From contig NZ_CRPU01000008.1 in the NCBI RefSeq assembly GCF_001096185.1, positions 1 to 64,000 on the forward strand: a stretch of 64,000 nt of DNA, read 5' to 3'. The notes beneath the pieces were generated by a model, which was not told the DNA's origin, made no database searches, and was given only the letters and a program-made list of their open reading frames with translations. This stretch comes from Streptococcus pneumoniae. GTDB taxonomy: Bacteria; Bacillota; Bacilli; Lactobacillales; Streptococcaceae. Numbering within the stretch: position 1 is the stretch's first letter; every line of letters starts with the position of its first letter. Made by a program: the position numbers and the translations under genes. Positions 1 through 64,000 of the stretch are shown here, one piece after another.

Positions 1-21
1 GTTCGACTCCTCTAGGGTGCA
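1..21 (+). tRNA. 3' end of a tRNA, probably tRNA-Arg(ACG), cut by the window edge
   Basis: The first 21 bases carry a T-loop (TTCGACT), the 3' half of the T stem and a 3' acceptor strand AGGGTGC with discriminator A. This matches the end of the streptococcal tRNA-Arg(ACG) I remember, but the anticodon is outside the window, so the identity is inferred. It lies 15 bp before tRNA-Pro in the same direction, as in a tRNA cluster. Confidence 0.6.
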
Positions 22-36
22 TTTTTCTATTTAACT

Positions 37-110
37 CGGGAAGTAGCTCAGCTTGGTAGAGTACTTGGTTTGGGACCAAGGTGTCGCAGGTTCGAATCCT
101 GTCTTCCCGA
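37..110 (+). tRNA. tRNA-Pro(TGG)
   Basis: A full cloverleaf can be drawn. The acceptor is CGGGAAG with CTTCCCG, the D arm contains AGCTCAGCTTGGTAGAGT, the anticodon stem is CTTGG/CCAAG with anticodon TGG at 71-73, and the T arm contains GGTTCGAATCC. The discriminator is A110 and no CCA is encoded. It is the last tRNA of a cluster and is followed by an intrinsic terminator. Confidence 0.95.
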
Positions 111-165
111 TATATTACAGAGATATGTGAGTGTTTATTTTTAAAACTAGATATTATATACATTA

Positions 166-195
166 AGAGAGAATCAGTTTGGTTCTCTCTTTTTT
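166..195 (+). terminator. Intrinsic terminator of the tRNA cluster
   Basis: An 8-bp stem AGAGAGAA/TTCTCTCT (166-173 with 183-190) is followed by a T run. Confidence 0.85.
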
Positions 196-522
196 GATTT
201 TCAGTAATTCATTTTGATCGCGTATATTTTTTTGTTTCCTGATTTGTTCAATGAATACTGTAGTTTAGGTACATAAATTAAAATTTAACAGATTGTATAA
301 TTCTTACAAACTTTTAAGAAAGTAATTGAAGAGTTTTTTAGCCCCACCTATAATATATGTGTTTGTCTGATAAAAATTTCTACTCTTTTTGATTTTAAAT
401 AAGTATTAGTTTACATTATGGTGTGAATTGGGTTTGATATCTCTTTTGAGGAAGTTGCCTTAGATTTTTCTAATTGTGTTTTATTGTATAGTGTATCTTG
501 CTTGTTTTGAACAGAATTTTTA

Positions 523-550
523 ATGACATTTGTCATATTTTCTAATGACA
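523..550 (+). promoter_or_regulatory. Palindromic operator plus extra half-site upstream of the TCS operon
   Basis: ATGACA-TT-TGTCAT (523-536) is a perfect inverted repeat. A third ATGACA occurs at 545-550, 22 bp after the first. These sites sit just upstream of the -10 box at 582-587, which has no good -35 partner. That arrangement fits binding by an activator, most simply the LuxR-type response regulator encoded at the end of this operon. The identity of the binder is inferred. Confidence 0.55.
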
Positions 551-581
551 GAAGCTTCTATCTCAGCTAACTTTAAAAGAC

Positions 582-587
582 TATAAT
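582..587 (+). promoter_or_regulatory. -10 box of the TCS operon
   Basis: TATAAT at 582-587 predicts transcription starting near 594. A TTG codon at 587 therefore lies inside the promoter and cannot be the start of the first gene. No -35 hexamer resembling the consensus is present 16-18 bp upstream. Confidence 0.6.
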
Positions 588-613
588 TGAAGTATGAAAT
601 GGAGGAAGAAGAG

Positions 614-805
614 ATGAGAAATAAAATGATTATCGCAGTGAGTTTAGTAGTAGCAGGAGTTATGACCTATCTCATGTTTTCGGGATTGGATGAGGATTTC
701 TACAATTTTCCTTGGGAGGTCTTTGCTGGCTTTGGAATGATGTCTTGGCTTATCAGAGAAGGTTTGAAATTAGTCGGAGATGTGAAAAAGGAGTTTGAAA
801 AATGA
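614..805 (+). CDS. Small two-TM membrane protein, first gene of the ABC/TCS operon
   Basis: This 63-residue protein has a hydrophobic segment at about residues 4-22, a short acidic/aromatic loop (DEDFYNFPWE) and a second hydrophobic segment at about 28-45, then a lysine-rich tail. The ATG at 614 was chosen because GGAGG at 601-605 lies 8 nt upstream, and earlier possible starts fall in the promoter or lack a ribosome site. The stop overlaps the next start (ATGA). No family is recognised. Its place at the head of an ABC-2/two-component operon suggests an accessory membrane component or a small regulator of the sensor kinase; this is inference. Confidence 0.7.
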   Translation: MRNKMIIAVSLVVAGVMTYLMFSGLDEDFYNFPWEVFAGFGMMSWLIREGLKLVGDVKKEFEK

Positions 806-996
806 AAAAAGCGATTTTCTATCTTTTTATTGGACTATCACTAGTGGTATGGTTGGTAGAAATGTTTACAGGTTGGTTTGATCAAGCCTTTCTTCACCAA
901 GTTATTCGCGGCGCTTGGGGGCTTGGATTTATGATTTCCGTCGTTTTCCCTATGGGAATGGAGTGGTTGAAAGGAGAATATTATGAACATGATTAA
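802..996 (+). CDS. Small two-TM membrane protein, second gene of the operon
   Basis: This 64-residue protein has two hydrophobic stretches (about residues 4-20 and 33-52) separated by a short loop with aromatic and acidic residues, and a charged tail. Its layout copies that of the preceding gene, so the two may be diverged duplicates or partners. Its ATG overlaps the upstream stop by 4 nt and its end overlaps the ABC ATPase gene by 14 nt, so it is translationally coupled on both sides. The function is unknown. Confidence 0.7.
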   Translation: MKKAIFYLFIGLSLVVWLVEMFTGWFDQAFLHQVIRGAWGLGFMISVVFPMGMEWLKGEYYEHD

Positions 997-1867
997 GGTA
1001 CAAGGCTTACATAAAAACATCAAAAGTAAGGCTATTTTGAAGGATATTTCCTTTGAGGTAGCTGAAGGTGAATGCGTCGCCTTGATTGGGCCAAATGGTG
1101 CTGGGAAGACGACACTCTTGGACTGTTTGCTTGGAGACAAACTGGTCACAAGCGGGCAAGTATCTATCCAAGGATTGCCAGTGACGAGTTCTAAGTTAGA
1201 CTACACTAGATCCTATCTCCCTCAAGAAAATGTCATCGTTCAGAAATTAAAGGTCAAAGAGTTGATTGCTTTCTTTCAAAGCATTTACTCAAATCCCTTG
1301 AGCGAGCAGGAAATTGATCAACTATTGCAGTTTGACCAGCAACAAAAAGAACAATTGGCAGAAAAATTGTCAGGTGGGCAGAAGCGTCTTTTCTCTTTTG
1401 TCTTGACCTTAATTGGGCGACCAAAGCTTGTCTTTTTAGATGAGCCTACATCGGCTATGGATACCTCAACTCGTCAACGTTTTTGGGAGATTGTCGATCA
1501 GTTAAAGAAAAATGGTGTGACCATTGTCTATTCTTCTCACTATATCGAAGAGGTGGAGCATACGGCTGATCGAATCTTGGTGCTACACAAGGGTGAATTG
1601 ATTCGTGATACGACGCCTCTAGCTATGCGTAGTGAGGAGATTGAAAAGCATTTTATTCTTCCTCTGGTATACAAGGAAATTGTTGAGCAGTCTAACTTGG
1701 TTGAAAACTGGGTACAAAAACAAGATGCTCTACAAGTAGTCACACGCGAAGCAGATGCTTTCTGGGAACTATTAGTCCGAGCAGGATGTAGGATTCAAGA
1801 AATTGAAGTCAATAATCGTAGCTTGTTGGATACAATCTTTGAAGAAACACAAAAGGGAGATGACTAA
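983..1867 (+). CDS. ABC-2 type transporter, ATP-binding protein
   Basis: This 294-residue cytoplasmic ATPase has Walker A GPNGAGKT (about 36-43), a Q-loop (LPQEN), the signature LSGGQ (about 129-133), Walker B ending LDEP (about 152-155) and a switch histidine in SSHYIEE. A C-terminal extension of about 80 residues is typical of the CcmA/NatA-like ATPases that pair with ABC-2 permeases. AAGGAG lies 6 nt before ATG 983. The permease follows immediately. Genes of this kind next to a DesK/DesR-like pair usually serve export or membrane-stress response; the substrate cannot be told. In pneumococcus I recall this locus as the neighbour of TCS11. Confidence 0.9.
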   Translation: MNMIKVQGLHKNIKSKAILKDISFEVAEGECVALIGPNGAGKTTLLDCLLGDKLVTSGQVSIQGLPVTSSKLDYTRSYLPQENVIVQKLKVKELIAFFQSIYSNPLSEQEIDQLLQFDQQQKEQLAEKLSGGQKRLFSFVLTLIGRPKLVFLDEPTSAMDTSTRQRFWEIVDQLKKNGVTIVYSSHYIEEVEHTADRILVLHKGELIRDTTPLAMRSEEIEKHFILPLVYKEIVEQSNLVENWVQKQDALQVVTREADAFWELLVRAGCRIQEIEVNNRSLLDTIFEETQKGDD

Positions 1868-1868
1868 G

Positions 1869-2606
1869 ATGAAACGATGGATAGCATTAAATAAGATAGA
1901 ATTTCTATTGACCAAACGGCAACTAGTCTATTATCTCTTATCAGTGGGGATGCCGACAGCCTTTTATTTATTCTTTTCAGGCATGTACCAGGACACACCT
2001 GGTGGACCAGCTAATTTTATGCGTGATTACCTCATCTCCATGACAGCCTTTTCCATGATGTCGACAGCTATGTTTTCATTCCCAGCTGTTTTACATACCG
2101 ATAAAATCAACAACTGGCAGAAAACATTGCGCCATACTCCGGTAAATATGGTAGAATATTATCTATCAAAGATAACAAGTATGATGGTTGATTATCTGGT
2201 CTCAATCCTGGTTGTTTTCTCAGTTGGGCACTTGGTCAGAGGTGTGGATATGCCTTTAGGAAGCTGGATTGGGGCTGCGCTCTTGCTGATAGTAGGAAGT
2301 GTAGCTTTTGTAGCGCTTGGCTTGACCTTGACACTCTTGCCTTCTAGTCAGCTGATGTCTGTCGTGGGCAATCTTCTCTATCTAGGCTTGGCTGTTTTAG
2401 GCGGACTCTGGATGCCCATCTCTTTATTTCCAGACTGGATGCAAGCAATCGGGAAGTGTCTACCAACTTATCAGTTGATGGAGTTGCTCAAGACCTTCTT
2501 AAACGAGGGTAGCATCAATCTATCAGCCACAGTTTATCTACTTGTTTTTTCAGCAGTTTTGTTTGGTTTGACCATTTACCTTCAAGGTCATAAGGAGAAT
2601 GCTTAA
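1869..2606 (+). CDS. ABC-2 type transporter, permease
   Basis: This 245-residue integral membrane protein has about six hydrophobic segments and no signal peptide, as in ABC-2 permeases. It contains the family-typical GLWMPISLFPDW stretch near the C-terminal third. ATG 1869 is preferred over ATG 1860 because GGGAG (1855-1859) is 9 nt upstream of 1869. It starts just after the ATPase stop, and its stop overlaps the kinase start by one base (TAATG). It should form the membrane channel for the ATPase at 983. Confidence 0.88.
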   Translation: MKRWIALNKIEFLLTKRQLVYYLLSVGMPTAFYLFFSGMYQDTPGGPANFMRDYLISMTAFSMMSTAMFSFPAVLHTDKINNWQKTLRHTPVNMVEYYLSKITSMMVDYLVSILVVFSVGHLVRGVDMPLGSWIGAALLLIVGSVAFVALGLTLTLLPSSQLMSVVGNLLYLGLAVLGGLWMPISLFPDWMQAIGKCLPTYQLMELLKTFLNEGSINLSATVYLLVFSAVLFGLTIYLQGHKENA

Positions 2607-3703
2607 TGCTTGAAAGACTGAAAAGCATACATTATATGTTTTGGGCCAGTTTAATTTTTATGATTTTCCCCATCCTACCTGTAGTGACTGGATGGCTTTC
2701 TGCCTGGCATTTATTGATTGATATTTTATTTGTAGTAGCGTATTTGGGTGTTTTAACAACTAAGAGCCAGCACCTATCTTGGCTATATTGGGGCCTCATG
2801 CTGACTTATGTAGTTGGGAATACTGCCTTTGTTGCTGTTAATTATATCTGGTTTTTCTTTTTCCTATCCAATCTCTTAAGTTATCATTTCAACGTAGGTG
2901 GTTTAAAGTCTTTACATGTCTGGACTTTTCTTCTTGCTCAAGTCCTTGTTGTGGGCCAACTGTTGATTTTTCAGAGAATCGAAGTTGAGTTTCTATTCTA
3001 TCTACTTGTAATTCTTGCTTTTGTCGATTTAATGACTTTTGGCTTGATTCGGATTCGGATTGTGGAGGATTTGAAAGAAGCACAGGCTAAGCAAAATGCC
3101 CAGATAAATCTATTGCTTGCTGAAAATGAGCGCAATCGTATCGGTCAAGATTTGCATGATAGTTTGGGACATACCTTTGCTATGCTGAGTGTTAAAACTG
3201 ATCTAGCCTTGCAGTTATTTCAAATACAGGCTTATCCACAGGTGGAAAAGGAATTAAGAGAAATACAGCAAATTAGTAAAGAATCAATGCGTGAAGTGCG
3301 AACCATTGTGGAAAATCTGAAATCACGGACCTTAGCATCAGAACTTGAAACTGTCAAAAAGATGCTAGAGATTGCTGGAATTGAGGTGGAAACGGCTAAT
3401 CAACTAGATACAGCTAGCTTAACTCAGGAATTGGAGTCAACGGCTTCCATGATTTTGCTTGAATTAGTGACCAATATCATCAAACATGCTAAAGCGTCTA
3501 AAGCCTACTTAAAATTAGAACGGACAGAGAAGGAACTCATTTTAACAGTAAGTGATGATGGCTGCGGCTTTGCTTTTCTAAAAGGAGATGAGCTCCATAC
3601 AGTCCGAGATCGTGTTTCTCCATTTTCAGGAGAGGTAAAGGTGATTAATCAGAAACAACCGACAGAAGTTCAGGTTCGACTACCTTATAAGGAGAGAAAG
3701 TAG
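2606..3703 (+). CDS. Sensor histidine kinase, DesK/HisKA_3 type (TCS11-like)
   Basis: This 365-residue kinase has five or six membrane segments in residues 10-155 and no large external domain, as in DesK-like sensors of the membrane state. A coiled segment leads to the dimerisation/phosphoacceptor motif DLHDSLGH with His184. The HATPase_c domain has the N-box ELVTNIIKHAKAS and the G-box DDGCGF. It overlaps the permease stop and is directly followed by its response regulator. Position and order match the pneumococcal HK11 gene as I recall it. The signal may come from the adjacent transporter or the two small membrane proteins. Confidence 0.9.
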   Translation: MLERLKSIHYMFWASLIFMIFPILPVVTGWLSAWHLLIDILFVVAYLGVLTTKSQHLSWLYWGLMLTYVVGNTAFVAVNYIWFFFFLSNLLSYHFNVGGLKSLHVWTFLLAQVLVVGQLLIFQRIEVEFLFYLLVILAFVDLMTFGLIRIRIVEDLKEAQAKQNAQINLLLAENERNRIGQDLHDSLGHTFAMLSVKTDLALQLFQIQAYPQVEKELREIQQISKESMREVRTIVENLKSRTLASELETVKKMLEIAGIEVETANQLDTASLTQELESTASMILLELVTNIIKHAKASKAYLKLERTEKELILTVSDDGCGFAFLKGDELHTVRDRVSPFSGEVKVINQKQPTEVQVRLPYKERK

Positions 3704-4303
<600 letters not shown>

Positions 4304-4371
4304 TACTATCATAACTCGAAAACCATTATGTGCTAAAATTGATGGGATTGAATGAAATAATTTGTAACTTG

Positions 4372-4396
4372 AGGAGGCTTAGTTTCCTCCTTTTTG
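4372..4396 (+). terminator. Terminator of the TCS operon
   Basis: AGGAGG (4372-4377) pairs with CCTCCT (4386-4391) and is followed by TTTTG. Confidence 0.7.
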
Positions 4397-4470
4397 TTTA
4401 CTCTAAGGTGGTAGCAAGAGCTAAACCTAGGCTTTCTATGAAATTTTTTCAATCAATCTTCAAAAAACAC

Positions 4471-4499
4471 TTGAAAGTGTTTACAATTAGTGATAGAAT
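4471..4499 (+). promoter_or_regulatory. ccpA promoter with overlapping cre-like site
   Basis: TTGAAA (4471-4476), a 17-bp spacer and TAGAAT (4494-4499) form a good sigma-A promoter. TGAAAGTGTTTACA at 4472-4485 differs from the cre consensus mainly by a T in place of the central C. It covers the -35 box, so CcpA may repress its own gene. Confidence 0.65.
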
Positions 4500-4620
4500 G
4501 GAATAAGTAGAAACATGAAAACGAAATTTTCACATCTTCACTTTTGTAAGTAGATATAGAGTTTCAATCGGTGCCTCTACTTGTAAAAGAATGTGTGGGA
4601 TAGAAAGGGCAGGAAAAGGA

Positions 4621-5631
4621 ATGAATGCAGATGATACAGTAACCATTTATGATGTCGCTCGTGAAGCAGGTGTTTCCATGGCGACGGTCAGCCGTGTGGT
4701 CAATGGCAATAAAAATGTAAAAGAGAATACCCGTAAAAAAGTGCTAGAGGTAATTGATCGTTTGGATTATCGTCCCAATGCAGTTGCGCGTGGTCTTGCA
4801 AGTAAAAAGACAACTACTGTTGGTGTCGTGATTCCAAATATTACCAATGGTTATTTTTCGAGTTTGGCTAAGGGGATTGATGATATTGCAGAAATGTACA
4901 AGTACAATATTGTCCTAGCTAATAGCGATGAAGATAACGAGAAAGAAGTTTCTGTTGTCAATACCCTTTTTTCAAAGCAGGTAGATGGCATTATCTTTAT
5001 GGGTTATCACTTGACAGATAAAATTCGCTCAGAATTTTCGCGTTCACGTACTCCGATTGTTCTCGCAGGAACTGTCGATGTTGAGCACCAGTTGCCAAGT
5101 GTCAATATTGACTATAAGCAAGCAACGATTGATGCAGTGAGTTACCTTGCTAAAGAAAATGAGCGTATTGCTTTTGTCAGCGGTCCGCTAGTGGATGACA
5201 TCAATGGTAAGGTTCGTTTAGTTGGCTACAAGGAAGCCTTGAAAAAAGCAGGAATCGCTTATAGTGAGGGTTTGGTATTTGAATCTAAATATAGCTATGA
5301 TGATGGTTACGCCTTAGCAGAACGCTTGATTTCATCAAATGCAACTGCAGCAGTTGTAACAGGTGATGAGTTGGCGGCAGGTGTCTTGAACGGTCTTGCT
5401 GATAAAGGTGTGTCAGTACCAGAAGAATTTGAGATTATTACTAGTGATGATTCGCAAATTGCACGCTTTACCCGTCCAAACTTGACAACTATTGCCCAAC
5501 CTCTTTATGACCTTGGTGCCATTAGTATGCGTATGTTGACTAAGATTATGCACAAGGAAGAGTTGGAAGAACGTGAAGTTCTCTTACCTCATGGTTTGAC
5601 AGAACGTCGCTCAACACGAAAACGTAAATAG
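4621..5631 (+). CDS. ccpA: Catabolite control protein A (LacI family)
   Basis: This 336-residue LacI/GalR regulator has the N-terminal helix-turn-helix TIYDVAREAGVSMATVSRVV, the hinge helix (RPNAVARGLASKKT) and a periplasmic-binding-protein-like core with the usual VGVVIPNI start. CcpA, with HPr-Ser46-P as co-repressor, controls carbon catabolite repression through cre sites; one cre-like site lies at its own promoter and another upstream of pflA in this window. ATG 4621 follows AGGAAAAGGA and gives the known length of pneumococcal CcpA. An in-frame ATG at 4591 lacks this support. A terminator follows. Confidence 0.96.
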   Translation: MNADDTVTIYDVAREAGVSMATVSRVVNGNKNVKENTRKKVLEVIDRLDYRPNAVARGLASKKTTTVGVVIPNITNGYFSSLAKGIDDIAEMYKYNIVLANSDEDNEKEVSVVNTLFSKQVDGIIFMGYHLTDKIRSEFSRSRTPIVLAGTVDVEHQLPSVNIDYKQATIDAVSYLAKENERIAFVSGPLVDDINGKVRLVGYKEALKKAGIAYSEGLVFESKYSYDDGYALAERLISSNATAAVVTGDELAAGVLNGLADKGVSVPEEFEIITSDDSQIARFTRPNLTTIAQPLYDLGAISMRMLTKIMHKEELEEREVLLPHGLTERRSTRKRK

Positions 5632-5633
5632 AA

Positions 5634-5668
5634 AAAATCAGGGAATCGAGAAGATTTCCTGATTTTGT
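5634..5668 (+). terminator. ccpA terminator
   Basis: A 14-bp stem AAAATCAGGGAATC (5634-5647) with GATTTCCTGATTTT (5653-5666) has a 5-nt loop. Confidence 0.8.
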
Positions 5669-5690
5669 GCTCTTAAACAAGAGATGTCGA

Positions 5691-5938
5691 TTCAATGAAT
5701 ACCACAGAGCGGACTAGGCGGCTTGTTAAAGGCTGCGCAACACACTGTTTTGAGGTTGTGGATAGAACTGACGAAGTCAGCTCAAAACATGTTTTTGAGG
5801 TTGTAGATAAGACTGACGAAGTCAGCTCAAGGCACTGCTTTAGGGTTGTAGATGAAACTGACGAAGTCAGCTCAAAACACTGTTTTGAGGTTGCAGATGG
5901 AAGCTGACGTGGTTTGAAGAGATTTTCGAAGAGTATTA
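5691..5938 (-). repeat. BOX element, minus orientation, several boxB units
   Basis: The right end is boxA (GATTTTCGAAGAGTATTA as read on plus). Inside, the boxB-type motif ACTGACGAAGTCAGCTCAA occurs three times with diverged GGTTGTAGAT spacers. The left boxC-like end is degenerate. A 70-codon open frame in it is only a by-product of the repeat. The boxA end overlaps the asparaginase stop codon by 3 bp. Confidence 0.88.
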
Positions 5939-6898
5939 ACCTTCCATATAGTCTTTTAAAGCCTGTCCTGTTAGTCCGGCATTGAGGGCGATGAGGAGTT
6001 TCAAGCGGGCTTTTTGGGCGTTGAGTTCTTTAACAAAGAAGACACCAGATTTTTGCAACTGCACGCCTCCACCTTGGTAGGCATAAACAGGCTCGGCAAT
6101 ACCGTTAAAGCATCGTGATACCAGAGCGACTGGGATTCCTTTTTGTAGAAGGCTTTCTAATTTTTGAGCGGTTTCTTTGGGAATATTACCAGCTCCGAAG
6201 GCTTGGATAATTAAACCGTCCAATTGTTCCAAATCCAGCATATCAATCAGCTCCTCTGTCATACCAGCATAAGCCGAGATGATAGGGACTAATCCTTGTA
6301 TGTGATCAAGGTCAAAGCGGACACGAGGTTCAGCTGTTTTGAAGTAGAGGATTTCCTGTTTCATAATCAGACCAAGTGGACCGTGAGTAGGAGTCTGGAA
6401 GGTGCTGACGTTGGTGGTATGCGTTTTGGTAACATACTTGGCAGCGTGGATTTCATCGTTCATAACGACCAAAACCCCTTTGTCAGCAGCCTTGTCATCG
6501 CTAGCCACCCTTAAAGCGCTCAGATAGTTATAAACACCATCACTACCGAGTTCGTTGGAGCTGCGCATGGCCCCTGTTAGTATGATAGGCATGTGGGGAA
6601 CTTCCATGGTATCAAGGAAATAGGCTGTTTCTTCCAAAGTATCGGTCCCGTGTGTAATCACCACTCCATCGTAATTATCTGCTTCCTCTTTGATTTTTTG
6701 GTAGAGGGCCAGCATATGTTTGGGTTTGATATGGGGGCTTGGCAGGTTAAAAAAGTCTAAGGCGTGGACTTGGATTCCTTCAAGTGGGTTGGACACATGA
6801 TTCATGGGATTATCTGAACTCGTCACAACAGCGCCAGAAGCATCGGCCTGCATGGAAATAGTCCCACCTGTATGTAAAACAAGGATTTTCTTAGGCAT
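5936..6898 (-). CDS. L-asparaginase (type I-like)
   Basis: This 320-residue enzyme should hydrolyse L-asparagine to aspartate and ammonia. The first catalytic motif TGGTI has Thr10; the second is HGTDT (about 83-87) with Thr85/Asp86. No signal peptide is present, so it is cytoplasmic, and the length is right for the family. It converges with ccpA across a BOX element and is divergent from the HAD-MazG gene. In pneumococcus an asparaginase occupies the same place. Confidence 0.93.
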   Translation of the reverse strand: MPKKILVLHTGGTISMQADASGAVVTSSDNPMNHVSNPLEGIQVHALDFFNLPSPHIKPKHMLALYQKIKEEADNYDGVVITHGTDTLEETAYFLDTMEVPHMPIILTGAMRSSNELGSDGVYNYLSALRVASDDKAADKGVLVVMNDEIHAAKYVTKTHTTNVSTFQTPTHGPLGLIMKQEILYFKTAEPRVRFDLDHIQGLVPIISAYAGMTEELIDMLDLEQLDGLIIQAFGAGNIPKETAQKLESLLQKGIPVALVSRCFNGIAEPVYAYQGGGVQLQKSGVFFVKELNAQKARLKLLIALNAGLTGQALKDYMEG

Positions 6899-6925
6899 GA
6901 TTTACTCACTCTTTCTGAAATGTGG

Positions 6926-6931
6926 TATAAT
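6926..6931 (+). promoter_or_regulatory. Extended -10 promoter of the HAD-MazG gene
   Basis: TGG immediately precedes TATAAT (6926-6931). The -35 is weak, as is common with extended -10 promoters. The predicted leader before ATG 6964 is about 25 nt. Confidence 0.6.
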
Positions 6932-6963
6932 CATTGTATCACAAAAGGGGAGATTGGGATAGG

Positions 6964-8352
6964 ATGGAAGTCAAAGCTGTTTTTTTTGATATCGATGGAA
7001 CTTTGGTCAACGATCGCAAGAGTGTTTTGAAATCCACTAAGGACGCGATTAAAATCGTCAAAGAACAAGGGGTACTTGTCGGCGTAGCGACAGGACGAGG
7101 ACCTTTTTTTGTTAAGGAATTGATGGACGATTTGGATCTGGATTTTGCGGTAACCTATAATGGCCAGTATATCTTTACTAAAGACAGAGTCTTGTTCACG
7201 AGTCCTATTTCCAAGTTGCATTTGCGCCATCTAATTAGCTATGCTAAAAAAGAGGGCAAGGAGATTGCCCTAGGGACCAAGGATGCCATGTTGGGTTCTA
7301 AAATCATGTCCTTTGGTCTGGGTTCTTTTTCCCAACGAATCAGTCGCTTCGTTCCCTCTGTTTTAACTCGAACAGTGAGTCAGTCTTTTAATCGCATGGT
7401 CAGCAAGGTTGTTCCCCAAAAGGAAGAAGACCTGCTTCACCTGATGAATCAGCCTATCTACCAAGTTTTGATGCTGATGACGCCAGAAGAATCTGAGAAA
7501 GCGGCAGCTGATTTTGAAGACTTGAAATTGACACGTAGCAATCCTTTTGCAGCGGATGTCATCAATCAGGGAAATTCTAAATTAGAAGGCATTCGTCGAG
7601 TTGGAAAAGAATATGGCTTTGACCTTAATCAAGTCATGGCCTTTGGTGACTCAGATAACGACCTTGAAATGCTGGCTGGTGTCGGTATGTCGGTCGCTAT
7701 GGGAAATGGTAGTAGCAGTGTTAAGGAAGTTGCTAAGCACATTACAACTAGCAATCAACAAGATGGGATCCACAAGGCCTTGGAACATTTTGGTGTTTTG
7801 TCTTCAGAAAAAGTCTTTGTCAGCCGTGACTATCATTTCAATAAGGTCAAGACCTTCCACCACATGATGGATGAACGAACCCAAGAAGAACCTCGAGCTT
7901 GGGATTTAGAAGGTGCAACCCACAGGGCTGGCTTTAAAATAGAAGAATTGGTGGAGTTTGTTCGAGCTGCAAGTCCTTCGGAAGAGGACTTTGGCCAAGC
8001 TCTATCACAACTTCATCAAGCTCTTGATAAGGCGGGAGATAAAGTAGCCAAGAAGACGCCTGCTCAGCAAGATTTGATAGGGCAAGTGGATGCCTTGATT
8101 GACACGCTTTACTTCACCTACGGTAGTTTTGTATTGATGGGGGTGGACCCAGAACGTATTTTTGACATTGTCCATCAGGCCAATATGGGGAAAATTTTCC
8201 CTGACGGCAAGGCTCATTTTGATCCAGTGACCCATAAAATCTTAAAACCAGATGATTGGGAAGAAAAATATGCTCCAGAACCTGCTATTAAAAAAGAACT
8301 GCAGCGCCAGCTCAAGGCTTATGAACGCCATAAAGAGAGAAATAAACAGTAA
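6964..8352 (+). CDS. Cof-type HAD phosphatase fused to a MazG/PRA-PH-like domain
   Basis: The 462-residue protein has two parts. Residues 1 to about 270 form a Cof-type HAD phosphatase with the nucleophile motif FFDIDGTLV and the C-terminal metal motif GDSDND. After a linker, residues about 290-410 look like an all-alpha NTP pyrophosphohydrolase (MazG or phosphoribosyl-ATP pyrophosphatase type), with HRAGFKIEELVEFVRA and a DALIDTLYFTYG segment that would supply the metal-binding E/D residues. Both halves suggest nucleotide clean-up or sugar-phosphate hydrolysis in the cytoplasm; the substrate is unknown. ATG 6964 starts at the conserved MEVKAVFFD. Confidence 0.82.
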   Translation: MEVKAVFFDIDGTLVNDRKSVLKSTKDAIKIVKEQGVLVGVATGRGPFFVKELMDDLDLDFAVTYNGQYIFTKDRVLFTSPISKLHLRHLISYAKKEGKEIALGTKDAMLGSKIMSFGLGSFSQRISRFVPSVLTRTVSQSFNRMVSKVVPQKEEDLLHLMNQPIYQVLMLMTPEESEKAAADFEDLKLTRSNPFAADVINQGNSKLEGIRRVGKEYGFDLNQVMAFGDSDNDLEMLAGVGMSVAMGNGSSSVKEVAKHITTSNQQDGIHKALEHFGVLSSEKVFVSRDYHFNKVKTFHHMMDERTQEEPRAWDLEGATHRAGFKIEELVEFVRAASPSEEDFGQALSQLHQALDKAGDKVAKKTPAQQDLIGQVDALIDTLYFTYGSFVLMGVDPERIFDIVHQANMGKIFPDGKAHFDPVTHKILKPDDWEEKYAPEPAIKKELQRQLKAYERHKERNKQ

Positions 8353-8355
8353 ACA

Positions 8356-8380
8356 AAAAGGAGCTTTTGGCTCCTTTTCT
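8356..8380. terminator. Bidirectional terminator between convergent genes
   Basis: AAAAGGAGC (8356-8364) pairs with GCTCCTTTT (8370-8378), with A-rich and T-rich flanks. It can serve the HAD-MazG gene on plus and the stress protein on minus. Confidence 0.8.
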
Positions 8381-8386
8381 TTGTAA

Positions 8387-8839
8387 TTATAAGGTTTTTT
8401 CTTGTTCTCTCACAACCAGCAAATCGACCTTAGCATGGCGGAGGATGTATTCAGATGAAGAGCCGACCAAGAGACGTTCAAAGGCATTGAGACCAGTTGC
8501 GCCAACGAGGATGAGGTCCACTTCTTCAGCATCTGGAATAGTACGTGCCAAGAGGGTCTTTGGATTTCCCATTTCAATGACGATATGAACATCTGCTACA
8601 CCAGCATCTTTAGCACGTTTTTCGTACTCTTTCATCAGACTTTCAGCGTCGACTTGGAGTTGTTCGTAAACTTCAGCATCAAAGGTGGATACGCTTTGGA
8701 GAGCGCGTGTGTCAATGACATGTGCGATGGTGAGTTTAGCGTCGTTTCGTAGAGCAGAATGAACTCCCTTGATAAAAGCCAAGTCCGCTTCCTTAGAACC
8801 ATCGATTGCGACCATGATATTTTGGTAACGTTGTGCCAT
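8387..8839 (-). CDS. Universal stress protein family (UspA-like)
   Basis: This 150-residue protein begins with the family-typical NIMVAIDGSKEADLA and ends with the nucleotide-binding pattern LVGATGLNAFERLLVGSSS followed by YILRHAKVDLLVVR. This is the ATP-binding subclass (G-2x-G-9x-G-S). The start at 8839 follows AGGAGG and fits the family; a longer frame upstream has no ribosome site. The exact role in stress survival is unknown. It stands alone, convergent with the HAD-MazG gene. Confidence 0.93.
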   Translation of the reverse strand: MAQRYQNIMVAIDGSKEADLAFIKGVHSALRNDAKLTIAHVIDTRALQSVSTFDAEVYEQLQVDAESLMKEYEKRAKDAGVADVHIVIEMGNPKTLLARTIPDAEEVDLILVGATGLNAFERLLVGSSSEYILRHAKVDLLVVREQEKTL

Positions 8840-9000
8840 AATGAAACCTCCTGAAATTTTCTTACTATCATTGTAAACCTTTTCACTATAGAAGTAAAGC
8901 AAAAAAAGTATTTTTCAAAAGAATATTAGCGCTTAAAATCTATATAAATATATGATAAAATAAAAGAAAGGATAGCAGGAAAGAAGTGAAAGGAGAGAGA

Positions 9001-9294
9001 ATGATGAAAAACTCTTTTCAAAAATCAAATTTCCTTTATTATGGAATTATCCTAGTGTCAGTCTTGCTAGAAGTTATCATGATCTGGCAATTAGAGAGTC
9101 TGGTACCGTTTCTTTATCCAGGTTTTATCGGCTTTTTAGTCTTTCATGTACTTTACCATCTGTTTTTATTCCTAGTTGCAAAACGAAGTGGGCGTTGGGA
9201 TTACTTGATGATATGGGGACTTTTCCTCATGTTCAATCTTCTCTATGACTCCTTTTTAGGCTTGCTTTTTCTAGGTTTATCTTTTGGTATGTGA
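9001..9294 (+). CDS. Small integral membrane protein of unknown function
   Basis: This 97-residue protein has three or four hydrophobic segments (about residues 14-32, 36-60 and 67-95) with little between them. No enzymatic motif is seen. AAGGAGAG at 8989-8996 supports ATG 9001 or ATG 9004; an in-frame GTG at 8986 lies on the ribosome site itself. It stands alone, followed by a terminator. Confidence 0.7.
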   Translation: MMKNSFQKSNFLYYGIILVSVLLEVIMIWQLESLVPFLYPGFIGFLVFHVLYHLFLFLVAKRSGRWDYLMIWGLFLMFNLLYDSFLGLLFLGLSFGM

Positions 9295-9333
9295 TGTGTT
9301 TTTCGCAAAACACCTGCTATCTCACTTGTCTGG

Positions 9334-9357
9334 ACCTCGCTTTTAGTGAGGTTTTTC
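9334..9357 (+). terminator. Terminator after the small membrane protein
   Basis: ACCTCGC (9334-9340) pairs with GTGAGGT (9346-9352, one wobble) and is followed by TTTTC. Confidence 0.75.
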
Positions 9358-9391
9358 TTTTGTAGGATTTTAGTAACACATTTCAGTAAAC

Positions 9392-9420
9392 TTGTCGCAT
9401 TCTATTTCTAGTGGTATAAT
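9392..9420 (+). promoter_or_regulatory. alaT promoter
   Basis: TTGTCG (9392-9397), a 17-bp spacer and TATAAT (9415-9420), the latter preceded by TGG. Confidence 0.7.
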
Positions 9421-9450
9421 GTTACTATCTCGATGAATTGAGGAAACAAG

Positions 9451-10665
9451 ATGAAAGAATATAACAAGTCTAGTAAGTTAGAGCATGTTGCTTATGATAT
9501 CCGTGGCCCTGTTTTGGAAGAAGCCATGCGAATGCGAGCAAATGGAGAAAAGATTTTACGTCTGAATACAGGAAATCCGGCAGAATTTGGCTTTACAGCG
9601 CCAGACGAAGTCATTCATGACTTGATTATGAATGCGCGTGATAGTGAAGGGTATTCTGACTCTAAAGGGATTTTCTCAGCCCGTAAGGCTATCATGCAGT
9701 ATTGCCAATTGAAGAAATTCCCAAACGTAGATATTGATGATATTTACCTTGGAAATGGTGTCAGTGAGCTGATTGTTATGTCCATGCAGGGGCTTTTGGA
9801 CAACGGGGATGAAGTCTTGGTGCCTATGCCAGACTATCCTCTCTGGACAGCCGCTGTCAGCCTAGCTGGGGGAAATGCCGTTCACTATATCTGTGATGAA
9901 GCTGCAGAATGGTACCCAGATATTGACGATATCAAGTCAAAAATCACTTCCAATACCAAGGCAATCGTCCTTATCAATCCAAACAACCCAACTGGAGCCC
10001 TTTATCCTAAGGAACTCTTGTTGGAGATTATTGAGATTGCCCGTCAAAACGATTTGATTATCTTTGCGGATGAAATTTATGACCGCATGGTTATGGATGG
10101 ACATGTGCATACGCCTGTGGCGAGCTTGGCACCAGATGTCTTCTGTGTCAGCATGAATGGTCTGTCAAAATCCCACCGTATCGCTGGTTTCCGTGTAGGT
10201 TGGATGGTCTTGTCTGGTCCTAAGACACATGTTAAGGGCTATATCGAAGGGCTCAATATGCTGTCCAATATGCGTCTTTGCTCTAATGTTTTGGCCCAAC
10301 AAGTCGTACAAACTTCCTTGGGCGGTCACCAGTCAGTCGATGAATTGCTCCTTCCTGGTGGACGAATTTATGAGCAAAGAAACTTCATCTACAATGCTAT
10401 TCAAGAGATTCCAGGTCTCTCTGCCGTTAAACCCAAGGCTGGGCTCTATATCTTCCCTAAAATCGACCGCAATATGTACCGTATCGATGATGATGAGCAG
10501 TTTGTCCTTGATTTCTTGAAGCAGGAAAAGGTTCTCTTGGTGCATGGTCGCGGCTTTAACTGGAAAGAACCAGACCACTTCCGTATCGTTTACCTTCCTC
10601 GTGTTGATGAACTAGCCCAAATCCAAGAAAAGATGACTCGTTTCTTGAAACAGTATCGTAGATAG
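9451..10665 (+). CDS. alaT: PLP-dependent aminotransferase, AlaT type
   Basis: This 404-residue fold-type I aminotransferase has the substrate-binding start RLNTGNPAEFGF, the NPNNPTG motif around 177-182, the DEIYD motif near 207 and the PLP lysine Lys240 in LSKSHRIAGFRVGW. It matches AlaT-like enzymes that make alanine from pyruvate and glutamate. It is cytoplasmic and monocistronic behind a clear promoter, with rpmH downstream. The substrate cannot be proved from sequence, but the locus and motif set match the pneumococcal gene. Confidence 0.9.
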   Translation: MKEYNKSSKLEHVAYDIRGPVLEEAMRMRANGEKILRLNTGNPAEFGFTAPDEVIHDLIMNARDSEGYSDSKGIFSARKAIMQYCQLKKFPNVDIDDIYLGNGVSELIVMSMQGLLDNGDEVLVPMPDYPLWTAAVSLAGGNAVHYICDEAAEWYPDIDDIKSKITSNTKAIVLINPNNPTGALYPKELLLEIIEIARQNDLIIFADEIYDRMVMDGHVHTPVASLAPDVFCVSMNGLSKSHRIAGFRVGWMVLSGPKTHVKGYIEGLNMLSNMRLCSNVLAQQVVQTSLGGHQSVDELLLPGGRIYEQRNFIYNAIQEIPGLSAVKPKAGLYIFPKIDRNMYRIDDDEQFVLDFLKQEKVLLVHGRGFNWKEPDHFRIVYLPRVDELAQIQEKMTRFLKQYRR

Positions 10666-10706
10666 GGCTTACATTCGAAAAAGCTGGAAACATTTGCCTA
10701 GAGCTA

Positions 10707-10735
10707 TTGACAAAAGTGAAAGAATCAGATAGAAT
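10707..10735 (+). promoter_or_regulatory. rpmH promoter
   Basis: A perfect TTGACA (10707-10712), a 17-bp spacer and TAGAAT (10730-10735). This is one of the best promoters in the window, as expected for a ribosomal protein gene. Confidence 0.85.
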
Positions 10736-10809
10736 AGTAAGGTATGTTTAGTAACTGATCACTTTATAGCCGGCTAAACGAATACAAAATCTATGAGGAG
10801 GTATTCATC

Positions 10810-10944
10810 GTGAAACGTACTTATCAACCAAGTAAACTTCGTCGTGCGCGCAAACACGGATTCCGTAACCGTATGTCAACTAAAAACGGTCGTCGCGTAT
10901 TGGCAGCTCGTCGTCGTAAAGGACGCAAAGTTTTGGCTGCATAA
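10810..10944 (+). CDS. rpmH: 50S ribosomal protein L34
   Basis: The 44-residue, Arg/Lys-rich protein begins [19 protein letters not shown] and ends KGRKVLAA, a classic L34. It starts with GTG at 10810, set by GAGGAGG at 10795-10801 eight nt upstream. It is monocistronic, with a strong promoter before it and a strong terminator after it. Confidence 0.98.
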
Positions 10945-10961
10945 TCCAAACGAACCATAAC

Positions 10962-10997
10962 AAAAATCAGTAGGAACTCGAGTCTACTGATTTTTAT
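10962..10997 (+). terminator. rpmH terminator
   Basis: A 12-bp stem AAAAATCAGTAG/CTACTGATTTTT (10962-10973 with 10984-10995). Confidence 0.85.
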
Positions 10998-11044
10998 TTT
11001 TGTAAAAAAGTTCAAAAAGGCTTTATATTTTTGCTCAAATGGTG

Positions 11045-11050
11045 TATAAT
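11045..11050 (+). promoter_or_regulatory. -10 box of the oligopeptide-binding lipoprotein gene
   Basis: TATAAT at 11045-11050 with TTTATA 17 bp upstream (11022-11027); ATG 11083 follows after a leader of about 26 nt containing GGAG. Confidence 0.55.
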
Positions 11051-11082
11051 ATTTCACATACTGTAAAAAATGGAGAATAATC

Positions 11083-13047
11083 ATGAAGAAATCAAAAGTT
11101 ATGCTTTTTGGAGCTATGGCTTTGACAGCAGGTCTAGCTCTAGCGGCATGTGGGTCTTCCCAATCAAGTAATGCTGAGAAAACCTACTCTTATGTATTTA
11201 CTAGTAATCCTGATACCTTGGACTACATTACTTCAACGCGTGGTTCTACTTCAAGTATCACGACTAACTTGATTGATGGCTTGTTAGAAAATGATAAGTA
11301 TGGTAATCTCATTCCATCTATGGCTGAGTCATGGACGGTGTCAAAAGATGGTTTGACTTACACTTATAAAATCCGTCAGGGGGCGAAATGGTACACTTCA
11401 GAGGGCGAAGAGTATGCGGATGTAACGGCTCATGACTTTGTGACAGGTCTCAAGTATGCAGCTGATAAAAAGGCTGAAAACTTGTACTTGGTTCAAGACT
11501 CTATCAAGGGACTCGCAGACTACGTTGAGGGGGAAACATCTGACTTTGAGACTGTTGGAGTTAAAGCAGTGGATGACTATACTCTTCAATATACTTTGAA
11601 TAAGCCGGAATCTTACTGGAATTCTAAGACTACTGGGGGCATTTTGAGTCCTGTAAATGAGGCTTTTTTGAAATCTAAAGGAGATGACTTTGGAAGTGTA
11701 ACACCATCCAGTATCTTGTCAAATGGTCCTTACTTGTTTAAATCTTTCTCATCAAAATCTTTGATTGAATTTGATAAAAATCCTAATTACTGGGATAAGG
11801 ACAATGTGAAAATTGAGAAAGTGAAACTCTCTTTCTTTGACGGTTCTGATCAAGATAGTTTGGCGAGAGGATTTTTGGAAGGGAACTACTCGGACGGTCG
11901 TATCTTCCCGACAAGTTCAGTGTTTAATCAGTTGAAAAAAGGGAATGAGGACAAAATCACTTATACACCACAAAACTCAATTACCTTCTATTATCTTTTT
12001 AACGTCAATCGTCAAAGCTACAAGCAGACCATGAAACAGTCTGATAAGGAAAAGATAGATTCACTTGCGGCCATGCAAAATAAGGATTTTCGTCAGGCTG
12101 TCAACTTTGCCTTTGACCGTCATGCTTATGCAGCGCAGACAAATGGTGAAGATGGAGCAGACCGTATCTTGCGTAACACGCTTATCCCAAGTGATTTTGT
12201 CCAAATCGGTGGTAAAAACTTTGGAGATGTTGTCAATGAAAAGATTATTAACTATGGTACAGAGTGGTCGAATATCAATTTGAATGATGCGCAACCTGCC
12301 TTTTTGAATGCTGAAAAAGCCAAGGCAGCATTTGCTAAAGCTAAAGAAACCTTGCAAGCAGAAGGCGTGACCTTCCCAATTCATTTGGATATGCCGGTTG
12401 ACCAGACGGCCAAGTTAGATGTGCAACAAGCAAGTTCCTTTAAGCAGACAGTGGAAGAAACCCTTGGGGCGGACAACGTTGTGATTGACGTGATTCAACT
12501 TTCTCCAGACGAGAAGGATCAAGCTACGTTCTTTGCAGATACAGCTGAACAAAAGGACTATGACATTGATATTTCAGGTTGGAGCGGAGATTACTCAGAT
12601 CCGAAAACTTATCTTGATCTCTTGGATCCAGAGTCAGGTTCACAGCTTAATAATATTGGTTTGACTGCTGGAAAAGATAATGAAGTAAAAGAAAAAATTG
12701 GACTTTCTGCTTACAAGAAGTTACTAGATGAAGCAGATAGCGAAGTTGCAAATACTCAGGCTCGTTATGAAAAATTTGCTGAAGTACAAGCTTGGTTGAC
12801 TGACAGTGCCCTCTTCCTACCAGTTCAAAGTGGCGGAGCCAACCCAATCTTCCGTAAGACTGTACCGTTCACAGGAGCCTTCTCGTTCGTTGGTCATAAG
12901 GGAGATGCAGACAACTATAAATATGTTGAACTGCAAAAAGAGCCGGTAACTGCGAAACAGTACCAGGAACTCTATAATAAATGGCTAAAAGAAAAAGCCG
13001 AGTCAAATAAAAAAGCTCAGGAAGATTTGGCTAACCATATTCAATAA
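11083..13047 (+). CDS. Oligopeptide-binding lipoprotein of the AmiA/AliA/AliB family
   Basis: This 654-residue extracellular solute-binding protein (SBP family 5) has a signal peptide with lipobox LAAC at about residues 20-23, so it should be anchored to the membrane by lipidated Cys. The mature part has the family features: TSNPDTLDYITS near the start, GLTYTYKIRQGAKW, and a C-terminal LPVQSGGANP stretch. It would capture peptides for import. No permease or ATPase lies nearby, so it probably feeds the AmiCDEF transporter encoded elsewhere, as AliA and AliB do. Which Ali paralogue it equals cannot be decided here. Confidence 0.9.
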   Translation: MKKSKVMLFGAMALTAGLALAACGSSQSSNAEKTYSYVFTSNPDTLDYITSTRGSTSSITTNLIDGLLENDKYGNLIPSMAESWTVSKDGLTYTYKIRQGAKWYTSEGEEYADVTAHDFVTGLKYAADKKAENLYLVQDSIKGLADYVEGETSDFETVGVKAVDDYTLQYTLNKPESYWNSKTTGGILSPVNEAFLKSKGDDFGSVTPSSILSNGPYLFKSFSSKSLIEFDKNPNYWDKDNVKIEKVKLSFFDGSDQDSLARGFLEGNYSDGRIFPTSSVFNQLKKGNEDKITYTPQNSITFYYLFNVNRQSYKQTMKQSDKEKIDSLAAMQNKDFRQAVNFAFDRHAYAAQTNGEDGADRILRNTLIPSDFVQIGGKNFGDVVNEKIINYGTEWSNINLNDAQPAFLNAEKAKAAFAKAKETLQAEGVTFPIHLDMPVDQTAKLDVQQASSFKQTVEETLGADNVVIDVIQLSPDEKDQATFFADTAEQKDYDIDISGWSGDYSDPKTYLDLLDPESGSQLNNIGLTAGKDNEVKEKIGLSAYKKLLDEADSEVANTQARYEKFAEVQAWLTDSALFLPVQSGGANPIFRKTVPFTGAFSFVGHKGDADNYKYVELQKEPVTAKQYQELYNKWLKEKAESNKKAQEDLANHIQ

Positions 13048-13071
13048 TATTCCTAGTCATGCTTTTTAGTT

Positions 13072-13232
13072 AATACTCTTCGAAAATCTCTTCAAATCAC
13101 GTCAGCTTCCATCTGCAACCTCAAAACAGTGTTTTGAGCTGACTTCGTCAGTCTTATCTGTAACCTCAAAACAATGTTTTGAGCAACCTGCGGCTAGCTT
13201 CCTAGTTTGCTCTTTGATTTTCATTGAGTATA
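13072..13232 (+). repeat. BOX element, plus orientation
   Basis: boxA (ATACTCTTCGAAAATCTC) starts at 13073. Two boxB-like units with CTCAAAACAGTGTTTTGAG and GCTGACTTCGTCAG follow. boxC (TTGCTCTTTGATTTTCATTG) ends at 13232. It lies between the lipoprotein gene and its probable terminator, so it is likely transcribed. Confidence 0.9.
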
Positions 13233-13252
13233 AGCCTAGTGACTATATTTAG

Positions 13253-13303
13253 AGAAAAGCCTTACCAGACAATTTTGCTTCTGGTAGGGTCTTTTCTTTA
13301 TTT
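13253..13303 (+). terminator. Terminator downstream of the lipoprotein gene and BOX
   Basis: AGAAAAGCCTTACCAGA (13253-13269) pairs with TCTGGTAGGGTCTTTTCT (13280-13297) with small irregularities; a T-rich tail follows. Confidence 0.75.
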
Positions 13304-13483
13304 TTTGTTTTTGATGAAGTAAATGGAGTGGATAGGGCTTCAGATACCTAGAATGACTTATTTTATGTTTTTGAATGAGAATCGATTAAAATTTATAAAT
13401 CTGTATAAGGAATTAGTGACAAAACGATAGCAAATAGGGTAAATTTCTATATATTTTAATTAAAGTAAAAATTAGGCTAAAAG

Positions 13484-13513
13484 TGGACGGGGGGGGGGAT
13501 TTCGTGCTATAAT
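13484..13513 (+). promoter_or_regulatory. Promoter of the giant surface protein with a G10 tract in the spacer
   Basis: TATAAT at 13508-13513 is preceded by TGC (extended -10). An 18-bp spacer separates it from TGGACG (13484-13489), a 4/6 match to TTGACA. Ten consecutive G (13489-13498) fill most of the upstream half of the spacer. Slippage in this tract would change the spacing and the promoter strength. Confidence 0.65.
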
Positions 13514-13621
13514 GTACGTATATTCTTATTGCCTAAAGTAGATATATTATAATAAAATCGTATTATAGTGTATTGGCTTTTTGAATAAGAAGAAATAAAA
13601 ATAAAAAATGGAGATCAAAGA

Positions 13622-16600
13622 ATGAAGTATAAGAGAACGCAGAAACGCTCCAAGCAAATGTGGCAGCGTGTGGAAAAATTTTCGATTAGAAAGTTTAGCT
13701 TTGGAGCAGCGTCGTGTTTGATAGGGGCATCTTTAGTTGGAGCTGCTGGGACGGTGCAACCTGTAGAAGCTGCTTTGAAATATGAAAAAACAGGGGATAA
13801 GACAGCTCGCACTTTATATACAAACTTAGGGGATTCTCCTAATGAAGCTACTGGGAGTGGAGTTCGTGATGTAGTAGATGTAGATAAAGAAATTCAAATT
13901 AACGTAGACTGGTCACAATATAGCAAAACAAATCCCTATGTAAAAGTTACTTATAAGTTTAATGGTGGATATGGAGCATCTGCTATTTATCACTATGGTG
14001 GAGGACGTCCGGAATTTTGGTTTACAACTCCAATCGGAGTGAAAGAACCACGAAAAATCACTCTATACAACGGTGGTACTGGTGACCAAGGTCGAGTCAT
14101 GACTAGTTGGAAAGGATCTCAAGGCTGGATTTCATTGTCTAACTCTGTCGGTTCACGTTACCAAAACGCAGAAGCTGCCAAAGCTTTAAATGCAGGTGAC
14201 CCTACTAAATGGGAATGGTACAACGATACAACAGGTGAAAGTGGGAAGACTTACCGCGGGGATCTGGATGCGATGTTTTGGTGGCGCATGGGAGATACTA
14301 TAGCAGGGAAGCCAGGAGACCAAGCTATTTACGAATTGTTTAAGAACAACACCAAGAGTTTTTATGCTGACTGGGAAAGAGCAGCTCACCAAAGCATTAC
14401 GATTGAAGCAGAATATGAAGTTGTGGACCCAACTTTAAAAAATGAAAGATATACCTTAGATTTTGGTGCGGGGGTTAAAGTAGGACATGCGGGCTCGTTC
14501 AGATCACGCTTTAAAGTGTCAACGGAACAAGTTCCTGCATTATATAAAAATACTGAATTTTTTGAGCCTAAAATTCCAGAACGTCTTGGAGTAGGAAATA
14601 CTACGAATTTAACACAAAAAGAGAAAGATAAATTAAAAGAAAAAATTTGGGAAGCGAACAAAGATAATACTAGCAACTCTCTTCCGGAAGTACAAAATAA
14701 ATTTGTAGATAATTTGAAGGATGGCAAAGAGGGTATTCAAATTGGAAATGACGGAACTGCAACTATTACCTACAAAGATAATTCTACAGATGTAATTCCG
14801 GGAACTTCTCTTGTTTATGAAGATCCAAATGCTGCAGAGACGATAGCAGCAGAAAAAAGTGGATATAAGTATAATAAAAATCCTTATCCAGTAGATGATA
14901 TGAGTAAGATTAAGGATGATGAGCTTGAGAAAGCTTTGGAGAATTTTTATGCTATAAATGGAATGAAACTTAACGGAAGTACCATTGCCAGTGTCGGCGA
15001 AGGGGTATCAGATAAGTTCATTGGGAAATTCATTTCTCCTTACACACGTCCTGGCGCAGATTACGGGAAGGGATTTATAGCAGGAGATACCTCTCAACCA
15101 AGACCATATATTCCTAAAGAAGACTTATTCAAACAAAAGGTTGTGTTAGACAATACAGCTATAGCCTCGGCTAGAGAAAAAGGTAAAAAAGCTATTGAAG
15201 ATTTAACTTTCCTTTCTCCAAAAGAAAAAGAAGTCTTCAAAAAAGAGTTGGAAGGTAAAACAAGTCAGGAAGATATAAATTCTGTTGTAAATAAAGCAAT
15301 TTCAAGAAATTCTGCAAACGAAAAAGGTATAGCAGAGAAAAAACTTGAGGTTAAAAAAGGAATTGATGCCTTAACTTACTTAACTAACGCTGAAAAAGAA
15401 GAGTTACGCAAAAAAGTAGATGATCAAGGTATAGCAGACCCTGAGAATGCAGATGACTCAGAAGGAAAAGCTTTAGACCATACAAAATCTTTGCTTGATA
15501 AAATTTTAACTGATGCAACTGCGACTAACTTAGCAAAAGCTAAGGAAAAAGCAAAAGAACAAATTGAGAAGATTAAAGATAGCTTAACTCCAGAAAAAGT
15601 AGAAGAATTTAAAAATAAAATTGAAAGTGCTGATTCTGTAAGTAAGATTGAAGAAATTCTCAAAGAAGCGGAAACTCTTAAAGCAAAAAATGAAGCAGAT
15701 AAAGCAAAAGCTGAAGCTGACAAGCTAAAAGAAGACTACAAGAAGAAAATTGACCAAATACCTGGATTGTCAGATGAAGATAAGGCTAACTATAAAAAAC
15801 AGATTGATGAGGCAACATCAAAAGATCAATTAGACAGAATTCTCAAAGATGCAGAAGAAAAAGTAAGTCGTGAGCAAGCCCGTACGGATGCTAAAGATAT
15901 TATTGATGGTTTAACTCATTTAAACAACGCTCAAAAAACGGAATTGAAAGAACAAGTAGCTGCAGCTGGGGGTAAAGAAGAACTTGACCGTATTGTGAAT
16001 GCTGCAAGAGATTTAGATTCTAAGATGGATTCTTTACAGCAATTAGTTACAAAAGCTGATGAAGTAAAGAAAACTGAACAGTATACAAATGCTACGGTAG
16101 AAACAAAAACACCATTTGATACTGCGTTAACAAATGCAGATGAAGTGGCAAATAAAGAAACAGGAAAAGATGCCTCCTCTTCAGAAGTAGATGGTCTAAT
16201 TGATAAATTAAAAGAAGCTATCAAAAATCTAACAGGAAAAGAAGTGGTAGTGCCTGTATCGAAAGATGCCTTGAGAGCAGAAGTTGCTAAAGCTGATGAA
16301 GTTCACAAATCACCAGCGTATCTTAAAGATACACAAGATAAACAACAGGATTATGACAAAGCTCTGAACGATGCAAAAACTCCATTAGAAGACGACAAGG
16401 CAAGTCAAGAAGATGTTGATGCTGCACTTGAAAAACTACAAAAAGCGAGAACTGCTTTATCAGGAAAAGTTGAAGACTTTACTTTGGCAGTGACAGATGG
16501 AGCAGCAAAAATCTCTGTAGAGCCTAAAGTAGGAGCTGAATTATCTGAAACTGATAAAGGAACTGTAAAAGCTAAAGTAACAGCGAACGGAGAAGCGCTT

Positions 16601-19600
16601 AAAGATACAGATACAGTAATGTACGGAAATATTACCGAAAAAGACGGTAAGACATACGTTAAAGTAACCGTAACTCGCGACGGTGTTTCAAAAGAAATTG
16701 AAGTTCCAGTAGAAGGAACTGAAGCAGCGAAATCACCACTAAAAGATCCTGAAAAAGTAAAAGTTAATGATGTTAATAATCTGTCAGAAGCGGAGACAAC
16801 TGCAGTAAAAGAGGCGGTTAAGAAAGCAAACACAAACTTAACAGATAACCAAATTTCAGTAGATAATACAGGGAAGGTAACTGTAACATATTCTGATAAA
16901 TCAAAAAATGAACTTCCTGCCTCTAAGACTGTAGAGGCTAAGACAGAAGCAGAAAAAGCATTAGACAAAGCAAAAGAAAAAGCGAAAGCTGACTTAACAA
17001 AAGCAGTGGACGAAGAAAAAGCAGAAATCGAAGCAGACAAGACCTTAACAGAAGATCAAAAGAAAGCTGAAAAAGAGAAAGTCGATGAGGCTAAGAAAAC
17101 TGCAGAGTCTAATATCGATAAAGCTGGAACAACTGACGAAGTAACAACTGCAACAGAAGAAGGTAAGAAAGCAATCGATGCTGTTCATAAAACTAATGCT
17201 GAGCAAGCAACTCCAACAGTAACAGGCGGAGCGGTAGAAATTTCTGTAGACCCAAATACAGCAACAAACGTTGACAGCGAAGCAGATAAAACTGCAATTA
17301 AAGACGCGGTAACTGTTCCAGAAGGACAGCCACAACCAGCTAAGAAAGAAATCTTAAATTCTGGTGCTATTAAAGACGGCAAAACTCCAGGAACGAAGGT
17401 AGTAGAAGTCGAAGTAACATACGAAGATGGATCAAAAGAAATAATAGAAGTTCCAGTTGTTAAAAAAGACCAAGTATTTACAGTAGGTGTAAAAGACCCA
17501 GCAAAACCTATTGAGATACCAAATACCCCAACAGTAGGAGAAGACTTAAAAGACGAAGATAAGGAAAAAATCAAAGAAAACTTACTAGTCAATGGCGAGT
17601 CGTTAAAAGAAGGCGACAAGGTAGAATTTGGCAAAGTTACACAAGAGCAGGATAAAACAGTTGTTTCAGTAACGGTAACACGAGATGGTAAGAGTGAAAC
17701 AATCAATGTAGAAGTAGTGAAAAAATCGAATACTACAGGTGGTAAAGGCGATTCTAACTCAACCCCTACTAACAAAACAGAGTTAGAAAAAGCAAAAGAA
17801 AAAGCCAAATCAGACTTAGCACAAGCAGCGGCAAAAGAAAAAGAAGAAATCGACGCAGATGAAAAACTAAGCGAAGATGAAAAAGCCCAAGCAAAAGCTA
17901 AAGTCGATGAAGCTAAGAAAGCTGCAGAAGCTAATATCGATAAAGCGACAACACCAGAAGAAGTAGCAAAAGCAACAGAAGACGGCAAAAAAGCAATCGA
18001 TGCAGTTCATCAAATAACTCCAGAACAAGCTAAAAAAGACTTAACAGAAGCAGCGGACAAAGAAAAAGGTGAAATTGGCGGAGATACAACTTTAACTGAT
18101 AAAGAAAAAGAAGCCTTGAAAGCCAAAGTAGATGAAGTTAAGAAAGCTGCAGAAGATAAGATTAACAATGCGAAAACACCTGAAGAAATAGCGAAAGCAA
18201 CAGAAGAAGGTAAGAAAGCAATCGCAGATGTTTATAATCCACAAACTGCTAAAGGGCAATCAACAAGTGTCTTCAAACCAGAGTTAGACTTACAAACTGC
18301 TTTAGTATCAGGAAAAGTAACTGTAGAAAAAGGTAAAGGCTTAACTGACGAAGAAATCCTAAAACAATTAGCACTAGCTGATGGACTAACAGCGAAAGTT
18401 ATTTCTAAACCAACTACAACAGAAGCGGGAACTAAAGAAGCAGAAGTGGAAGTAACCCTAGCGAATGGCACTAAAGTAACTGTAAAAGTACCGGTTGAAG
18501 TAGTAGCTTCATTAGACACAGCTGATAAAGACAACGATCTTGCTAAGGCGAAAGAAGATGCTAAAAAACAAGTAGAAGAAGCTGCTAAGAAAAAACTTGA
18601 AGAAATCAAGAACAATAAAGACTTAACAGAAGATCAAAAACAAAAAGCTGAAGAAGCAATCAATAAAGCTAAAGAAGATGCTAACAAAGCTATTGACCAA
18701 GCATCATCAGCAGGAACAGCTAAGCAAATCGCAGATCAAGCAAAAGAAAATATTGAAAAATATGATCCAAAAGCTGATACAGAAGTTAAGAAACCAGATG
18801 TTACAAACCTTGATGAAGAAAAAGCGAAAGCAAAAGCTGAGATACTAGAAGAAGCTCAAAAACGCATTAACGAAATCAAGAACAATAAAGATTTATCAGA
18901 CGAAGCGAAACAAAAAGCTATCGAAGAAATCAATAAGGCTAAAGATAAAGCGATTGAAGACATCAACAAAGGTCAATCTAAAGATGAAATCAACGCGGCG
19001 AAAGAAGCTGGTATTCATAAGATAAATGAAGTTCAACCAGACGGCTCTATTGCATCTAAATTCGAACCGAAAGTTCCTGAAAACAAAGTGGAAGTGGGAA
19101 ATCCAGCAAAACTTTCAGATGAAGAAAGAGAACAAGTTCGTCAAAACATCGAAGGAGCTAACACATTCCCAGATGGAACAACAGTAGAAGTAAAACCACA
19201 TGGAACAGCTGTTATCACATATAAAGATGGTTCAAGCGATACGATTTCTAAAGATAAATTAGTAGCACCAGCTAACAAAGAGACAGGAACAATCGCGTCA
19301 AGAACAGAGCCGGTTATCCCAGGAAAAACACAAGTAGGAAATACTACGAAGTTAACACCTGCAGAACAAGCTACGGTTAAAAAAGCGGTTGAGGAAGCGA
19401 ACAACTTCCCAGCAGGAACTACGGTAGAAGTAAGACCTGATGGAACAGTAGTCATCACCTACCCAGATAAATCTGTAGATACAATAACAGGGGATAAACT
19501 TGTTGAAAAAGGAAGCAAACAAGAAACTCCAAAAGTTCAGACAGATGCAGAGAAGAACCCAGCGCAAGTTCCAGGAAACTTTGTACCTGTTGAAAATACT

Positions 19601-21142
19601 CACAACTTGACACAGGCGGAGCAAGATACAGTAGCAGCTAAGGTTAAAGAAGCAAATCCAGCGGCGACAGATGTTAAGGTATCTAAAGATGGAACAGCAA
19701 CGCTAACATATGGAGATGGTTCAGTAAACACAATCCCAGGAACCAGTCTAGTAGTAGCCAAAGATACTGACAATGAAGCTTCAACACAAGCCGCGCAAAA
19801 TCCAGCTGTGGTGCCAGCAACTACAGAAGTTGGAAATGCTCATAACTTAACACCTGAGGAACAAGCCGCAGTAACAGCTAAAGTACAAGCAGCCAACCCA
19901 GCGGCGACAGATGTTAAGGTATCTAAAGACGGAACAGCGACATTGACATACTCAGATGGTTCAGTCAATACAATTCCGGGAACCAGTCTAGTAGTTCAAA
20001 AAGAGGAAACTCCAACACCAGAGCAACCAACAATCGCAGAGAAGACAAAAGTAATCATCCCAGCTAACCCTACAAAAGTAGCAGAAGCTACAAGATTGAC
20101 AGATGAAGAAAAAGAAGCTGTTAAAAAAGCTGTAGTAGATGCAAATGGATTCGGAAGCGATGTTAAAGTTGAAGTAGCTGGAGATGGCACAGCGACAATC
20201 GTCTTTAAAGATGGTTCAGCTATTACAATTCCAGGAAATCAATTGGTAGCACAAGATCCAAAAGCACAAGATAGCACTAAACCGACTGCTGAAAAATCAA
20301 CTGTTAAAGCGCCTGCTCAAAGAGTAGATGTAAAAGATATAACTCATTTAACAGATGAAGAAAAAGAAAAAGTTAAGGTTGCTATTTTACAAGCAAATGG
20401 TTCAGCATTAGACGGAGCGACAATCAATGTAGCTGGAGATGGTACAGCAACAATCACATTCCCAGATGGTTCAGTAGTGACGATTCTAGGAAAAGATACA
20501 GTTCAACAATCTGCGAAAGGTGAATCTGTAACTCAAGAAGCTACACCAGAGTATAAGCCAGAAACTACACCAGGTGGAGATAATGGAGGCAATACTGGAA
20601 GCTCAGATGCTAATGTGAATGCAGGCGGTGGTAGCCAGGCAGGCGGACAAGCTAACACAGGTTCACAAACCCCAGCTCAATCACAAGCTTCTAAGCAATT
20701 AGCTACTGAAAAAGAATCAGCTAAAAAGGTCATTGAAAAAGCTGCCAAGGACAAGCAGCATGAAATCAAAGGCGCACCGCTTTCTGATAAAGAAAAAGCA
20801 GAACTTTTAGCAAGAGTGGAAGCAGAAAAACAAGCAGCACTCAAAGAGATTGAAAACGCGAAAACTGTGGAAGATGTGAAGGAAGCAGAAATGATTGGAG
20901 TGCAAGCCATTGCCATGGTTACAGTTCCTAAGAGACCAGTGGCTCCTAATGCTGCTCCTCAGGCAACAAGTGCACCGCAAGCAACTGCAGGAACAATGCA
21001 AGATGTTACCTACCAGTCACCTGCTGGCAAACAACTACCTAACACAGGTTCAGCATCAAGTGCAGCACTTGCTAGTCTTGGTCTAGTGGCGGCAACCAGT
21101 GGTTTTGCTTTGCTAGGAAGAAAGGCTAGACGTAGAAAATAG
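13622..21142 (+). CDS. Giant LPXTG-anchored, multi-domain cell-wall surface protein
   Basis: The 2506-residue protein starts with a YSIRK-type signal (FSIRKFSFGAAS, residues 20-31; cleavage near Ala50) and ends with a sorting signal: LPNTG at 2472-2476, a hydrophobic segment and a KARRRK tail. Sortase A should link it to peptidoglycan. Read in order: an N-terminal domain (about 51-310, possibly ligand-binding); a beta repeat with DGTATITY (about 318-400); several three-helix modules resembling GA domains (about 513-800, such as IDGLTHLNNAQKTELKEQV); two FIVAR-like modules (about 803-950); a beta domain; DUF1542-like Lys/Glu/Ala helices (several copies, about 1108-1806 and 2357-2435); six DGT..TY.DGS beta repeats (about 1808-2297); and a Gly/Ser/Asn linker. 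GA and FIVAR modules suggest binding of host proteins such as albumin, but the ligand is unproved. GGAG at 13610 fixes the start. Pneumococcus has, as I recall, only a short anchored protein at this place. Confidence 0.93.
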   Translation: MKYKRTQKRSKQMWQRVEKFSIRKFSFGAASCLIGASLVGAAGTVQPVEAALKYEKTGDKTARTLYTNLGDSPNEATGSGVRDVVDVDKEIQINVDWSQYSKTNPYVKVTYKFNGGYGASAIYHYGGGRPEFWFTTPIGVKEPRKITLYNGGTGDQGRVMTSWKGSQGWISLSNSVGSRYQNAEAAKALNAGDPTKWEWYNDTTGESGKTYRGDLDAMFWWRMGDTIAGKPGDQAIYELFKNNTKSFYADWERAAHQSITIEAEYEVVDPTLKNERYTLDFGAGVKVGHAGSFRSRFKVSTEQVPALYKNTEFFEPKIPERLGVGNTTNLTQKEKDKLKEKIWEANKDNTSNSLPEVQNKFVDNLKDGKEGIQIGNDGTATITYKDNSTDVIPGTSLVYEDPNAAETIAAEKSGYKYNKNPYPVDDMSKIKDDELEKALENFYAINGMKLNGSTIASVGEGVSDKFIGKFISPYTRPGADYGKGFIAGDTSQPRPYIPKEDLFKQKVVLDNTAIASAREKGKKAIEDLTFLSPKEKEVFKKELEGKTSQEDINSVVNKAISRNSANEKGIAEKKLEVKKGIDALTYLTNAEKEELRKKVDDQGIADPENADDSEGKALDHTKSLLDKILTDATATNLAKAKEKAKEQIEKIKDSLTPEKVEEFKNKIESADSVSKIEEILKEAETLKAKNEADKAKAEADKLKEDYKKKIDQIPGLSDEDKANYKKQIDEATSKDQLDRILKDAEEKVSREQARTDAKDIIDGLTHLNNAQKTELKEQVAAAGGKEELDRIVNAARDLDSKMDSLQQLVTKADEVKKTEQYTNATVETKTPFDTALTNADEVANKETGKDASSSEVDGLIDKLKEAIKNLTGKEVVVPVSKDALRAEVAKADEVHKSPAYLKDTQDKQQDYDKALNDAKTPLEDDKASQEDVDAALEKLQKARTALSGKVEDFTLAVTDGAAKISVEPKVGAELSETDKGTVKAKVTANGEALKDTDTVMYGNITEKDGKTYVKVTVTRDGVSKEIEVPVEGTEAAKSPLKDPEKVKVNDVNNLSEAETTAVKEAVKKANTNLTDNQISVDNTGKVTVTYSDKSKNELPASKTVEAKTEAEKALDKAKEKAKADLTKAVDEEKAEIEADKTLTEDQKKAEKEKVDEAKKTAESNIDKAGTTDEVTTATEEGKKAIDAVHKTNAEQATPTVTGGAVEISVDPNTATNVDSEADKTAIKDAVTVPEGQPQPAKKEILNSGAIKDGKTPGTKVVEVEVTYEDGSKEIIEVPVVKKDQVFTVGVKDPAKPIEIPNTPTVGEDLKDEDKEKIKENLLVNGESLKEGDKVEFGKVTQEQDKTVVSVTVTRDGKSETINVEVVKKSNTTGGKGDSNSTPTNKTELEKAKEKAKSDLAQAAAKEKEEIDADEKLSEDEKAQAKAKVDEAKKAAEANIDKATTPEEVAKATEDGKKAIDAVHQITPEQAKKDLTEAADKEKGEIGGDTTLTDKEKEALKAKVDEVKKAAEDKINNAKTPEEIAKATEEGKKAIADVYNPQTAKGQSTSVFKPELDLQTALVSGKVTVEKGKGLTDEEILKQLALADGLTAKVISKPTTTEAGTKEAEVEVTLANGTKVTVKVPVEVVASLDTADKDNDLAKAKEDAKKQVEEAAKKKLEEIKNNKDLTEDQKQKAEEAINKAKEDANKAIDQASSAGTAKQIADQAKENIEKYDPKADTEVKKPDVTNLDEEKAKAKAEILEEAQKRINEIKNNKDLSDEAKQKAIEEINKAKDKAIEDINKGQSKDEINAAKEAGIHKINEVQPDGSIASKFEPKVPENKVEVGNPAKLSDEEREQVRQNIEGANTFPDGTTVEVKPHGTAVITYKDGSSDTISKDKLVAPANKETGTIASRTEPVIPGKTQVGNTTKLTPAEQATVKKAVEEANNFPAGTTVEVRPDGTVVITYPDKSVDTITGDKLVEKGSKQETPKVQTDAEKNPAQVPGNFVPVENTHNLTQAEQDTVAAKVKEANPAATDVKVSKDGTATLTYGDGSVNTIPGTSLVVAKDTDNEASTQAAQNPAVVPATTEVGNAHNLTPEEQAAVTAKVQAANPAATDVKVSKDGTATLTYSDGSVNTIPGTSLVVQKEETPTPEQPTIAEKTKVIIPANPTKVAEATRLTDEEKEAVKKAVVDANGFGSDVKVEVAGDGTATIVFKDGSAITIPGNQLVAQDPKAQDSTKPTAEKSTVKAPAQRVDVKDITHLTDEEKEKVKVAILQANGSALDGATINVAGDGTATITFPDGSVVTILGKDTVQQSAKGESVTQEATPEYKPETTPGGDNGGNTGSSDANVNAGGGSQAGGQANTGSQTPAQSQASKQLATEKESAKKVIEKAAKDKQHEIKGAPLSDKEKAELLARVEAEKQAALKEIENAKTVEDVKEAEMIGVQAIAMVTVPKRPVAPNAAPQATSAPQATAGTMQDVTYQSPAGKQLPNTGSASSAALASLGLVAATSGFALLGRKARRRK
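19655..19945 (+). repeat. Near-identical 240-bp-spaced repeat inside the surface protein gene
   Basis: The stretch beginning GCGGCGACAGATGTTAAGGT and running into the DGTATLTY codons occurs near 19660 and again 240 bp later with only scattered silent changes. It encodes consecutive beta repeats three and four. Such DNA identity can support unequal recombination and length change. Confidence 0.75.
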
Positions 21143-21256
21143 AATAGCTAGAAAATTCTATTCTCTACTTAAAGTTAGATTATAAGGGGGATTTGGAGAA
21201 GTCATCAATCCTAGTGATGGGTGAGAAAAGTGAGAACCCAAGATAATCACATATTT

Positions 21257-21363
21257 TATACTCAATGAAAATCAAAGAGCAAACTAGGAAACTAGCCGTA
21301 GGCTGTACTTGAGTACGGCAAGGCGACGTTGACACGGTTTGAATTTGATTTTCGAAGAGTATT
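21257..21363 (-). repeat. BOX element, boxA and boxC only, minus orientation
   Basis: On plus it reads boxC (ACTCAATGAAAATCAAAGAG), then directly boxA (TACGGCAAGGCGACGTTGAC to TTTTCGAAGAGTATTA). No boxB unit is present. The boxA part contains the near-complete sequence used in BOX typing. Confidence 0.92.
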
Positions 21364-21473
21364 AGATGAATAGGGATGTTCTATCAATATAGTCAATCTC
21401 TTTCGTCTCTAACTGTGGAATAGAAGATGGGCAATATCGGATAGAAAAGCTAGCAGAATAGCTCTATTGAAGA

Positions 21474-21514
21474 GAGGAGGGAAACCGAAAAATTGGGTGC
21501 CCCTCCTCTTTTTT
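21474..21514 (+). terminator. Terminator upstream of tatD
   Basis: GAGGAGGG (21474-21481) pairs with CCCTCCTC (21501-21508), followed by TTTTTT. The T run directly abuts the extended -10 box of tatD. Confidence 0.8.
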
Positions 21515-21516
21515 GG

Positions 21517-21522
21517 TATAAT
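21517..21522 (+). promoter_or_regulatory. tatD promoter (extended -10)
   Basis: TGG precedes TATAAT (21517-21522); TTGGGT at 21493-21498 could be the -35, with an 18-bp spacer. The promoter overlaps the terminator hairpin. Confidence 0.6.
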
Positions 21523-21549
21523 AGAAGATAGAAAACGAGGTTAGAAGAG

Positions 21550-22323
21550 ATGATTTTTGATACACATACACACTTGAATGTAGAAGAATTTGCAGGTCGT
21601 GAGGCAGAAGAAATTGCCTTGGCTGATGAGATGGGTGTGACACAGATGAATATTGTTGGTTTTGATAAACCAACGATTGAGCGTGCCTTGGAGTTGGTAG
21701 ATGAGTATGACCAACTCTATGCAACTATTGGTTGGCATCCGACAGAAGCTGGTACTTATACAGAGGAGATTGAAGCCTACTTGCTTGACAAGCTCAAGCA
21801 TCCTAAGGTGGTTGCCTTGGGTGAGATTGGTTTGGATTATCATTGGATGACAGCGCCGAAAGAGGTGCAGGAGCAGGTTTTTCGCCGTCAGATTCAGCTA
21901 TCTAAGGACTTGGATTTGCCTTTTGTTGTCCATACCCGTGATGCGCTGGAAGATACCTATGAGATTATCAAAAGTGAGGGCGTTGGTCCTCGTGGTGGGA
22001 TTATGCATTCATTTTCAGGGACGCTTGAGTGGGCAGAGAAGTTTGTGGACCTTGGTATGACCATTTCCTTCTCAGGAGTGGTGACTTTCAAGAAGGCAAC
22101 TGACATCCAAGAAGCAGCTAAAGAGTTACCTTTGGACAAGATTTTGGTGGAGACGGATGCTCCCTACTTGGCTCCTGTTCCTAAACGTGGTCGCGAAAAC
22201 AAAACAGCCTACACTCGCTATGTAGTGGACTTTATCGCTGACTTGCGTGGCATGACGACAGAAGAGCTAGCGGCGGTAACAACTGCAAATGCAGAGCGAA
22301 TTTTTGGATTGGACAGCAAGTAA
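21550..22323 (+). CDS. tatD: TatD-family metal-dependent hydrolase / DNase
   Basis: This 257-residue TIM-barrel amidohydrolase has the metal ligands in FDTHTHLN, GEIGLDYHW, VVHTRDA, HSFSGT and ETDAPYLAP. TatD proteins are 3'-5' exonucleases of the cytoplasm with a role in DNA repair and turnover. Its stop overlaps the rnmV start by one base, so the two are coupled, as is common in Firmicutes. Confidence 0.94.
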   Translation: MIFDTHTHLNVEEFAGREAEEIALADEMGVTQMNIVGFDKPTIERALELVDEYDQLYATIGWHPTEAGTYTEEIEAYLLDKLKHPKVVALGEIGLDYHWMTAPKEVQEQVFRRQIQLSKDLDLPFVVHTRDALEDTYEIIKSEGVGPRGGIMHSFSGTLEWAEKFVDLGMTISFSGVVTFKKATDIQEAAKELPLDKILVETDAPYLAPVPKRGRENKTAYTRYVVDFIADLRGMTTEELAAVTTANAERIFGLDSK

Positions 22324-22883
22324 TGAAAGAAAAAATTTCTCAAGTTATCGTGGTCGAAGGTCGCGATGATACGGCCAATCTCAAACGCTATTTCGATGTA
22401 GAGACCTATGAGACACGAGGTTCTGCCATCAATGATCAGGATATAGAGCGGATTCAGCGCCTGCACCAACGTCATGGAGTCATTGTCTTTACAGACCCAG
22501 ATTTTAATGGGGAGCGGATTCGGCGCATGATCATGACGGCCATTCCAACAGTTCAGCATGCCTTCCTCAAACGAGATGAAGCTGTTCCTAAGTCCAAGAC
22601 CAAGGGCCGTTCTCTGGGAATTGAGCATGCCAGTTATGAAGACTTGAAAACGGCTCTAGCTCAGGTGACAGAACAATTTGAACATGAGAGCCAGTTTGAC
22701 ATCAGTCGTAGCGACTTGATTTGCCTTGGTTTTTTAGCAGGGGCAGACAGCCGTAAGCGCAGAGAATATCTAGGAGAGGCTCTCCGAATCGGCTATTCTA
22801 ACGGCAAGCAACTCCTCAAGCGCTTAGAGTTGTTTGGGGTCACCTTGGCAGAAGTGGAAGAAGCTATGAAATCTTATGAGTAG
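22323..22883 (+). CDS. rnmV: Ribonuclease M5
   Basis: This 186-residue protein has an N-terminal TOPRIM domain (VVVEGRDDTANLKRYF with the conserved Glu, and FTDPDFNGERIRR with the DxD-like motif) and the DUF4093 C-terminal part of RNase M5. It performs the final maturation of 5S rRNA in the 50S subunit. It is translationally coupled to tatD. Confidence 0.95.
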   Translation: MKEKISQVIVVEGRDDTANLKRYFDVETYETRGSAINDQDIERIQRLHQRHGVIVFTDPDFNGERIRRMIMTAIPTVQHAFLKRDEAVPKSKTKGRSLGIEHASYEDLKTALAQVTEQFEHESQFDISRSDLICLGFLAGADSRKRREYLGEALRIGYSNGKQLLKRLELFGVTLAEVEEAMKSYE

Positions 22884-22954
22884 GAAAGATGTAGCCGTTA
22901 CAATTTTTGAAGTTTCACAGTATTTTTCGAAGCAGGTAGAAGAGGAGGCGTCTG

Positions 22955-23854
22955 ATGTTAATTGGTCAAAAAATTAAAGAGATTCGGATAGAAAAAGGAA
23001 TTAGTCGTCCAGATTTTTGTGGAGATGAGCAAGAACTGACAGTTCGTCAACTGTTGCGAATTGAAAGTGGAGCTTCGCAACCGAGTTTGCCCAAGTTAGA
23101 CTATATTGCTCGCCGGCTAGGAGTTCCAGCTTATAGCCTTATGCCGGATTTTTCAGCTCTTCCTCCTGCTTATTTAGAATTGAAATACCAGATTTTACGT
23201 GAACCAATCTATGGTAAAGAAGAGGAGTACGATAAGAAGGAAGCGTGTTTGGAAGAGATTTATAAAACATACTTTGATAATCTTCCTAAAGAGGAACAAT
23301 TAGCATGTGAAGTATTGCAGGCGTGTTTGGATACTTCTAGAACTAGAAGGCATGAATATGCAGAGTTAATACTTGAGGAACATATGCCTCAGATCATAGA
23401 AAAAGAAGTTTATTCAACAAATGATATGTTGTTGATTCGTTTGTTTTTTTATCAAATGCTCATTAGAAACGATCTTGCCAAATTTGTGAATCAAATCGAA
23501 AAGATAATGTTCCTTCTTTTGGAACAGAAGAAGATAACTCAAATAGAGAATTACTTTATAATTAGAGATACTCTTATTTCAGGAATGTGTTGTCTTGAAA
23601 AGGTAGGAGTAACTGATTGTTTTAATGATTATCTATCGTGTTTACAAGAAATGATGGATAAAACTCAAGATTATCAAAAGAAACCTCTTGTATTTATGTT
23701 TTTGTGGAAGCAAGCATTAAGAGTAGAAAGAGATTTTAGTTTAGCTGAATCATTTTATCAGTCTTCTAAAACATTTGCGCAGCTAATTGGAGATGGATTT
23801 CTAGTAAAGAAATTGACAGAGGAATGGCAAGAGGATGTAAAAAAATATTTATAA
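22955..23854 (+). CDS. PlcR/Rgg-like transcriptional regulator (RRNPP type)
   Basis: This 299-residue protein has an N-terminal XRE helix-turn-helix (GQKIKEIRIEKGISRPDFCG, then ELTVRQLLRIESG) and a long helical C-terminal region like the TPR-type peptide-sensing part of the PlcR family. GAGGAGG upstream fixes ATG 22955. It precedes a lactococcin-972-type exporter operon, and a palindromic operator sits at that operon's promoter, so it is probably the local regulator. I found no pheromone gene on either strand next to it; it may sense a signal made elsewhere. Composition is AT-richer than the flanking rnmV and ksgA, which suggests accessory origin. Confidence 0.82.
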   Translation: MLIGQKIKEIRIEKGISRPDFCGDEQELTVRQLLRIESGASQPSLPKLDYIARRLGVPAYSLMPDFSALPPAYLELKYQILREPIYGKEEEYDKKEACLEEIYKTYFDNLPKEEQLACEVLQACLDTSRTRRHEYAELILEEHMPQIIEKEVYSTNDMLLIRLFFYQMLIRNDLAKFVNQIEKIMFLLLEQKKITQIENYFIIRDTLISGMCCLEKVGVTDCFNDYLSCLQEMMDKTQDYQKKPLVFMFLWKQALRVERDFSLAESFYQSSKTFAQLIGDGFLVKKLTEEWQEDVKKYL

Positions 23855-23895
23855 ATATCGTGAAGCAATGACAAAAATGTCCTTGTCCTCGTATC

Positions 23896-23933
23896 AAAAC
23901 AGTTCTAAAGTTCGTCTTTAGAGCTGTTTTTTT
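23896..23933 (+). terminator. Terminator of the PlcR-like regulator gene
   Basis: A 15-bp stem AAAACAGTTCTAAAG (23896-23910) with CTTTAGAGCTGTTTT (23916-23930), one wobble, followed by TTT. Confidence 0.88.
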
Positions 23934-23971
23934 AGATATAAGCTAAAAATAATATGAAATAGTTAGATTTT

Positions 23972-24016
23972 AAGGACATTGGTGTCCTTGATAGTTCTTG
24001 AAAAAACGGATATAAT
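23972..24016 (+). promoter_or_regulatory. Promoter with palindromic operator for the exporter operon
   Basis: AAGGACA-TTGG-TGTCCTT (23972-23989) is a perfect 7-bp-arm palindrome. Its end overlaps the -35 box TTGATA (23988-23993), which is 17 bp from TATAAT (24011-24016). A single half-site TGTCCTT also occurs at 23879-23885. The arrangement fits repression by the regulator encoded just upstream. Confidence 0.75.
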
Positions 24017-24069
24017 ATATTTGAAGATGTTGCTAGTAGAAAGAACTTAATAAACTTCTTAACATTGCA

Positions 24070-24100
24070 GTGACTGTGGTCACCTTCTCACTAAGTGACC
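24070..24100 (+). promoter_or_regulatory. Two mutually exclusive hairpins in the exporter leader
   Basis: GTGAC (24070-24074) can pair with GTCAC (24079-24083); alternatively GGTCAC (24078-24083) can pair with GTGACC (24095-24100). Both use the same middle segment. The ribosome site of the exporter gene follows at 24113, so switching could affect translation; this is inference. Confidence 0.35.
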
Positions 24101-24122
24101 AAGTAACTTTTTGGAGGAAATG

Positions 24123-26153
24123 ATGAAACGTTTATTTATTTTGATTTCAATGGTATTGGTATCGCTTTATATGGTGATAAATTCCGTTGATCATCGAGAA
24201 GAGATTTTATTTGGTAACTATCCCTCTGTTGATGTGATGGGTACTGTGCTAGACCAATCAGTAGCTGATCGAGAAAAACTGACAGAGGCTTTGAGTCACT
24301 TGGGGGTAGAGCACAATAGTCTCATTGCTCGTCGAATCGTTGAGCCAAATGAAGCTGGAGAAACACGCTTTACCTATGCCACTTATGGCCAGGGAGAGCT
24401 TCCAGAAGGTTTGACCATTTCCTCCAAGGAGAGTACAGAAACGAGTGATTTATTAGGGTCTTACTTGATTGTATCAGGAAGTTTGGATGGAGTGAGCTTA
24501 CAGACCGCCCTGCAAGAACTTGGTTATAATGGTATTGTCTCGAATAGAACAGAGGCATTTTCGATGGTCGTCCTCTTGGCTGCTACTCCAATGGGGCTAC
24601 TGAGTCTAGCTATTTTTCTGCTGACCTTTATGAGTCTGACCCTGATTTATCGGATCAAGTCTCTTCGTCAGGCAGGAATTCGCTTAATCGCTGGTGAGAG
24701 CTTGTTTGGGGTGGCTCTTAGACCAGTGTTAGAAGATGTGAGACAGCTTATCTGCTCAGTGCTGGTATCCAGTCTTTTGGGATTGGGGATTCTCTGGTAT
24801 CAAGGTGCCTTGTTTATGGCAACGGTGCAACTGGTCATCATTGCTCTTCTACTTTATGGATTGACCTTGGCAGGGATTTCTACCTTACTAAGTGTCGTCT
24901 ATCTACTTGGTTTACAAGAAAATAGTCTGGTGGATCTATTGAAAGGGAAACTCCCTCTCAAACGTATGATGACATTGATGATGGTGGGGCAACTCTTAGC
25001 CGTGCTGGTGGTCGGATCGAGTGCGACAGCTCTCCTACCCCACTACCGTGAAATGCAGGAGATGGAGAGAGCTAGCGATAAATGGAGTCAGTCCTCAGAC
25101 CGTTACCGTCTATCCTTTGGTTGGTCTAGTGCATTTGCCGATGAAGAAGGAATGCGTAAGGATAATCGTGAGTGGCAGACATTTACTGAAGAACGGTTAG
25201 CCAATACAGACTCTTTTTATATTATGAGCAATGTTGACAATTTCTCAGATGGAGCAGAAGTGGACCTAGATGGCAATCGTCTCAATGACTACACACCGTC
25301 AGGAAATGTCATCTATGTCTCACCGCGCTATCTGATAGAAGAAAAGATTACCGTTTCTTCAGAGTTTATGGACAAGATGCAAAACTTGTCTGAGGGAGAG
25401 TTTGGGCTGATCTTACCTGAGAGTTTGCGAGAGCAGTCTGCCTACTATCAAAGATTATTTACAGATTACCTGCAAAGATTTTCGTCTGAAAGTGTAGAGG
25501 CGACGAGTCAGAAACACTACCTCCCACAGTTAAGGCTAGATTTTACAGAAACAGGACAGGAACGCTTCCTCTATAACGATGGGTACAAGACGACACGCCA
25601 GTACCTAAAAGATCCGATTATTGTAGTTTTAACGCCACAAGCGACTGGAATAAGACCTGTTGCAGGAATGTTATGGGGAACTACGGCTAATAGTGCCTTG
25701 AAACTAGATCGATATGGAGACAGCATCACAGCTCTAAAAGAGCAAGGTCTGTATCACAAGGTTTCTTACTTGGTAAAAAGCCAGCTATTTTTTGCCAAGG
25801 TACTAAATGACAAACGGGTGGAGTTTTACTCTCTCCTTATTGGGACGATTTTGACCCTGACTACGGCTATCTTGTTATTTGATTCCATGAGTCTTCTCTA
25901 TTTTGAGCAGTTCAGACGGGAGCTTATGATTAAACGTCTTGCTGGTATGACAATCTATGAGCTTCATGGCAAGTATTTACTGGCGCAAGGAGGAGTTCTC
26001 TTGCTTGGCCTAGTCCTATCTAGTATTTTGACAAGAGATGGTTTGATTAGCGCTCTAGTTGTAGCTTTGTTTACGCTTAACGCCCTCTTGATTTTAGTAA
26101 GGCAGGATAAAAAGGAAGAAGCTGGTAGCATGGCAGTATTGAAAGGAAAATAA
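24123..26153 (+). CDS. Bacteriocin-associated integral membrane protein (lactococcin-972 type, DUF1430-like)
   Basis: The 676-residue protein has an N-terminal membrane segment (about 2-20), an outside region, a cluster of four membrane segments (about 145-300), a second large outside domain (about 300-550) and three C-terminal segments (about 570-665). The same layout and many shared motifs (such as SGNVIYVSPRYL and DPIIVVLTPQ) occur in the paralogue at 56026. Proteins of this family accompany lactococcin-972-like bacteriocins as putative immunity or export permeases. ATG 24123 is 5 nt from GGAGG. No bacteriocin precursor was found next to this copy. Confidence 0.85.
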   Translation: MKRLFILISMVLVSLYMVINSVDHREEILFGNYPSVDVMGTVLDQSVADREKLTEALSHLGVEHNSLIARRIVEPNEAGETRFTYATYGQGELPEGLTISSKESTETSDLLGSYLIVSGSLDGVSLQTALQELGYNGIVSNRTEAFSMVVLLAATPMGLLSLAIFLLTFMSLTLIYRIKSLRQAGIRLIAGESLFGVALRPVLEDVRQLICSVLVSSLLGLGILWYQGALFMATVQLVIIALLLYGLTLAGISTLLSVVYLLGLQENSLVDLLKGKLPLKRMMTLMMVGQLLAVLVVGSSATALLPHYREMQEMERASDKWSQSSDRYRLSFGWSSAFADEEGMRKDNREWQTFTEERLANTDSFYIMSNVDNFSDGAEVDLDGNRLNDYTPSGNVIYVSPRYLIEEKITVSSEFMDKMQNLSEGEFGLILPESLREQSAYYQRLFTDYLQRFSSESVEATSQKHYLPQLRLDFTETGQERFLYNDGYKTTRQYLKDPIIVVLTPQATGIRPVAGMLWGTTANSALKLDRYGDSITALKEQGLYHKVSYLVKSQLFFAKVLNDKRVEFYSLLIGTILTLTTAILLFDSMSLLYFEQFRRELMIKRLAGMTIYELHGKYLLAQGGVLLLGLVLSSILTRDGLISALVVALFTLNALLILVRQDKKEEAGSMAVLKGK

Positions 26154-26154
26154 G

Positions 26155-26796
26155 ATGATTGATATTCAAGGATTGGAAAAGAAATTTAATGACCGCGCGA
26201 TTTTCTCTGGTTTAAACCTCAAGCTGGAGAAGGGCAAGGTCTATGCCTTAATCGGGAAGAGTGGGAGCGGAAAGACGACGCTGCTGAATATCTTAGGCAA
26301 ACTAGAAAAGATAGATGGAGGAAGGGTTCTCTATCAGGGGAAAGATTTAAAAACCATTCCCACTCGTGAGTATTTTCGAGACCAGATGGGCTATCTCTTT
26401 CAAAATTTTGGCCTTTTAGAAAACCAATCAATCAAAGAGAATTTGAATTTGGGCTTTGTTGGTCAAAAGATTTCAAAAATAGAACGTTTGGAAAGGCAAG
26501 TGGAGGCTTTAGAAAAAGTTAATCTAGGGTATTTGGATTTAGAACAAAAAATTTATACTTTATCTGGGGGAGAGGCTCAACGAGTTGCCCTTGCGAAGAC
26601 TATTTTGAAAAATCCACCCTTGATTTTGGCAGATGAACCAACAGCCGCTCTTGATCCTGAAAATTCAGAGGAGGTTATGAATCTCTTGGTGGGCTTGAAA
26701 GATGAAAATCGAATGATCATCATTGCGACCCATAATCCCCTAGTCTGGAATAAGGCCGATGAAATCATTGATATGAGGGAGCTTGCTCATGTGTGA
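26155..26796 (+). CDS. ABC transporter ATP-binding protein of the lactococcin-972 immunity/export type
   Basis: This 213-residue ATPase has Walker A GKSGSGKT (about 34-41), a Q-loop in YLFQNFGLLENQS, signature LSGGE near 136, Walker B LILADEP and switch His in ATHNPLVW. It starts 2 nt after the permease stop. It closely resembles the ATPase at 55392, which shares the YLFQNFGL and LSGGE.QRVALAK motifs. Together with the permease it should form an ABC transporter of the MacB-like architecture. Confidence 0.9.
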   Translation: MIDIQGLEKKFNDRAIFSGLNLKLEKGKVYALIGKSGSGKTTLLNILGKLEKIDGGRVLYQGKDLKTIPTREYFRDQMGYLFQNFGLLENQSIKENLNLGFVGQKISKIERLERQVEALEKVNLGYLDLEQKIYTLSGGEAQRVALAKTILKNPPLILADEPTAALDPENSEEVMNLLVGLKDENRMIIIATHNPLVWNKADEIIDMRELAHV

Positions 26797-27097
26797 AAAA
26801 ATCCGTATTCGCAGGGTATCTGATTATCCTAGTGCCAGAGGTGGTTTAGAAGATATTCTCATCATGGAAAACATGACCAATCATCTCCTTTTGGTTCAAA
26901 TCCGAGTGAATGGCTATTTACTTGATTTTGCTAGTATTGAAGGTCAAAGGCAAAAGCATTATCGTTTGAAAAATTTACCTCAAACGGTTGAACTGACAGT
27001 GGACGATGTGGAGGAGGATGTAGATTTGACCCTACCTGAAAATCGAAGTTATCAAGAAGCTGATTTTTTCGAACGGATGTTTCGAGAGAAGCGCTAA
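26789..27097 (+). CDS. Hypothetical protein at the end of the exporter operon
   Basis: This 102-residue soluble protein, rich in charged residues with an acidic middle (VDDVEEDVDL), has no signal peptide or membrane segment. ATG 26789 overlaps the ATPase stop by 8 nt, and GAGGGAG lies 7 nt before it. No known family is recognised. Cotranscription suggests a role connected with the exporter, for example an immunity accessory; this is a guess. Confidence 0.7.
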   Translation: MCEKIRIRRVSDYPSARGGLEDILIMENMTNHLLLVQIRVNGYLLDFASIEGQRQKHYRLKNLPQTVELTVDDVEEDVDLTLPENRSYQEADFFERMFREKR

Positions 27098-27117
27098 TTC
27101 CCCCTTTAAAGATTTCC

Positions 27118-27153
27118 AAAACTATCTTTCTTCATGAGGAAAGATAGTTTTTT
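27118..27153 (+). terminator. Terminator of the exporter operon
   Basis: A 13-bp perfect stem AAAACTATCTTTC (27118-27130) with GAAAGATAGTTTT (27139-27151), followed by more T. Confidence 0.9.
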
Positions 27154-27227
27154 GGTATGATTTTCACCCCCAAAATACAAGGGGAATGTGTTACAATAGT
27201 AGTAACAGATAATAGAAAAGAGAATAG

Positions 27228-28100
27228 ATGAGAATTGCAGATTATAGCGTGACCAAGGCAGTGCTGGAGCGTCACGGATTTACCTTTAAAAAGTCCTTCG
27301 GGCAAAATTTCCTGACGGATACCAATATTCTTCAAAAAATCGTGGATACGGCTGAGATTGATGACCAGGTCAATGTTATCGAAATCGGGCCAGGGATTGG
27401 TGCCTTGACGGAATTTTTGGCTGAGCGTGCAACAGAAGTTATGGCCTTTGAGATCGACCATCGTTTGGTACCGATTTTGGCAGATACCCTACGTGATTTT
27501 GACAATGTGACCGTAGTCAACGAGGACATTCTCAAGGTCAATTTGGCGCAGCATATCCAGAATTTTAAAAATCCTGACCTGCCAATCAAGGTAGTGGCTA
27601 ATTTGCCTTACTACATCACGACACCTATTCTCATGCACTTAATCGAGAGTGGGATTCCTTTTAGTGAGTTTGTGGTCATGATGCAGAAAGAGGTAGCGGA
27701 CCGCATTTCCGCTCAACCTAACACCAAGGCTTACGGTAGCTTGTCAATCGCTGTGCAGTATTACATGACTGCCAAGGTTGCCTTCATCGTGCCTCGTACG
27801 GTATTTGTACCAGCGCCAAACGTGGACTCTGCTATTTTGAAAATGGTGCGTCGTCCAGAACCAGCCATAGCAGTGGAAGACGAGAACTTCTTCTTTAAGG
27901 TTTCTAAGGCTAGTTTCACTCATCGACGCAAGACTTTATGGAATAACCTGACAGGTTACTTTGGTAAGACTGAAGAAGTCAAGGATAAGCTGACCAAGGC
28001 TTTGGACCAAGCAGGCTTGCCACCAAGTGTGCGTGGGGAGGCTCTCAGCTTGGCAGAATTTGCCAGCCTAGCAGATGCACTTAAAGGACAAGGACTCTAA
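27228..28100 (+). CDS. ksgA: 16S rRNA dimethyladenosine transferase KsgA/RsmA
   Basis: This 290-residue SAM-dependent enzyme dimethylates the two adjacent adenines in the 3' hairpin of 16S rRNA. Motif I is [11 protein letters not shown], the catalytic motif is NLPYYI, and KSFGQNFL is the N-terminal signature. It begins the core operon ksgA-rsgA-rpe-thiN-rmuC-cbf1, with rsgA starting 1 nt after its stop. An extended -10 (TGTTACAAT, box at 27192-27197) lies upstream. Confidence 0.97.
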
Positions 28101-28101
28101 G

Positions 28102-28980
28102 ATGCAGGGACAAATCATTAAAGCCTTGGCTGGGTTCTACTATGTAGAGAGTGAGGGTCAGGTTTATCAAACACGAGCGCGTGGAAATTTCCGAAAAAAA
28201 GGTCATACCCCTTATGTTGGAGACTGGGTAGATTTTTCTGCCGAGAAAAATTCAGAAGGCTATATTCTCAAGATTCATGAACGGAAAAACAGTCTGGTCC
28301 GTCCGCCCATTGTCAATATTGACCAAGCTGTAGTAATCATGTCCATCAAGGAACCTGATTTTAACAGCAATTTGCTGGATCGGTTCTTGGTTCTTTTGGA
28401 GCACAAGGGCATCCATCCCATCGTCTATATTTCCAAAATGGACCTACTGGAAGATAGAGGGGAACTGGATTTTTATGACCAGACTTATGGTGACATCGGC
28501 TATGACTTTGTGACCAGTAAAGAGGAACTCCTGCCTTTGTTAACAGGCAAAGTAACAGTTTTTATGGGGCAGACAGGTGTTGGAAAATCAACTCTTCTCA
28601 ATAAAATCGCACCTGATCTCAATCTTGAAACAGGAGAAATCTCAGACAGTCTGGGTCGCGGGCGCCACACTACTCGAGCTGTTAGTTTTTACAACCTCAA
28701 TGGGGGTAAAATCGCGGATACACCAGGTTTTTCATCACTGGATTATGAAGTGACAACGGCTGAAGACCTTAATCAGGCTTTTCCAGAGATTGCTACTGTT
28801 AGCCGAGATTGTAAGTTCCGTACTTGTACCCATACCCATGAGCCGTCCTGTGCAGTCAAGCCAGCAGTTGAAGAAGGTGTTATTGCCAGCTTCCGTTTTG
28901 ACAACTATCTGCAATTCCTCAGTGAGATTGAAAATCGCAGAGAAACCTATAAAAAAGTCAGCAAAAAAATTCCAAAATAA
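28102..28980 (+). CDS. rsgA: Small ribosomal subunit biogenesis GTPase RsgA
   Basis: This 292-residue protein has an N-terminal OB fold, then a circularly permuted GTPase in which SKMD (G4) precedes the P-loop GQTGVGKS (156-163) and DTPG (G3). A C-terminal zinc motif has Cys237, Cys242, nearby His residues and Cys250. It assists late 30S assembly, in keeping with ksgA next to it. ATG 28102 gives the standard length. Confidence 0.96.
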
Positions 28981-28990
28981 GGAGAAACCT

Positions 28991-29647
28991 ATGTCTCAAT
29001 ACAAGATTGCTCCGTCAATTCTGGCAGCAGATTATGCCAACTTTGAACGTGAAATCAAACGCCTAGAAGCAACAGGGGCAGAATATGCCCATATTGATAT
29101 TATGGACGGTCATTTTGTGCCACAAATCAGTTTTGGTGCAGGTGTGGTCAAAGCTCTTCGTCCTCATAGTAAGATGGTCTTTGACTGCCACTTGATGGTA
29201 GCTAATCCTGAGCATCATTTAGAAGACTTTGCGCGTGCGGGAGCAGATATCATCAGTATCCATGTAGAAGCAACGCCTCATATTCATGGCGCCCTCCAAA
29301 AAATTCGCTCACTCGGTGTTAAGCCATCTGTTGTTATCAATCCTGGTACGCCTGTTGAGGCGATTAAGCACGTACTTCACCTAGTTGACCAAGTCTTAGT
29401 CATGACAGTTAACCCTGGCTTCGGTGGGCAAGCTTTTCTACCTGAAACCATGGATAAGGTTCGTGAGTTGGTTGCACTTCGTGAGGAAAAAGGTTTGAAA
29501 TTTGAGATTGAAGTGGATGGCGGGATTGATGACCAAACTATTGCTCAAGCTAAAGAAGCTGGTGCGACCATTTTTGTAGCAGGTTCCTATGTATTTGAGG
29601 GAGATGTCAATGAGCGAGTACAAACTCTCAGAAAACAACTGGACTAG
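28991..29647 (+). CDS. rpe: Ribulose-phosphate 3-epimerase
   Basis: The 218-residue TIM-barrel enzyme interconverts ribulose-5-phosphate and xylulose-5-phosphate. Diagnostic motifs are APSILAAD, HIDIMDGHFVP (metal and catalytic Asp), HLMV and VNPGFGGQ, with the second catalytic Asp in EVDGGI. AAGGAG precedes ATG 28991. Its 3' end overlaps thiN. Confidence 0.97.
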   Translation: MSQYKIAPSILAADYANFEREIKRLEATGAEYAHIDIMDGHFVPQISFGAGVVKALRPHSKMVFDCHLMVANPEHHLEDFARAGADIISIHVEATPHIHGALQKIRSLGVKPSVVINPGTPVEAIKHVLHLVDQVLVMTVNPGFGGQAFLPETMDKVRELVALREEKGLKFEIEVDGGIDDQTIAQAKEAGATIFVAGSYVFEGDVNERVQTLRKQLD

Positions 29648-30272
29648 GGTTGCCGTTTTTGCAGGCGGAGACCGTGGTCATTATCGGACGGACTTTGATG
29701 CTTTTGTTGGTGTGGATCGAGGCTCGCTCTGGGTCTTGGAAGAAGACTTGCCTCTTGCTCTAGCAGTTGGAGATTTTGATTCTGTGACCGAAGAAGAGCG
29801 ACAGGTGATTCAAAAACGTGCCCAGCATTTTGTCCAAGCAAGACCAGAAAAAGATGATACCGATTTGGAATTAGCTCTTTTAACAATCTTTGAGAAGAAT
29901 CCTCAGGCTCAGGTCACTATTTTCGGTGCTTTGGGTGGCCGTATTGATCACATGCTGGCCAATGTCTTTTTACCTAGCAATCCCAAGTTGGCACCTTATA
30001 TGCGCCAAATAGAAATTGAGGATGGGCAAAATTTGATTGCCTATTGTCCAGAAGGGACCAGTCAGCTACAGCCTCGTTCAGACTATGACTATCTAGCCTT
30101 TATGCCGGTTCGGGATAGCCGGCTGACTATTCTCGGAGCTAAATATGAGTTGACAGAGGAAAATTTTTTCTTTAAAAAAGTGTACGCTTCTAACGAATAT
30201 ATAGATAGGGAAGTGTCGGTGACTTGCCCAGATGGTTATGTGGTCGTGCTGCATAGTAAGGACAGGAGGTAG
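29610..30272 (+). CDS. thiN: Thiamine pyrophosphokinase
   Basis: This 220-residue protein converts thiamine to thiamine pyrophosphate with ATP. Characteristic motifs are GVDRG, VGDFDSV, KDDTDLELAL and GALGGRIDH. ATG 29610 is preferred over ATG 29604 because GAGGGAG lies 6 nt upstream. The start overlaps the end of rpe, whose transketolase partners need TPP, giving a metabolic link. Confidence 0.94.
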   Translation: MSEYKLSENNWTRVAVFAGGDRGHYRTDFDAFVGVDRGSLWVLEEDLPLALAVGDFDSVTEEERQVIQKRAQHFVQARPEKDDTDLELALLTIFEKNPQAQVTIFGALGGRIDHMLANVFLPSNPKLAPYMRQIEIEDGQNLIAYCPEGTSQLQPRSDYDYLAFMPVRDSRLTILGAKYELTEENFFFKKVYASNEYIDREVSVTCPDGYVVVLHSKDRR

Positions 30273-30273
30273 G

Positions 30274-31530
30274 ATGGAAAGTTTACTTATTCTATTATTG
30301 ATTGCCAACCTAGCTGGACTCTTTCTGATTTGGCAAAGGCAGGAGAAGCAGGAGAAACACCTAAGCAAGAGCTTGGAGGATCAGGCAGATCACTTGTCAG
30401 ACCAGTTGGATTACCGCTTTGAACAAGCCAGACAAGCTAGTCAGTTAGATCAAAAAGATTTGGAAGTGGCTGTCAGTGACCGTTTGCAAGAAGTGCGAAT
30501 CGAATTGCACCAAGGATTGACGCAAGTCCGTCAAGAAATGACAGATAATCTCTTGCAAACTAGAGATAAGACCGACCAACGGCTTCAAGCCTTGCAGGAA
30601 TCAAATGAGCAACGTTTGGAACAAATGCGCCAAACAGTCGAGGAAAAACTAGAAAAGACCTTGCAGACACGCTTGCAAGCCTCCTTTGAGACAGTTTCCA
30701 AACAACTGGAGTCTGTCAATCGTGGCCTTGGAGAAATGCAGACAGTTGCCCGTGATGTTGGCGCCCTCAACAAGGTTCTCTCTGGAACCAAGACACGAGG
30801 GATTCTGGGAGAATTGCAACTGGGACAAATCATAGAGGACATCATGACCCCTGCCCAGTACGAACGAGAATACGCAACGGTTGAAAACTCCAGTGAACGA
30901 GTGGAGTATGCCATCAAGTTACCCGGACAAGGCGACCAGGAATACGTCTACCTGCCAATTGACTCTAAGTTTCCGCTGGCAGATTATTACCGCTTGGAAG
31001 AAGCCTATGAAGCAGGTGACAAGGATGAGATTGAACGCTGTCGTAAGTCACTCCTAGCAAGTGTCAAGCGTTTTGCTAAGGATATTAGGAACAAGTACAT
31101 AGCACCACCTCGGACGACCAATTTTGGGGTTTTGTTTGTTCCGACAGAAGGTCTCTACTCAGAAATTGTCCGCAATCCTGTCTTCTTTGATGATTTGAGG
31201 CGGGAGGAGCAGATTATTGTCGCAGGTCCAAGTACCCTGTCAGCTCTCCTCAATTCCCTATCAGTTGGTTTCAAAACCCTCAATATCCAAAAGAGTGCCG
31301 ACCATATCAGCAAGACTCTTGCCAGTGTCAAGACGGAGTTTGGCAAGTTTGGTGGTATTCTGGTCAAGGCACAAAAGCATCTCCAACATGCCTCTGGCAA
31401 TATTGATGAATTATTAAACCGTCGCACTACAGCTATCGAGCGGACGCTCCGTCACATTGAGTTGTCAGAAGGTGAGCCTGCGCTTGATCTACTCCATTTC
31501 CAAGAAAATGAGGAAGAATATGAAGATTAG
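30274..31530 (+). CDS. rmuC: DNA recombination protein RmuC
   Basis: This 418-residue protein has one N-terminal membrane segment (about 2-20), a long coiled coil (about 25-165) and the conserved RmuC core (LGEMQTVARDVGALNKVLSG, FPLADYYRLEEAYEAGD). RmuC limits DNA inversions and is related to endonuclease-fold proteins; its precise activity is unclear. AGGAGGTAGG precedes ATG 30274. Confidence 0.93.
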   Translation: MESLLILLLIANLAGLFLIWQRQEKQEKHLSKSLEDQADHLSDQLDYRFEQARQASQLDQKDLEVAVSDRLQEVRIELHQGLTQVRQEMTDNLLQTRDKTDQRLQALQESNEQRLEQMRQTVEEKLEKTLQTRLQASFETVSKQLESVNRGLGEMQTVARDVGALNKVLSGTKTRGILGELQLGQIIEDIMTPAQYEREYATVENSSERVEYAIKLPGQGDQEYVYLPIDSKFPLADYYRLEEAYEAGDKDEIERCRKSLLASVKRFAKDIRNKYIAPPRTTNFGVLFVPTEGLYSEIVRNPVFFDDLRREEQIIVAGPSTLSALLNSLSVGFKTLNIQKSADHISKTLASVKTEFGKFGGILVKAQKHLQHASGNIDELLNRRTTAIERTLRHIELSEGEPALDLLHFQENEEEYED

Positions 31531-32461
31531 TCACATGAAAAAAGATGAGCTGTTTGAAGGCTTTTACCTAATCAAATCAGCTGACTTGAGGCAAACTCGA
31601 GCTGGGAAAAACTACCTAGCCTTTACCTTCCAAGATGATAGTGGCGAGATTGAAGGGAAGCTCTGGGATGCCCAACCTCATAACGTTGAGGCCTTTACCG
31701 CAGGTAAGGTTGTCCACATGAAAGGACGCCGAGAAGTTTATAACAACACTCCACAGGTCAATCAAATCACCCTACGCCTGCCTCAACCTGGTGAACCCAA
31801 TGATCCAGCTGATTTCAAGGTCAAGTCACCAGTTGATGTCAAGGAAATTCGTGACTACATGTCGCAAATGATTTTCAAAATTGAAAATCCTGTCTGGCAA
31901 CGAATTGTCCGAAAGCTCTACACCAAGTATGATAAGGAATTTTACTCTTATCCAGCTGCCAAGACCAACCACCATGCCTTTGAAACAGGATTGGCCTATC
32001 ATACGGCTACCATGGTGCGTTTGGCAGATGCCATTAGCGAAATTTATCCTCAACTTAATAAGAGCCTGCTCTATGCGGGGATTATGCTGCACGACTTGGC
32101 TAAGGTTATCGAGTTGACGGGGCCAGACCAGACCGAGTACACGGTCAGAGGCAATCTCCTTGGACATATCGCTCTGATTGATAGCGAAATTACCAAGACA
32201 GTTATGGAACTCGGCATCGATGATACCAAGGAAGAAGTCGTTCTGCTTCGTCACGTCATCCTTAGTCACCACGGCTTACTTGAGTATGGAAGCCCAGTCC
32301 GTCCACGCATTATGGAAGCAGAGATTATCCATATGATTGATAATCTGGATGCAAGCATGATGATGATGTCAACAGCTCTGGCTTTGGTGGATAAGGGAGA
32401 GATGACCAATAAAATCTTCGCTATGGACAATCGTTTCTTCTATAAACCAGATTTAGATTAA
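31520..32461 (+). CDS. cbf1: 3'-5' exoribonuclease YhaM family (CMP-binding factor Cbf1)
   Basis: This 313-residue protein has an N-terminal OB-fold nucleic-acid-binding domain (FTFQDDSGEIEGKLWDAQ) and an HD hydrolase domain (NHHAFETGLAYHT, then MLHDLAKV and LSHHG). It degrades RNA from the 3' end and in pneumococcus also trims small RNAs, as I recall. ATG 31520 lies within the last codons of rmuC, so the genes are coupled. A terminator follows. Confidence 0.94.
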   Translation: MKISHMKKDELFEGFYLIKSADLRQTRAGKNYLAFTFQDDSGEIEGKLWDAQPHNVEAFTAGKVVHMKGRREVYNNTPQVNQITLRLPQPGEPNDPADFKVKSPVDVKEIRDYMSQMIFKIENPVWQRIVRKLYTKYDKEFYSYPAAKTNHHAFETGLAYHTATMVRLADAISEIYPQLNKSLLYAGIMLHDLAKVIELTGPDQTEYTVRGNLLGHIALIDSEITKTVMELGIDDTKEEVVLLRHVILSHHGLLEYGSPVRPRIMEAEIIHMIDNLDASMMMMSTALALVDKGEMTNKIFAMDNRFFYKPDLD

Positions 32462-32470
32462 TAATTTAAG

Positions 32471-32510
32471 AAAAATGAGCATTTTTTAGGACAAGAATGT
32501 TCGTTTTTTT
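32471..32510 (+). terminator. Terminator of the ksgA-cbf1 operon
   Basis: AAAAATGAGCATT (32471-32483) pairs with AATGTTCGTTTTT (32496-32508) with wobbles. Confidence 0.75.
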
Positions 32511-32522
32511 ATGTGAATATGG

Positions 32523-32528
32523 TATAAT
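32523..32528 (+). promoter_or_regulatory. purR promoter (extended -10)
   Basis: TGG directly before TATAAT (32523-32528). Transcription would start near 32535, upstream of the BOX element, so the purR leader would contain the BOX. Confidence 0.6.
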
Positions 32529-32547
32529 AAGTAAAAGACAAAAATGA

Positions 32548-32706
32548 ATACTCTTCGAAAATCTCTTCAAACTAGGGTAACATCGCCTTGTCGTATGTAT
32601 ATATGTAGGTATATTACAGACTTTGTCAGTTCTATCGACAACCTCAAAACAGTGTTTTGAATCGTCAGCGACCAGCTTTCTAGTTTGCTTTTTGATTTTT
32701 TGAATA
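32548..32706 (+). repeat. BOX element in the purR leader, plus orientation
   Basis: boxA (ATACTCTTCGAAAATCTC) begins at 32548; a partial boxB (CCTCAAAACAGTGTTTTGA) and boxC (TCTAGTTTGCTTTTTGATTT) follow. An inserted ATGTATATATGTAGGTAT stretch separates boxA from boxB. Confidence 0.88.
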
Positions 32707-32727
32707 AAAATGGAATAGGAAATAGAA

Positions 32728-33555
32728 ATGAAATTAAGAAGAAGTGATCGGATGGTTGTCATTTCCAACTATTTGATTAATAATCCTTATAAACTAACTA
32801 GTCTCAATACTTTTGCTGAAAAGTATGAATCTGCTAAATCATCCATATCAGAAGATATCGTCATTATCAAACGCGCCTTTGAGGAAATCGAAATTGGTCA
32901 TATCCAGACAGTAACTGGTGCTGGTGGAGGTGTCATCTTCACACCGTCTATTTCGAGTCAGGATGCTAAGGAAATGGTTGAAGACTTGCGTGCCAAGTTG
33001 TCAGAAAGTGACCGTATCTTGCCAGGTGGCTATATCTACCTATCTGATTTGCTTAGCACACCAGCTATCTTGAAAAATATTGGTCGCATTATTGCCAAGA
33101 GCTTTATGGATCAAAAAATTGATGCGGTTATGACCGTAGCGACCAAGGGTGTTCCACTTGCAAATGCAGTTGCCAATGTCCTTAATGTTCCCTTTGTCAT
33201 TGTGCGCCGTGACCTGAAAATTACCGAAGGTTCAACTGTCAGCGTCAACTATGTATCAGGTTCAAGTGGTGACCGCATTGAGAAAATGTTCCTTTCAAAA
33301 CGTAGTCTCAAGGCAGGCAGCCGTGTCTTGATTGTAGATGACTTCTTGAAAGGCGGCGGAACTGTCAATGGGATGATCAGCCTCTTGCGTGAGTTTGATT
33401 CAGAATTGGCAGGTGTAGCGGTCTTTGCGGATAATGCCCAAGAAGAACGTGAAAAGCAGTTTGATTACAAGTCACTCTTGAAGGTAACCAATATTGATGT
33501 CAAGAACCAAGCCATCGATGTTGAGGTTGGCAATATCTTTGACGAAGATAACTAA
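32728..33555 (+). CDS. purR: Purine operon regulator PurR
   Basis: This 275-residue protein has an N-terminal winged helix (RRSDRMVVISNYLI) and a phosphoribosyltransferase-like domain with the PRPP loop VLIVDDFLKGGGT. In Gram-positive bacteria PurR responds to PRPP and controls purine genes; the streptococcal form acts mainly as an activator. GGAAATAGAA precedes the ATG. A BOX-containing leader separates it from its promoter. Confidence 0.96.
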   Translation: MKLRRSDRMVVISNYLINNPYKLTSLNTFAEKYESAKSSISEDIVIIKRAFEEIEIGHIQTVTGAGGGVIFTPSISSQDAKEMVEDLRAKLSESDRILPGGYIYLSDLLSTPAILKNIGRIIAKSFMDQKIDAVMTVATKGVPLANAVANVLNVPFVIVRRDLKITEGSTVSVNYVSGSSGDRIEKMFLSKRSLKAGSRVLIVDDFLKGGGTVNGMISLLREFDSELAGVAVFADNAQEEREKQFDYKSLLKVTNIDVKNQAIDVEVGNIFDEDN

Positions 33556-33566
33556 GAGATAGAACT

Positions 33567-33598
33567 AAAGGTTGGAACGATTGTCCCAGCCTTTCTTT
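33567..33598 (+). terminator. purR terminator
   Basis: AAAGGTTGG (33567-33575) pairs with CCAGCCTTT (33586-33594), one wobble, followed by a CTTT tail. Confidence 0.6.
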
Positions 33599-33621
33599 GC
33601 AAATAGAATAGAAGGAAGCTT

Positions 33622-34872
33622 ATGAAAACACCATTTATTAATAGAGAAGAGTTAGAAGCGATTGTTGCTGAGTTCCCGACTCCCTTTCATTTGTATGATG
33701 AGAAGGGGATTCGTGAGAAGGCAAGAGCCGTCAACCAAGCCTTTTCGTGGAACAAGGGCTTTAAGGAATATTTTGCGGTAAAGGCTACTCCAACCCCAGC
33801 TATCTTGAAAATTCTCCAAGAGGAAGGCTGTGGTGTGGACTGCTCTAGTTATGTAGAGCTTTTGATGAGTCATAAACTGAATTTCCCTGGTTCTGAGATC
33901 ATGTTCTCTTCAAACAACACGCCAGACAGGGAATACGCCTATGCACGTGAATTGGGTGGGACCATTAACTTGGATGCCTTTGAAGATATTGAACATCTGG
34001 AGCGAGCAGCAGGCATTCCAGAAATCATCTCATGTCGTTACAATCCTGGAGGCGTTTTTGAACTGGGGACAGACATCATGGACAATCCTGGAGAAGCCAA
34101 GTTTGGCATGACCAAGGACCAGCTCTTTGAAGCTTTTGCTGTCTTGAAGCAAAAAGGAGCTAAGACTTTTGGGATTCACTCCTTTCTAGCATCCAATACC
34201 GTCACCCATCTCTATTATCCAGAGTTGGCGTGTCAGCTTTTTGAATTGGCTGTTGAAATCAAGGAAAAGTTGGGCATTTCGCTAGACTTTATCAATCTTT
34301 CTGGCGGTATTGGTGTCAACTATCGTCCAGACCAGGAGCCAAATGATATTGCCTTGATTGGTGAGGGAGTTCGTAAGGTTTATGAAGAGGTTCTTACGCC
34401 AGCAGGTCTTGGTCAGGTCAAGATTTTTACCGAATTGGGTCGTTTTATGTTAGCTCCTCACGGTGCTGTGGTCACAAGAGTTACTCATAAGAAGAAAACT
34501 TACCGTACTTATCTGGGCGTGGATGCTTCAGCGGTTAACCTTATGCGTCCAGCCATGTACGGAGCATACCACCATATTACCAATCTGACTCACCCAGATG
34601 GACCAGCTGAAGTGGTAGATGTGGTTGGTTCACTCTGTGAAAACAATGATAAATTTGCAGTGAATCGCGAACTGCCTCATACAGAAATCGGTGATTTGCT
34701 GGTCATTCATGATACAGGTGCCCATGGATTTTCAATGGGCTACCAGTACAACGCCAAACTTCGTTCTGCGGAAATCCTTTATACCGAAGAAGGCAAAGCG
34801 CGTCAAATCCGCCGTGCAGAGCGCCCTGAGGACTACTTTGCAACCTTGTATGGCTTTGATTTTGAAGAATAA
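33622..34872 (+). CDS. lysA: Diaminopimelate decarboxylase (fold-III PLP enzyme)
   Basis: This 416-residue alanine-racemase-fold decarboxylase has its PLP lysine (Lys54) in EYFAVKATPTP. Other family motifs are CGVDCSSYVEL, LSGGIGVNY, TELGRFM, GSLCENNDK and the active-site stretch DTGAHGFSMGYQYN. It makes lysine from meso-diaminopimelate; lysine is needed for the streptococcal peptidoglycan stem peptide. Carboxynorspermidine decarboxylase is a related alternative, but locus and motifs favour LysA. Confidence 0.9.
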   Translation: MKTPFINREELEAIVAEFPTPFHLYDEKGIREKARAVNQAFSWNKGFKEYFAVKATPTPAILKILQEEGCGVDCSSYVELLMSHKLNFPGSEIMFSSNNTPDREYAYARELGGTINLDAFEDIEHLERAAGIPEIISCRYNPGGVFELGTDIMDNPGEAKFGMTKDQLFEAFAVLKQKGAKTFGIHSFLASNTVTHLYYPELACQLFELAVEIKEKLGISLDFINLSGGIGVNYRPDQEPNDIALIGEGVRKVYEEVLTPAGLGQVKIFTELGRFMLAPHGAVVTRVTHKKKTYRTYLGVDASAVNLMRPAMYGAYHHITNLTHPDGPAEVVDVVGSLCENNDKFAVNRELPHTEIGDLLVIHDTGAHGFSMGYQYNAKLRSAEILYTEEGKARQIRRAERPEDYFATLYGFDFEE

Positions 34873-34935
34873 AATGATAAGTAATTGAAAATGAAATTGA
34901 AAAACAGATTGCTTTCTAAAAAATAGGCAAAAATC

Positions 34936-34983
34936 TTGTTTTTCCTTCAAGTCATGATATAATAAAACTATAAAACGTTTTCA
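34936..34983 (+). promoter_or_regulatory. pflA promoter with downstream cre site
   Basis: TTGTTT (34936-34941), a 16-bp spacer and TATAAT (34958-34963) with TGA before it. ATAAAACGTTTTCA at 34970-34983 is a near-perfect cre that covers the expected transcription start, suggesting CcpA control. Confidence 0.75.
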
Positions 34984-34997
34984 AGGAAGGTAACGAT

Positions 34998-35792
34998 ATG
35001 TCTGAAGAAACAATTGATTATGGACAAGTGACAGGAATGGTGCATTCGACAGAAAGCTTTGGGTCAGTAGATGGGCCTGGTATTCGCTTTATTGTCTTTT
35101 TGCAGGGCTGTCACATGCGTTGCCAGTATTGCCACAACCCGGACACTTGGGCTATGGAGTCCAATAAATCACGTGAACGGACGGTAGATGATGTCTTGAC
35201 AGAAGCCTTGCGCTACCGCGGTTTCTGGGGAAATAAGGGTGGGATTACAGTCAGTGGAGGAGAAGCCCTCTTGCAGATTGATTTCTTGATTGCCCTCTTT
35301 ACTAAGGCTAAGGAACAAGGAATCCACTGTACTTTGGACACCTGTGCCCTTCCATTCCGTAATAAACCACGTTACCTTGAGAAGTTTGACAAACTCATGG
35401 CTGTCACTGACTTGGTTCTCTTGGATATCAAGGAAATCAACGAAGAACAGCACAAGATTGTTACTAGCCAAACCAATAAAAATATCTTGGCTTGTGCCCA
35501 GTATCTATCAGATATTGGAAAACCTGTCTGGATTCGCCACGTGCTAGTTCCGGGATTGACAGATAGAGATGATGACTTGATTGAACTTGGTAAGTTCGTC
35601 AAGACCCTCAAAAATGTTGATAAGTTTGAAATTCTACCTTATCACACCATGGGTGAGTTCAAATGGCGTGAATTGGGAATTCCATATTCACTCGAAGGTG
35701 TTAAACCACCAACAGCAGATCGCGTCAAGAACGCTAAAAAACTCATGGATACCGAAAGTTATCAAGACTATATGAAACGTGTACATGGATAA
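34998..35792 (+). CDS. pflA: Pyruvate formate-lyase activating enzyme (radical SAM)
   Basis: This 264-residue radical SAM protein has the CxxxCxxC cluster at Cys38, Cys42 and Cys45 in GCHMRCQYCHNPDTW. It installs the glycyl radical on pyruvate formate-lyase for anaerobic mixed-acid fermentation. AAGGAAGG precedes ATG 34998. It is monocistronic with a terminator and a cre site, consistent with carbon-source control. Confidence 0.96.
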   Translation: MSEETIDYGQVTGMVHSTESFGSVDGPGIRFIVFLQGCHMRCQYCHNPDTWAMESNKSRERTVDDVLTEALRYRGFWGNKGGITVSGGEALLQIDFLIALFTKAKEQGIHCTLDTCALPFRNKPRYLEKFDKLMAVTDLVLLDIKEINEEQHKIVTSQTNKNILACAQYLSDIGKPVWIRHVLVPGLTDRDDDLIELGKFVKTLKNVDKFEILPYHTMGEFKWRELGIPYSLEGVKPPTADRVKNAKKLMDTESYQDYMKRVHG

Positions 35793-35796
35793 AAAG

Positions 35797-35822
35797 AAGC
35801 CTGATGGAAACATCGGGCTTTT
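35797..35822 (+). terminator. pflA terminator
   Basis: A 10-bp stem AAGCCTGATG (35797-35806) with CATCGGGCTT (35811-35820) and a GAAA tetraloop, followed by TT. Confidence 0.75.
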
Positions 35823-35829
35823 GACTTGC

Positions 35830-35861
35830 AAAAAGACTTAGCAAACCAGCTAAGCCTTTTT
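35830..35861 (-). terminator. Terminator of yidC (works on both strands)
   Basis: AAAAAGACTTAGC (35830-35842) pairs with GCTAAGCCTTTTT (35849-35861), one wobble. A-rich and T-rich flanks allow it to act for both the minus yidC transcript and pflA. Confidence 0.8.
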
Positions 35862-35865
35862 CTTC

Positions 35866-36792
35866 TTATCTCGAACGTTGTTTTCCAGCGTTGCGATTTT
35901 TGTGTTTTTTCTTGCTTGTGATAGCAGTTGGTTGTTCAGGAGTAACGTCTTTTCGTCCACTTGGTGTAGAGAAAGCACTTGCTTTTGGTGGGTTCTTCGC
36001 CAGTTCTTCACGGACTTTTTTGCGAAGTTTTGGACGAACGATATAGTTGACGATAAACTGTTGGAGAATCATCATGAAACCACCGACAACCCAGTAAAGT
36101 GTGACACTAGCTGGTGAGATGAGGGAGAAGCCGGCAATCATGACTGGGCTCACGTAAGCCATTTTCTTGATTTGATCTCTTTGCGTTTGATCCTCTACTC
36201 CGTGAAGTGAAAGGAGTGATTGAAGATAGTAAAGGACACCAGCGCAGGCAGCCAAAATCATACTTGGAGAGCCTAGAGGGATGCCTAGGTAGCTTGCTTG
36301 AGCAACACCTTCAGTATGTTGGGCAGTAAAGTAGATAGCAGAGAAGAAAGGCATTTGAAGGAGGAGAGGGAAACATCCTACACCACCAAACATACTGATG
36401 CCATGCTCTTTTTGAGCAGCAAAGAGAGCTTGTTGGGCTTCGAGTTTTTCTTCTTGAGTAGTTGCTTCCTTGAGACGCGTTTGGTGTGGCTCAAGGACGT
36501 GCTTGAGGGCGTTCATCTTTTCAGAGTGAAGCGTTGCCTTCCATGATTGGTAGATACCAAGTGGCAAGATAATCAAGCGCACGATAATGGTTACGATAAT
36601 GATAGCGACACCAAAGCCTAGACCTTTATCATTGGCGAAGTACTTGATAGCTTCAGCCATAGGCGCTCCGAAAGTATTCCAAATGACTCCTGTTGGCTGT
36701 CCTGTGGCTTTATCGACGCTAACACAGCCAGTCAAGACAAGCAACATAGCCACTCCCATAGCCGAGAGTGCAAAACGTTTAATAGATTTCAC
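35866..36792 (-). CDS. yidC: Membrane protein insertase YidC/OxaA (YidC2-like)
   Basis: The 308-residue insertase has a lipoprotein signal with lipobox VLTGC (Cys at about residue 23), five membrane segments, and the conserved hydrophilic groove residue Arg in the first core helix region (IIVTIIVRLIILPLG). A basic Lys/Arg-rich C-terminal tail (KKKHKNRNAGKQRSR) binds ribosomes and marks the YidC2/Oxa1 type. It inserts membrane proteins with or without SecYEG. It is followed on minus by its own terminator; acyP lies upstream in the same direction. Confidence 0.94.
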   Translation of the reverse strand: MKSIKRFALSAMGVAMLLVLTGCVSVDKATGQPTGVIWNTFGAPMAEAIKYFANDKGLGFGVAIIIVTIIVRLIILPLGIYQSWKATLHSEKMNALKHVLEPHQTRLKEATTQEEKLEAQQALFAAQKEHGISMFGGVGCFPLLLQMPFFSAIYFTAQHTEGVAQASYLGIPLGSPSMILAACAGVLYYLQSLLSLHGVEDQTQRDQIKKMAYVSPVMIAGFSLISPASVTLYWVVGGFMMILQQFIVNYIVRPKLRKKVREELAKNPPKASAFSTPSGRKDVTPEQPTAITSKKKHKNRNAGKQRSR

Positions 36793-36869
36793 TGTTTTTA
36801 TTCCTTCTTTAAAAATTATACCTTTCTATTCTACTGTTTTTTTACAAAATATACAATAGTTCTAGAGAC

Positions 36870-37148
36870 CTAATTTGCGATTTTAAAGTCAGGGTAGGGA
36901 GGAAAGTTGCTAAGTTTGACATCTAAGTAGCTGACTTTTGAAAAAGGTGTGGGTCCTTTTCGGATTTCTTGGATAAATTTTGCCATGATAGCAGATGAGT
37001 CTGCTTGGGCTAAAATTTCCACTGTGCCATCGTCGTTATTCCATACTCGACCTGTGATGCCACCAATTTCAAGCGCTAGGCTGTAAACACCCCAACGAAA
37101 GCCGACTCCTTGCACCCTACCTTGGGCAATCATTCTAACCTTTTGCAT
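36870..37148 (-). CDS. acyP: Acylphosphatase
   Basis: The 92-residue protein hydrolyses acyl phosphates. It shows the phosphate-binding loop GRVQGVGFR with catalytic Arg18 and the catalytic Asn37 in GRVWNNDDG. It lies upstream of yidC on the same strand and is divergent from the SpoU methyltransferase gene, whose start is only 33 bp away. Confidence 0.95.
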   Translation of the reverse strand: MQKVRMIAQGRVQGVGFRWGVYSLALEIGGITGRVWNNDDGTVEILAQADSSAIMAKFIQEIRKGPTPFSKVSYLDVKLSNFPPYPDFKIAN

Positions 37149-37169
37149 ACCAAACCCCTTTGATTGTGT

Positions 37170-37181
37170 TATAATATTTCT
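37170..37181 (+). promoter_or_regulatory. Extended -10 promoter, apparently leaderless transcript
   Basis: TATAAT at 37170-37175 with TGT before it; the ATG at 37182 is only 6 nt downstream of the box. No Shine-Dalgarno sequence exists between them, so the mRNA probably starts at or next to the ATG. Confidence 0.6.
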
Positions 37182-37922
37182 ATGACTATTATAACCTCAA
37201 AAGCCAATTCTGTGGTAAAAAACGCCAAGAAATTACACCAAAAAAAATACCGCAAGTCTGCCTATTTGATTGAAGGCTGGCACTTGTTTGAAGAAGCTGT
37301 TCAAGCTGGAGTGACGATTGAGAAAATCTTTGCCTTAGAAAATTACCGAAATCAGTTAGCTGCTTTTCCGCCAACTGTCTGGGTGTCAGAGGAAATTTTG
37401 CTAGATTTGGCGGATTCTCAGACTCCACAGGGCATTGTTGCCGTGGTTCAAAAAGAAGAAGTAGGACAAGCTGACTTTAGTCAGGGCAAGTTCTTGTTTT
37501 TGGAAGATGTGCAAGATCCTGGTAATGTAGGAACCATCATTCGGACTGCGGATGCAGCAGGTTTTACTGGAGTGATTGTTTCAGATAAGTCGGCAGACAT
37601 CTACAATCTCAAGACCTTACGTTCCATGCAAGGCAGTCATTTCCATCTGCCTATTTATAGGATGTCTAGTCAAGCGCTTCTTAAGGAAGCCAAAGAAGCA
37701 GCTATCCCAGTGCTAGCCACAACCCTATCTAAAGATTCTGTTGATTACAGAGAACTGCCTCCTATAGAAAATTTTGTACTAGTTATGGGGAATGAGGGTC
37801 AAGGAATTAGTCCCCTCATGGCTGAAAGTGCAGACCAGTTGATCCACATTAGCATGAAGGGGCAGGCGGAGAGTTTGAATGTTGCCGTTGCAGCCGGTAT
37901 TTTAATCTTCCATTTAAGCTAA
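37182..37922 (+). CDS. TrmH/SpoU-family RNA 2'-O-methyltransferase
   Basis: This 246-residue protein has an N-terminal substrate-binding domain (KLHQKKYRKSAYLIEGWHL) and a SPOUT knot fold with the three motifs NVGTIIRTADAAGF, VMGNEGQGIS and SLNVAVAAGI. It methylates ribose in tRNA or rRNA; the target nucleotide is not known from sequence. The start at 37182 lacks a ribosome site and lies right after a -10 box; a TTG at 37164 would lie inside the promoter. Confidence 0.9.
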   Translation: MTIITSKANSVVKNAKKLHQKKYRKSAYLIEGWHLFEEAVQAGVTIEKIFALENYRNQLAAFPPTVWVSEEILLDLADSQTPQGIVAVVQKEEVGQADFSQGKFLFLEDVQDPGNVGTIIRTADAAGFTGVIVSDKSADIYNLKTLRSMQGSHFHLPIYRMSSQALLKEAKEAAIPVLATTLSKDSVDYRELPPIENFVLVMGNEGQGISPLMAESADQLIHISMKGQAESLNVAVAAGILIFHLS

Positions 37923-37977
37923 TTTTAACTTTTTTTGTTATAATCAAGGAAAGATGTTCATAGAAAAGGAGAAAAGG

Positions 37978-38661
37978 ATGAATCACACTATTATAAATGA
38001 CCGTGCAGGTCTCAATCAATTTTACGCTAAGGTTTATGCCTTTGTTGGTCTGGGAATCGGACTATCTGCTTTGGTATCAGGCCTTATGTTGACGGTCTTT
38101 CAGTCTCAGTTGGTTTACTTTTTGATGCAGGGGCGTCTCTGGTTGACCATTGCTACTTTTGCGGAGTTGGCCTTGGTTTTTGTTGCCAGTAGCATGGCTT
38201 CAAGAAATAGTCCAGCTGCTCTTCCAGTATTTTTACTTTACTCCGTTTTAAACGGCTTTACCCTTAGTTTTGTGGTGGCTTTCTATACTCCGGGTACAGT
38301 TTTATCTGCCTTTGTATCGAGCGCCCTTCTCTTCTTTGTCATGGCGGCAGTTGGAATATTCACCAAGAAAGACTTGAGTGGGATTGGTCGAGCAATGATG
38401 GCAGCTCTCATTGGTTTACTGATTGCTATGGTAGTCAATATTTTCTTGGCTAGTGGTTTCTTTGATTATATGATCAGCGTAGCCATGGTCTTGGTCTTCT
38501 CTGGGTTGATTGCTTGGGATAACCAAAAGATTCGCCTTGCCTATGAACAATCACAAGGTCGTGTAGCGACAGGTTGGGTTGTGTCAATGGCTCTCAGTCT
38601 CTATCTTGATTTTATCAATCTCTTCCTAAGTATTTTACGTATCTTCGGTCGTAATGACTAA
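37978..38661 (+). CDS. Bax inhibitor-1 / YccA family membrane protein
   Basis: This 227-residue integral membrane protein has seven hydrophobic segments and no signal peptide. Features of the BI-1/YetJ family include the GLGIGLSALVSG start and a C-terminal segment LYLDFINLFLSILRIFG. Bacterial members can act as pH-sensitive calcium leak channels; the role here is unknown. GGAGAAAAGG fixes ATG 37978. An extended -10 (TATAAT at 37939-37944) and a terminator show it is monocistronic. Confidence 0.9.
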   Translation: MNHTIINDRAGLNQFYAKVYAFVGLGIGLSALVSGLMLTVFQSQLVYFLMQGRLWLTIATFAELALVFVASSMASRNSPAALPVFLLYSVLNGFTLSFVVAFYTPGTVLSAFVSSALLFFVMAAVGIFTKKDLSGIGRAMMAALIGLLIAMVVNIFLASGFFDYMISVAMVLVFSGLIAWDNQKIRLAYEQSQGRVATGWVVSMALSLYLDFINLFLSILRIFGRND

Positions 38662-38671
38662 AGGGTCTATG

Positions 38672-38704
38672 AAATCAGTGTTTTGAGTGACACTGATTTT
38701 TTTA
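38672..38704 (+). terminator. Terminator of the BI-1-like gene
   Basis: A 10-bp stem AAATCAGTGT (38672-38681) with ACACTGATTT (38690-38699), followed by T's. Confidence 0.85.
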
Positions 38705-38771
38705 AATTTTCTCTTTTCTTTTCTTGGAAATAGGTGTATAATGCTTTTAACTAATTTTTGAGGAGTAGTTT

Positions 38772-39764
38772 ATGAAGAAAAGTTTTATCCACCAACAAGA
38801 AGAAATTTCCTTTGTCAAAAACACTTTTACCCAGTATTTGAAAGATAAGTTAGAAGTTGTCGAAGTTCAAGGTCCTATCTTGAGCAGGGTCGGCGACGGG
38901 ATGCAGGATAACTTATCAGGTGTTGAGAATGCCGTATCGGTCAAGGTTCTCCAAATCCCTGACGCTACTTATGAAGTGGTGCACTCCCTTGCCAAATGGA
39001 AACGCCATACCTTGGCTCGTTTTGGTTTCGGTGAGGGTGAGGGTCTCTTCGTCCACATGAAGGCCCTTCGTCCAGACGAAGATTCGCTGGATGCGACCCA
39101 CTCTGTTTATGTTGACCAGTGGGATTGGGAGAAAGTTATCCCAAATGGTAAACGGAATATCGCTTATCTAAAAGAAACAGTTGAGAAGATTTACAAGGCC
39201 ATTCGCCTTACTGAGCTAGCTGTTGAAGCCCGCTATGACATTGAGTCTATCTTGCCAAAACAAATCACTTTCATCCACACAGAAGAGTTGGTAGAACGCT
39301 ACCCAGACTTGACACCAAAAGAGCGTGAAAATGCTATCTGTAAAGAATTTGGAGCAGTCTTCTTGATCGGTATAGGTGGAGAGTTGCCAGATGGTAAACC
39401 GCACGATGGACGTGCACCAGACTATGATGACTGGACAAGCGAATCTGAAAATGGCTACAAGGGTCTGAATGGCGATATTCTTGTTTGGAATGAGTCTCTG
39501 GGTGGAGCCTTTGAGTTGTCCTCTATGGGAATCCGTGTAGATGAAGAAACTCTTCGCCGTCAGGTTGCCATCACAGGTGATGAAGACCGTTTAGAATTGG
39601 AATGGCACAAGTCTTTGTTGAATGGTCTATTCCCATTGACAATCGGTGGAGGAATTGGACAATCTCGTATGGCCATGTTCCTACTTCGCAAGAGACACAT
39701 CGGAGAGGTGCAAACAAGTGTTTGGCCTCAAGAAGTCCGCGATACTTACGAAAATATTTTGTAG
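38772..39764 (+). CDS. asnA: Aspartate--ammonia ligase
   Basis: The 330-residue class II aminoacyl-tRNA-synthetase-like enzyme makes asparagine from aspartate, ammonia and ATP. It shows the AsnA signatures [33 protein letters not shown] and the C-terminal [20 protein letters not shown] precedes the ATG. It is a monocistronic gene with its own terminator. Together with the asparaginase at 5.9 kb the window holds both directions of asparagine metabolism. Confidence 0.97.
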
Positions 39765-39795
39765 AAAATCGAGCCGCAAGGTTCGGTTTTCTTTC
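39764..39795 (+). terminator. asnA terminator
   Basis: GAAAATCGAGCC (39764-39775) pairs with GGTTCGGTTTTC (39780-39791), with a GCAA loop; it starts within the stop codon. Confidence 0.8.
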
Positions 39796-39815
39796 TCTTT
39801 TTGTCTATAATTTGG

Positions 39816-39828
39816 TATAATAAACGGT
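39816..39828 (+). promoter_or_regulatory. Extended -10 promoter of rsmD, apparently leaderless transcript
   Basis: TGG precedes TATAAT (39816-39821); the ATG of rsmD begins 7 nt after the box with no Shine-Dalgarno sequence between. Confidence 0.6.
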
Positions 39829-40368
39829 ATGAAAATCGTATCAGGAATCTATGGGGGACGTCCCCTCAAGACACTAGAAGGCAAGACGACAAGACCTACT
39901 TCGGATAAGGTTAGGGGAGCCATTTTTAACATGATTGGTCCCTACTTTGAAGGTGGACGAGTCTTGGACCTTTATGCGGGTAGTGGTGGTTTATCTATCG
40001 AGGCAGTATCGCGTGGCATGTCCAGCGCTGTTTTGGTGGAGAGAGACCGTAAGGCTCAGGTTATCGTGGCTGAAAATATTCAGATGACCAAGGAAGTTGG
40101 AAAATTTCAACTCCTCAAGATGGATGCAGAAAGGGCATTGGAACAGGTATTTGGGGAATTTGACCTCATTTTCTTAGACCCTCCTTATGCCAAGGAACAA
40201 ATCGTAGCAGATATTGAAAAAATGGCTGAGAGAGAGCTTTTTTCTGAAGATGTCATGGTTGTGTGTGAGACGGATAAGGCCGTTGAACTTCCAGAAGAAA
40301 TTGCCTGTCTGGGCATCTGGAAGGAAAAGATTTATGGAATTAGTAAGGTAACAGTCTATGTCAGATAA
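39829..40368 (+). CDS. rsmD: 16S rRNA (guanine966-N2)-methyltransferase RsmD
   Basis: The 179-residue SAM-dependent enzyme has motif [16 protein letters not shown] and the catalytic motif DPPY in [11 protein letters not shown], plus the N-terminal RSMD signature [14 protein letters not shown]. It methylates G966 of 16S rRNA. It overlaps coaD by 11 nt, a conserved pairing in bacteria, and seems to be translated from a leaderless mRNA. Confidence 0.95.
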
Positions 40369-40846
40369 GATTGGCTTATTCACAGGCTCATTTGATCCGA
40401 TGACAAATGGGCATCTGAATATCATTGAACGGGCAAGCAGACTCTTTGATAAGCTCTATGTCGGTATTTTTTTTAATCCCCACAAACAAGGATTTCTCTC
40501 TATCGAAAATCGTAAACGGGGGTTAGAAAAGGCTTTGAAACATTTGGGAAATGTTGCAGTCGTGTCTTCTCATGATGAATTGGTAGTTGATGTCGCAAAA
40601 AGACTGGGGGCTACTTGTCTAGTGCGTGGTTTGAGGAATGCAGCGGATTTGCAATATGAAGCCAGTTTTGATTACTACAACCATCAGCTGTCTCCTAATA
40701 TAGAGACCATTTATTTACATAGTCGACCTGAACATCTCTATCTCAGTTCATCCGGTGTTAGAGAGCTTTTGAAGTTTGGTCAGGATATTGCTTGCTATGT
40801 TCCTGAGAGTATTTTGGAGGAAATAAGAAATGAAAAAAAAGATTAG
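40358..40846 (+). CDS. coaD: Phosphopantetheine adenylyltransferase
   Basis: The 162-residue nucleotidyltransferase catalyses the penultimate step of coenzyme A synthesis. It has the [14 protein letters not shown] loop with the T/HxGH motif and the C-terminal [10 protein letters not shown] (ISSS-like) motif. It overlaps rsmD upstream and sepM downstream by 17 nt, so the three are translated from one mRNA. Confidence 0.97.
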
Positions 40847-41867
40847 ATGGCCCTTATATGTCATTGCGGCCTTGATTGTGACCTTCTTGGCATTTGTAGT
40901 GCCCTTGCCCTACTATATAGAGGTTCCAGGTGGTTCGGAAGATATTCGCCAAGTCCTCAAAATAAATGACACAGAAGATCAGGCGGCTGGTGCCTATCAA
41001 TTCGTTACGGTTGGTGTCCAGCACGCTACTTTAGCACATATGATTTATGCGTGGTTGACGCCTTTTACAGATATTCGTAGTGTTCAGGAGACCACAGGTG
41101 GAACTTCCGATGTAGAATTTATGCGAATCAATCAATTCTACATGCAAACATCACAAAATATGGCCAAGTATCAAGGTCTAAAAACAGCTGGTAAGGATAT
41201 CGAACTCAAGTATTTTGGGGTTTATGTCTTGAATGTGACGGATAATTCAACCTTTAAAGGGATTCTCAATATCTCTGATACGGTCACAGCAGTCAATGAT
41301 CAGACCTTTGATAGTTCCAAAGACTTGATTGATTACGTCAGTTCTCAAAAATTAGGGGACTCCGTCAAGGTGACCTATGAAGAGGACGGGCAAACCAAGT
41401 CTGCAGAAGGAAAGATTATCACCTTGGAAAATGGAAAAAGTGGGATTGGAATCGGCTTGATTGATCGTACAGAGGTAATCAGCAATGTCCCAATTAGCTT
41501 TTCAACAGCTGGTATTGGCGGTCCAAGTGCTGGTCTCATGTTTAGTCTAGCTATCTATACTCAAATAGCTCACCCAGGTCTTCGTAATGGTCGTATTGTT
41601 GCCGGTACAGGAACCATTGACCGTGATGGGAATGTGGGGGACATTGGTGGTATTGACAAGAAAGTTGTAGCTTCTGCTAGAGCAGGTGCCGCTATTTTCT
41701 TTGCTCCAGATAACCCTGTTAGCGAAGAAGAACAAAAGGCGCATCCGGACGCGAAAAACAACTACCAAACAGCCCTAGAAGCGGCTAAAATAATCAAGAC
41801 AGATATGAAAATCGTGCCTGTTAAAACCCTACAAGATGCAATTGATTACTTGAAAAACAATCCCTAG
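40830..41867 (+). CDS. sepM: PDZ-domain Lon-like protease SepM (YlbL family)
   Basis: The 345-residue protein has one N-terminal membrane segment (about 5-25), a PDZ domain (about 125-215) and a C-terminal Lon-type serine protease domain with the catalytic dyad Ser233 (GGPSAGLM) and Lys278 ([15 protein letters not shown]). The catalytic part faces outside. In S. mutans SepM trims the competence-stimulating peptide; here the substrate is unknown. Confidence 0.92.
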
Positions 41868-41912
41868 TTTTTGAGTGAAGTTTCCAAACTAGCGCACAAA
41901 CAGAGAAGATGG

Positions 41913-41924
41913 TATAATAGTCAA
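41913..41924 (+). promoter_or_regulatory. Extended -10 promoter, apparently leaderless transcript
   Basis: TGG precedes TATAAT (41913-41918); the ATG at 41925 is 6 nt downstream and no Shine-Dalgarno sequence lies between. Confidence 0.6.
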
Positions 41925-42155
41925 ATGGTTCAATTATTATTCACTCTAAGCAGTCACATGCTCTTTATTTATGTGAGTTTTTACCTTTTAAAGAATCTTG
42001 TTAGATGGGAAAAGGTTTTAAAAGTGACAGATGAGAATACAAGAAAAGTTCGTTTATTGGTAGCTCTCTTCAGCATTGTGATGGGTTACATCCTGAGTTC
42101 TTTCTTTATCAGCCTGTATCAGTTGTGGCAAGAAGCGCTTAGAGGATTATTATAA
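41925..42155 (+). CDS. DUF1146 (YwzB-like) small membrane protein
   Basis: The 76-residue protein has two hydrophobic segments (about 1-23 and 47-70) around a charged loop with RWEKVLK. YwzB-like proteins are often encoded next to murA, as here (23 bp upstream), but their role is unknown. ATG 41925 is chosen because it directly follows the -10 box and starts at the family N terminus; an in-frame TTG at 41871 lies upstream of the promoter. Confidence 0.82.
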
Positions 42156-42178
42156 AATCAAGAGTAAAGGAAACGAGT

Positions 42179-43448
42179 ATGGACAAAATTGTGGTTCAAG
42201 GTGGCGATAATCGTCTGGTAGGAAGTGTAACCATCGAAGGAGCAAAGAATGCAGTCTTGCCCTTGTTGGCAGCGACTATTCTAGCAAGTGAAGGAAAGAC
42301 AGTCTTACAGAATGTACCGATCTTGTCGGATGTCTTTATTATGAATCAGGTAGTTGGTGGTTTGAATGCCAAGGTAGATTTTGATGAAGAGGCTCATCTT
42401 GTCGAGGTGGATGCTACTGGCGACATCACTGAGGAAGCCCCTTACAAGTATGTCAGCAAGATGCGCGCCTCCATCGTTGTATTAGGGCCAATCCTTGCCC
42501 GTGTGGGTCATGCCAAGGTATCCATGCCAGGTGGTTGTACGATTGGTAGCCGCCCTATTGATCTGCATTTGAAAGGTCTAGAAGCTATGGGGGCTAAGAT
42601 TAGTCAGACAGCTGGTTATATCGAAGCCAAGGCTGATCGCTTACATGGAGCTCATATCTACATGGACTTCCCAAGTGTTGGTGCTACGCAGAACTTGATG
42701 ATGGCAGCGACTCTGGCTGATGGAGTTACAGTGATTGAAAATGCTGCGCGTGAGCCTGAGATTGTGGACCTAGCCATTCTCCTTAATGAGATGGGAGCCA
42801 AGGTCAAAGGTGCTGGTACAGAGACTATTACCATTACTGGTGTTGAGAAACTTCATGGTACGACTCACAATGTAGTCCAAGACCGTATCGAAGCAGGAAC
42901 CTTTATGGTAGCTGCTGCCATGACTGGTGGTGATGTCTTGATTCGAGACGCTGTCTGGGAGCACAACCGTCCCTTGATTGCCAAATTGCTTGAAATGGGA
43001 GTGGAAGTGACAGAGGAGACTGAAGGAATTCGAGTTCGTTCTCAACTAGAAAATCTAAAAGCTGTTCATGTGAAAACCTTGCCCCACCCAGGATTTCCAA
43101 CAGATATGCAGGCTCAATTTACAGCCTTGATGACCGTCGCAAAAGGGGAATCAACTATGGTGGAGACAGTTTTCGAAAATCGTTTCCAACATCTGGAGGA
43201 AATGCGTCGCATGGGCTTGCACTCGGAGATTATCCGTGATACAGCTCGTATTGTTGGTGGACAAGCTTTGCAGGGAGCAGAAGTTCTTTCAACTGACCTT
43301 CGTGCCAGTGCAGCCTTGATTTTGACAGGTTTGGTAGCACAAGGAGAAACTGTAGTTGGTAAATTGGTTCACTTGGATAGAGGTTACTACCGTTTCCATG
43401 AGAAGTTGGCACAGCTAGGTGCTAAGATTCAGCGGATTGAGGCAAGTG

Positions 43449-43462
<14 letters not shown>
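42179..43462 (+). CDS. murA: UDP-N-acetylglucosamine 1-carboxyvinyltransferase
   Basis: This 427-residue EPSP-synthase-fold enzyme starts peptidoglycan synthesis by transferring enolpyruvate from PEP to UDP-GlcNAc. The active-site Cys120 lies in [13 protein letters not shown], so the enzyme should be fosfomycin-sensitive at this residue. The N-terminal [15 protein letters not shown] is typical. AAAGGAAACGAG precedes the ATG. Streptococci carry two MurA paralogues; which one this is cannot be told from motifs alone. Confidence 0.96.
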
Positions 43463-44506
<1,044 letters not shown>

Positions 44507-44517
44507 AAGATAAGATA

Positions 44518-44556
44518 AACTCCTATGTCACTTTTGAATATAGGAGTTCTTTTTTA
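44518..44556 (+). terminator. endA terminator
   Basis: A 9-bp perfect stem AACTCCTAT (44518-44526) with ATAGGAGTT (44540-44548), followed by CTTTTTT. Confidence 0.88.
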
Positions 44557-44660
44557 CTAGTTTAAGCAAGGCTAGAATAGGTACTAAGAAAAAAATAATA
44601 TGTACTGAGCTAATTTTTGTGATATAATAAGTGACAAGATACTATTTTAGGAGAAGAACT

Positions 44661-45992
44661 ATGGAAGACCCAAGTAGTCAGAATTTGTTGCTACAATTTG
44701 TTTTATTGTTTATCTTGACGGTATTAAATGCCTTTTTCTCAGCCACAGAAATGGCCATGGTTTCTCTTAATCGTGCCCGAGTTGAACAAAAGGCGGAAGA
44801 AGGAGACAGACGCTACATCCGCCTGCTGAAGGTACTAGAAAATCCCAACCACTTTTTATCAACCATTCAGGTAGGAATCACCCTGATTACAATCTTATCA
44901 GGGGCGAGTTTAGCTGATACTCTAGGACGTGTGATTGCCTCTTGGCTTGGGAATGGTGAAACAGCGCAAGCCGTGGCAACTTTTCTATCCTTGGCATTTT
45001 TGACCTATATTTCCATCGTTTTTGGGGAATTATATCCTAAGAGAATCGCTCTTAATCTAAAGGATGCCTTGGCAATTCGTACAGCGCCGGTTATCATTGG
45101 GATCGGAAAACTAGTCAGTCCTTTTGTTTGGCTTTTAGCTGCTTCGACCAATTTCTTGAGTCGTTTGACTCCTATGTCATTCGATGATGCGGATGAAAAG
45201 ATGACCCGTGATGAAATTGCCTATATGCTGACAAATAGTGAAGAAACATTGGATGCTGATGAGATTGAGATGTTACAAGGTGTCTTTTCGCTCGATGAAC
45301 TGATGGCACGAGAGGTTATGGTTCCTCGGACGGATGCCTTTATGGTGGATATTCAGGATGATAGTCAAACCATCATCCAAAGTATTTTAAAACAAAATTA
45401 TTCTCGTATCCCTGTCTATGATGGAGACAAGGATAACGTGATTGGGATTATTCACACTAAGAGTCTCCTTAAGGCGGGCTTTGTGGACGGTTTTGACAAT
45501 ATTGTTTGGAAGAAAATCTTGCAAGATCCACTTTTTGTACCTGAAACGATTTTTGTGGATGACTTGCTAAAAGAATTGCGCAATACCCAAAGACAAATGG
45601 CCATCTTGCTGGATGAATACGGTGGTATGGCTGGTTTGGTGACTTTGGAAGACCTTTTAGAGGAAATTGTTGGTGAAATTGATGATGAAACGGACAAAGC
45701 AGCAATAGATGTTCATCAGATTGGCGAGGATACCTACATTGTTCAAGGAACTATGACCCTCAATGATTTCAATAATTACTTTGATGTTGAACTGGAAAGT
45801 GATGACGTTGATACCATCGCTGGTTATTATTTGACAGGAGTTGGAACCATTCCAACGACTGAGAAACTCAGCTATGAATTGGTCAGCCAAAACAAACAGC
45901 TTATCTTAACCAATGATAAAGTGAAAAATGGACGTGTTACCAAGGTAAAAGTCCAAATTACCGAAGTCGAAATAGAAGAAGAAACAGAATAA
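44661..45992 (+). CDS. CNNM/CorC-HlyC family membrane protein with CBS domains
   Basis: The 443-residue protein has a CNNM-type membrane domain (about 5-185, with FSATEMAMVSLNRARVEQKAE), a pair of CBS domains (about 205-340, VMVPRTDAFMVD to LLDEYGGMAGLVTLEDLLEEIVGEI) and a C-terminal CorC_HlyC domain. Such proteins are linked to magnesium transport; the annotation hemolysin is historical. GGAGAAG fixes ATG 44661. TGA-TATAAT (44623-44628) is the probable promoter. Confidence 0.9.
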   Translation: MEDPSSQNLLLQFVLLFILTVLNAFFSATEMAMVSLNRARVEQKAEEGDRRYIRLLKVLENPNHFLSTIQVGITLITILSGASLADTLGRVIASWLGNGETAQAVATFLSLAFLTYISIVFGELYPKRIALNLKDALAIRTAPVIIGIGKLVSPFVWLLAASTNFLSRLTPMSFDDADEKMTRDEIAYMLTNSEETLDADEIEMLQGVFSLDELMAREVMVPRTDAFMVDIQDDSQTIIQSILKQNYSRIPVYDGDKDNVIGIIHTKSLLKAGFVDGFDNIVWKKILQDPLFVPETIFVDDLLKELRNTQRQMAILLDEYGGMAGLVTLEDLLEEIVGEIDDETDKAAIDVHQIGEDTYIVQGTMTLNDFNNYFDVELESDDVDTIAGYYLTGVGTIPTTEKLSYELVSQNKQLILTNDKVKNGRVTKVKVQITEVEIEEETE

Positions 45993-45999
45993 ACTAGAG

Positions 46000-46030
46000 G
46001 CTTTTGTCACCAGGCGTGACGAAGCTTTTT
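46000..46030 (+). terminator. Terminator of the CNNM/CBS gene
   Basis: GCTTTTGTCAC (46000-46010) pairs with GTGACGAAGC (46016-46025) with one bulge; a run of T follows. Confidence 0.78.
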
Positions 46031-46121
46031 TCAGTTGATTTCATGAGGGAATTATGTCATGGAAAGAACTTTGCCCCAAAAGTTTTTCAAAATTATCCGT
46101 ATTTATCCGAAGAAAAATAAA

Positions 46122-46144
46122 AAAAGCCCTTTAACCTGGGCTTT
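46122..46144 (-). terminator. Terminator of tRNA-Cys
   Basis: AAAGCCC (46123-46129) pairs with GGGCTTT (46138-46144). The A-rich stretch on the low-coordinate side is the U tail of a minus-strand transcript. Confidence 0.78.
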
Positions 46145-46179
46145 CTGTTTAAATGGAACCTGATAAATCAAGTTATAGA

Positions 46180-46250
46180 AGGCGGTAGACGGATTTGAAC
46201 CGACGATCAAGCTTTTGCAGAGCCGTGCCTTACCACTTGGCTATACCGCC
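46180..46250 (-). tRNA. tRNA-Cys(GCA)
   Basis: Read on minus, the 71-nt sequence folds with acceptor GGCGGTA/TACCGCC, a D arm containing GCCAAGTGGTAAGGC, anticodon loop CTGCAAA with GCA, and T loop TTCAAAT. The discriminator is T, as required in tRNA-Cys. No CCA is encoded. Its promoter is at 46263-46291 and its terminator at 46122. Confidence 0.95.
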
Positions 46251-46262
46251 TTAACGTTTATT

Positions 46263-46291
46263 ATTATACCTTGAAAATGATTTTCAGTCAA
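46263..46291 (-). promoter_or_regulatory. tRNA-Cys promoter
   Basis: On minus TTGACT (46291-46286), a 17-bp spacer and TATAAT (46268-46263), a near-consensus promoter. Confidence 0.85.
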
Positions 46292-46392
46292 TAGCTTTTT
46301 CAGTTTTTTGTACCATCGTGTGATTCGAATGTGATGCCAAGTTTTCTATAGGAAAAAATGGAAAAAATTCACCAAAAACCTACTGAATCCCC

Positions 46393-46421
46393 TTGAAAAA
46401 TCTAGCTAAATAGGGTATAAT
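46393..46421 (+). promoter_or_regulatory. rpoB promoter
   Basis: TTGAAA (46393-46398), a 17-bp spacer and TATAAT (46416-46421). Confidence 0.85.
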
Positions 46422-46445
46422 ATGAGTAATCATTTGTCGTAGGTT

Positions 46446-46530
46446 TTGTCTGAAATATTGTCCAGACAAGGCTCACAGCAGTTAAATCTTCTGAAAAAGT
46501 CGGATTTAGCTGCTCTTTTTGTGCTTTTTT
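46446..46530 (+). promoter_or_regulatory. Tandem hairpins in the rpoB leader, the second terminator-like
   Basis: Hairpin 1 is TTGTCTG (46446-46452) with CAGACAA (46463-46469). Hairpin 2 is a 12-bp stem AGCAGTTAAATC (46477-46488) with GATTTAGCTGCT (46503-46514), followed by CTTTTTGTGCTTTTTTT, which looks like an intrinsic terminator about 145 nt upstream of the start. It may limit read-through into rpoBC. Confidence 0.65.
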
Positions 46531-46673
46531 TCAGGATTTCGAGCAGTTGTAACAAAGACTTAAAAATTCTGAAAATTCATCAAGAGGACACGGTGATAAG
46601 GGTTTTACAACCATATGACGATTAGAAAGCCTGATTGACAAGGCTTGGAACTTATTTACAAAGGAGAATCATC

Positions 46674-50282
<3,609 letters not shown>

Positions 50283-50314
50283 GCAGTTCACTTAGAATAG
50301 AAAGGGAAGAAATA

Positions 50315-53300
50315 GTGGTTGATGTAAATCGTTTTAAAAGTATGCAAATCACCCTAGCTTCTCCAAGTAAAGTCCGTTCATGGTCTTATGGAGAAGTCAA
50401 AAAACCTGAAACAATCAATTACCGTACCTTGAAACCAGAACGTGAAGGTCTCTTTGATGAAGTTATCTTTGGACCTACAAAAGACTGGGAATGTGCTTGT
50501 GGTAAGTACAAACGCATTCGTTATAGAGGGATTGTTTGTGACCGCTGTGGGGTTGAAGTAACGCGTACGAAAGTTCGTCGTGAGCGTATGGGGCACATCG
50601 AATTGAAAGCTCCTGTATCTCACATCTGGTACTTCAAGGGGATTCCAAGCCGTATGGGCTTGACCCTTGATATGAGCCCTCGTGCCCTCGAGGAAGTTAT
50701 CTACTTTGCGGCTTATGTGGTGATTGATCCCAAGGATACACCACTTGAGCACAAGTCTATCATGACAGAGCGCGAATACCGTGAGCGCTTGCGTGAATAT
50801 GGTTATGGATCGTTCGTTGCCAAGATGGGTGCCGAAGCTATCCAAGACCTTTTGAAACAAGTAGATCTTGAAAAAGAAATTGCTGAACTCAAAGAAGAGT
50901 TGAAAACAGCTACTGGACAAAAACGTGTCAAAGCCATCCGTCGTTTGGATGTTTTGGATGCCTTTTACAAGTCTGGAAACAAACCTGAATGGATGATTCT
51001 CAACATCCTTCCGGTTATTCCACCAGATCTTCGTCCTATGTTGCAGTTGGATGGTGGCCGTTTTGCCTCATCTGACTTGAACGACCTTTACCGTCGTGTT
51101 ATCAACCGTAACAACCGTTTGGCTCGTTTGCTTGAGTTGAATGCACCAGGTATCATCGTTCAAAATGAGAAGCGTATGCTTCAAGAAGCGGTTGACGCTT
51201 TGATTGACAATGGTCGTCGTGGTCGTCCAATCACAGGACCAGGTAGCCGTCCTCTTAAATCATTGAGCCACATGCTTAAAGGTAAACAAGGACGCTTCCG
51301 TCAAAACCTGCTCGGTAAACGTGTTGACTTCTCAGGACGTTCCGTTATCGCCGTTGGTCCAACTCTTAAGATGTACCAATGTGGTGTGCCACGTGAAATG
51401 GCGATCGAACTCTTTAAACCATTCGTGATGCGTGAAATCGTTGCGCGTGATATCGTGCAAAACGTCAAAGCAGCTAAACGCTTGGTGGAACGCGGAGATG
51501 AGCGTATCTGGGATATTCTGGAAGAAGTGATCAAAGAACACCCAGTACTTTTGAACCGCGCACCGACTCTTCACCGTTTGGGTATCCAAGCCTTCGAGCC
51601 AGTCTTGATTGATGGTAAGGCCCTTCGCTTGCACCCGCTTGTCTGTGAAGCCTACAATGCCGACTTTGACGGGGACCAAATGGCCATCCACGTACCCCTT
51701 TCAGAAGAAGCTCAAGCAGAAGCTCGTATCTTGATGTTGGCTGCTGAGCATATCTTGAACCCGAAAGATGGTAAACCAGTTGTTACTCCATCTCAGGACA
51801 TGGTATTGGGTAACTACTACTTGACTATGGAAGAAGCTGGTCGTGAAGGTGAAGGAATGGTCTTCAAAGACCGTGACGAAGCGGTTATGGCTTACCGCAA
51901 TGGTTATGTTCACCTTCACTCACGTGTTGGTATTGCAACAGACAGCCTCAACAAGCCTTGGACAGAAGAGCAAAAACACAAGGTCTTGCTTACAACAGTT
52001 GGTAAAATCCTCTTCAACGACATCATGCCAGAGGGCCTACCATACTTGCAAGAACCAAACAATGCCAACTTGACAGAAGGCGTTCCAGCCAAATACTTCT
52101 TGCCACTAGGTGGGGACATCAAGGAAGCTATCAGCAATCTTGAACTCAACCCTCCATTCAAGAAGAAAAACCTTGGAAATATCATCGCTGAAATCTTCAA
52201 ACGTTTCCGTACTACAGAAACTTCTGCCTTGCTTGACCGTATGAAGAACCTCGGTTACCACCACTCAACTCTTGCAGGATTGACAGTGGGTATTGCCGAT
52301 ATCCCAGTCGTTGATGACAAGGCTGAAATCATTGAAGAATCACACAAACGTGTAGAACAAATCACAAAACAATTCCGTCGTGGTATGATCACAGACGACG
52401 AGCGTTACAATGCTGTTACAGCTGAATGGCGTGCTGCCCGTGAAAAACTAGAGAAACGTTTGATTGCCAACCAAGATCCTAAGAACCCAATCGTTATGAT
52501 GATGGACTCTGGAGCCCGTGGTAATATCTCAAACTTCTCACAGCTTGCCGGTATGCGTGGTCTGATGGCGGCTCCGAATGGACGTATTATGGAATTGCCA
52601 ATCCTTTCAAACTTCCGCGAAGGTTTGTCAGTACTCGAAATGTTCTTCTCAACTCACGGTGCGCGTAAAGGTATGACCGATACGGCCCTTAAGACAGCCG
52701 ACTCAGGTTACTTGACTCGTCGTTTGGTTGACGTTGCCCAAGACGTTATCATCCGTGAGGACGACTGTGGAACTGACCGTGGTCTCTTGATCCGCTCTAT
52801 CGCAGAAGGAAAAGAGATGATCGAGTCTCTCGAAGAGCGTCTCAATGGTCGTTACACTAAGAAAACTGTTAAACATCCAGAAACTGGTGCAGTTATCATT
52901 GGTCCAAATGAGTTGATTACAGAAGACAAGGCGCGTGAAATTGTCAATGCTGGTGTGGAAGAAGTGACTATCCGCTCTGTATTTACATGTAACACTCGTC
53001 ACGGTGTCTGCCGTCACTGTTACGGTATCAACTTGGCGACTGGTGATGCGGTTGAAGTTGGTGAAGCAGTTGGTACAATCGCTGCCCAATCTATCGGGGA
53101 ACCTGGTACACAGCTTACAATGCGTACCTTCCACACGGGTGGGGTTGCCTCAAATACCGATATCACTCAGGGTCTTCCTCGTGTCCAAGAAATCTTTGAA
53201 GCCCGCAATCCTAAAGGGGAAGCGGTTATCACAGAGGTTAAAGGACAAGTTACTGCCATTGAAGAAGATGCTTCAACTCGTACTAAGAAAGTCTTTGTTA

Positions 53301-53992
53301 AGGGTGAAACTGGCGAAGGTGAATATGTCGTTCCATTTACAGCTCGTATGCGTGTCGAAGTTGGGGACCAAGTAGCGCGTGGTGCTGCTCTTACAGAAGG
53401 TTCTATCCAACCAAAACGTCTCCTTGCAGTTCGCGATGTCTTGTCAGTTGAAACTTACCTTCTCGGTGAAGTACAAAAAGTTTACCGTAGCCAAGGGGTA
53501 GAAATCGGTGACAAACACATCGAGGTAATGGTTCGTCAAATGATCCGTAAAGTACGTGTCATGGATCCAGGTGACACAGATCTTCTCATGGGTACTCTCA
53601 TGGATATCAATGACTTTACAGATGCCAACAAAGATGTCCTTATCGCAGGAGGAGTTCCAGCGACAGGTCGTCCAGTCCTTATGGGAATTACCAAAGCCTC
53701 ACTTGAAACCAACAGTTTCTTGTCAGCGGCTTCCTTCCAGGAAACAACTCGTGTCCTTACTGACGCAGCTATCCGTGGTAAGAAAGACCATCTCCTTGGA
53801 CTTAAGGAAAATGTTATCATCGGTAAGATTATTCCAGCAGGTACTGGTATGGCCCGTTACCGTAACCTTGAACCACATGCTATCAACGAAGAAGAATACC
53901 TTAACCCTCCAGTAGAGGAAGAAGGAAACGAAGAAACAACAGAAGTAGTTGTGGATACTGCCGTTGAAACTGTGGAAGAAACAGTAGAATAA
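50315..53992 (+). CDS. rpoC: DNA-directed RNA polymerase subunit beta'
   Basis: The 1225-residue subunit has the N-terminal zinc site (CACG then CDRCG), the catalytic triad in NADFDGDQM (Asp450, Asp452, Asp454) and the second zinc site ([13 protein letters not shown]). It starts with GTG at 50315, with AAAGGGAAG upstream. The C terminus is an acidic Glu/Val-rich tail. It is cotranscribed with rpoB and followed by a terminator. Confidence 0.98.
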
Positions 53993-54001
53993 GAGAGAAT
54001 G

Positions 54002-54028
54002 AGAGAGCCCTCGGGTTCTCTTTCTATT
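54002..54028 (+). terminator. rpoBC terminator
   Basis: AGAGAGCCC (54002-54010) pairs with GGGTTCTCT (54013-54021), followed by TTCTATTTT. Confidence 0.78.
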
Positions 54029-54064
54029 TTCTGAAAACTTTCTCCATTTTTCCATGAAATATGG

Positions 54065-54070
54065 TAAAAT
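54065..54070 (+). promoter_or_regulatory. Possible ndk promoter (extended -10) upstream of BOX
   Basis: TGG before TAAAAT (54065-54070), without a clear -35. If used, the ndk leader would contain the whole BOX element. Confidence 0.4.
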
Positions 54071-54071
54071 A

Positions 54072-54230
54072 ATACTCAATGAAAATCAAAGAGCAAACTA
54101 GGAAACTAGTCGCAGGTTGCTCAAAGCACTGCTTTGAGGTGGTAGATAGAACTGACGAAGTCAGCTCAAAACACTGTTTTGAGGTTGCAGATAGAGTTGA
54201 CGTGGTTTGAAGAGATTTTCGAAGAGTATA
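54072..54230 (-). repeat. BOX element between rpoC and ndk, minus orientation
   Basis: On plus it reads boxC (ATACTCAATGAAAATCAAAG), two boxB-like units (with GACGAAGTCAGCTCAAAACA) and boxA (GAAGAGATTTTCGAAGAGTA). It ends 29 bp before the ndk start. Confidence 0.92.
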
Positions 54231-54259
54231 AAAGAAAGAAGCTGACAAAGGAGACGAGG

Positions 54260-54673
54260 ATGGAACAGACATTTTTTATCATTAAACCAGATGGTGTAAA
54301 AAGAGGACTAGTGGGGGAAGTGTTGAAACGCATCGAACAACGTGGATTGACAATCGAAAAATTGGAGTTGCGTTCACAGGTTTCAGAAGAGTTGATTGAT
54401 CAGCACTATCATAACTTGGTTGGTCAAAGTTTTTACCCACCGATTCGTGAATTTATGACTTCAGGTCCAGTTCTTGTGGGTGTCATTTCAGGTCCCAAAG
54501 TAATCGAAACTTGGCGGACTATGATGGGGGCAACTCGTCCAGAAGAAGCTTTACCAGGAACGATTCGAGGTGATTTTGCAAAAGCTGCTGGAGAAAACCA
54601 AGCTATTCAAAATGTTGTACATGGTTCAGATTCAGAAGAGTCAGCTAAGCGAGAAATTGCTCTTTGGTTTTAA
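54260..54673 (+). CDS. ndk: Nucleoside diphosphate kinase
   Basis: The 137-residue enzyme equalises NTP and dNTP pools. It shows [16 protein letters not shown] at the start and the phospho-histidine His121 in [21 protein letters not shown] precedes ATG 54260. It lies between a BOX element and the accessory region, and is the last core gene before it. Confidence 0.95.
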
Positions 54674-54810
54674 GAGTGGATTGGCTCAATCAATTGGTTA
54701 AAAGCTCATTTGAATAGAAAGTATAGTCAATTAGTTTAAGACATGACGCATAATATCAAATTTTTTAGTTTTTGATATGGTGCGTTTTTTGATTAAGTGA
54801 CTATCAGTTC

Positions 54811-54954
54811 GTCTCGCTCCGTTAGGTGCGAGACAAAAAAACACCCGCTATGCGGGTGCGCGTCGAAGGTTATACCAAAAAAACTCCAAACGCGATACAA
54901 TAAAGGTGTTCAAGCCAATTGTAAAGCGAAAGGAGAAAAATATGGCACAAAAGG
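54811..54954 (+). mobile_element. Left-end remnant of an IS200/IS605-family element
   Basis: Two stem-loops, GTCTCGC/GCGAGAC (54811-54834) and CACCCGC/GCGGGTG (54842-54858), are followed by a leader, AAAGGAG and ATG 54942 with codons M-A-Q-K. This resembles the start of the common pneumococcal IS200-type transposase (MAQKAHS) as I recall it. After four codons the similarity stops, so the transposase body is missing. Confidence 0.7.
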
Positions 54955-54979
54955 TTCTTTTGTCCTGTTCTTGTTTCAA

Positions 54980-55306
54980 TTGACTATATTTCTATACTTT
55001 TTCTTCCTTTCTCTGTGAAAATCGCAAATTTATCCCACCTTTTCTCAATACTGAAACAACATCTTTCCAGAACTTTAATAATTTCTTTTTGTATTAAATC
55101 ATTATTTAACTAAATCTTTGGAGGCAATACGTTTTCAAAGCTACTTTTTTACCATAGGTTTTGAGCCTTCAACACAGATTACTAAGCCAAAAATGCTCTA
55201 AATTTTTGAAATTCTAACAAATTCCACTCAACTTTATCATCATCTTTGACTTTCACAATATCTTCCTCAAAATAACATGGAATAAAGATAGTTTTCTTTC
55301 GAAACG
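54980..55306 (+). repeat. 327-bp direct repeat, copy A
   Basis: It starts TTGACTATATTTCTATAC and ends TTTCGAAACG. By eye it differs from copy B (58675-59001) at about 8 positions with no indel. On minus it contains two decayed coding tails, one ending KFRAFLA-stop and one ending GRKSIEI-stop, so it looks like pieces of former genes. Confidence 0.92.
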
Positions 55307-55391
55307 ATTGTAGGAGGAAAATCTCTCCTACGCGATTATTGATTCATGATAATATTTCAGTAACTCATCGTGCAATTAAAAACAAGGATTT

Positions 55392-56024
55392 TTATTTCAG
55401 ACTATCCATCGTGAACACTTCATCAGCCATCTCCCAAATTGCCGGATTATGTGTTGCGATAATGATTAGCCTATTATCATCTCGAAGAGATAGCAAAATC
55501 TCCATAATCAACTGAGAGGTTGCTGGGTCTATTGAAGCTGTTGGCTCATCTGCCAGAATAAGGGGTGGATTCTTTAAGATAACTTTTGCCAAGGCAACCC
55601 GTTGCGATTCTCCGCCCGATAACTCAAAGATGCGCTTATCTAGGTCAAGATAAGCCAGGCCGACCTGTTCTAAAGCCTGCTTCTGCCTCAACCGCTGTTC
55701 CGACCGACTCAACTTTTGACCAATGAGACCTAGCTTAAGGTTTTCTTCAATACTTTGGTTTTCAATTAAGCCAAAGTTCTGGAAGAGGTAGCCCAATTCG
55801 TGACGGAAAAAATCACTCGATTTATAATTGGCCAAGTCTTTACCTCGGTAAAAAATCGTCCCATCATAAGATTCTAATTTTCCAATCATGTTCATCAAGG
55901 TTGTTTTTCCGCTACCACTTGAACCAATTAAGGCATAGACTTTTCCAGCCTCAAATGTCATTGAAAGATTCGAAAATAACTCTCGTTCTCCAAAAGATTT
56001 ACTCACCTGTTTAAGTTCAATCAT
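55392..56024 (-). CDS. Bacteriocin cassette 1: ABC ATPase (lactococcin-972 type)
   Basis: The 210-residue ATPase has Walker A GSSGSGKT (about 34-41), YLFQNFGLIENQS with the Q-loop, signature LSGGESQRVALAK, Walker B LILADEP and switch His in ATHNPAIW. It starts 1 nt after the stop of the permease gene. It is a close relative of the ATPase at 26155. With the permease it should form the export or immunity transporter for the lactococcin-972-like peptide at 58144. Confidence 0.9.
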   Translation of the reverse strand: MIELKQVSKSFGERELFSNLSMTFEAGKVYALIGSSGSGKTTLMNMIGKLESYDGTIFYRGKDLANYKSSDFFRHELGYLFQNFGLIENQSIEENLKLGLIGQKLSRSEQRLRQKQALEQVGLAYLDLDKRIFELSGGESQRVALAKVILKNPPLILADEPTASIDPATSQLIMEILLSLRDDNRLIIIATHNPAIWEMADEVFTMDSLK

Positions 56025-56025
56025 A

Positions 56026-58041
56026 TTAACCTCCCTTCAAAACAAGCATGGACATCTTGTTTTCTTTCTGCATTTGGACATGTAACTGTAAAAGAGATAG
56101 ACCAGTAAAGAGTAACAAGACTAAGAAAGCAACTACTATCTCTACCATAAGAAATACACTCGCAACAAATCCCAGTAAAAACACACCCAGTTGAGCAAAG
56201 AGATAAGTGCGATGGATTTCTAAGAACCTGAGACCTGCAATGCGTTTGATAAAAATGGCACGTCTAAATTCTTCAAAGTAGAGCCTATTCATAGTGTTAA
56301 ACAACAAGATTGAAGTTGCAATCCCAAGCACAGCTCCTGCTAGCATTACCCAACGTTCCCTCTGGATATTATCCAATAATGTGATGTAGTTGTGGTAACC
56401 TGTTTGCATTTCTGAGACCCAATTTTCAATGCCTTGTCTCTGGATAAGCTCCTGGGCATCAGACAATTGATTAAAGAGAATGTAGTTCTGTACTGCGTCT
56501 ATCCAAAACAAAATGGACTGTGGACCAGTTGATTGGGGTGTTATAACAATGATGATTGGATCTTTCAAAAATTGTTGGTAAGAAATAGGGGTCGTATTAT
56601 ACACAAAACGATCCTGACCTGATTCTAAATAACCTACCGTAGCAGTCATTTGCTGTCGTTCATCTTGACTAGACATGCGACTGGTTAAGTCGTCTTCAAA
56701 AACAGATTTATAATGTTCTTCCTCTGAACGGAGGTGTTCAGGCAGCAATAAGACAAACTCCCCTACATCAAGGTGATTCATCTTTTGCTCAATAGTTGTA
56801 TCTACAGGAATGTTTTGACGCTCCAAGTATTGCGGTGTGACGATAAGGACATTGCCATTCGGGCTGTAATCGTACCATTCTGTAGAGGTTATAAAGTTTT
56901 TGGAGGAAGCCATGCCATTTTGCAAAGTACGGTCAATTAACTGGTGTCTAGATAAGAAAGCCTTTTGTTCTGAAACAGCCAGATCCATCAATTGATACCA
57001 AGTTCTGAGTTTCCTTTGAGCTTGTTCATCAAAACCAGGACTCGTTCCTTCACGGCTGATTGATAGGGTAATCAGTTGCCTTTCCTGGCTCCAAGCCTCT
57101 TGTCCAATCCGATGCTGTTGCCAGGCTTGGGAATACTTTAAGCTACTCCCTATTCCCAGCGTTACAATAATAATCGCTAATAGTTGACCGATTAAAATCA
57201 AACTAATGATTCCTCTGACAGGCACTTGCCCTTTTATAATCTGCATCAGGTGTATCTTTTTTATCCCAACTGCGAAGAGTTGAGCGAAAAACAGGGAGAT
57301 AGACAACAAGATGAGATTATAACTGAGCAAGCCTGCTCCTATGGTCATTAGGGATTGCGTTGGAAGCGACAGAATTTTTTGCATAAGAATGGTGAGCACG
57401 CCAGCTAAACTGAAACCAACAGCTATCCCTTTCAAATCCTCACCAACTGGTCTAAGAAAAATGGACCACCGTTTCTCTCCTGAAATGAGGCGAATGCCCG
57501 ACGACCGTAATTGGCTAATTTGACTAATTAAAGTCAGTGCTCCAAAGGTTAAGATGAAAATCAATAAACTGATTAACTGAAATCCGTTACTAAAGATAGC
57601 CATTAACGTAGATAGTTTAGATGGAATTGTCAGGTGCATATTAGTCAAGCCAAGTTGACTTAGCTCCTCCCTTAGCAAGTGAATATCTAGGTGTCCATCG
57701 AATACAAAATAGTTTGTTTCAACACTACTACTTTGAGCATCTTCTAGTTTTTTTTCCTGAAGCCCATCAGGCAACTTTCCGTCCCCAAAGGTCGTATAAG
57801 AAAAAACTGTAGTACCTTCTGAGTTAGGATCTTGGTGTTGAATCGCAATAAAGCTATCTGTTTCTTCTGCTAGTTTTTCCAAGCGTGTAGCAACATGCTG
57901 AAAAGTTGTTTCAGGGGAAGAATCACGTACAACAACGTTGGGGTAATAATAGGAGACATATGTATCAGTCCAAATGGTAAATACCCAAACAAAGAACAAA
58001 CTAGCAAGCAGGTTGGATATGAGTATAAATAATTTTTTCAT
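56026..58041 (-). CDS. Bacteriocin cassette 1: integral membrane protein (DUF1430-like)
   Basis: The 671-residue protein repeats the family layout: one N-terminal membrane segment (about 2-22), an external region, a four-helix cluster (about 150-300), a second external domain (about 300-560) and three C-terminal helices. It shares motifs such as SGIRLISGE, PNGNVLIVTPQYL and DPIIIVITPQSTG with the copy at 24123. Such proteins are described as bacteriocin-associated immunity or transport proteins of lactococcin-972 loci. Confidence 0.87.
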   Translation of the reverse strand: MKKLFILISNLLASLFFVWVFTIWTDTYVSYYYPNVVVRDSSPETTFQHVATRLEKLAEETDSFIAIQHQDPNSEGTTVFSYTTFGDGKLPDGLQEKKLEDAQSSSVETNYFVFDGHLDIHLLREELSQLGLTNMHLTIPSKLSTLMAIFSNGFQLISLLIFILTFGALTLISQISQLRSSGIRLISGEKRWSIFLRPVGEDLKGIAVGFSLAGVLTILMQKILSLPTQSLMTIGAGLLSYNLILLSISLFFAQLFAVGIKKIHLMQIIKGQVPVRGIISLILIGQLLAIIIVTLGIGSSLKYSQAWQQHRIGQEAWSQERQLITLSISREGTSPGFDEQAQRKLRTWYQLMDLAVSEQKAFLSRHQLIDRTLQNGMASSKNFITSTEWYDYSPNGNVLIVTPQYLERQNIPVDTTIEQKMNHLDVGEFVLLLPEHLRSEEEHYKSVFEDDLTSRMSSQDERQQMTATVGYLESGQDRFVYNTTPISYQQFLKDPIIIVITPQSTGPQSILFWIDAVQNYILFNQLSDAQELIQRQGIENWVSEMQTGYHNYITLLDNIQRERWVMLAGAVLGIATSILLFNTMNRLYFEEFRRAIFIKRIAGLRFLEIHRTYLFAQLGVFLLGFVASVFLMVEIVVAFLVLLLFTGLSLLQLHVQMQKENKMSMLVLKGG

Positions 58042-58143
58042 AGTGCATTCCTTATTCTAAAACAGAGGGCAGAAATACCCCTGACCTCTATAAACTAACA
58101 AGCTTACTAAACTATTGATAAAAGAATCTTCTTCAATTATTCT

Positions 58144-58440
58144 TTACCATCCCGCATCAAATGTAATTCGCTCCCCCAAATTTGTATTAACAAACGCATA
58201 GGCCGCACTACGTGCTCCTGCATAAACTGTTTTTTGATTGTCACGTCCATTACTTCCAACATAGGCCCAGTGATACTGTGAACCATGATAATAATTCGAA
58301 AATGCTCCCCAATTATTTGGATCATGATGGCCTCCATAGGTCCACTCGCCACCACGGTGAGAAACTGCCAAAACAGGAAGAGCCAAACTAAATGCCAAAA
58401 CGGCAAGGGATGATGCAACTACTTTTCTAAATTTTAACAT
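58144..58440 (-). CDS. Bacteriocin cassette 1: lactococcin-972 family precursor
   Basis: The 98-residue secreted precursor has a Sec signal peptide (cleavage near PVLAVS, about residue 26). The mature peptide of about 70 residues has the family pattern: GGEWTYG, GAFSNYYHGSQYHWAYV, and the tail ITFDAGW. Lactococcin 972 is a non-modified bacteriocin that binds lipid II and blocks septum formation; that mode is known for the prototype only. AGAGGAG precedes ATG 58440. The permease and ATPase lie directly downstream. Confidence 0.9.
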   Translation of the reverse strand: MLKFRKVVASSLAVLAFSLALPVLAVSHRGGEWTYGGHHDPNNWGAFSNYYHGSQYHWAYVGSNGRDNQKTVYAGARSAAYAFVNTNLGERITFDAGW

Positions 58441-59056
58441 ATTATTACTCCTCTGAATGAAATATTATGAAAATGAGCGAAATGTAACTATATATTTTAA
58501 TTAGAAATCTCAGTCTGAATTATAGTATCCTATTTTTTCCTCCTTTCTAACTGCACGTTCCTTTCTACAGGCAGAGACCTAATTTTATAAACCAATCTTA
58601 AATACTTTAGATTTTGTAACTCATCATTTTCAACAGTTGGCTAGCTATGAAAGCATTTTATCAAACATCTCCATTTGACTATATTTCTATACTTTTTCTT
58701 CCTTTCTCTGTGAAAATCGCAAGTTTTTCCCACTTTTTCTCAATACTGAAACAACATCTTTCCAGAACTTCAATAATTTCTTTTTGTGTTAAATCATTAT
58801 TTAACTAAATCTTTGGAGGCAATACATTTTCAAAGCTACTTTTTTACCATAGGTTTTGAGCCTTCAACACAGATTACTAAGCCAAAAATGCTCTAAATTT
58901 TTGAAATTCTAACAAATTCCACTCAACTTCATCATCATCTTTGACTTTCACAATATCTTCCTCAAAATAACATGGAATAAAGATAGTTTTCTTTTGAAAC
59001 GGGTTCAGAAGTAACCGTATCAAGTGCTAATAATGCTTGAGTTAATTTACAAGAAC
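58441..59056. other. Intergenic region between the two bacteriocin cassettes
   Basis: The first 230 bp contain the upstream region of cassette 1 with a minus-strand TATAAT (58524-58519) but no good -35. Copy B of the 327-bp repeat follows (58675-59001), then the short tail of cassette 2. No gene is seen. Confidence 0.7.
58675..59001 (+). repeat. 327-bp direct repeat, copy B
   Basis: Same length, direction and sequence as copy A apart from about 8 substitutions. It separates cassette 1 from cassette 2, so cassette 1 lies exactly between the two copies. Confidence 0.92.
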
Positions 59057-59698
59057 CTACTCCAGTGAAATGATCCTATCACATTGCCGTGCTTGCTCCA
59101 TGTTATGCGTAACAACCAAAATTGTTTTACCAAATTGATCTCTCAAAGTTCGAATCAAATCGAATGCTTTTTGAGACATTTCAGGATCTAACGATCCGGT
59201 TGGTTCATCTGCTAGGACAATATCTCCGGGCTTTAAAATAGCTCTCACAATCGCAATTCTCTGCTGTTCACCTCCCGATAATTCATTGATTTTACTATTT
59301 AACCGATTTTGTAGACCAACAAATTCTAGCGTTTCCTTGATTCTCTGCTCTTTCTCCTGTCTAGAGAAATTCGAAAAAGTCATGGCAAGCATCAGGTTAT
59401 CTTTCACACTAGATGTAGAAATGAGTGCATTGGATTGAAAAAGATAGTTGATGACATTCCTTCGATAATGAACTGCTGATTGCGAATTTACCTTAGGCAA
59501 AACTTTTCCGTTGATTAGGATTTTACCACTGTCAACAGTATCCAATAGTCCAATCATATTGAGGATAGTCGATTTTCCAGAACCAGAAGGTCCTACTAAA
59601 GCTACAAATTCATTTTCCTCAATATCAAAGCTTAAGTCTTTGAAAATTTCTCTTGAACCAAATTGTTTTGATACATTTTGTACTGAAATTCTAGACAT
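59057..59698 (-). CDS. Bacteriocin cassette 2: ABC ATPase
   Basis: The 213-residue ATPase has Walker A GPSGSGKST, a Q-loop in YLFQSNALIS, signature LSGGEQQRIAIVRAIL, Walker B IVLADEP and switch His in VTHNMEQA. It follows the permease gene after 4 nt. It is clearly more distant from the ATPases at 26155 and 55392 than those are from each other. It should power the cassette 2 transporter. Confidence 0.9.
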   Translation of the reverse strand: MSRISVQNVSKQFGSREIFKDLSFDIEENEFVALVGPSGSGKSTILNMIGLLDTVDSGKILINGKVLPKVNSQSAVHYRRNVINYLFQSNALISTSSVKDNLMLAMTFSNFSRQEKEQRIKETLEFVGLQNRLNSKINELSGGEQQRIAIVRAILKPGDIVLADEPTGSLDPEMSQKAFDLIRTLRDQFGKTILVVTHNMEQARQCDRIISLE

Positions 59699-59702
59699 GA
59701 GA

Positions 59703-61904
59703 TTACTCCTTAAATGATTGTATGATACTCTCTCCTTCTTTACGGAACAAACTGAAGTAAAGAAGCATTATCTGAAAAGCAAATGTAGCTAGTGTCATGA
59801 CTATTCCCAACTTAGAACCCACCAAGATAGAAACGATTAGTTCCATCACAGAAAAACTAATAATGAGAGAAACCACACCAATATATCTTTTCCATGGTGA
59901 GAATCCCATAAAGTATTGAACATACAATTTTTCTTCAAATAACAAGCGGTACATTAAGACAAAACTCCAGAAAATAGCCATCATCGTAATGATGATAATC
60001 GCTATAATCGTGCCGAAAAGATAAAATGTATAACTCAGATCTTTTTGAAGACCATTGATAAAGTTCTTGACAGTTGTAAAACTCAACCGATTATCCGTTA
60101 AATCTGGAAATTCTGTTTCTAAAACGGACACTACCTGTTCCATTGTTTCCCTATCACGAATCTTCAAAAGACCATTATAGCCGTTGACAACTAAGTTTGC
60201 CGACTCCATGAAATATAGATTCTCTGGTGTTGAGACAAAAATAACTGGATTCTCACTAGTTGTACCATAAGAAATGGAATCTGACCAAGTAAATATTGGT
60301 CGAGACGGTTGGTAAACCTTGAACATAAATTTCGGATTTTCTGTGAAATTAGTTTGTAAATCTCCCGGTTTTACAGTGACACTTTCCTGTAAATAAGCCT
60401 TCATCGCCTCAAGTTCTTCTGTATTGAGCGTGTTAGGTAGAAGATAAAGTCGAGTACCATTCCTCATCTCTAGCAACTCCTCATCACTTAGGGGAATACC
60501 TAACTCTTGCAGGTAATTATAGGAGAATTTCAAATACCAAAATGGTTTTTTAGGGACATGTTGGTATGTCCCATAGACTGCATCAAGGTACTCCTGATTA
60601 AGAAATTTTCCTTGGGCAATATAGACACCTGGAAGCTCAGATATACGCTGGTAAAAGCTATACATACTACGCTCAAGGGAATTTGTAGTTCCTGCATATG
60701 TACCTACATCATCTCCCTCAACAAAGCTGGAGATAACGTACATATCTTCAACATTTTTCCACTCCCTAGATACTTTCATATTATCAATAAACTGATTCGT
60801 TGGAGCATCTAAAGAGTAACTGACTGCGATTAACAAACCAGCTACCAAGGTATAGAATAACAAGCAGGTTACCATTAAAGGCTTCATTGGTAATCGTTTA
60901 TGAATTGCGGCTAATGGAGAAACCGAATAAACAATAATCGTTGGAATAATGAATATCAATAGTAGCAACAAGACTGAGAGGCTGACTCCAGCAAAAACTA
61001 GAATAAACGATGATAAACCAAAACTAGACCAGCCTGACAACAACCAACTACATAAAGAGATAATTGGAATAATGTAGATTGAAAATAGTAGAGAATTTTT
61101 GAAAAAAGCAGACCATAATTCTTTTCTATCCCATCCTAAAAGAATCAATGTTCCGAAATGTTTAAAGGATTGAAGAACACAGATTAAGAATAGAATCAGT
61201 AAAATGAAGGCATTTACTAAGATGCTGATAGCAAGTATTATTCCCCAAATTCCCTGATCAGTACTACTTCCAAAACTTTCTTTTGTCAAATCCTCAACAG
61301 AAATACCTGACATCTTTGAAAGATGCAACAGAAAGTTATCTCTTGAGACAGCATCGTGGAGACCATTGATATGGTATATCCCATTGATCGTATTAGTGTT
61401 TTGAAAAGTATAATCTAATCGTTCAATGACTACAGGTGTGCTAAATAATAAATCTGGAAGCTCGTAAAGCATATTATTTGAGCCTTTGTCAAGTCCAATA
61501 GTCATACTATTATCACTATGAGATAATAAATCTGCAAATTGTTGTTGTGAGACTACTATTTTACCCGTACTTTCAAAATCTGAAAAACCAGCAGAGCTGC
61601 CAAGGATGTCTATATAAATCCTATTTAGACCTTCTCCTGTATCACTACTTTCAGAACGTTTTGTCCATATGGACAAGTCACTCTGTTCTAAAAAATAATT
61701 AAATACATCTTGTGATTGCTCTTCTGTTAACTTCTGAAGATAAACTGTTACGGTCCCGGAATGATGATTATAACTCTTCCATGACTGTTGATACTGTAAA
61801 CCTGTTAAAAAAATTGCCACCAGAGCAAGTAAGACACTCTGGATGGCAATCAAAAACAGGATTAAGTATCTCATTTTACCTAATAATATGTTTTTGTATG
61901 TCAT
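59703..61904 (-). CDS. Bacteriocin cassette 2: large integral membrane protein
   Basis: The 733-residue protein has an N-terminal membrane segment (about 10-32), an external domain, a cluster of membrane segments (about 220-365), a second external domain and three C-terminal segments (about 615-720). This is the architecture of the cassette 1 permease but with low sequence similarity. Its ATG overlaps the stop of the bacteriocin gene (TTATGA), giving translational coupling. It probably exports or gives immunity to the cassette 2 peptide. Confidence 0.85.
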   Translation of the reverse strand: MTYKNILLGKMRYLILFLIAIQSVLLALVAIFLTGLQYQQSWKSYNHHSGTVTVYLQKLTEEQSQDVFNYFLEQSDLSIWTKRSESSDTGEGLNRIYIDILGSSAGFSDFESTGKIVVSQQQFADLLSHSDNSMTIGLDKGSNNMLYELPDLLFSTPVVIERLDYTFQNTNTINGIYHINGLHDAVSRDNFLLHLSKMSGISVEDLTKESFGSSTDQGIWGIILAISILVNAFILLILFLICVLQSFKHFGTLILLGWDRKELWSAFFKNSLLFSIYIIPIISLCSWLLSGWSSFGLSSFILVFAGVSLSVLLLLLIFIIPTIIVYSVSPLAAIHKRLPMKPLMVTCLLFYTLVAGLLIAVSYSLDAPTNQFIDNMKVSREWKNVEDMYVISSFVEGDDVGTYAGTTNSLERSMYSFYQRISELPGVYIAQGKFLNQEYLDAVYGTYQHVPKKPFWYLKFSYNYLQELGIPLSDEELLEMRNGTRLYLLPNTLNTEELEAMKAYLQESVTVKPGDLQTNFTENPKFMFKVYQPSRPIFTWSDSISYGTTSENPVIFVSTPENLYFMESANLVVNGYNGLLKIRDRETMEQVVSVLETEFPDLTDNRLSFTTVKNFINGLQKDLSYTFYLFGTIIAIIIITMMAIFWSFVLMYRLLFEEKLYVQYFMGFSPWKRYIGVVSLIISFSVMELIVSILVGSKLGIVMTLATFAFQIMLLYFSLFRKEGESIIQSFKE

Positions 61905-62203
61905 AAGTACTTACCTACAATTCCAGTAACATTCAGCTGTACAGTTCCAATGAATTTAGAAACATGTGCTTCTACTCCAGGTGATTGCCAGCCTGAGAAT
62001 GCCCCGTTAGCAGTTGCTGAGTGTTCGTAAACACCAGACTGAACATTTGAATAGCTCCAAAGACCAGCAGTACGACCATAATTCCAATAAACTGCAGTAC
62101 TTTTATACCAAACTGTTGCAGCTGAAACAATCGAACCACCTGCACCAGCTAAAGTCAGTGTAAGTAAAGATGTTGTAATTATTTTTTTTATGCTTTTCTT
62201 CAT
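61901..62203 (-). CDS. Bacteriocin cassette 2: divergent lactococcin-972-like precursor
   Basis: The 100-residue secreted precursor has a basic start (MKKSIKKIITTS), a hydrophobic core and cleavage near IVSAAT (about residue 29). The mature part has the family pattern VYWNYG, LWSYSNVQSGVYEHSAT and GWQSPGVEAHV, but lacks the classical C-terminal W motif and ends in GIVGKYL. AGGGC upstream is a weak ribosome site. It leads its operon and is coupled to the permease gene. Confidence 0.82.
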   Translation of the reverse strand: MKKSIKKIITTSLLTLTLAGAGGSIVSAATVWYKSTAVYWNYGRTAGLWSYSNVQSGVYEHSATANGAFSGWQSPGVEAHVSKFIGTVQLNVTGIVGKYL

Positions 62204-62367
62204 TGTAAAGCCCTCACTTCTTTCACTTAAAATCTAACAATAACAATGACTGCCTTTAGAAGTATCAACAAATCAAACCCTAGAACATTCGAATCACTTC
62301 TTTCTAATTAAAAGTTAGATAAAACAGAAATACTATATAGTTAATAGTATTTTCATCATTTAATCAA

Positions 62368-62541
62368 CTAATCAGCCTTCCCAACATCAGGACCATTGGA
62401 CTTCTTTTGTGATTGCACTTGAATCTCCAATTGTTTATTCTTCTGAATAACTGTTGGTAAGGAATTGTGTTACTAAACGTAAAAACACCTAGTAATGCTA
62501 ATATAGCTAATTTTTGAATTCCACGTTTTTTTCTTATACAA
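62368..62541 (-). pseudogene. phrA: Frameshifted PhrA-type pheromone precursor gene
   Basis: On minus, AAAGGGG is followed after 5 nt by TTG at 62541; TAG at 62370-62368 lies in the same frame, 58 codons later. In between the coherent protein runs through two frames: a basic start and hydrophobic segment (KKRGIQKLAILALLGVFTF) in one frame, and a C-terminal part ending QSQKKSNGPDVGKAD in the frame of the start and stop. A one-base insertion in the A7 run (62526-62532) and a one-base loss near 62450 would explain this. The last ten residues match the pneumococcal PhrA signal SNGLDVGKAD, which I recall from the TprA/PhrA literature, except Leu to Pro. As read, no intact precursor can be made. 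Confidence 0.82.
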
Positions 62542-62592
62542 TGAAACCCCTTTCTGTTTCCTTGTTTTTATTCTAACATATATATTTTATTT

Positions 62593-62680
62593 GTTCAAAT
62601 GTTTTTATTATATTTTGAACTTTTTTTAAAAATTATTGCCAAAAAGAATTTTTTTATTCCTTTAACTTGCTATTTTGAAC
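62593..62680. promoter_or_regulatory. Repeated TATTTTGAAC elements, putative TprA operators
   Basis: TATTTTGAAC occurs at 62611-62620 and, identically, at 62671-62680. An inverted copy GTTCAAA at 62593-62599 faces TTTGAAC at 62614-62620. The second copy overlaps the tprA -35 region, and the first group covers a minus-strand TATAAT (62612-62607) that could serve phrA. Confidence 0.6.
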
Positions 62681-62695
62681 TAAAAATTTTATAAT
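62667..62695 (+). promoter_or_regulatory. tprA promoter
   Basis: TTGCTA (62667-62672), a 17-bp spacer and TATAAT (62690-62695), with a TATTTTGAAC element at the -35/spacer junction. Confidence 0.7.
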
Positions 62696-62729
62696 GAAAT
62701 TAAGCAAATAGGAAGGTTTATTATCTTTA

Positions 62730-63593
62730 ATGAATACACTCGCAGAGAAATTCAGAGTAAAGAGAAAAGAGTTAGGTCTCTCCCAACAAACTCTTGCAGA
62801 AGGAATTTGTGAACAAAGCCAGATTAGTAAAATTGAGAGAGGGCATTTCATTCCCTCCGCAGACCTTTTGTTCAAACTCTCACAACGACTTGAAGTACCA
62901 TTAGATTACTTTTTCAATGAACAAATTGAAATTAAATCTAACCTCTCTAATTTCAAGCAATTGTCTGCTCGACTATTAGATGACAGAAATTATGATAATT
63001 TGGAATATATTTATAGAATTGAGATTGAACGAAGTACTTTTCTAACACTAGAAGACCGAACTTACCTTGAATGGATTAAAGCTATTATTGACTTCTATCA
63101 ATATGACAGTAAGTGTGAGGCTATTTCTTCATTGGAAAATATATTATTAAAAGTCTCTTCAAATACTCTGATTTATTTAAAGGCGTTGAATACTCTATCT
63201 AATTTCTATTCCTTAGTGGGTCGTGAACAAGAATATGAGGCAAACTACTCTCATTTGATGGAGTTATATCAGACAAAAAATTTTGAGCATCAAGAGTTTT
63301 TATTTGGCTACATCAGAGTTCGTTACAACTACGCTCACTACCTAGTATCAAAGGAAAAATATAATGAAGCCATCCAAGAAGCTCTTGAGACGATTGAACT
63401 CTGTAAACAAAGACAGACAAGCTATCAACTGGCTCCTCTACTTATTCTTGTAGGAAATGCTGGAGCCAAATTTCTAGACAAAGAACAAGTCAAAAATTAT
63501 TATATAGAAGCAAAAGAGTTATGCAAGATTTATAACAATCCTTTAATGTTGATGAAGATAGAAAATTATTTGAAGGAATTAGATACTGTTTAG
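62730..63593 (+). CDS. tprA: TprA-like peptide-sensing transcriptional regulator (RRNPP/PlcR family)
   Basis: The 287-residue protein has an N-terminal XRE helix-turn-helix (AEKFRVKRKELGLSQQTLAE, then QSQISKIERG) and a C-terminal array of TPR-like helices (such as ALNTLSNFYSLVGREQEYEA and NYAHYLVSKEKYNEAIQEAL) that binds pheromone in this family. Length, sequence feel and the adjacent divergent phr gene identify it as TprA of the pneumococcal TprA/PhrA system, where TprA represses until PhrA is re-imported by the oligopeptide transporter. Its local PhrA gene is broken here. The target genes are unknown; the adjacent bacteriocin cassette is the obvious candidate. Confidence 0.88.
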   Translation: MNTLAEKFRVKRKELGLSQQTLAEGICEQSQISKIERGHFIPSADLLFKLSQRLEVPLDYFFNEQIEIKSNLSNFKQLSARLLDDRNYDNLEYIYRIEIERSTFLTLEDRTYLEWIKAIIDFYQYDSKCEAISSLENILLKVSSNTLIYLKALNTLSNFYSLVGREQEYEANYSHLMELYQTKNFEHQEFLFGYIRVRYNYAHYLVSKEKYNEAIQEALETIELCKQRQTSYQLAPLLILVGNAGAKFLDKEQVKNYYIEAKELCKIYNNPLMLMKIENYLKELDTV

Positions 63594-63636
63594 TTAATCT
63601 TGACATTATAGTTTTTCTGAAACGTTAAATAACCTG

Positions 63637-63675
63637 TAAGGCTGATAGTGAAATGAATACTATCAGCCTTATTTC
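63637..63675 (+). terminator. tprA terminator
   Basis: A 13-bp perfect stem TAAGGCTGATAGT (63637-63649) with ACTATCAGCCTTA (63659-63671); the T tail is short. Confidence 0.78.
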
Positions 63676-63681
63676 AAATTT

Positions 63682-63794
63682 ATATTCTTCCAAAATCTCT
63701 TCAAACCACGTTAGTTCTATCTCCAACCTCAAAACAGTGTTTTGAGCAACCTGTGACTAGCTTCCTAGTTTACTCTTTGATTTTTACTGAGTAT
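63682..63794 (+). repeat. BOX element after tprA, plus orientation
   Basis: boxA (CAAAATCTCTTCAAACCACG) is followed by a single boxB core (CCTCAAAACAGTGTTTTGAG) and boxC (TAGTTTACTCTTTGATTTTT) ending at GAGTAT. Confidence 0.88.
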
Positions 63795-63898
63795 CAGCCT
63801 TTCGTGTTTGTTTAGGGTCTTAAAGAGACATTTGAGAAGATTGGAAACAGTTCTCTCTTTTATCCGAGTATAATAATTGGTAGGGAGGGAGAGAAAAG

Positions 63899-64000
63899 AT
63901 GAAATCAATGAGAATCTTATTTTTGTTAGCTTTAATTCAAATTAGTTTGAGTAGCTGTTTCCTATGGAAGGAATGCATCTTGTCCTTTAAACAAAGTACA
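63899..64000 (+). CDS. N-terminal part of a putative lipoprotein, cut by the window edge
   Basis: ATG 63899 follows GGGAGGGAGAG. The 34 visible codons give a basic start (MKSMR), a hydrophobic core and a lipobox-like LSSC (Cys at about residue 20), then FLWKECILSF. This is a lipoprotein signal peptide. The rest lies outside the window and no function can be given. Confidence 0.65.
   Translation, partial: MKSMRILFLLALIQISLSSCFLWKECILSFKQST

What the first reader, a model, noticed from the sequence alone, without database searches (positions are those of the whole stretch)
62368..62541. Broken PhrA pheromone gene next to an intact TprA receptor
The minus strand encodes a Phr-type precursor ending SNGPDVGKAD, one residue from the pneumococcal PhrA decapeptide as I recall it (SNGLDVGKAD). 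The start (TTG 62541) and stop (62368) share one frame, but the signal-peptide half is read only in another frame. This implies an extra A in the A7 run (62526-62532) and a lost base near 62450. The receptor gene looks intact. The cell may thus be signal-blind, constitutively repressed, or an eavesdropper on PhrA made by neighbours. The Leu-to-Pro change in the signal core is an added sign of decay or of a new signal type.
Basis: partly seen in the sequence, partly recalled or inferred. Interest (0 to 1): 0.85.

Follow-up and report, generated by a model that had tools for sequence, protein, structure and literature searches.

The report
Listen-only PhrA/TprA signalling locus
This Streptococcus has lost the gene for a peptide used to call its neighbours but kept the receptor that hears the call; several relatives show the same state through different mutations, so listening without calling may be common among these bacteria.

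Summary
The core observation holds. Window 62537-62368 (- strand) is a dead phrA-type pheromone gene (95% identical to an intact relative over 167 nt) beside an intact tprA (62730-63593, 287 aa). The break near 62450 is real and shared with two other genomes, so it is not a sequencing error. Intact copies end in LDVGKAD, mostly SNGLDVGKAD.

The larger result is a pattern. Of 46 close TprA loci (>=95% identity, 42 genomes), 44 could be classified: 20 have an intact phr, 21 are clearly broken in at least ten different ways, 3 are ambiguous. The receptor is full-length and open in 18 of the 21. A pattern search found no other PhrA-like C-terminus in this genome. Downstream lie two lactococcin-972-type bacteriocin cassettes, complete here. 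In relatives, 29 cassettes with intact immunity-position and ABC genes keep an intact bacteriocin gene in only 12.

Best reading: TprA stays as a repressor that only neighbours' PhrA can lift (a listener). Plain decay is the main rival. The Pro form as a new signal is not supported.

The parts
62368..62537 (-). phr (phrA-type pheromone precursor) pseudogene; start codon lost and one frame break in the middle third; C-terminus SNGPDVGKAD
62730..63593 (+). tprA, PlcR-type receptor/repressor, 287 aa, intact
62538..62729 (.). divergent intergenic region; promoter-like sites at 62598-62570 (-) and 62667-62695 (+); aligned with those of relatives
   Evidence: the promoter scan found 5 sites against 4.2 expected in shuffles, so it is not evidence by itself
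62368..62430 (-). 20-codon TTG frame without signal peptide that still ends SNGPDVGKAD (mechanical ORF only)
61901..62203 (-). lactococcin-972-like bacteriocin peptide, 100 aa (weak match, below the curated cut-off)
   Evidence: TIGR01653, 20.1 bits, cut-off 32.1; no Pfam match
59703..61904 (-). 733-aa membrane protein in the immunity position of the first cassette
   Evidence: position; no family match
59057..59698 (-). ABC ATPase of the first cassette, 213 aa
   Evidence: TIGR03608, 246.4 bits, just under its cut-off 254.85; PF00005
58144..58440 (-). lactococcin-972 bacteriocin peptide of the second cassette, 98 aa
   Evidence: PF09683, 34.5 bits over cut-off 22; TIGR01653 30.8, just under 32.1
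56026..58041 (-). bacteriocin-associated integral membrane protein (presumed immunity), 671 aa
   Evidence: TIGR01654, 233.9 bits over cut-off 189.35
55392..56024 (-). ABC ATPase of the second cassette, 210 aa
   Evidence: TIGR03608, 261.9 bits over cut-off 254.85

Best explanation
The locus is a TprA/PhrA quorum-sensing unit turned listen-only. phr is a pseudogene, so the cell cannot make PhrA from it. TprA is intact and presumably still represses the divergent phr promoter and the lactococcin-972-type cassettes behind it. The locus would open only when mature PhrA (LDVGKAD) made by neighbouring streptococci is imported and binds TprA. Shown here: the dead gene, the intact receptor, no other PhrA-like C-terminus found in the genome, the complete cassettes, and repeated loss of phr with the receptor kept in relatives. 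Inferred: repression of these cassettes by TprA, response to foreign PhrA, and any benefit from listening.
For: Dead phr with a lesion shared by two other genomes. TprA open and little changed. The D-x-G-x-A-D-stop pattern occurs once in the genome, in the remnant, and an intact Phr as query finds only the remnant apart from one chance-level match, E 0.25. Of 44 classifiable close loci, 21 clearly broken, 3 ambiguous, 20 intact; receptor full-length and open in 18 of the 21. TprA dN/dS 0.100 among 21 loci with phr broken or ambiguous, 0.077 among 19 with phr intact. A supply of the signal exists among relatives: 44 of 284 genomes carry a GL/FDVGKAD-stop site, broken copies included. Seven peptide-binding proteins of PF00496 in this genome make import plausible. 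In print: TprA represses and PhrA lifts it, and PhrA2 of one lineage acts on TprA of another strain (PMC5436883, passages and sections 13-14; PMC7595303, passages). A parallel with experiments: the orphan ComR of the pneumococcal scb locus responds to the S. pseudopneumoniae peptide (PMC11796350, sections 5 and 13).
Against: No expression or binding data for this TprA or these cassettes. TprA control of lactococcin-972 cassettes is predicted from location only (PMC11796350). dN/dS in the broken set is slightly higher than in the intact set, the losses may be recent and loci recombine, so retention of TprA does not prove use. The phr label is only weakly clustered on the tprA tree (44-57 of 500 shuffles as low). 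In G247 both receptor copies are frame-shifted and in G029b the receptor lacks 17 residues, beside broken phr copies. Broken genes can have a backup: blpAB of pneumococcus (PMC4739728, passages); a backup of a different sequence type would have escaped.
Confidence: 0.57

Rival explanations
1. Plain decay: phr died, TprA is kept as a simple silencer of a costly bacteriocin locus or has not yet decayed, and foreign PhrA plays no part.
For: Same lesions and the same intact receptor; heptapeptide drift in broken copies; in five relatives the 3' end of phr is replaced by sequence leading into another secreted-protein gene; G247 and G029b show receptor decay too.
Against: TprA stays under clear constraint (dN/dS 0.10) and was seen decayed beside an intact phr in none of the 20 intact loci. 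Both bacteriocin cassettes in the window are complete.
Confidence: 0.32
2. Short-circuit: the 20-codon frame 62430-62368 is translated without a signal peptide and its product lifts TprA inside the cell, so the locus is always on.
For: The frame is open and ends in a near-PhrA C-terminus; several broken relatives keep 20- or 37-codon frames of the same kind.
Against: The heptapeptide here carries the Pro change and such frames drift; no evidence of translation or of processing to the heptapeptide.
Confidence: 0.05
3. New signal: the shifted frame gives a secreted peptide with a new C-terminus.
For: In G243 (L056) the start is present and the shifted frame is open for 61 codons.
Against: In the window the start codon is lost as well; the new C-terminus has no resemblance to PhrA; the alternative frame is open in intact genes too, so its openness means little.
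Confidence: 0.03
4. Sequencing or assembly error.
For: Draft genome of 24 contigs.
Against: The mid-gene break is shared with G243 and with G221, a single-contig genome; the A-run has the length seen in intact relatives. The start-codon change has been seen in one other genome (G259 = L049), on a different background.
Confidence: 0.02

Closest known systems
TprA/PhrA of Streptococcus pneumoniae (PhrA = sp_1947/spd_1746; PMC5436883, PMC7595303)
   Same: Receptor 98% identical to the copy of an S. pneumoniae 19F strain (L059); phr divergent from tprA; intact relatives end in LDVGKAD; bacteriocin genes behind phr; near rpoB-rpoC in the window (that the pneumococcal genes lie near rpoBC too is recalled).
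   Different: phr is dead here and its heptapeptide changed; the neighbouring cassettes are of lactococcin-972 type, not the lanthipeptide genes of D39.
TprA2/PhrA2 of the PMEN1 lineage (PMC5436883)
   Same: Same kind of system; PhrA2 lifts TprA repression in another strain, a published case of one strain's peptide opening another's TprA.
   Different: TprA2 is about 60% identical to TprA (paper, section 13); PhrA2 ends VDLGLAD; nothing of that type was found in this genome.
scb locus with orphan ComR homologue ScbR (streptococcin B, PMC11796350)
   Same: Receptor, promoter and immunity-position genes kept, own signal gene absent, response to the peptide of another species shown by experiment.
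   Different: ComRS type, activator rather than repressor; no signal remnant described in the sections read.
blpAB 'cheater' strains of pneumococcus (PMC4739728 and the work it discusses, passages only)
   Same: Repeated, varied lesions in one gene of a bacteriocin signalling locus while the rest persists.
   Different: The export gene, not the signal, is broken, and ComAB was shown to back it up.
Streptococcin E and partial streptococcin clusters (PMC6120550, PMC10438807)
   Same: Lactococcin-972-type cluster placed by TprA (location as stated in PMC11796350); partial clusters without the bacteriocin are frequent in pneumococcus.
   Different: Pneumococcus only; the state of phr is not reported in the passages and sections I saw.

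Membership tests
TprA/PhrA system | PlcR-type receptor with N-terminal HTH, closely related to pneumococcal TprA | tested here: met
   PF01381 51.6 bits over cut-off 23; 98% identity to the S. pneumoniae 19F copy. The C-terminal repeat region gave no Pfam match.
TprA/PhrA system | phr gene divergent from tprA | tested here: met
   position and strand
TprA/PhrA system | intact Phr precursor with signal peptide | tested here: not met
   start codon lost and frame broken
TprA/PhrA system | C-terminal heptapeptide LDVGKAD | tested here: not met
   remnant reads PDVGKAD; 20 of 20 intact close relatives have LDVGKAD
TprA/PhrA system | peptide binding lifts TprA repression of the adjacent genes | not testable with these tools
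   bench work needed
Lactococcin-972 bacteriocin cassette (second cassette, 58440-55392) | bacteriocin peptide, DUF1430-type membrane protein and L_ocin_972 ABC ATPase in a row | tested here: met
   PF09683 over cut-off; TIGR01654 and TIGR03608 over cut-off; TIGR01653 30.8 bits just under 32.1
Lactococcin-972 bacteriocin cassette (first cassette, 62203-59057) | the same three genes | tested here: inconclusive
   same layout, but TIGR01653 20.1 of 32.1 bits, no match for the 733-aa protein, TIGR03608 246.4 of 254.85
Orphan receptor / eavesdropper | receptor present, own signal absent from the genome | tested here: met
Orphan receptor / eavesdropper | responds to the signal of others | not testable with these tools
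   not measured

The most novel reading that the evidence does not exclude
In mitis-group streptococci the PhrA signal is a public good that is lost again and again while the receptor and the immunity genes are kept under selection, so that natural communities are a standing mixture of callers and listeners, with alleles of the signal gene traded by recombination at this bacteriocin hotspot.
Probability: 0.33. Interest if true: 0.72.

Novelty: new variant of a known kind. Interest (0 to 1): 0.52.

Why it matters
Signal cheating in quorum sensing has a large theoretical and laboratory literature (search listings), but natural cases with repeated loss of the signal and a conserved receptor would be valuable. 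This locus offers about twenty natural listener alleles, twenty caller alleles, a known peptide and a known receptor, so the caller/listener question becomes directly testable. I found no report of phrA pseudogenes in the searches; of these I saw listings, plus passages of some of the papers, and the library holds open-licence papers only.

Tried and rejected
Extra base in the A-run: rejected, the run is as long as in intact relatives. TTG 62541 as start: rejected, off the ancestral frame. Pro form as a new pherotype: not supported (fetched loci only). Second source of PhrA or PhrA2 in the genome: none found. Link between phr loss and bacteriocin loss: 6 of 10 loci with intact phr and 5 of 15 with phr broken or ambiguous have an intact bacteriocin gene, p 0.24, not significant. 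Phage origin: no match for 62300-63700 in 50,697 phage records. First impressions that many relatives lack phr were wrong, because loci of minus-strand matches are not turned; redone. A first heptapeptide test (4 of 15) had a wrong denominator and was replaced. A lesion listing by pairwise alignment was spoiled by end gaps and replaced. The repeated AGTTCAAAAT in the intergenic region was considered as a TprA operator; its second copy is not conserved, so no claim is made.

Full report
WHAT IS THERE. On the minus strand, divergent from an intact receptor gene (62730-63593), lies a stretch 95.2% identical over 167 nt to an intact phr gene of a relative (E 8.6e-72). The three frames show the signal-peptide half in one frame and the C-terminal half, ending SNGPDVGKAD, in another. 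An alignment of 25 copies places two lesions: the start codon is lost, and the frame breaks once in the middle third.

RECEPTOR. It carries an N-terminal HTH (PF01381) and is 98% identical to the copy of an S. pneumoniae 19F strain (L059). A group at 59-60% identity in four other genomes fits TprA2, reported as about 60% identical to TprA (PMC5436883, section 13). Within the 40 sequences (itself included) it differs from the consensus at four sites, each variant also present in others.

HOW COMMON IS IT. A search of 284 genomes of the genus gave 63 with a TprA match at E <= 1e-60. I took 57 loci of 80% identity or more into and left out more distant ones and two short end fragments (G107:C7, G276:C3). 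Of these, 46 loci (42 genomes) are at least 95% identical. Two could not be judged (G229 stops at a contig end; G080 has a run of N inside phr). Of the other 44, 20 have an intact phr from an ATG to the conserved end. Three are ambiguous: G144 changes only its last residue, G197b could start at an in-frame TTG, G237 at a GTG. 21 are clearly broken: start codon lost in 3 (the window, which also has a frame break; G259; G073), frame breaks in 8, some with stop codons too, 3' end replaced in 5, 5' end replaced in 2, 30 bases or fewer left in 3. That is at least ten distinct lesions. TprA is full-length and open in 18 of the 21; the exceptions are G029b, which lacks the first 17 residues, and both copies of G247, which are frame-shifted. 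It is open in all 20 intact and all 3 ambiguous loci.

CONTROLS. (a) The sample starts from TprA, so I searched in reverse. 52 of 284 genomes match Phr. 44 of 284 carry a GL/FDVGKAD-stop site, and two of the 44 (G147, at a contig start; G225, whose phr has a stop) lack a TprA match at E <= 1e-60. G130 is a counter-example, with a degraded, more distant receptor in pieces beside such a site. (b) Length: tprA is five times as long as phr, yet 21 loci with phr broken or ambiguous have an open receptor, while none of the 19 intact loci in that set has a broken one. Three loci with both genes damaged (G029b, G247a, G247b) and G158 were left out of that set. Loci are related, so the p-values are not to be taken at face value. 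(c) On a tprA tree of 43 rows (19 intact, 21 broken or ambiguous, 3 outgroup rows with intact phr) the label needs at least 12 changes, 5 forced by well-supported branches; it is only weakly clustered (44-57 of 500 shuffles as low). Recombination may inflate the count. (d) TprA dN/dS is 0.077 among 19 loci with intact phr, 0.100 among 21 with phr broken or ambiguous, 0.088 across: constrained in both, slightly less in the second. (e) The heptapeptide is changed in 4 of 16 broken or ambiguous copies that keep the 3' end (G144 left out because it is classed by this change; L054, outside the 46, included) and in 0 of 20 intact ones (p 0.031); 3 of 13 against 0 of 19 gives 0.058.

ANOTHER SOURCE OF SIGNAL IN THIS CELL? 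The D-x-G-x-A-D-stop pattern occurs once in the genome, in the remnant; an intact Phr as query finds the remnant and one chance-level match. One Tpr-like receptor at 39% identity lies elsewhere, with a 53-codon precursor-like frame next to it that ends GIDTGAYYSPS, not a PhrA type; a more distant full-length relative at 23% (E 1.3e-4) was not examined further. So the cell appears unable to make PhrA. Seven PF00496 peptide-binding proteins make import plausible; import of PhrA by AmiACDEF is stated in PMC7595303 (passages).

WHAT IT MAY CONTROL. Behind phr on the same strand lie two complete lactococcin-972-type cassettes (62203-59057 and 58440-55392). The second fits its families; the first only weakly, and its 733-aa protein matches no model. 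PMC11796350 (section 13) predicts from location that streptococcin E is under TprA/PhrA, and PMC6120550 (sections 15, 17) describes cluster switching beside TprA while the regulator stays. In 46 loci (45 of the 46 above, without G229, plus L054; flanks 1.3-8 kb; matches of 60% identity or more) I found 29 cassettes with an immunity-position gene. That gene and the ABC gene were intact in 29 of 29 (one ABC gene cut by the end of the stretch), the bacteriocin gene in 12. This count is conditioned on finding the immunity-position gene; G197b holds a damaged bacteriocin gene without one. The 'immunity' role is presumed: PMC11796350 notes that it has not been tested for this class. Bacteriocin and phr states are not significantly linked (p 0.24).

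MECHANISM. In print, TprA represses and PhrA lifts repression, and PhrA2 made by one lineage acts on TprA of another strain (PMC5436883, passages and sections 13-14; PMC7595303, passages). The most economical reading here is a listen-only locus: repressed by default, opened by neighbours' PhrA. Every step after the genes themselves is inference. A published parallel is the pneumococcal scb locus, where an orphan ComR opens the locus on a peptide from S. pseudopneumoniae (PMC11796350, sections 5, 13). A caution is blpAB, where a degenerate export gene proved to be backed up by ComAB (PMC4739728, passages); I looked for a backup here and found none.

VERDICT. Real and well spotted, with one lesion misplaced. 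A single broken pheromone gene is of modest interest; the repeated loss of the signal with retention of the receptor is the stronger finding. I file it as a new variant of a known kind.

Noticed in passing
22955-26796 (+): A regulator with weak HTH matches (299 aa), then a TIGR01654 membrane protein (296.5 bits over cut-off) and a TIGR03608 ABC ATPase (278.8 over cut-off), with no plus-strand frame over 23 codons between regulator and membrane protein. This looks like the bacteriocin-less scb layout of D39 described in PMC11796350; identity with scb is not tested.
   Followed up: partly
54977-55276 and 58672-58971: A 300-nt direct repeat, 97% identical, directly behind each lactococcin-972 cassette: a possible substrate for gain, loss or swapping of cassettes.
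   Followed up: no
L034, L038, L040, L069 (upstream of tprA): The 3' part of phr is gone and a gene for a roughly 306-327-aa secreted protein (starting MKLLKKTMQAGLTVIFFGLLATNTVFAD) follows the phr promoter and 5' remnant, so the promoter may now serve another gene.
   Followed up: partly
L039 and L163 (G080): phr codons 1-14 lie beside a run of N in one scaffold and codons 14-56 in another, in frame with a 362-codon open frame: insertion or scaffolding fault, not resolved.
   Followed up: no
G000:C1:344301-345140 (L167): A second Tpr-like receptor (39% identity) with a 53-codon precursor-like frame behind it in the same direction, ending GIDTGAYYSPS: a separate peptide system by layout.
   Followed up: partly
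13622-21142 (+): A 2506-aa repetitive protein with a YSIRK-like start and an LPNTG anchor near the end (read by eye).
   Followed up: no
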